Assembly: GCA_027011725.1 (NCBI GenBank)
Contig: JALUZQ010000233.1
Location: forward strand, 1 to 19,270
Reading direction: 5' to 3'
From: Sulfurimonas sp.
Lineage (GTDB): Bacteria > Campylobacterota > Campylobacteria > Campylobacterales > Sulfurimonadaceae
DNA: 19,270 nucleotides
Positions within the stretch are counted from its first letter, which is position 1. Each line of letters opens with the position of its first letter. The notes below the pieces were generated by a model, which did not search any database, was not told where the DNA came from, and was given only the letters and a program-made list of their open reading frames with translations. The position numbers were made by a program, and so were the translations under genes. Shown here piece after piece: positions 1-19,270 of the stretch.

Positions 1-2
1 AT

Positions 3-695
3 GCAGATGAAGCAAAAGCAGGCAAATTTATAAAAAAACAGATAGGGCTTGATTCTTTTGGAAAATATAGTGCTTCTTTATTTAAAGCAGCACTTATTTT
101 AAATAGTTGCTGCACCTTAGAAGGAGTGGTGACATCTGATGGTGTGATAGAAAAAGCGTATTTAGAGCGATTTGTGAATAGAAAAAATGTTTTTTATGGG
201 GATATTGGCATTCGTGTAAAAAATGATAAAAAGGGTTTTGTTATTGTCACTGCTAGTGATCCTTTTATGAAAAACAATCCTTTTAAAAAGGGAGATTGTA
301 TAATATTATACGATGCTAAGAAAACAGGCAACGCTGCAGAGCTTATGCGAAAGATTCTTTTTTCAGATATTGGCTCAAAACATAGTGTAAAGATTAAAAG
401 AGATGCGAAATTTATAACATTTAAGGTAAAAGCTAATGAGAGATATGGCGGTGGTTATCTTAGTGATACTTTTTTAGAACAAAAAGGGATATATTTTGAT
501 AAAACTCTTCATATTACACGCCTTAATGGAAGCTTTAAAAATTATGGCTTAAAAGTCGGTGACAGGCTTAGAGAAGTAAACGCAGTCGCAGTAAATAACC
601 AAGAACAACTGCGTCTGTATATAGAAAAATATAAAGACTACTCTTCATTGCTTTTTGAACGCAATAAGTTCCAATTTTTTGTAAATATTAAGTAG
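3..695 (+). CDS. PDZ-domain-like protein, 5'-truncated by the window edge
   Basis: The reading frame is open from base 3 and ends at the TAG at 693-695, so 230 codons of the C-terminal part are visible and the true start lies upstream. The GTG at 126 is therefore not the start. Two stretches resemble PDZ folds. The first is at visible residues about 66-144 and contains GDIGIRV and a later FKKGDCIILY segment. The second is at about 149-230 and contains GLKVGDRLREVNAVAVNN, the usual PDZ pattern for the turn after the peptide-binding groove. A CC pair precedes the first domain. The position directly before ispA and tkt matches, from memory, the Campylobacter Cj1643-Cj1645 order, where this protein is annotated as putative periplasmic. 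Its molecular role is unknown. No signal peptide can be judged because the N-terminus is missing. Confidence is high that it is a gene and moderate for the PDZ assignment. Confidence 0.85.
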   Translation, partial: ADEAKAGKFIKKQIGLDSFGKYSASLFKAALILNSCCTLEGVVTSDGVIEKAYLERFVNRKNVFYGDIGIRVKNDKKGFVIVTASDPFMKNNPFKKGDCIILYDAKKTGNAAELMRKILFSDIGSKHSVKIKRDAKFITFKVKANERYGGGYLSDTFLEQKGIYFDKTLHITRLNGSFKNYGLKVGDRLREVNAVAVNNQEQLRLYIEKYKDYSSLLFERNKFQFFVNIK

Positions 696-714
696 AAAAA
701 GACTAAAATTTCAC

Positions 715-1560
715 ATGCAAAACTTCGAGCAATTTTTACTAGAAAATTTACCAACATCAAAGAGCATCCATCCCCATTATGAGGATGCCTTGCAAAATAT
801 GCTTAAAGCTGGCGGCAAGCGTTTCCGTCCTGCACTTTTACTGGGTGTTGTTAATGCTTACAACCCTTTAATGCTCGACTCTGCCCGTTACGCTGCCTAT
901 GCGATAGAACTTTTACATACATATTCACTTATTCATGATGATTTGCCTGCCATGGATGACTCTCCACTTCGCCGTGGGAATCCTACTTTACATGTAGTTT
1001 TTGATGAAGTAACTGCTATTTTAGTGGGAGATGCACTAAACACCTATTCATTTGAAGTGCTTTCAAATGCTCCATTCTCAGATGAGACAAGAGTCAAACT
1101 TATAAGAGAACTCGCAACAAATGGCGGTTTAAATGGTATGGTTCTCGGGCAAGCCATTGATTGTTATTTTGAAAACAGACCGCTACAAATCGAAGATATT
1201 AAGATTTTACATACAAATAAAACTGCAAAACTTATAGCCGCTTCACTGAAAATGGGTGCTATAATTGTTGGGCGTGAGGATGTTGCACAAAAACTGTATG
1301 ATTTTGGGATTGATTTAGGGCTGCTCTTTCAAATACAAGATGATATTTTAGATGTGACACAATCAAGCCAAGAAGCTGGTAAACTGACACATAATGATGA
1401 AGACAAAAATAGTTTTGTAACTATTTTGGGTTACGAGCGTGCAATGCAAGAGGCAAATGCTTTAGCACAAAGATTACTACAAGAGATGGATAATTTTGAT
1501 GAGAGTTTACAAAGTGAATTGTCACCTCTATTAACCAAATATATAAACAGACACAAATAA
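715..1560 (+). CDS. ispA: Polyprenyl diphosphate synthase (farnesyl/geranyl type)
   Basis: The 281-residue protein is a trans-prenyltransferase of the IspA type, which condenses isopentenyl diphosphate with allylic diphosphates to make the C15 precursor of quinone side chains and undecaprenyl phosphate in the cytoplasm. Visible motifs are GGKRFRP near residues 33-39 (diphosphate binding), the first Asp-rich motif DDLPAMDD at 75-82 followed by RRGNPT, KTAKLI near 169-174, and the second Asp-rich motif DDILD at 209-213. The HTYSLIHDD context before the first motif, with Tyr-Ser at positions -5/-4, resembles E. coli IspA and suggests short-chain products. The start ATG has no strong ribosome-binding site, and the gene begins 19 nt after the upstream stop, so it may be translated as part of one transcript with the PDZ gene and tkt. 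Exact chain length is inferred, not shown. Confidence 0.95.
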   Translation: MQNFEQFLLENLPTSKSIHPHYEDALQNMLKAGGKRFRPALLLGVVNAYNPLMLDSARYAAYAIELLHTYSLIHDDLPAMDDSPLRRGNPTLHVVFDEVTAILVGDALNTYSFEVLSNAPFSDETRVKLIRELATNGGLNGMVLGQAIDCYFENRPLQIEDIKILHTNKTAKLIAASLKMGAIIVGREDVAQKLYDFGIDLGLLFQIQDDILDVTQSSQEAGKLTHNDEDKNSFVTILGYERAMQEANALAQRLLQEMDNFDESLQSELSPLLTKYINRHK

Positions 1561-1570
1561 ATGAGAAACC

Positions 1571-1647
1571 GACTGCTTAGTGAGCTTTTTTCCGAGGGCA
1601 AATCCTCCCTATGGTCTGAGCCTCTCCAAAAAGCCCACTAAGCAGTC
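1571..1647 (+). promoter_or_regulatory. Long inverted-repeat hairpin in the tkt leader
   Basis: Most of the 108-nt gap between ispA and tkt is one hairpin. Arm 1571-1582 (GACTGCTTAGTG) is perfectly complementary to 1636-1647. After one A/C mismatch, 1584-1590 (GCTTTTT) pairs with 1628-1634. The 37-nt loop (1591-1627) can form a small GAGG/CCTC stem (1594-1597 with 1604-1607). No T-tract follows, so it does not look like an intrinsic terminator. The tkt ribosome-binding site (AAAGGAAG, 1653-1660) lies 5 nt beyond the arm. It could be an RNase III processing site, an mRNA stabiliser, a regulatory leader or a copy of a dispersed repeat. A short 26-codon frame (1561-1641) crosses it. Confidence 0.75.
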
Positions 1648-1668
1648 TACTTAAAGGAAGAAAACAAC

Positions 1669-3591
1669 ATGAAGAATAACGTAATGCGCAAAAAGATGGC
1701 AGACACTATTAGATTTTTAGCAGCCGATATGGTTCAAAAGGCAAATTCAGGCCATCCGGGTGCACCGATGGGACTTGCAGATATTGCGGTTGTTTTAAGT
1801 GAACACTTAAACCACAATCCTAAAAACCCTGCATGGCTTAATCGTGACAGACTTGTATTTTCAGGTGGGCATGCGACAGGGCTTATCTACTCTTTGTACT
1901 ATCTTTGGGGATATGGACTAGAACTTGAAGACTTGAAAGAGTTTCGCCAACTCGATTCAAAAACTCCGGGACATCCTGAGTATGGACATACTGCAGGCAT
2001 AGAAATCACAACAGGACCACTTGGTCAAGGTGTGGCAAACGCAGTTGGTTTTTCTATGGCTTCAAAATTTACTGGGGCCCAAGTAAACTCCGATACAGCT
2101 GATTTAATTGATCATAATGTTTACTGTTTATGTGGTGATGGTGACCTTGAAGAAGGACTCTCTTATGAAGCATGTTCTATTGCAGGACATAACAAACTTG
2201 ATAATTTAATCTTGATTTATGATTCAAATCGTATTACCATCGAGGGAACAACTGATTTGAGTATTAGTGAGAACATTACAGAGAGATTTGAAGCGCAAGG
2301 CTGGGATGTTTTAGAGTGTGATGGTCATGATTATGATGATATTGATGCGACACTTACAACTGCAAAAGCAAATACAAGACCGACACTTATTATTGCCAAT
2401 ACTATTATTGCAAAAGGTGCTGGAAAATTAGAAGGTTCTCATCATGCTCATGGTGCACCACTTGGTGAAGAGGTAATTGCTGAAGGGAAAAAAGCGGTAG
2501 GATTTGATCCTGAGAAAAAATTCTTTGTTGATGATGATGTACTTGCACGATTCAGATGTGCTGTTGAAGAGGGCGATTTACTAGAGCGTGAGTGGATTCA
2601 CAGACAAAAGACAGTGCCGTTAATGGAACAAAATGAGGCATTAAAAGCACTCGAAAATCCTGATTTTTCAAGAATCCAGTGGCCAGAGTTTGATAAAGCC
2701 GATGCAACAAGAAATACAAATGGAAAAATCTTAAACGCAATCGCGCGTGCAGTGCCAAGTTTCTTGGGTGGCTCAGCTGACCTTTCTCCGTCGAACAAAA
2801 CTTACCTCAATGACATGGGAACATATCCAAAAGGGCGTAATATCTACTTTGGTATTCGTGAACATGCTATGGCTTCCATTGCAAACGCAATGGCTCTTTA
2901 TGGACCATTGAAACCATTTACATCTACGTTCTTTGTCTTCTCAGACTACCTCAAACCTGCAACGCGTATTGCCGCACTTGCAGGTATTCAACAGTTCTTT
3001 GTATGGACACATGACAGCATCGGTGTAGGAGAAGATGGACCAACACATCAACCAATAGAACACCTTTCACAGTTTCGTGCACTTCCTAATTTTTATGTAT
3101 GGCGTCCAGCTGATGGTGCTGAAAATGTAGAGGCGTGGAAAACAGCGCTTGAGATGAGTAAATCTCCATCTGCATTTGTATGTTCTCGTCAATCTTTGGC
3201 ACTCCTTCCAAAGGCGGTTAAAGGTGAAGCATCTCGTGGTGGATACCTCCTTGCAAGTGATGCAAACGCAGTCATCACACTTATGGCATCAGGAAGTGAA
3301 GTAGAACTAGCACTTAAAACAAAAGAGGCACTGAATGAAAAAGGTGTTCCTGCTAATGTTGTAAGTGTTCCATGTTATGACCTTTTCATAGAGCAAGAGC
3401 AATCTTACATTGATGAAATGATTATTCCTGATACGAAAAAAGTAGCCATAGAAGCTGCACGAGGACTTGAGTGGTACCGTTTTGCAGATGAAGTAATAGG
3501 TATGGACACTTTTGGTGCATCAGCACCTGCTGGACAACTCTTTGAAAAATTCGGCTTTACTGTTGATGCTATTTTAGAGAGAATTAAATAA
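1669..3591 (+). CDS. tkt: Transketolase
   Basis: The 640-residue protein is a full-length transketolase, a ThDP- and Mg-dependent enzyme that moves two-carbon ketol units between sugar phosphates in the non-oxidative pentose phosphate pathway; in an autotroph it would mainly supply ribose and erythrose phosphates. Visible motifs are SGHPGAPMG (27-35), GGHATG (66-71), the ThDP-binding GDGDLEEG at 156-163 with the metal-ligand Asn in DSNR (185-188), the His-rich SHHAHGAPLG (257-266) and the catalytic Glu in FGIREHA (E398). The ATG at 1669 has a good AAAGGAAG ribosome-binding site 8 nt upstream. The gene follows ispA, probably in one transcript, and ends within a bidirectional terminator hairpin. 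Length and motif content are typical of the family. Confidence 0.98.
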   Translation: MKNNVMRKKMADTIRFLAADMVQKANSGHPGAPMGLADIAVVLSEHLNHNPKNPAWLNRDRLVFSGGHATGLIYSLYYLWGYGLELEDLKEFRQLDSKTPGHPEYGHTAGIEITTGPLGQGVANAVGFSMASKFTGAQVNSDTADLIDHNVYCLCGDGDLEEGLSYEACSIAGHNKLDNLILIYDSNRITIEGTTDLSISENITERFEAQGWDVLECDGHDYDDIDATLTTAKANTRPTLIIANTIIAKGAGKLEGSHHAHGAPLGEEVIAEGKKAVGFDPEKKFFVDDDVLARFRCAVEEGDLLEREWIHRQKTVPLMEQNEALKALENPDFSRIQWPEFDKADATRNTNGKILNAIARAVPSFLGGSADLSPSNKTYLNDMGTYPKGRNIYFGIREHAMASIANAMALYGPLKPFTSTFFVFSDYLKPATRIAALAGIQQFFVWTHDSIGVGEDGPTHQPIEHLSQFRALPNFYVWRPADGAENVEAWKTALEMSKSPSAFVCSRQSLALLPKAVKGEASRGGYLLASDANAVITLMASGSEVELALKTKEALNEKGVPANVVSVPCYDLFIEQEQSYIDEMIIPDTKKVAIEAARGLEWYRFADEVIGMDTFGASAPAGQLFEKFGFTVDAILERIK

Positions 3592-3614
3592 AAAGAGGCT
3601 TATTAGCCTCTTTT
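3591..3614. terminator. Bidirectional intrinsic terminator between tkt and the SagB-like gene
   Basis: AAAAGAGGCT (3591-3600), the 4-nt loop TATT and AGCCTCTTTT (3605-3614) form a perfect 10-bp stem, with A-tract and T-tract built into the arms so that it can act on both strands. On the minus strand the T-run continues into TTTTTATTT. The stop codon of the minus-strand gene (3603-3605) lies in the loop, and the last base of the tkt stop is the first base of the stem. Confidence 0.9.
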
Positions 3615-5162
3615 GTATGCTTGCTGCGTTTGGATGCGATTGTCTATATATCCCCGTCCAACTGTAAAATGGTAGAGTGACTGATAGCTGTTATTTTTCA
3701 TCCCTAATATCCGTTTATGCACTAAATCATCTAAAAAACAGCCTATTCCTGTTCCTGAAAGCCCAAGTGATGTTGCTTCAAGATAGAGTTGTTGTCCTAT
3801 GGCTCCACACTCCCAGTAGAGCTCTTTGTACCTGTGAGCATCACACTCTAAAAGCTCCTCTGCGTATCTGCAGAGCATTCCAAATGAGAAGGCTCCGTCA
3901 CTTGCTATGGCTTGATTGCAGCTGATGATTTTTGAGGCTTCTGTGTAGTCTGCTATTTCGAGCAGGTAGAGGTTTTTATATGATGTCATTTGCCATAAAA
4001 AATCTTCTTTGAACTCTTTTTGCAGCTCATGTAGAGCAGATTCTTCTCTCACAAGTATGTAAAGCCCTTGTTTGTACTCGGCTACGCGATGGACAAACAA
4101 AAGTAGATGCGCTACGTTTACTCTGCCATCTTGTGAACATGTCGCTGCGTTTAGAAGGGTGTGAAACTGCTCTGCTGAGATATGTGACTTCTCTTTATCC
4201 ATCACATGAATACTTCTGCGTTTGAGTATGACCTCTTTTGCCTCCTTGGTAGGTTCTCGTTTGACTCTGCACGCTTGATGGATAAGCGGCAGAGCTTTTG
4301 AGCGCTCAGATGTAGCAGCTGCAACACGAGGAATAATCTCCCATTCATGCATTGAGGGGCTGAGTTTGTTTGCTATGCCCTCATATTGCTGTGGCAAATC
4401 TTCCAAGAGTGATGTGAAGTCGTGTAAAGGATTACACGACTCTTTCGAGACAATAAAAAGCATATCTGCTATCTCATCTTCAAAAAAGCGCTCTTTTTGA
4501 GAGAGCCCAAAAAGTTTTTCTATCTCTGCTTCACTGAGTGAGTCTATGCGGGTAAGCTTCCATCCTAAGAGTTTTGCTGAAACTGTAAGAGCATTGTATG
4601 CGTGTCCTGCATCGAGCTGCGTGTAGCGAAAAGCACGCTCGCCATATTTCCAAGCCTCCCTCCATGGGATGCTTGAGAGTCCAAGTAAAAAGCTCTTTTG
4701 TGGTAAACTTTGCCAAAAATCAGTATTAAACGCAGCGAGTTGTTCAAAAGTGTGCTCTTTTGGAGCGTAGTGCATAACAGTGCTTTGCTCATTTTCCATC
4801 ATTGGAGGTAAAACAAGATAGCTCTCAGTCGGATGCAGGTTTCCACTTGAAGCGTTACAACGCACAGCCCACGTACTGCCGCCTGAACTTTTCCATGCGG
4901 CAATGCCGAGTGAGAACTGCAGGAGTTGCGAGAGTGACTCTTTGAGCAGGGGTGCAACTGGAAGCTCTTCATCGAGCAGTGAGTAGGGTGGAGTGGGGTT
5001 TTCAAGCGCGATAGGAAGTACTATCTGCTTTGCACCTTTGTACTCCCGAAAAGGGTCAGGCTGTGTTGCCCAGTCCATATAGCCAAGTGATTTTGCATAT
5101 CTTTGGTGTGAGTGTTTTGTGCGTTCATGGTAATCAAATACGATTTGTAGGTTTTTATTCAT
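3603..5162 (-). CDS. SagB/nitroreductase-family flavoprotein with two nitroreductase-like domains
   Basis: The 519-residue protein has two nitroreductase-like halves. The N-terminal half carries RCNASSGNLHPTESYLV at 101-117, the signature of SagB/ThcOx-type dehydrogenases (FMN-dependent, some of which oxidise azolines to azoles in peptide natural products), and a conserved AFRYTQLDAGHAYN segment at 177-190. The second half begins near residue 312 with LKRRSIHVMD and ends with a GQQLYLEATSLGLSGTG-type segment. Standard nitroreductases are about 200 aa, so this is a tandem or duplicated form, as is common for SagB-like proteins in environmental bacteria. No azole-peptide precursor, cyclodehydratase or transporter is next to it, so a role in peptide modification is not supported; substrate and partner are unknown. 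It is divergent from selO (99 nt apart), has no obvious Shine-Dalgarno, and looks more GC-rich than its neighbours. Confidence 0.85.
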   Translation of the reverse strand: MNKNLQIVFDYHERTKHSHQRYAKSLGYMDWATQPDPFREYKGAKQIVLPIALENPTPPYSLLDEELPVAPLLKESLSQLLQFSLGIAAWKSSGGSTWAVRCNASSGNLHPTESYLVLPPMMENEQSTVMHYAPKEHTFEQLAAFNTDFWQSLPQKSFLLGLSSIPWREAWKYGERAFRYTQLDAGHAYNALTVSAKLLGWKLTRIDSLSEAEIEKLFGLSQKERFFEDEIADMLFIVSKESCNPLHDFTSLLEDLPQQYEGIANKLSPSMHEWEIIPRVAAATSERSKALPLIHQACRVKREPTKEAKEVILKRRSIHVMDKEKSHISAEQFHTLLNAATCSQDGRVNVAHLLLFVHRVAEYKQGLYILVREESALHELQKEFKEDFLWQMTSYKNLYLLEIADYTEASKIISCNQAIASDGAFSFGMLCRYAEELLECDAHRYKELYWECGAIGQQLYLEATSLGLSGTGIGCFLDDLVHKRILGMKNNSYQSLYHFTVGRGYIDNRIQTQQAYKRG

Positions 5163-5261
5163 AGCTTTAGTGTAATCTTTTTTTCTTAAAAGTTTTTAGA
5201 AGAATTTGACTTAGTTTTTCAAAGTAGCTCTTTTTAATGCAAGAGTTGATAAAAGTAGCCT

Positions 5262-6701
5262 ATGAAATTTTCTGATTTAAAACTAACAACACCCTACCTT
5301 TCGCTTTCGCCGCTCTTTTATGACATGGCAGAACCTCTGCCACTTGAAAAGCCATTTCTTATAGCAGCTTCACAAGATGCAGCAAAACTTTTAGGGGTGG
5401 ATGAAAATCTCTATAGTGATGCAAGACTACTCTCTCTAGTAAATGCACAAACGCAGCTTGAGAACTCTCATTTCTTCTCAATGTGTTATGCTGGACACCA
5501 ATTTGGCTATTTTGTAGAGCGCTTAGGTGATGGACGTGCCATCAATCTTGGCAAGGTAAATGGGCAAAATCTACAGCTTAAAGGTGCAGGTTTGACACTC
5601 TATTCACGTCAAGGCGATGGCAGGGCAGAACTACGCTCAAGTATACGTGAGTTTTTGATGAGTGAGGCGATGTACGGTCTTGGCATTGAGACTTCACGTG
5701 CTTTAGCGCTTATTGGGAGTGAGACAAAAGTTGCACGTGAGCGCTGGGAGAGTGGGGCAATAGTGCTGCGTTTATCTCCTACGTGGGTACGTTTTGGAAC
5801 TTTTGAGTATTTTTATGCAAAAGGGGAATATGACAAACTCCAGGAGCTTGCCGATTATGTAATAGCCGAGTCATTTCCTGAACTTGAAAATGAAGAGGGA
5901 CGTTACCTGAAAATGTATGCTAAAGTCGTGGGAAACACTGCGCGAACTGTAGCAAAATGGCAGACTTATGGTTTTAATCATGGGGTGATGAATACAGATA
6001 ATATGTCCATAGACGGCAGAACCATCGACTATGGTCCTTTTGCATTTTTGGATGATTATGATGCGAACTACATCTGTAACCACACCGATGTCGAAGGGCG
6101 CTACAGCTTTAAAAATCAGCCGGGTATTGCGAAGTGGAATTTGGCACAGTTGGCACGTGCGCTTTCTCCTATTGTCTCTCATGAAGGTTCTTTGCTTGTG
6201 CTTGATGAGATGTTTACAGCTGTATATGAGCGAGAATATTGTTCATTGATGTATGGACGTATGGGGCTTTTTGAAGCTGATGCAGAAGATGTAAAACTGA
6301 TGGAGTGGATGTTGGGAGCTTTAGAGAGTTCTGTCATAGACTACAACGGTTTTTTCCGTAAATTCTCACGATATGATGGAGATAAATCATCCATACTTGA
6401 TAGCTGCGTTTACAGAGCGCCGCTAGATGAATGGTTCGATGCTTATACACTGCGTTTAGAAAAAGAGAAGCTGAGTCAAACGCAGCGAGAGCAAAAAATG
6501 TTGCAAAATAATCCAAAATACATTCTTAGGAATCATCTGCTCCAAGAGGCGATAGTTAAGGCTGAGCGTGGAGAGTTTGAGATGGTGCAAGAGCTTTTGA
6601 AAGTGGCACTTTCACCATTTGAAGAGCATAAGGAGTTGGAGCATTTGACAAAACCGACGCCTGAGTATGCAAAAAATAGAAAACTCAGCTGCTCCTCTTA
6701 G
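5262..6701 (+). CDS. selO: SelO/YdiU family protein adenylyltransferase
   Basis: The 479-residue protein belongs to the SelO (YdiU) pseudokinase family, which transfers AMP from ATP to protein hydroxyl groups and has been linked to redox homeostasis. Visible motifs are CYAGHQFGYFVERLGDGRA (75-93), the ATP-site QLKGAG (105-110) with its Lys, RQGDGRAELRSSIREFL (116-132), the NTDN segment with catalytic-type Asp246, and the DYGPF segment with metal-ligand-type Asp256. The C-terminus ends Cys-Ser-Ser, as in bacterial SelO; in eukaryotes this Cys is selenocysteine, and here it is encoded by an ordinary Cys codon. Length is typical. The gene diverges from the SagB-like gene, and its stop codon overlaps the stop of the convergent permease by 2 nt. 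Substrates are not predictable from sequence. Confidence 0.95.
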   Translation: MKFSDLKLTTPYLSLSPLFYDMAEPLPLEKPFLIAASQDAAKLLGVDENLYSDARLLSLVNAQTQLENSHFFSMCYAGHQFGYFVERLGDGRAINLGKVNGQNLQLKGAGLTLYSRQGDGRAELRSSIREFLMSEAMYGLGIETSRALALIGSETKVARERWESGAIVLRLSPTWVRFGTFEYFYAKGEYDKLQELADYVIAESFPELENEEGRYLKMYAKVVGNTARTVAKWQTYGFNHGVMNTDNMSIDGRTIDYGPFAFLDDYDANYICNHTDVEGRYSFKNQPGIAKWNLAQLARALSPIVSHEGSLLVLDEMFTAVYEREYCSLMYGRMGLFEADAEDVKLMEWMLGALESSVIDYNGFFRKFSRYDGDKSSILDSCVYRAPLDEWFDAYTLRLEKEKLSQTQREQKMLQNNPKYILRNHLLQEAIVKAERGEFEMVQELLKVALSPFEEHKELEHLTKPTPEYAKNRKLSCSS

Positions 6702-7606
6702 AGGAAGCTAAGGAGTTTTACACCTACAAAGATAACACCTAAAAAGAGCAGGGATGTTATAAATACGAGAGCTGTGACTATTTTTGGTTCGCAATCATAA
6801 AGCGAAGAGAGATTTACATTTGCGATTGCTAAAGGTGTAAGTAGCTCTATAAATATAATTCCTTTTATCATACTATCAAGTTCTAAAAATGAGAGAACTA
6901 CAAAAGCAAGAGTAGGTAAAAGTAAAAACTTAAAGCTTATGACCCAGCTAATGAGCGTTCTATTAATTTCACGAACTTTTGTTCCATAAAGATAGATACC
7001 AAATAAAATCAGTTGCATAGTAATAGAGGCATATGCTCCCATCATAAGCATATCCATTATTGCTTTATTTGGACGATACCCATAGAGACTTAATCCTATT
7101 GCAATAAGTGCAGCCCAGAGTATAGGAAGCTTTAAAACATTTTTTAGTGATTCTGTTACACTAAAAGTACCTCGTGAGTAAAAATAGACGCCAATAGTAT
7201 AGACAACAAAAATGTTCATTAAATTGACTATGGTTGTGTATGGAATGGAGGCTTCTCCAAAGATAGCGATATTGAGAGGGATACCAAGATTTGCTGTATT
7301 GCCAATGAGTGCTGCAACTACAGCTATGGAGTGCTCTTTTTTCTCATGAAAGAACTTTTTTGCAAAAAGAGCTGAGAATATAAGGGCGATAAGAATAATA
7401 ATGAGATAGACAAAGGGTGCATAAAAGAGCGTTATGTCTATAGGACGCAGTAATAGTCCCCAAAAGGTTAAAAAAACCTGCAAGAAGTAGACATTTAAAA
7501 GCGTAATTGTTTTGTCATCTATCTGTTCTTTAAAGGAACGTTTGGCTATGTAACCGATAATAATAAAAAGGTAAATACTAAAAATACTAAAAATTATTGA
7601 ACTCAT
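6698..7606 (-). CDS. AEC (auxin efflux carrier)-family permease
   Basis: The 302-residue protein is almost entirely hydrophobic, with about nine or ten membrane segments, and contains GNTANLGIP at 102-110, a conserved AEC/PIN-type motif with an Asn and Pro in a broken helix. Family members export or exchange small organic acids such as malate, but the substrate cannot be inferred. I placed the start at the ATG 7604-7606 (MSSIIF...), which begins directly with the first membrane helix. A longer frame from 7648 would put a polar stretch in front and overlap the start of the divergent thioredoxin gene. The ATG lies 7 nt after a TATAAT box and has no Shine-Dalgarno, suggesting a leaderless message. 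The stop overlaps that of selO. Confidence 0.88.
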   Translation of the reverse strand: MSSIIFSIFSIYLFIIIGYIAKRSFKEQIDDKTITLLNVYFLQVFLTFWGLLLRPIDITLFYAPFVYLIIILIALIFSALFAKKFFHEKKEHSIAVVAALIGNTANLGIPLNIAIFGEASIPYTTIVNLMNIFVVYTIGVYFYSRGTFSVTESLKNVLKLPILWAALIAIGLSLYGYRPNKAIMDMLMMGAYASITMQLILFGIYLYGTKVREINRTLISWVISFKFLLLPTLAFVVLSFLELDSMIKGIIFIELLTPLAIANVNLSSLYDCEPKIVTALVFITSLLFLGVIFVGVKLLSFL

Positions 7607-7612
7607 AATGCA

Positions 7613-7627
7613 ATTATACTGTATAAT
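7613..7627. promoter_or_regulatory. Palindromic divergent promoter: two back-to-back -10 boxes
   Basis: ATTATACTGTATAAT is a perfect inverted repeat with 7-bp arms around a central T (7620). It gives TATAAT on the + strand (7622-7627) and TATAAT on the - strand (7618-7613). Both ATGs (7634 + and 7606 -) begin exactly 7 nt beyond their box, where transcription would normally start, and neither has a Shine-Dalgarno. The two promoters cannot easily be occupied together, and a repressor could also use the palindrome. The promoter reading is an inference from the sequence; no -35 is obvious. Confidence 0.65.
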
Positions 7628-7633
7628 TTCACT

Positions 7634-7954
7634 ATGAATAGAATCCAAGAGATAGAAAAAACAGTAAAAGAAAATTTGGCGGTGATGCTTTACTTTTCAG
7701 CACCAACTTGTAATGTCTGCCATGCACTTAAGCCAAAACTGCTTGAGGCGATAGAGACGAACTTTAAAGAGTTTAAAATCATAAGTGTAGATACATCGCT
7801 AGAGCAGGAAATAGCAGCACACTACAGTGTTTTTGCTATTCCTACGGTGCTTGTCTTTTTAGACGGTAGAGAGTTCTTACGTAAATCTCGTCATATGAGT
7901 GTTGATGAGGTAGTACGCGCTATACAACGTCCTTATGAGATTATGCTCTCATAA
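7634..7954 (+). CDS. Small thioredoxin-like protein
   Basis: The 106-residue protein has a thioredoxin fold pattern: the active-site CxxC is APTCNVC with Cys26 and Cys29, followed by the cis-Pro motif AIPT (Pro70), then VLVFLDGRE. The CNVC centre differs from the canonical CGPC, so redox potential and partners may differ from housekeeping thioredoxin. No signal peptide is present, so it should act in the cytoplasm on disulfides. The ATG at 7634 is 7 nt after a TATAAT box with no Shine-Dalgarno, which suggests a leaderless transcript. It is divergent from the AEC permease and converges on the methyltransferase gene, with only 3 nt between stop codons. A specific reductant and target are not shown. 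Confidence 0.9.
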   Translation: MNRIQEIEKTVKENLAVMLYFSAPTCNVCHALKPKLLEAIETNFKEFKIISVDTSLEQEIAAHYSVFAIPTVLVFLDGREFLRKSRHMSVDEVVRAIQRPYEIMLS

Positions 7955-7957
7955 AGA

Positions 7958-8707
7958 TTAGCACTTAAACGCAATGAGTGCAGCCGTGATTGCAACATTG
8001 AGTGACTCTACATCCCTTTGCATTGGAATGATGAGTTTTTTGTTACAGAGTACAGCAACTTCTTCGCTGACACCTTCACTCTCATTTCCTAAAACATAAA
8101 TAGATTTCTTTTTTTCTTTTACATTGTAAATGCTCTCATCTGCTTCTAACGAAAGAGCATATATATCTGTTTCGTGCAGATCTTTGAGTACATCTTCAAG
8201 TTTGTCACAAAAGTAGATAGGAAGTTTAAAGAGTGTACCTGCACTTGCTTTAACGACAAGTGGAGAGATCTTTGCAGAGTTCTTTTTTGGTAGAATAATT
8301 CCATCTACATTGCCTGCAGCACATGAACGGATAATCATTCCTAGATTTTGTGGATTGTGAATGCCATCAAGAGCTATAATACGAAAAGAGCTGAGTTCTT
8401 TAAGCTTTGCTGCGTTTAGGTAGCTCTTGGAGATGATGTCTATGGCAACACCCTGATCTTGTTTGGCGTTTTTAGAGATGCGCGAGAGAGCATTTTTTTC
8501 GTGATGGGTAATTTCTATATTTCTCTCTTTTGCTAAACGCAGTATCTTTTTAATAGCACCGTCTGGCTTGTTTGAACTTGCCATATGGAGCTTGTGAATT
8601 TCTATAGAGTTGTCTTGGAGCATCTCTATAACGACATTACGCCCATAAAGGGTAATAATTTTCTCAAAAAAGGCTTTTTTCTCTTTGTACTCTTGTGAAT
8701 CTTGCAT
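7958..8707 (-). CDS. SpoU/TrmH-family RNA 2'-O-methyltransferase (RlmB-like)
   Basis: The 249-residue protein carries all three SpoU motifs: NPQNLGMIIR (118-127), LGNESEGV (206-213) and the C-terminal PMQRDVESLNVA (228-239), which form the SAM-binding trefoil knot. The N-terminal region with LYGRNVVIEML (20-30) matches the SpoU substrate-binding domain, as in RlmB, which methylates the 2'-O of G2251 in 23S rRNA. Whether this one acts on 23S rRNA or on tRNA cannot be decided from sequence. The start ATG has a good AGGAGAAG site within the end of yaaA, and the genes are 8 nt apart, so yaaA and this gene form an operon. Confidence 0.93.
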   Translation of the reverse strand: MQDSQEYKEKKAFFEKIITLYGRNVVIEMLQDNSIEIHKLHMASSNKPDGAIKKILRLAKERNIEITHHEKNALSRISKNAKQDQGVAIDIISKSYLNAAKLKELSSFRIIALDGIHNPQNLGMIIRSCAAGNVDGIILPKKNSAKISPLVVKASAGTLFKLPIYFCDKLEDVLKDLHETDIYALSLEADESIYNVKEKKKSIYVLGNESEGVSEEVAVLCNKKLIIPMQRDVESLNVAITAALIAFKC

Positions 8708-8715
8708 ATCTTCTC

Positions 8716-9444
8716 CTACTCTACTATGTTATAAACTATTTCAGTTTTGTTTTTTATCACTTTTATCTCAGCGACACTGAGTCCTTCAATCTCAAGTTGC
8801 ATAAAGGTTTCCATGCTCTCAATGTTATGTTTCGCTATTTCACGCAACACTATACCTCTATAGGCTTTTGCCCAGTGACTCACTGTTTTTCCATTTTTTA
8901 AAAACTTGAGTGTAGTATAGGCTTTTGTGCTTTTGTAAAATTTATCATAATACCCAGCACGCAAATCAAGCACTTCATGTGCGCTAAGGTAAAGATCTAT
9001 TTGGTAAGAGAAACGTTCTTTGTAAAATTTTTCCGGTGCAATATCTCCTATAGTATTGCCTTGTTTAACTTTATAGTTCGCAATTGGGTCTCCCCCAAGG
9101 AGTGGTCCATAAAGATTAGAGAAGATAAGTGTATTCTCCTGTAAAAACTTTTGTGCCTTAGCATCAAGCTCTTTGTATTTGAGATAATCATAGGCTACAC
9201 CTTGATAACGCTCAATTGCAGGCATAAGAGAAGAGTTGAAAATATCGCAGATGTAAGCTTCACATTCACTAAACTTTTTAAAGCCAAAGAGTTTTTTTAT
9301 TGCCTCTTCATCTTGTGAAAGCACAATATCATTATAGGTATGGAGTATTTTATCTCTGGCACTGAGCGCTCCAAATATATCTTTTTTTGCAGTATTTCCA
9401 CCGCTGTTTTTTCCTTCAGACGGAGAGAAGAGGATTTTTAACAT
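8716..9444 (-). CDS. yaaA: YaaA (UPF0246/DUF328) family peroxide-stress protein
   Basis: The 242-residue protein starts MLKILFSPSEGK, the family's N-terminal signature (E. coli YaaA has a similar LISPAK-type start). It also carries LYGPLLGGDPIANYK near 111-125 and VSHWAKAYRGIVLREIA near 188-204, which match other conserved blocks of the family. In E. coli, YaaA belongs to the OxyR regulon and lowers free iron and Fenton damage during peroxide stress; it also binds DNA. Whether that holds here is inference. The ATG has an AAAGGAT site and a TATAAT box (9476-9471 on the minus strand) about 27 nt upstream. It is the first gene of the yaaA-methyltransferase pair. Confidence 0.9.
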   Translation of the reverse strand: MLKILFSPSEGKNSGGNTAKKDIFGALSARDKILHTYNDIVLSQDEEAIKKLFGFKKFSECEAYICDIFNSSLMPAIERYQGVAYDYLKYKELDAKAQKFLQENTLIFSNLYGPLLGGDPIANYKVKQGNTIGDIAPEKFYKERFSYQIDLYLSAHEVLDLRAGYYDKFYKSTKAYTTLKFLKNGKTVSHWAKAYRGIVLREIAKHNIESMETFMQLEIEGLSVAEIKVIKNKTEIVYNIVE

Positions 9445-9470
9445 ATATATCCTTTATAAAATCTAGGAGA

Positions 9471-9476
9471 ATTATA
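9471..9476 (-). promoter_or_regulatory. -10 box upstream of yaaA
   Basis: The + strand ATTATA reads TATAAT on the minus strand, about 27 nt before the yaaA ATG, leaving a leader of roughly 20 nt with the AAAGGAT ribosome-binding site. No good -35 is visible, which is common for sigma-70 promoters in Campylobacterota. Confidence 0.5.
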
Positions 9477-9568
9477 ACTGTTTTATGGATAGAAAAGCCT
9501 TGATGCAGGCTTATAAAGCATCAAAAATGAGAAATTTAAAAGAAATCTCATATTTTTTCTAAAAACCC

Positions 9569-9597
9569 TTGACATTGAATTTCTTTTGCACTATAAT
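9569..9597 (+). promoter_or_regulatory. Consensus sigma-70 promoter of the tRNA-tuf cluster
   Basis: TTGACA (9569-9574), a 17-nt spacer and TATAAT (9592-9597) match the sigma-70 consensus at every position, with the -10 box ending 17 nt before the first tRNA. Such a perfect -35 stands out against the other promoters in this window, which show only a -10. It should give strong transcription of the tRNA genes and perhaps read into tuf. Confidence 0.9.
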
Positions 9598-9614
9598 TCT
9601 GGCTCAAATTCGAT

Positions 9615-9691
9615 GCCGACATAGCTCAGTTGGCTAGAGCAGCTGATTTGTAATCAGCAGGCCCGGGGTTCAAATCCTCGTGTCGGCACCA
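9615..9691 (+). tRNA. tRNA-Thr (TGT)
   Basis: The cloverleaf is complete: acceptor GCCGACA/TGTCGGC, anticodon stem GCTGA/TCAGC with loop TTTGTAA, and T-arm loop GTTCAAATC. The anticodon TGT is at 9649-9651. CCA is encoded. It is the first gene of the cluster, in the place of E. coli thrU. Confidence 0.97.
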
Positions 9692-9753
9692 TTGAATTTT
9701 GAATATTAGAAACAGTGTTAGACCAGAAAAGACATTTTTAAAATGTATTAAGT

Positions 9754-9838
9754 GGTGGGATAGTCAAGTGGCCAACGACGGCAGACTGTAAATCTGCTCC
9801 CTATGGGTTCAGAGGTTCGACTCCTCTTCCCACCACCA
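9754..9838 (+). tRNA. tRNA-Tyr (GTA)
   Basis: Acceptor GGTGGGA/TCCCACC, anticodon stem GCAGA/TCTGC with loop CTGTAAA, anticodon GTA at 9788-9790. The long variable arm gives 85 nt, as expected for a class II tRNA. CCA is encoded. A perfect 15-bp AT-rich inverted repeat (9732-9746) lies just upstream and may help processing. Confidence 0.97.
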
Positions 9839-9848
9839 CCAATGACAC

Positions 9849-9924
<76 letters not shown>

Positions 9925-9950
9925 TTGAACAAAACTTCTGGAAGCTGAAG

Positions 9951-9956
9951 TATAAT
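9951..9956 (+). promoter_or_regulatory. Candidate internal -10 box in the tRNA cluster
   Basis: A TATAAT lies in the 163-nt gap between tRNA-Gly and tRNA-Thr(GGT). An upstream TTGAAC (9925-9930) is 20 nt away, too far for a good -35. If used, it would transcribe about 120 nt before tRNA-Thr(GGT). Apart from a seven-codon frame starting near 9997, the gap shows no gene. Confidence 0.45.
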
Positions 9957-10087
9957 TTCGTCTTACTTCATACAACTACAAATAGAGATTTTATAAATGT
10001 CAAAATGTAGTATCTAATCACAACTAATATTTATCGGTATAAAAACAAAAGAATCATGCAGTGATTTCTTAATATTTATTTCGCTGT

Positions 10088-10162
<75 letters not shown>

Positions 10163-10210
10163 TATATACTATATTTAATAAATTTAAGAAATAATTGAAT
10201 GATTTTTGGG

Positions 10211-10216
10211 TATAAT
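10211..10216 (+). promoter_or_regulatory. tuf promoter -10 box
   Basis: The TATAAT is preceded by the T-rich GATTTTTGGG, a typical Campylobacterota sigma-70 arrangement without a -35. Transcription would start near 10223, giving a leader of about 29 nt that contains the CGGAGG ribosome-binding site. Confidence 0.75.
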
Positions 10217-10251
10217 TCCATTTCAATTCACAATTAAAGTCGGAGGACACT

Positions 10252-11451
10252 ATGGCAAAAGAAAAGTTTGAACGTAATAAACCGCATGTTAACATTGGTA
10301 CTATTGGACACGTTGACCACGGTAAAACTACACTAACAGCAGCAATCACTGCAGTACTTGCAGTAAAAAATGAAGCACAATTTATGGACTATGACCAAAT
10401 TGATAATGCTCCAGAAGAAAGAGAGCGTGGTATTACTATCGCTACTTCACATGTTGAGTATGAAACTGACAAACGTCACTATGCACACGTTGACTGTCCA
10501 GGTCACGCGGATTATGTTAAAAACATGATTACTGGTGCTGCACAAATGGATGGTGCTATTCTTGTTGTTTCTGCAGCGGATGGCCCGATGCCACAAACAC
10601 GTGAGCACATTCTTCTTTCTAAGCAAGTTGGTGTTCCTTATATCGTTGTTTTCATGAACAAAGAAGACATGGTTGATGATGAAGAACTACTTGAACTAGT
10701 AGAGATGGAAATCCGTGAACTACTAGATATGTATGACTTCCCAGGTGATGACACTCCTATCACTGCAGGTTCTGCATTAAAAGCTCTTGAAGAAGCTAAA
10801 GCTGGTGCTCTTGGTGAGTGGTCAGATAAAATTATTGCACTTATGGACACTGTTGATGAGTGGATTCCTGAACCAGAACGTGAAACTGACAAAGATTTCT
10901 TGATGCCAGTTGAAGATGTGTTCTCAATTTCTGGACGTGGTACTGTTGTAACAGGTCGTATCGAGCGTGGTATTGTTAAGGTTGGTGACGAAGTCGAAAT
11001 CGTAGGTATCAAAGATACTCAAAAAACAACTGTAACTGGTGTTGAAATGTTCCGTAAAGAAATGGAGCAAGGTGAAGCTGGTGATAACTGTGGTATCCTT
11101 ATTCGTGGTATCGCTAAAGATCAAGTTGAGCGTGGTCAAGTACTATGTAAGCCGGGTTCAATCACTCCACACACTAAATTTACTGCAGAAATCTATGTTC
11201 TAAGTAAAGATGAGGGTGGTCGTCATACTCCATTCTTCAATGGTTACCGTCCACAATTCTATGTACGTACTACAGACGTTACAGGTGCAATCACTTTACC
11301 AGAAGGTACTGAGATGGTTATGCCAGGTGATAACGTAAGTATTACTGCTGAATTAATTCACCCAATTGCAATGGAAAAAGGTACTAACTTCGCTATCCGT
11401 GAGGGTGGTAGAACTGTTGGTGCTGGTGTTGTTGCAGAGATTCTTGCATAA
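10252..11451 (+). CDS. tuf: Elongation factor Tu
   Basis: The 399-residue protein delivers aminoacyl-tRNA to the ribosome as a GTPase. The P-loop GHVDHGKT (19-26), switch I RGITI (59-63), DCPGH (81-85) and NKED (136-139) are all present, followed by the two beta-barrel domains. The start is fixed by CGGAGG 6 nt upstream. Codons are strongly biased to GGT, CGT, GCT and AAA, as expected of a very highly expressed gene. It has its own -10 box, follows tRNA-Thr(GGT), and is followed by a UUCG-capped hairpin and rpmG. It is the only tuf in the window; whether the genome has another is unknown. Confidence 0.99.
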
Positions 11452-11470
11452 TTCGCTTCGGCGAATATGC
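11446..11470 (+). other. UUCG-capped hairpin at the end of tuf
   Basis: ATTCGC (11451-11456), the loop TTCG (11457-11460) and GCGAAT (11461-11466) form a perfect stem, extended beyond one bulged A by GCAT/ATGC. It starts within the tuf stop region. No T-run follows, so it is more likely a transcript-stabilising or processing element than a full terminator, setting tuf mRNA apart from rpmG. Confidence 0.6.
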
Positions 11471-11495
11471 AAAATCCTTTAAAAGGTAAAATATA

Positions 11496-11648
11496 ATGAG
11501 AGAAGCAATTCACTTAGGTTGTGAGAAATGTACTAGACGTAACTATCACACAACTAAAAACAAAAAGACTCACACTGAGAAATTTTCAGTACGTAAATAC
11601 TGTAAATGGTGTAAAGAGCACACAATTCATAAAGAGATGAAACTGTAG
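11496..11648 (+). CDS. rpmG: Ribosomal protein L33 (zinc-binding form)
   Basis: The 50-residue protein of the large ribosomal subunit has two CxxC pairs, CEKC (Cys9, Cys12) and CKWC (Cys36, Cys39), which bind zinc in the C+ form of L33. Most of the remaining residues are basic. The ATG at 11496 has an AAAAGG site about 10 nt upstream. The gene lies between tuf and tRNA-Trp, the usual place in many bacteria where L33 is not paired with L28. It is too short for a typical ORF cutoff and was found by reading the tuf-secE gap. Confidence 0.96.
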   Translation: MREAIHLGCEKCTRRNYHTTKNKKTHTEKFSVRKYCKWCKEHTIHKEMKL

Positions 11649-11667
11649 TAACAGTTTCTCTCCATTT

Positions 11668-11743
11668 AGGCGTATAGCTCCAATGGTAGAGCACCGGATT
11701 CCAAATCCGGGTGTTGGGAGTTCGAGTCTCTCTACGCCTGCCA
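11668..11743 (+). tRNA. tRNA-Trp (CCA)
   Basis: Acceptor AGGCGTA/TACGCCT, anticodon stem CCGGA/TCCGG with loop TTCCAAA, anticodon CCA at 11701-11703, discriminator G, and an encoded 3' CCA. It sits between rpmG and secE, as in many bacteria. Confidence 0.97.
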
Positions 11744-11814
11744 CACATTTTTTATCAGTAAAGCATAGAATGCTCTATTTATAAGAGATGATAGATTAAA
11801 ATATGGAAAATTAG

Positions 11815-11994
11815 ATGGACTTAAGTAAACACATTCGTAATGCTAAATTAGAATTAAGCAAGGTTATCTTCCCAACAAAAGGGCAGGTTAAACAAGCTTA
11901 TATTGCAGTTGTAATCGTTGTATCTGCAATAGCAGCATTTTTAGCATTGGTAGATTTACTTATGTCATCAATCATGTCAGCAATTTTAGGTTAA
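11815..11994 (+). CDS. secE: Preprotein translocase subunit SecE
   Basis: The 59-residue protein is the short form of SecE, with an amphipathic N-terminal part (KLELSKVIFPTKGQVKQA) and one membrane helix at about 29-50. It clamps SecY in the SecYEG channel. E. coli SecE has two additional helices; the single-helix form is usual in Campylobacterota. An ATG at 11803 runs into a stop after three codons, so 11815 is the only sensible start, although its Shine-Dalgarno is weak. The stop TAA (11992-11994) overlaps the AAGGAG ribosome-binding site of nusG, so the two are cotranscribed and perhaps translationally coupled. Confidence 0.95.
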   Translation: MDLSKHIRNAKLELSKVIFPTKGQVKQAYIAVVIVVSAIAAFLALVDLLMSSIMSAILG

Positions 11995-12004
11995 GGAGTT
12001 AGTT

Positions 12005-12532
12005 ATGGCACATCAATGGTACTCTATTCAGACCTATGGAAGCGACAGAACTGTAAGAGATGCAATCTTCAACATGATAGAAGAGTTTGGTCTTCAAGAT
12101 CAGATTACAGACGTTATTGTCCCAACTGAAGACGTTATTGAAGTAAAAGATGGTAAAAAGAAAGTAAGTGAGCGATCACTCTACTCGGGATATGTATTTG
12201 CAAGAATTGATCTCAATACTGAGATTCAGCATATGATACAATCGATTCCGAAAGTTTCTGGATTTATCGGTGAAGGAAATGTTCCAACACCTTTAAGTGA
12301 GCATGATATCAATGTTATACTTGATCGTGTAAATAATCGTGCAGCACCGAAACCAAAAGTATTTTTTGATAATGGTGAGACTGTACGTATTATTGATGGA
12401 CCTTTCGCGAACTTTACTGCGACTGTAGATGAGTACGATTTAGAACATGGTACTTTAAAACTCAATGTTTCGATTTTTGGAAGAGCAACACCTGTTGATA
12501 TCTCTTATACTCAAGTCGAAAAAATAATTTAA
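12005..12532 (+). CDS. nusG: Transcription termination/antitermination factor NusG
   Basis: The 175-residue protein has the NGN domain starting QWYSIQTYGSDR near residue 4 and a C-terminal KOW domain at about 122-175 with GETVRIIDGPFANFTATVDE-type sequence. NusG binds RNA polymerase between the beta' clamp and beta, and links it to Rho or to ribosomal S10. AAGGAG, formed by the end of secE, lies about 6 nt before the ATG. rplK follows after 20 nt with its own ribosome-binding site. Confidence 0.98.
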   Translation: MAHQWYSIQTYGSDRTVRDAIFNMIEEFGLQDQITDVIVPTEDVIEVKDGKKKVSERSLYSGYVFARIDLNTEIQHMIQSIPKVSGFIGEGNVPTPLSEHDINVILDRVNNRAAPKPKVFFDNGETVRIIDGPFANFTATVDEYDLEHGTLKLNVSIFGRATPVDISYTQVEKII

Positions 12533-12552
12533 ATTCATAAAAAGGAAAGATA

Positions 12553-12978
12553 ATGGCAAAAAAAGTCATGGATTATATCAAGCTACAAATCGAAGCTGGT
12601 AAAGCAAACCCTGCACCACCGGTAGGACCAGCACTAGGACAACGTGGTGTTAACATCATGGAATTCTGTAAAGCATTTAATGAAAAAACTAAAGATAAAA
12701 TGGGATTCAAAGTTCCTGTTGTAATTACAGTTTATAATGATAGAAGTTTCTCTTTTATCACAAAACAACCACCTGCATCTGAACTATTGATGAAAGCTGC
12801 TGGACTTAAAAAAGGTACAGATAACCCTCTTAAAAATAAAGTTGGTTCAATTACTCGTGCTCAATTAATGGAAGTTGTTGATGCTAAAATTGAGGATTTA
12901 AATACTGACGATAAAGAAGCTGCTGCTAATACTTTAGCTGGTTCTGCTCGTTCAATCGGTATCGAAATCAAAGACTAA
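12553..12978 (+). CDS. rplK: Ribosomal protein L11
   Basis: The 141-residue protein binds the GTPase-associated centre of 23S rRNA. The N-terminal proline-rich [13 protein letters not shown] (20-32) is the thiostrepton-proximal signature, and the C-terminal RNA-binding domain ends ...[11 protein letters not shown]. Length is typical. It is separated from rplA by 68 nt that can form small alternative hairpins. Confidence 0.98.
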
Positions 12979-13046
12979 TTTAGAGAACAGATCACCGACC
13001 ACAGTGATGTAAAACTTTGTGGCAGAATTAATATGGAGAATTTGTA

Positions 13047-13739
13047 ATGAGCAAAAGATATAAACAATTATTAGAAAAAATTGATAACACAAAAGCTTAT
13101 GGTGTTGAAGAGGCTTCTTCAACAGTAAAAGAGCTTAAAAGTGCAAAATTTGACGAAACTGTTGAAATTGCAATGAATTTAAATGTAGACCCTCGTCACG
13201 CTGACCAAATGGTTCGTGGTGCTGTTGTTCTTCCTCACGGAACTGGTAAGACTGTTCGTGTTGCAGTATTTGCTAAAGGTGCTAAAGCTGATGAAGCAAA
13301 AGCAGCTGGTGCAGACATCGTTGGTACTGATGATTTAGTTGCACAAATCAAAGAGGGAATCTTCAACTTTGATGTTGTTGTTGCTGCTCCTGATTGTATG
13401 GGACTTGTTGGTCAAATCGGTCGTATCTTAGGGCCAAAAGGTTTAATGCCTAACCCTAAAACTGGTACGGTAACTCCAGATGTTGCTACTGCAGTTAACA
13501 ATGTTAAAGGTGGTCAAGTTAACTTTAGAGTTGACAAAAAAGGTAACATTCACGCTGGTATCGGTAAAGCAAGTTTTGAAGCGAACCAAATCAAAGAAAA
13601 CTTAGAAGCTTTCCTTGTTGCTATCAATAAGCAAAAACCTGCATCTGCAAAAGGTCGTTATATTAAAAACGCTGCTCTTAGTTTAACTATGAGTCCAGCT
13701 GTAAAACTTGACGTTATCGAATTAGCAGACATCAAGTAA
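13047..13739 (+). CDS. rplA: Ribosomal protein L1
   Basis: The 230-residue protein forms the mobile L1 stalk that helps release E-site tRNA. The conserved [15 protein letters not shown] (129-143) lies in domain II, and the [19 protein letters not shown] region (156-174) is typical. In many bacteria L1 also represses its own mRNA by binding a leader that mimics its 23S site. Here the 68-nt rplK-rplA gap contains possible small hairpins, but I cannot match them firmly to the L1 site. GGAG lies 11 nt before the ATG. Confidence 0.98.
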
Positions 13740-13745
13740 CTATTT

Positions 13746-13768
13746 AAAAGTGCCTTTATGGTGCTTTT
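13746..13768 (+). terminator. Terminator-like hairpin after rplA
   Basis: AAAAGTGCC (13746-13754) pairs with GGTGCTTTT (13760-13768) through nine pairs, two of them G-U, around the loop TTTAT. GAAAGTTTTTATTTT follows, a T-rich but imperfect tract. An 18-bp perfect palindrome, TTTTATTTTAAAATAAAA, lies next to it (13775-13792). Together they probably end or attenuate rplKA transcripts before the L10 leader. Confidence 0.55.
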
Positions 13769-13839
13769 GAAAGTTTTTATTTTAAAATAAAACTATTTTA
13801 AAGTAAAGATTTTCAATTATTTGGGAATCTGAATTACTT

Positions 13840-13920
13840 GGACTAAAGATAGACGGGGGTTTCTACTATGTAAGTAGTAAGCTTAATCGGCCTTTCCCGC
13901 CCCTCTTGAAGTTATGTCTG
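13840..13920 (+). promoter_or_regulatory. L10 leader (ribosomal protein autoregulatory RNA)
   Basis: The 200-nt gap before rplJ holds a structured RNA resembling the L10 leader. AGACGGGGG (13851-13859) faces CCCGCCCC (13897-13904). Between them is a variable hairpin, CTACT/AGTAG (13863-13867 with 13873-13877), followed by AAGCTTAATC, the conserved CTTAAT element of such leaders. AGAC and GTCT (13916-13919) can close the base. In known cases L10(L12)4 binds this RNA and represses rplJL. The AAAGGAG site follows at 13923-13929. Exact boundaries are approximate. Confidence 0.75.
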
Positions 13921-13935
13921 AGAAAGGAGAACTAT

Positions 13936-14418
13936 ATGTTAAAGTCAAAAAAAGCTGAAGTAATTGCTGACTTAACAGCTGCATTTGCTGATACTACTGC
14001 CGTAGTTATCTGTGACTATAAAGGTCTTACAGTAAGCAAACTAGAAGCGTTAAGAAAAGCTGCTCGTGCTAAAGACACAAGTGTTCAGGTTGTTAAAAAT
14101 ACTTTAGCTACTATCGCATTAAAAAATGCTGGTATGTCTGGTGTAGAAATCAAAGACACAAACATTTTTGTTTGGTCTGATGATGTTATCAGTGCTGCCA
14201 AAATTGCTGCTGATTTCGCTAAAGAAAATGAACAATTTGTTATCAAGGCTGGTTATTTAGATAAAGAACCTGCAGACGTAGCTAAAATTGAAGCATTTGC
14301 TAAACTTCCAGGTCGTGATGAACTACTTGGTATGCTTGCTGCTACTTGGATGGCTCCAATTACAAACCTTGCAATTGGAATCGATGCTTTACGCAAAAAG
14401 AAAGAAGAAGAAGCTTAA
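13936..14418 (+). CDS. rplJ: Ribosomal protein L10
   Basis: The 160-residue protein anchors the L7/L12 dimers on the ribosome. It begins MLKSKKAEVIADL and contains DYKGLTVSKLEALRKAAR, which is characteristic; the C-terminal helix for L12 dimers ends IDALRKKKEEEA. I chose the ATG at 13936, 6 nt after AAGGAG. A longer frame from a TTG at 13906 would run through the leader and lacks a site. It is probably repressed by its own complex through the upstream leader. rplL follows after 64 nt. Confidence 0.97.
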   Translation: MLKSKKAEVIADLTAAFADTTAVVICDYKGLTVSKLEALRKAARAKDTSVQVVKNTLATIALKNAGMSGVEIKDTNIFVWSDDVISAAKIAADFAKENEQFVIKAGYLDKEPADVAKIEAFAKLPGRDELLGMLAATWMAPITNLAIGIDALRKKKEEEA

Positions 14419-14482
14419 CAGCTTGTTCTAACGTGGCATAAGTCACACAAAAAAATAAAATAAAAATAGAGGAGCTTATATT

Positions 14483-14854
14483 ATGGCTGTAACTAAAGAA
14501 GACGTATTAGAGTTTATTTCTGGACTTTCTGTATTAGAACTTTCTGAATTAGTAAAAGAATTCGAAGAAAAATTTGGTGTTTCTGCACAACCTGTTGCTG
14601 TTGCTGGTGTTGCTGGTGATGCTGGTGCTGCTGCTGCTGAGCAAACTGAATTCAATGTTGTTTTAACTGACGCTGGTGCGAAAAAAATCGGTGTTATTAA
14701 AGCTGTTCGTGCTCTTACTGGTCTTGGACTTAAAGAAGCAAAAGAAGCATGTGAAGCACTTCCATCTACAATCAAAGAGGGTGTAGATAAAGAGACTGCT
14801 GAAGAAGCAAAAGCTGCTTTAGAAGAAGCTGGTGCTACTGTAGAAGTTAAATAG
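14483..14854 (+). CDS. rplL: Ribosomal protein L7/L12
   Basis: The 123-residue stalk protein recruits translation GTPases. The N-terminal dimerisation domain is at about 1-36, the Ala/Gly/Val hinge at 37-53 is encoded by a low-complexity run of GCTG and GGTG units (about 14590-14640), and the C-terminal factor-binding domain contains [19 protein letters not shown] (about 65-83). GAGGAG precedes the ATG by about 8 nt. The stop codon lies in the loop of a 9-bp hairpin (14841-14863) that begins the structured rplL-rpoB spacer. Confidence 0.98.
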
Positions 14855-14863
14855 TAACTTCTA
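14841..14863 (+). other. Hairpin over the rplL stop codon
   Basis: TAGAAGTTA (14841-14849) and TAACTTCTA (14855-14863) form a perfect 9-bp stem, with the stop TAG (14852-14854) in the 5-nt loop. It is the first of six hairpins before rpoB. Confidence 0.7.
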
Positions 14864-14868
14864 CACCG

Positions 14869-14910
14869 AAAGGCTTTTCAATATGAGATAATTTCTCATA
14901 TTGAACCTTT
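14869..14910 (+). other. Second rplL-rpoB hairpin, 17 bp with one bulge
   Basis: AAAGG (14869-14873) pairs with CCTTT (14906-14910). After a 3-nt bulge, TTCAATATGAGA (14877-14888) pairs perfectly with TCTCATATTGAA (14894-14905) around the loop TAATT. No clear T-tract follows. The length would suit RNase III. Confidence 0.75.
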
Positions 14911-14916
14911 TACAAT

Positions 14917-14959
14917 GGGCGCTTTAGCAAAGAGAGATACTCTCCTTGCTAAAGTGCCC
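14917..14959 (+). other. Third rplL-rpoB hairpin, 19 bp rod
   Basis: GGGCGCTTTAGCAA (14917-14930) pairs with TTGCTAAAGTGCCC (14946-14959), one pair being G-U. After one A/C mismatch, GAGAG pairs with CTCTC around a 3-nt loop ATA. This is the strongest hairpin in the window. Only TTATGTCGTTT follows, so it is a weak terminator at best and a good candidate for an RNase III site or partial attenuator, by analogy with the rplL-rpoB spacer in E. coli. Confidence 0.8.
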
Positions 14960-14988
14960 TTATGTCGTTTATAAGCACTATAAAAAAT

Positions 14989-15060
14989 CTCTTGATACAC
15001 AAGAGTACTCAATCTATCTAGAGACGTCTAGATACGATCTGCTAAATACTCAAATTTAGC
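14989..15060 (+). other. Three small hairpins upstream of rpoB
   Basis: Three perfect stems follow each other: CTCTTG/CAAGAG (14989-15005, 6 bp), TATCTAGA/TCTAGATA with loop GACG (15015-15034, 8 bp), and GCTAAAT/ATTTAGC (15041-15060, 7 bp). The rpoB ribosome-binding site GAGGT (15079-15083) lies just outside the last one. A TATAAA at 14979-14984 could be a weak internal promoter. Confidence 0.6.
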
Positions 15061-15085
15061 CTTAATTAACAACTTATCGAGGTAG

Positions 15086-19270
<4,185 letters not shown>

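Follow-up and report, generated by a model that had tools for sequence, protein, structure and literature searches.

Sequence-tagged DNA uptake has been described for Pasteurellaceae and Neisseriaceae (PMC7811141). In the published accounts of Neisseriaceae, the DUS is a short word with about 1,000 copies or more, related species use dialects that share a core, and the tree of the minor pilin ComP follows the dialect (PMC3630211, PMC3868556). The USS of Pasteurellaceae is reported to be evenly distributed and scarce in strongly constrained genes, its accumulation being explained by molecular drive (PMC7811141). The FimT of Legionella and other Gammaproteobacteria, an orphan minor pilin with a GspH/FimU/FimT fold, has a proposed role in DNA uptake (PMC8897410).

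We analysed a window of 19,270 nucleotides from a Sulfurimonas sp. in which the word AAACGCAG recurs, and comparison of genome sequences makes it probable that this word (more fully, YAAACGCAGYG) is a DNA uptake sequence, one dialect within a family of genome-wide self-DNA tags found in this genus. Like the DUS, as far as the accounts above describe it, the word has about 1,000 copies, comes in dialects and has a minor pilin that, in small tests, follows them. Unlike the DUS, it is found in a different phylum, its words are unrelated and its dialects more divergent, it shows no intergenic excess and few close inverted pairs, and the candidate receptor is a GspH/FimT-type pilin, not ComP. As described for the USS, it is evenly spread and scarce in constrained genes, whereas its sequence is unrelated and a candidate receptor can be named. 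The USS is also mostly coding, with flanking preferences, as is the Sulfurimonas word; to our knowledge, its receptor is not known. We likewise know of no group beyond Pasteurellaceae and Neisseriaceae with sequence-tagged uptake, and none of the titles among the literature matches listed, which did not extend to subscription journals and preprints, dealt with such sequences in Sulfurimonas. The cyanobacterial HIP1, whose function is debated, is, like AAACGCAG, a highly iterated short word; it is a palindrome, and we know of no switching of HIP1 among close relatives such as that of the Sulfurimonas words.

Abundance and arrangement of the word

The preliminary description had counted 14 copies of AAACGCAG in the window, seven forward and seven reverse, with nine between 3624 and 6485, and all were recovered (Table 1). 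Strong over-representation was indeed observed, none of 200 dinucleotide-preserving shuffles having reached 14, but the expected count of 0.2 given there was too low (shuffle mean 0.66, largest 4). The tRNA-tuf-rpo half was, as reported, free of the word. It forms the longest such gap in the 189,868 bases of own-genome sequence, along which the word is evenly spread, and the next longest covers a ribosomal-protein operon, in line with constraint, suggested earlier, in the form of codon bias, as a possible cause of the empty half.

Table 1. Position of AAACGCAG copies and of the stretch devoid of them in the window
Feature	Position	Strand	Context
Copy 1	578..585	+	exact match; inside ORF 126-695 (weak, sub-threshold similarity to PDZ/Do-protease)
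Copy 2	2037..2044	+	exact match; inside transketolase 1669-3591
Copy 3	3264..3271	+	exact match; inside transketolase 1669-3591
Copy 4	3624..3631	-	exact match; inside SagB-like ORF 3603-5162 (minus)
Copy 5	4145..4152	-	exact match; inside SagB-like ORF 3603-5162
Copy 6	4216..4223	-	exact match; inside SagB-like ORF 3603-5162
Copy 7	4728..4735	+	exact match; antisense within SagB-like ORF 3603-5162
Copy 8	5449..5456	+	exact match; inside SelO/YdiU ORF 5262-6701
Copy 9	5766..5773	-	exact match; antisense within SelO ORF 5262-6701
Copy 10	6404..6411	-	exact match; antisense within SelO ORF 5262-6701
Copy 11	6450..6457	-	exact match; antisense within SelO ORF 5262-6701
Copy 12	6478..6485	+	exact match; inside SelO ORF 5262-6701
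Copy 13	8410..8417	-	exact match; inside RlmB-like ORF 7958-8707 (minus)
Copy 14	8535..8542	+	exact match; antisense within RlmB-like ORF 7958-8707
Motif-free stretch	8543..19270		5 tRNA genes, EF-Tu, NusG, L11, L1, L10, L7/L12, RpoB; zero AAACGCAG

Genome-wide, AAACGCAG occurs 1,087 times (521 forward, 566 reverse) in the 1,416,224 bases of the 68%-complete host genome, a dispersed density of about 0.8–0.9 per kb, and a mirrored control word 29 times (10 + 19). By z-score, no other 8-mer ranks above it in 177 kb of own-genome sequence, which hold 153 copies versus 6.7 expected from a second-order Markov model, so that the exact 8-mer, enriched about 23-fold, lies far above Markov expectation. 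Coding copies numbered 156 in 190 kb, versus 16 predicted by synonymous shuffling. All six codon frames were used, albeit unevenly (13, 21, 56, 18, 44 and 4), the Asn-Ala and Ala-Phe/Leu frames being favoured and the Cys-Val frame rare (4). The earlier view that codon or protein bias does not suffice is thus upheld, and an origin without function, through codon, amino-acid or mutation bias or through a dispersed mobile repeat, is regarded as refuted as sole cause and retains hardly any probability. The favoured frames would suit such a bias, but the synonymous shuffle, the occupation of six frames, the low mirrored controls and the values of one-mismatch neighbours (0.2- to 2.4-fold, except AAACGCAA, 3.6-fold) all argue against it. 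A mobile repeat is in turn opposed by base preferences that are strong no further than some 3 bases from the core, apart from faint signals at -6 and -8, which indicates that no longer repeat carries the word. The wider consensus agrees with the recurring core GCTGCGTTTA noted previously.

Neighbouring sites in 177 kb lay on the same strand in 60 cases and on opposite strands in 72, without local polarity. Together with the genome totals, this absence of strand bias and of same-strand runs disfavours a polar Chi or KOPS motif, as had been anticipated. No intergenic excess was detected among 168 copies (156 coding, 12 intergenic); inverted-pair terminators were rejected on this ground and on the small number of close inverted pairs.

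Dialects within the genus

Among the genomes counted, the excess of AAACGCAG is limited to some Sulfurimonas species; the word is shared within a clade, and CTCACGCA, CCACATGC and AAACGCCA replace it in related species, S. indica NW8N, for example, having CTCACGCA. Such substitution of dialects, found here with 81 of the 135 genus genomes outside all three word groups, is expected of a DUS/USS-type sequence, as is genome-wide, dispersed enrichment in both orientations above Markov and codon expectation. The AAACGC family comprises 32 genomes, those initially labelled weak D1 carry mixed AAACGCnn, and many relatives have no such words. A clear word was absent from most of the 29 genomes sampled at 13–40 kb, but samples of this size miss real words, as illustrated by G019, with 693 copies of AAACGCCA genome-wide and yet no word in its 18-kb sample. 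Judging by contig position, this genome, G176 and G198 probably correspond to named loci that carry other words. In orthologous DNA, AAACGCAG sites were kept mainly where the relative shares the same word; they change by point mutation and persist where an uptake bias is assumed.

Each of the words CCACATGC and TACATGTA is a quasi-palindrome with A/T positions in its flanks, and they may constitute a different kind of site. This resemblance to a dimer site, together with the high copy number and even spread of the word, would suit a Chi-, KOPS- or Noc-like binding site that a protein of replication, recombination or the nucleoid needs in many copies. We nevertheless consider such a role quite unlikely: the balanced orientation without local runs does not fit Chi or KOPS, the long gaps sit over constrained operons, and words that differ among relatives, and are often absent, would be unusual for a core chromosome protein.

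Methylation deserves slightly more weight, while remaining improbable. On this view, a DNA methyltransferase would modify the word and uptake would depend on the methyl group, as it does in Campylobacter jejuni with CtsM and RAATTY; the word would remain a tag of self-DNA, methylation being what the receptor recognises. C. jejuni, from the same phylum, is indeed described as taking up only DNA methylated at its own motif (PMC10046745, PMC8468864), and, according to these accounts, it also discriminates self-DNA at the first uptake step. Its system relies, however, on methylation of a short, degenerate motif, whereas an exact 8-mer is over-represented here; the words vary between species, and a methyl mark alone would presumably give no drive to one exact 8-mer unless uptake were biased. 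Where the preliminary description had listed uptake, methyltransferase and nucleoid-protein options without ranking them, the genomic evidence favours uptake, a plain methylation target explaining neither the excess nor the word switching.

Proposed uptake machinery and candidate receptor

An uptake sequence is favoured jointly by the species dialects, dialect-dependent site retention, lack of polarity, the presence of ComEC and pilus genes, and the tracking of the dialect by a minor pilin. In the proposed mechanism, a minor pilin of a type IV pilus would bind the word on extracellular DNA, which the pilus would draw in, and ComEC would pass one strand on; recombination of the preferentially imported word-bearing alleles would then let the word accumulate by molecular drive. 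The sequence-reading receptor might be an orphan FimT/GspH-family minor pilin. A broader proposal, that Sulfurimonas has undergone a radiation of at least four, perhaps eight, uptake dialects, read by such a pilin encoded upstream of an rRNA operon and exchanged between lineages with the dialect, seems to us evenly poised.

If true, a self-recognition code for transformation would have evolved separately in this chemosynthetic genus. A further uptake system, from a different phylum, with multiple dialects inside a single genus and with a candidate receptor, would offer a natural experiment on the co-evolution of receptor and word, and would bear on whether molecular drive suffices. The genetics of Sulfurimonas is little developed, and the present work suggests transforming it by giving donor DNA the right word; the dialect map also predicts which species can exchange genes.

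The candidate gene lies just upstream of an rRNA operon, ahead of 16S rRNA, in the two closed genomes checked. Its product has a prepilin N-terminus and a GspH/FimU/FimT fold: fold comparison matched EpsH/FimU/FimT, ComP not being among the matches listed, while Foldseek returned nothing at E 0.001 or better. Like FimT as published, it is an orphan minor pilin of this fold; unlike FimT, it is linked to a sequence dialect and matches pilins only over the N-terminal helix, the sequence search giving no pilin match beyond it. The arginine-rich GRxR was not recognised by eye in its C-terminal tail; GRP is invariant in its interior. Hsp70 rows in the sequence search (E 0.019 and above) were attributed to chance.

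In small tests, this pilin tracked the dialect better than neighbour genes. With ComEC as the only background, FimT and the control PriA each gave 1/5,000 for the dialect label; the control equalling the candidate, this test was too weak and was redone with six background proteins. In the final version (15 genomes, the G176 label since revised, residual phylogeny partly removed), covariation with the dialect label was modest (FimT 96/5,000, PriA 219, PgbA 476), and core class gave 7/5,000 for FimT and 412 for PriA; all these tests used dialect labels that preceded revision. A prediction written in advance held in 3/3 positive and 5/6 negative genomes. G486, predicted negative, was enriched (176 vs 30) and belongs to the AAACGC family by a later threshold; in G488, AAACGCAG taken by itself suggested a negative (39 vs 8). 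The gene was not found in the 68%-complete host assembly, and, of the 32 AAACGC-family genomes, 15, including G000, gave no full-length hit, nor did G039, G031 and G105, drafts that carry a dialect; some genomes without such a hit are rated 99% complete (e.g., G119 and G146). Of the 22 best FimT hits, five came from outside this family (G198, G163, G152, G064 and G093).

ComEC was present in 123 of the 135 genus genomes, and T2SSE-family ATPases in 18/18 genomes, 17 of them (not G000) with an ATPase of PilB-like length, a naming based on length only. As ComEC and pilus genes occur with and without a dialect, they do not discriminate. A four-pilin cluster turned out to belong to type II secretion (with GspG, GspF, GspD, GspE and a PDZ protein), and neither G001 nor G095 yielded its pilin genes. 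The priA-adjacent pilins were rejected as receptor, their residual covariation with dialect not being significant (b, p 0.26; a, p 0.86; c, p 0.83); later tests of pilin b gave 446/5,000 with the ComEC background, and 1,596 and 1,304/5,000 with the six-protein background. Pilins precede priA in 31 of 34 loci and are positional counterparts of C. jejuni Cj0683, described as preceding priA.

Abundance and anatomy of the word in its genome

The over-represented octamer of the window, AAACGCAG, was indeed found in 14 copies, seven per strand, as the preliminary description had counted, versus 0.66 on average when the sequence was shuffled 200 times with its dinucleotides preserved. The genome-wide count which that description had proposed gave 521 forward and 566 reverse copies in the source assembly (G000; 1,416,224 bases, completeness 67.6%, the window being its contig 233), versus 10 and 19 for the word read backwards (mirrored control). 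In the window plus 20 G000 contigs (177,196 bases), the word ranked first among 8-mers (153 versus 6.7 expected), with YAAACGCAGYG as favoured context and a flank preference strong only to about 3 bases from the core and faint at -6 and -8. One-mismatch variants reached 0.2- to 2.4-fold, with the sole exception of AAACGCAA (46 versus 12.7 expected). Spacing was approximately exponential (mean 822, CV 1.03), and adjacent sites formed 60 same-strand and 72 opposite-strand pairs; the word therefore has no local polarity, and the earlier argument against a polar motif holds. Codon bias, likewise doubted beforehand, fails as an explanation: after inclusion of the comEC contig, which brought the total to 189,868 bases (predicted open frames covering 92.3%), 156 of the 168 sites were coding and 12 fully intergenic, versus a mean of 16.1 and a maximum of 27 coding sites over 200 rounds of synonymous-codon shuffling.

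Word density showed no strong deviation from its average in any of 22 stretches (tails of 0.043 for the lowest and 0.031 for the highest). The longest word-free stretch in the own-genome bases surveyed was the right half of the window, followed by one over a ribosomal-protein operon with SecY and one over sox genes, these last two stretches both beginning at a contig end. These stretches fit word loss through purifying selection in constrained genes, a likeness to the USS of Pasteurellaceae, for which excerpts of PMC7811141 describe such loss. The window's transketolase was 100% identical over 640 residues to that of a Sulfurimonas MAG (L044), which is the ground for assigning the window to Sulfurimonas. 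Two contigs whose transketolases were 94% and 85% identical to it (L046 and L057) share one MAG (JALVXQ), a bin that is probably mixed since it holds two different transketolase contigs.

Features of the window and of two ComEC matches
Feature	Location	Description
Inverted repeat	window, 1571-1647	two 27-base arms, 85% complementary, 23-base spacing; between prenyl transferase and transketolase genes
Proteins, first group (protein matches)		farnesyl diphosphate synthase-like, transketolase, SagB-like dehydrogenase, SelO, RlmB-like methyltransferase, EF-Tu
Proteins after EF-Tu (protein matches)		NusG, ribosomal proteins L11, L1, L10, L7/L12, RpoB
tRNA genes		five
ComEC match with one TGA	G001:C1:254710-255462	CTCACGCA-type genome
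ComEC match with one TGA	G148:C74:7242-7985	CTCACGCA-type genome

Distribution of the word and its dialects

Counts of the word covered 200 genomes from 18 genera of the family and 298 from a phylum search, all of one order (58 genera). Read by eye in both sets, genomes outside one genus (g1) that carried 50 or more copies all stayed within three times their mirrored control. Within g1 the excess was patchy, raised counts (G071, 1,822; G097, 1,698; G141, 2,331; G146, 1,344; G166, 1,450; G171, 1,207; G487, 1,367; G478, 856; G473, 651; and others) occurring alongside a set of intermediate ones.

A scan of 80 named transketolase loci revealed other words in other species: CTCACGCA (S. indica NW8N among them), AAACGCCA (including one Alviniconcha boucheti symbiont), AAACGCGA, CCACATGC and TACATGTA; ACTTCACCG and AGCATCTA are less certain. 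Genome-wide counts in 135 genomes of the genus upheld three, with strands roughly balanced: CTCACGCA (621-962 copies, seven genomes), CCACATGC (272-1,564 copies, fifteen genomes) and AAACGCCA (maximum 693). By thresholds set in this analysis, the AAACGC (AAACGCAG and similar words), CTCACGCA and CCACATGC groups held 32, 7 and 15 of these genomes without any overlap; among the other 81, some have TACATGTA or a weaker word. On the transketolase tree, read by eye without support values, AAACGCAG occupied two or three distinct positions, TACATGTA four.

Unlike the words of the AAACGC group, CCACATGC and TACATGTA were quasi-palindromic, an A and a T flanking the centre at a distance of about 8.5-9.5 bases (L050, L053, L058, L069, L115 and L049, L077, L082, L089, L091); a dimer might read these two words, or they might be sites of another kind. 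In G001, AAACGCAG was strand-skewed genome-wide (111 forward versus 30 reverse), perhaps carried by a repeat array. Single loci of Sulfurimonadaceae/Helicobacteraceae MAGs were enriched in AGCGCGCTG (L117) and in TGCGATCGCA (L106), the latter similar to the HIP1 core.

Retention of sites in relatives

G000 stretches were aligned with DNA of relatives, octamers of the same letters serving as controls.

Octamers kept at 23 loci with the same strong word (non-independent pairs)
Identity	Sites	Controls
at least 94%	8/9	102/122
85-94%	10/14	60/105
77-85%	16/28	49/319
below 77%	19/52	41/461

The gap between sites and controls was small at high identity and large at low identity. At 140 loci without an AAACGC word, 0/2, 1/31 and 4/404 sites were kept (controls 34/62, 141/611 and 469/4,296), and relatives with other AAACGC words were in between (1/2, 4/12 and 14/130), the pairs again being non-independent. 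Gain and retention of sites are thus mostly confined to relatives in which the dialect is active.

Candidate function in DNA uptake

AAACGCAG is an exact word that is spread through the genome without polarity, has species dialects and is kept mainly where it is in force; its candidate function is probably that of a dialect-type DNA uptake sequence. Excerpts of the sources describe DUS dialects with ComP in Neisseriaceae (PMC3630211, PMC3868556), USS in Pasteurellaceae (PMC7811141) and, in C. jejuni, a methylated RAATTY mark instead of such a word (PMC10046745, PMC8468864). As the literature searched yielded no description of an uptake sequence in Sulfurimonas, its words are a candidate further variant.

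From a mechanistic point of view, a pilus-borne receptor would bias uptake toward the word, recombination and molecular drive following. More tentatively, an orphan FimT-like minor pilin is a putative receptor and may transfer between lineages along with the dialect. G171 has G053 and G117 as gene-tree neighbours, yet its FimT-like pilin clusters with that of G097. In about half of the AAACGC-family genomes no full-length FimT-like gene was detected, and the prediction for G486 failed, which slightly lowers our confidence in the uptake reading.

ComEC was found in 123 of the 135 genus genomes (78 of the 79 good ones), including G000. All 18 genomes searched had pilin-type N-termini and T2SSE-family ATPases; frames termed PilB-like by length only (about 580-596 aa; 518 in G146) occurred in 17, the exception being the incomplete G000, and frames termed PilT-like, also by length only, in most. 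In 40 loci examined, one to three pilins preceded priA in 31 of the 34 bearing it, about 7-13 kb from comEC; in C. jejuni, Cj0683, the protein before priA, is essential for efficient DNA uptake according to excerpts of PMC10046745. Since ComEC, pilin and ATPase genes are present with and without a dialect, they are evidence of capacity only. Many of the 18 genomes also had a cluster for type II secretion that contains four pilin genes (L239, L251), its pilins not being found in G001 and G095. The ComEC frame of G001 measured 361 aa versus 427 in G000; judging from the interrupted ComEC matches, G001 and G148 may have lost competence and retained the word.
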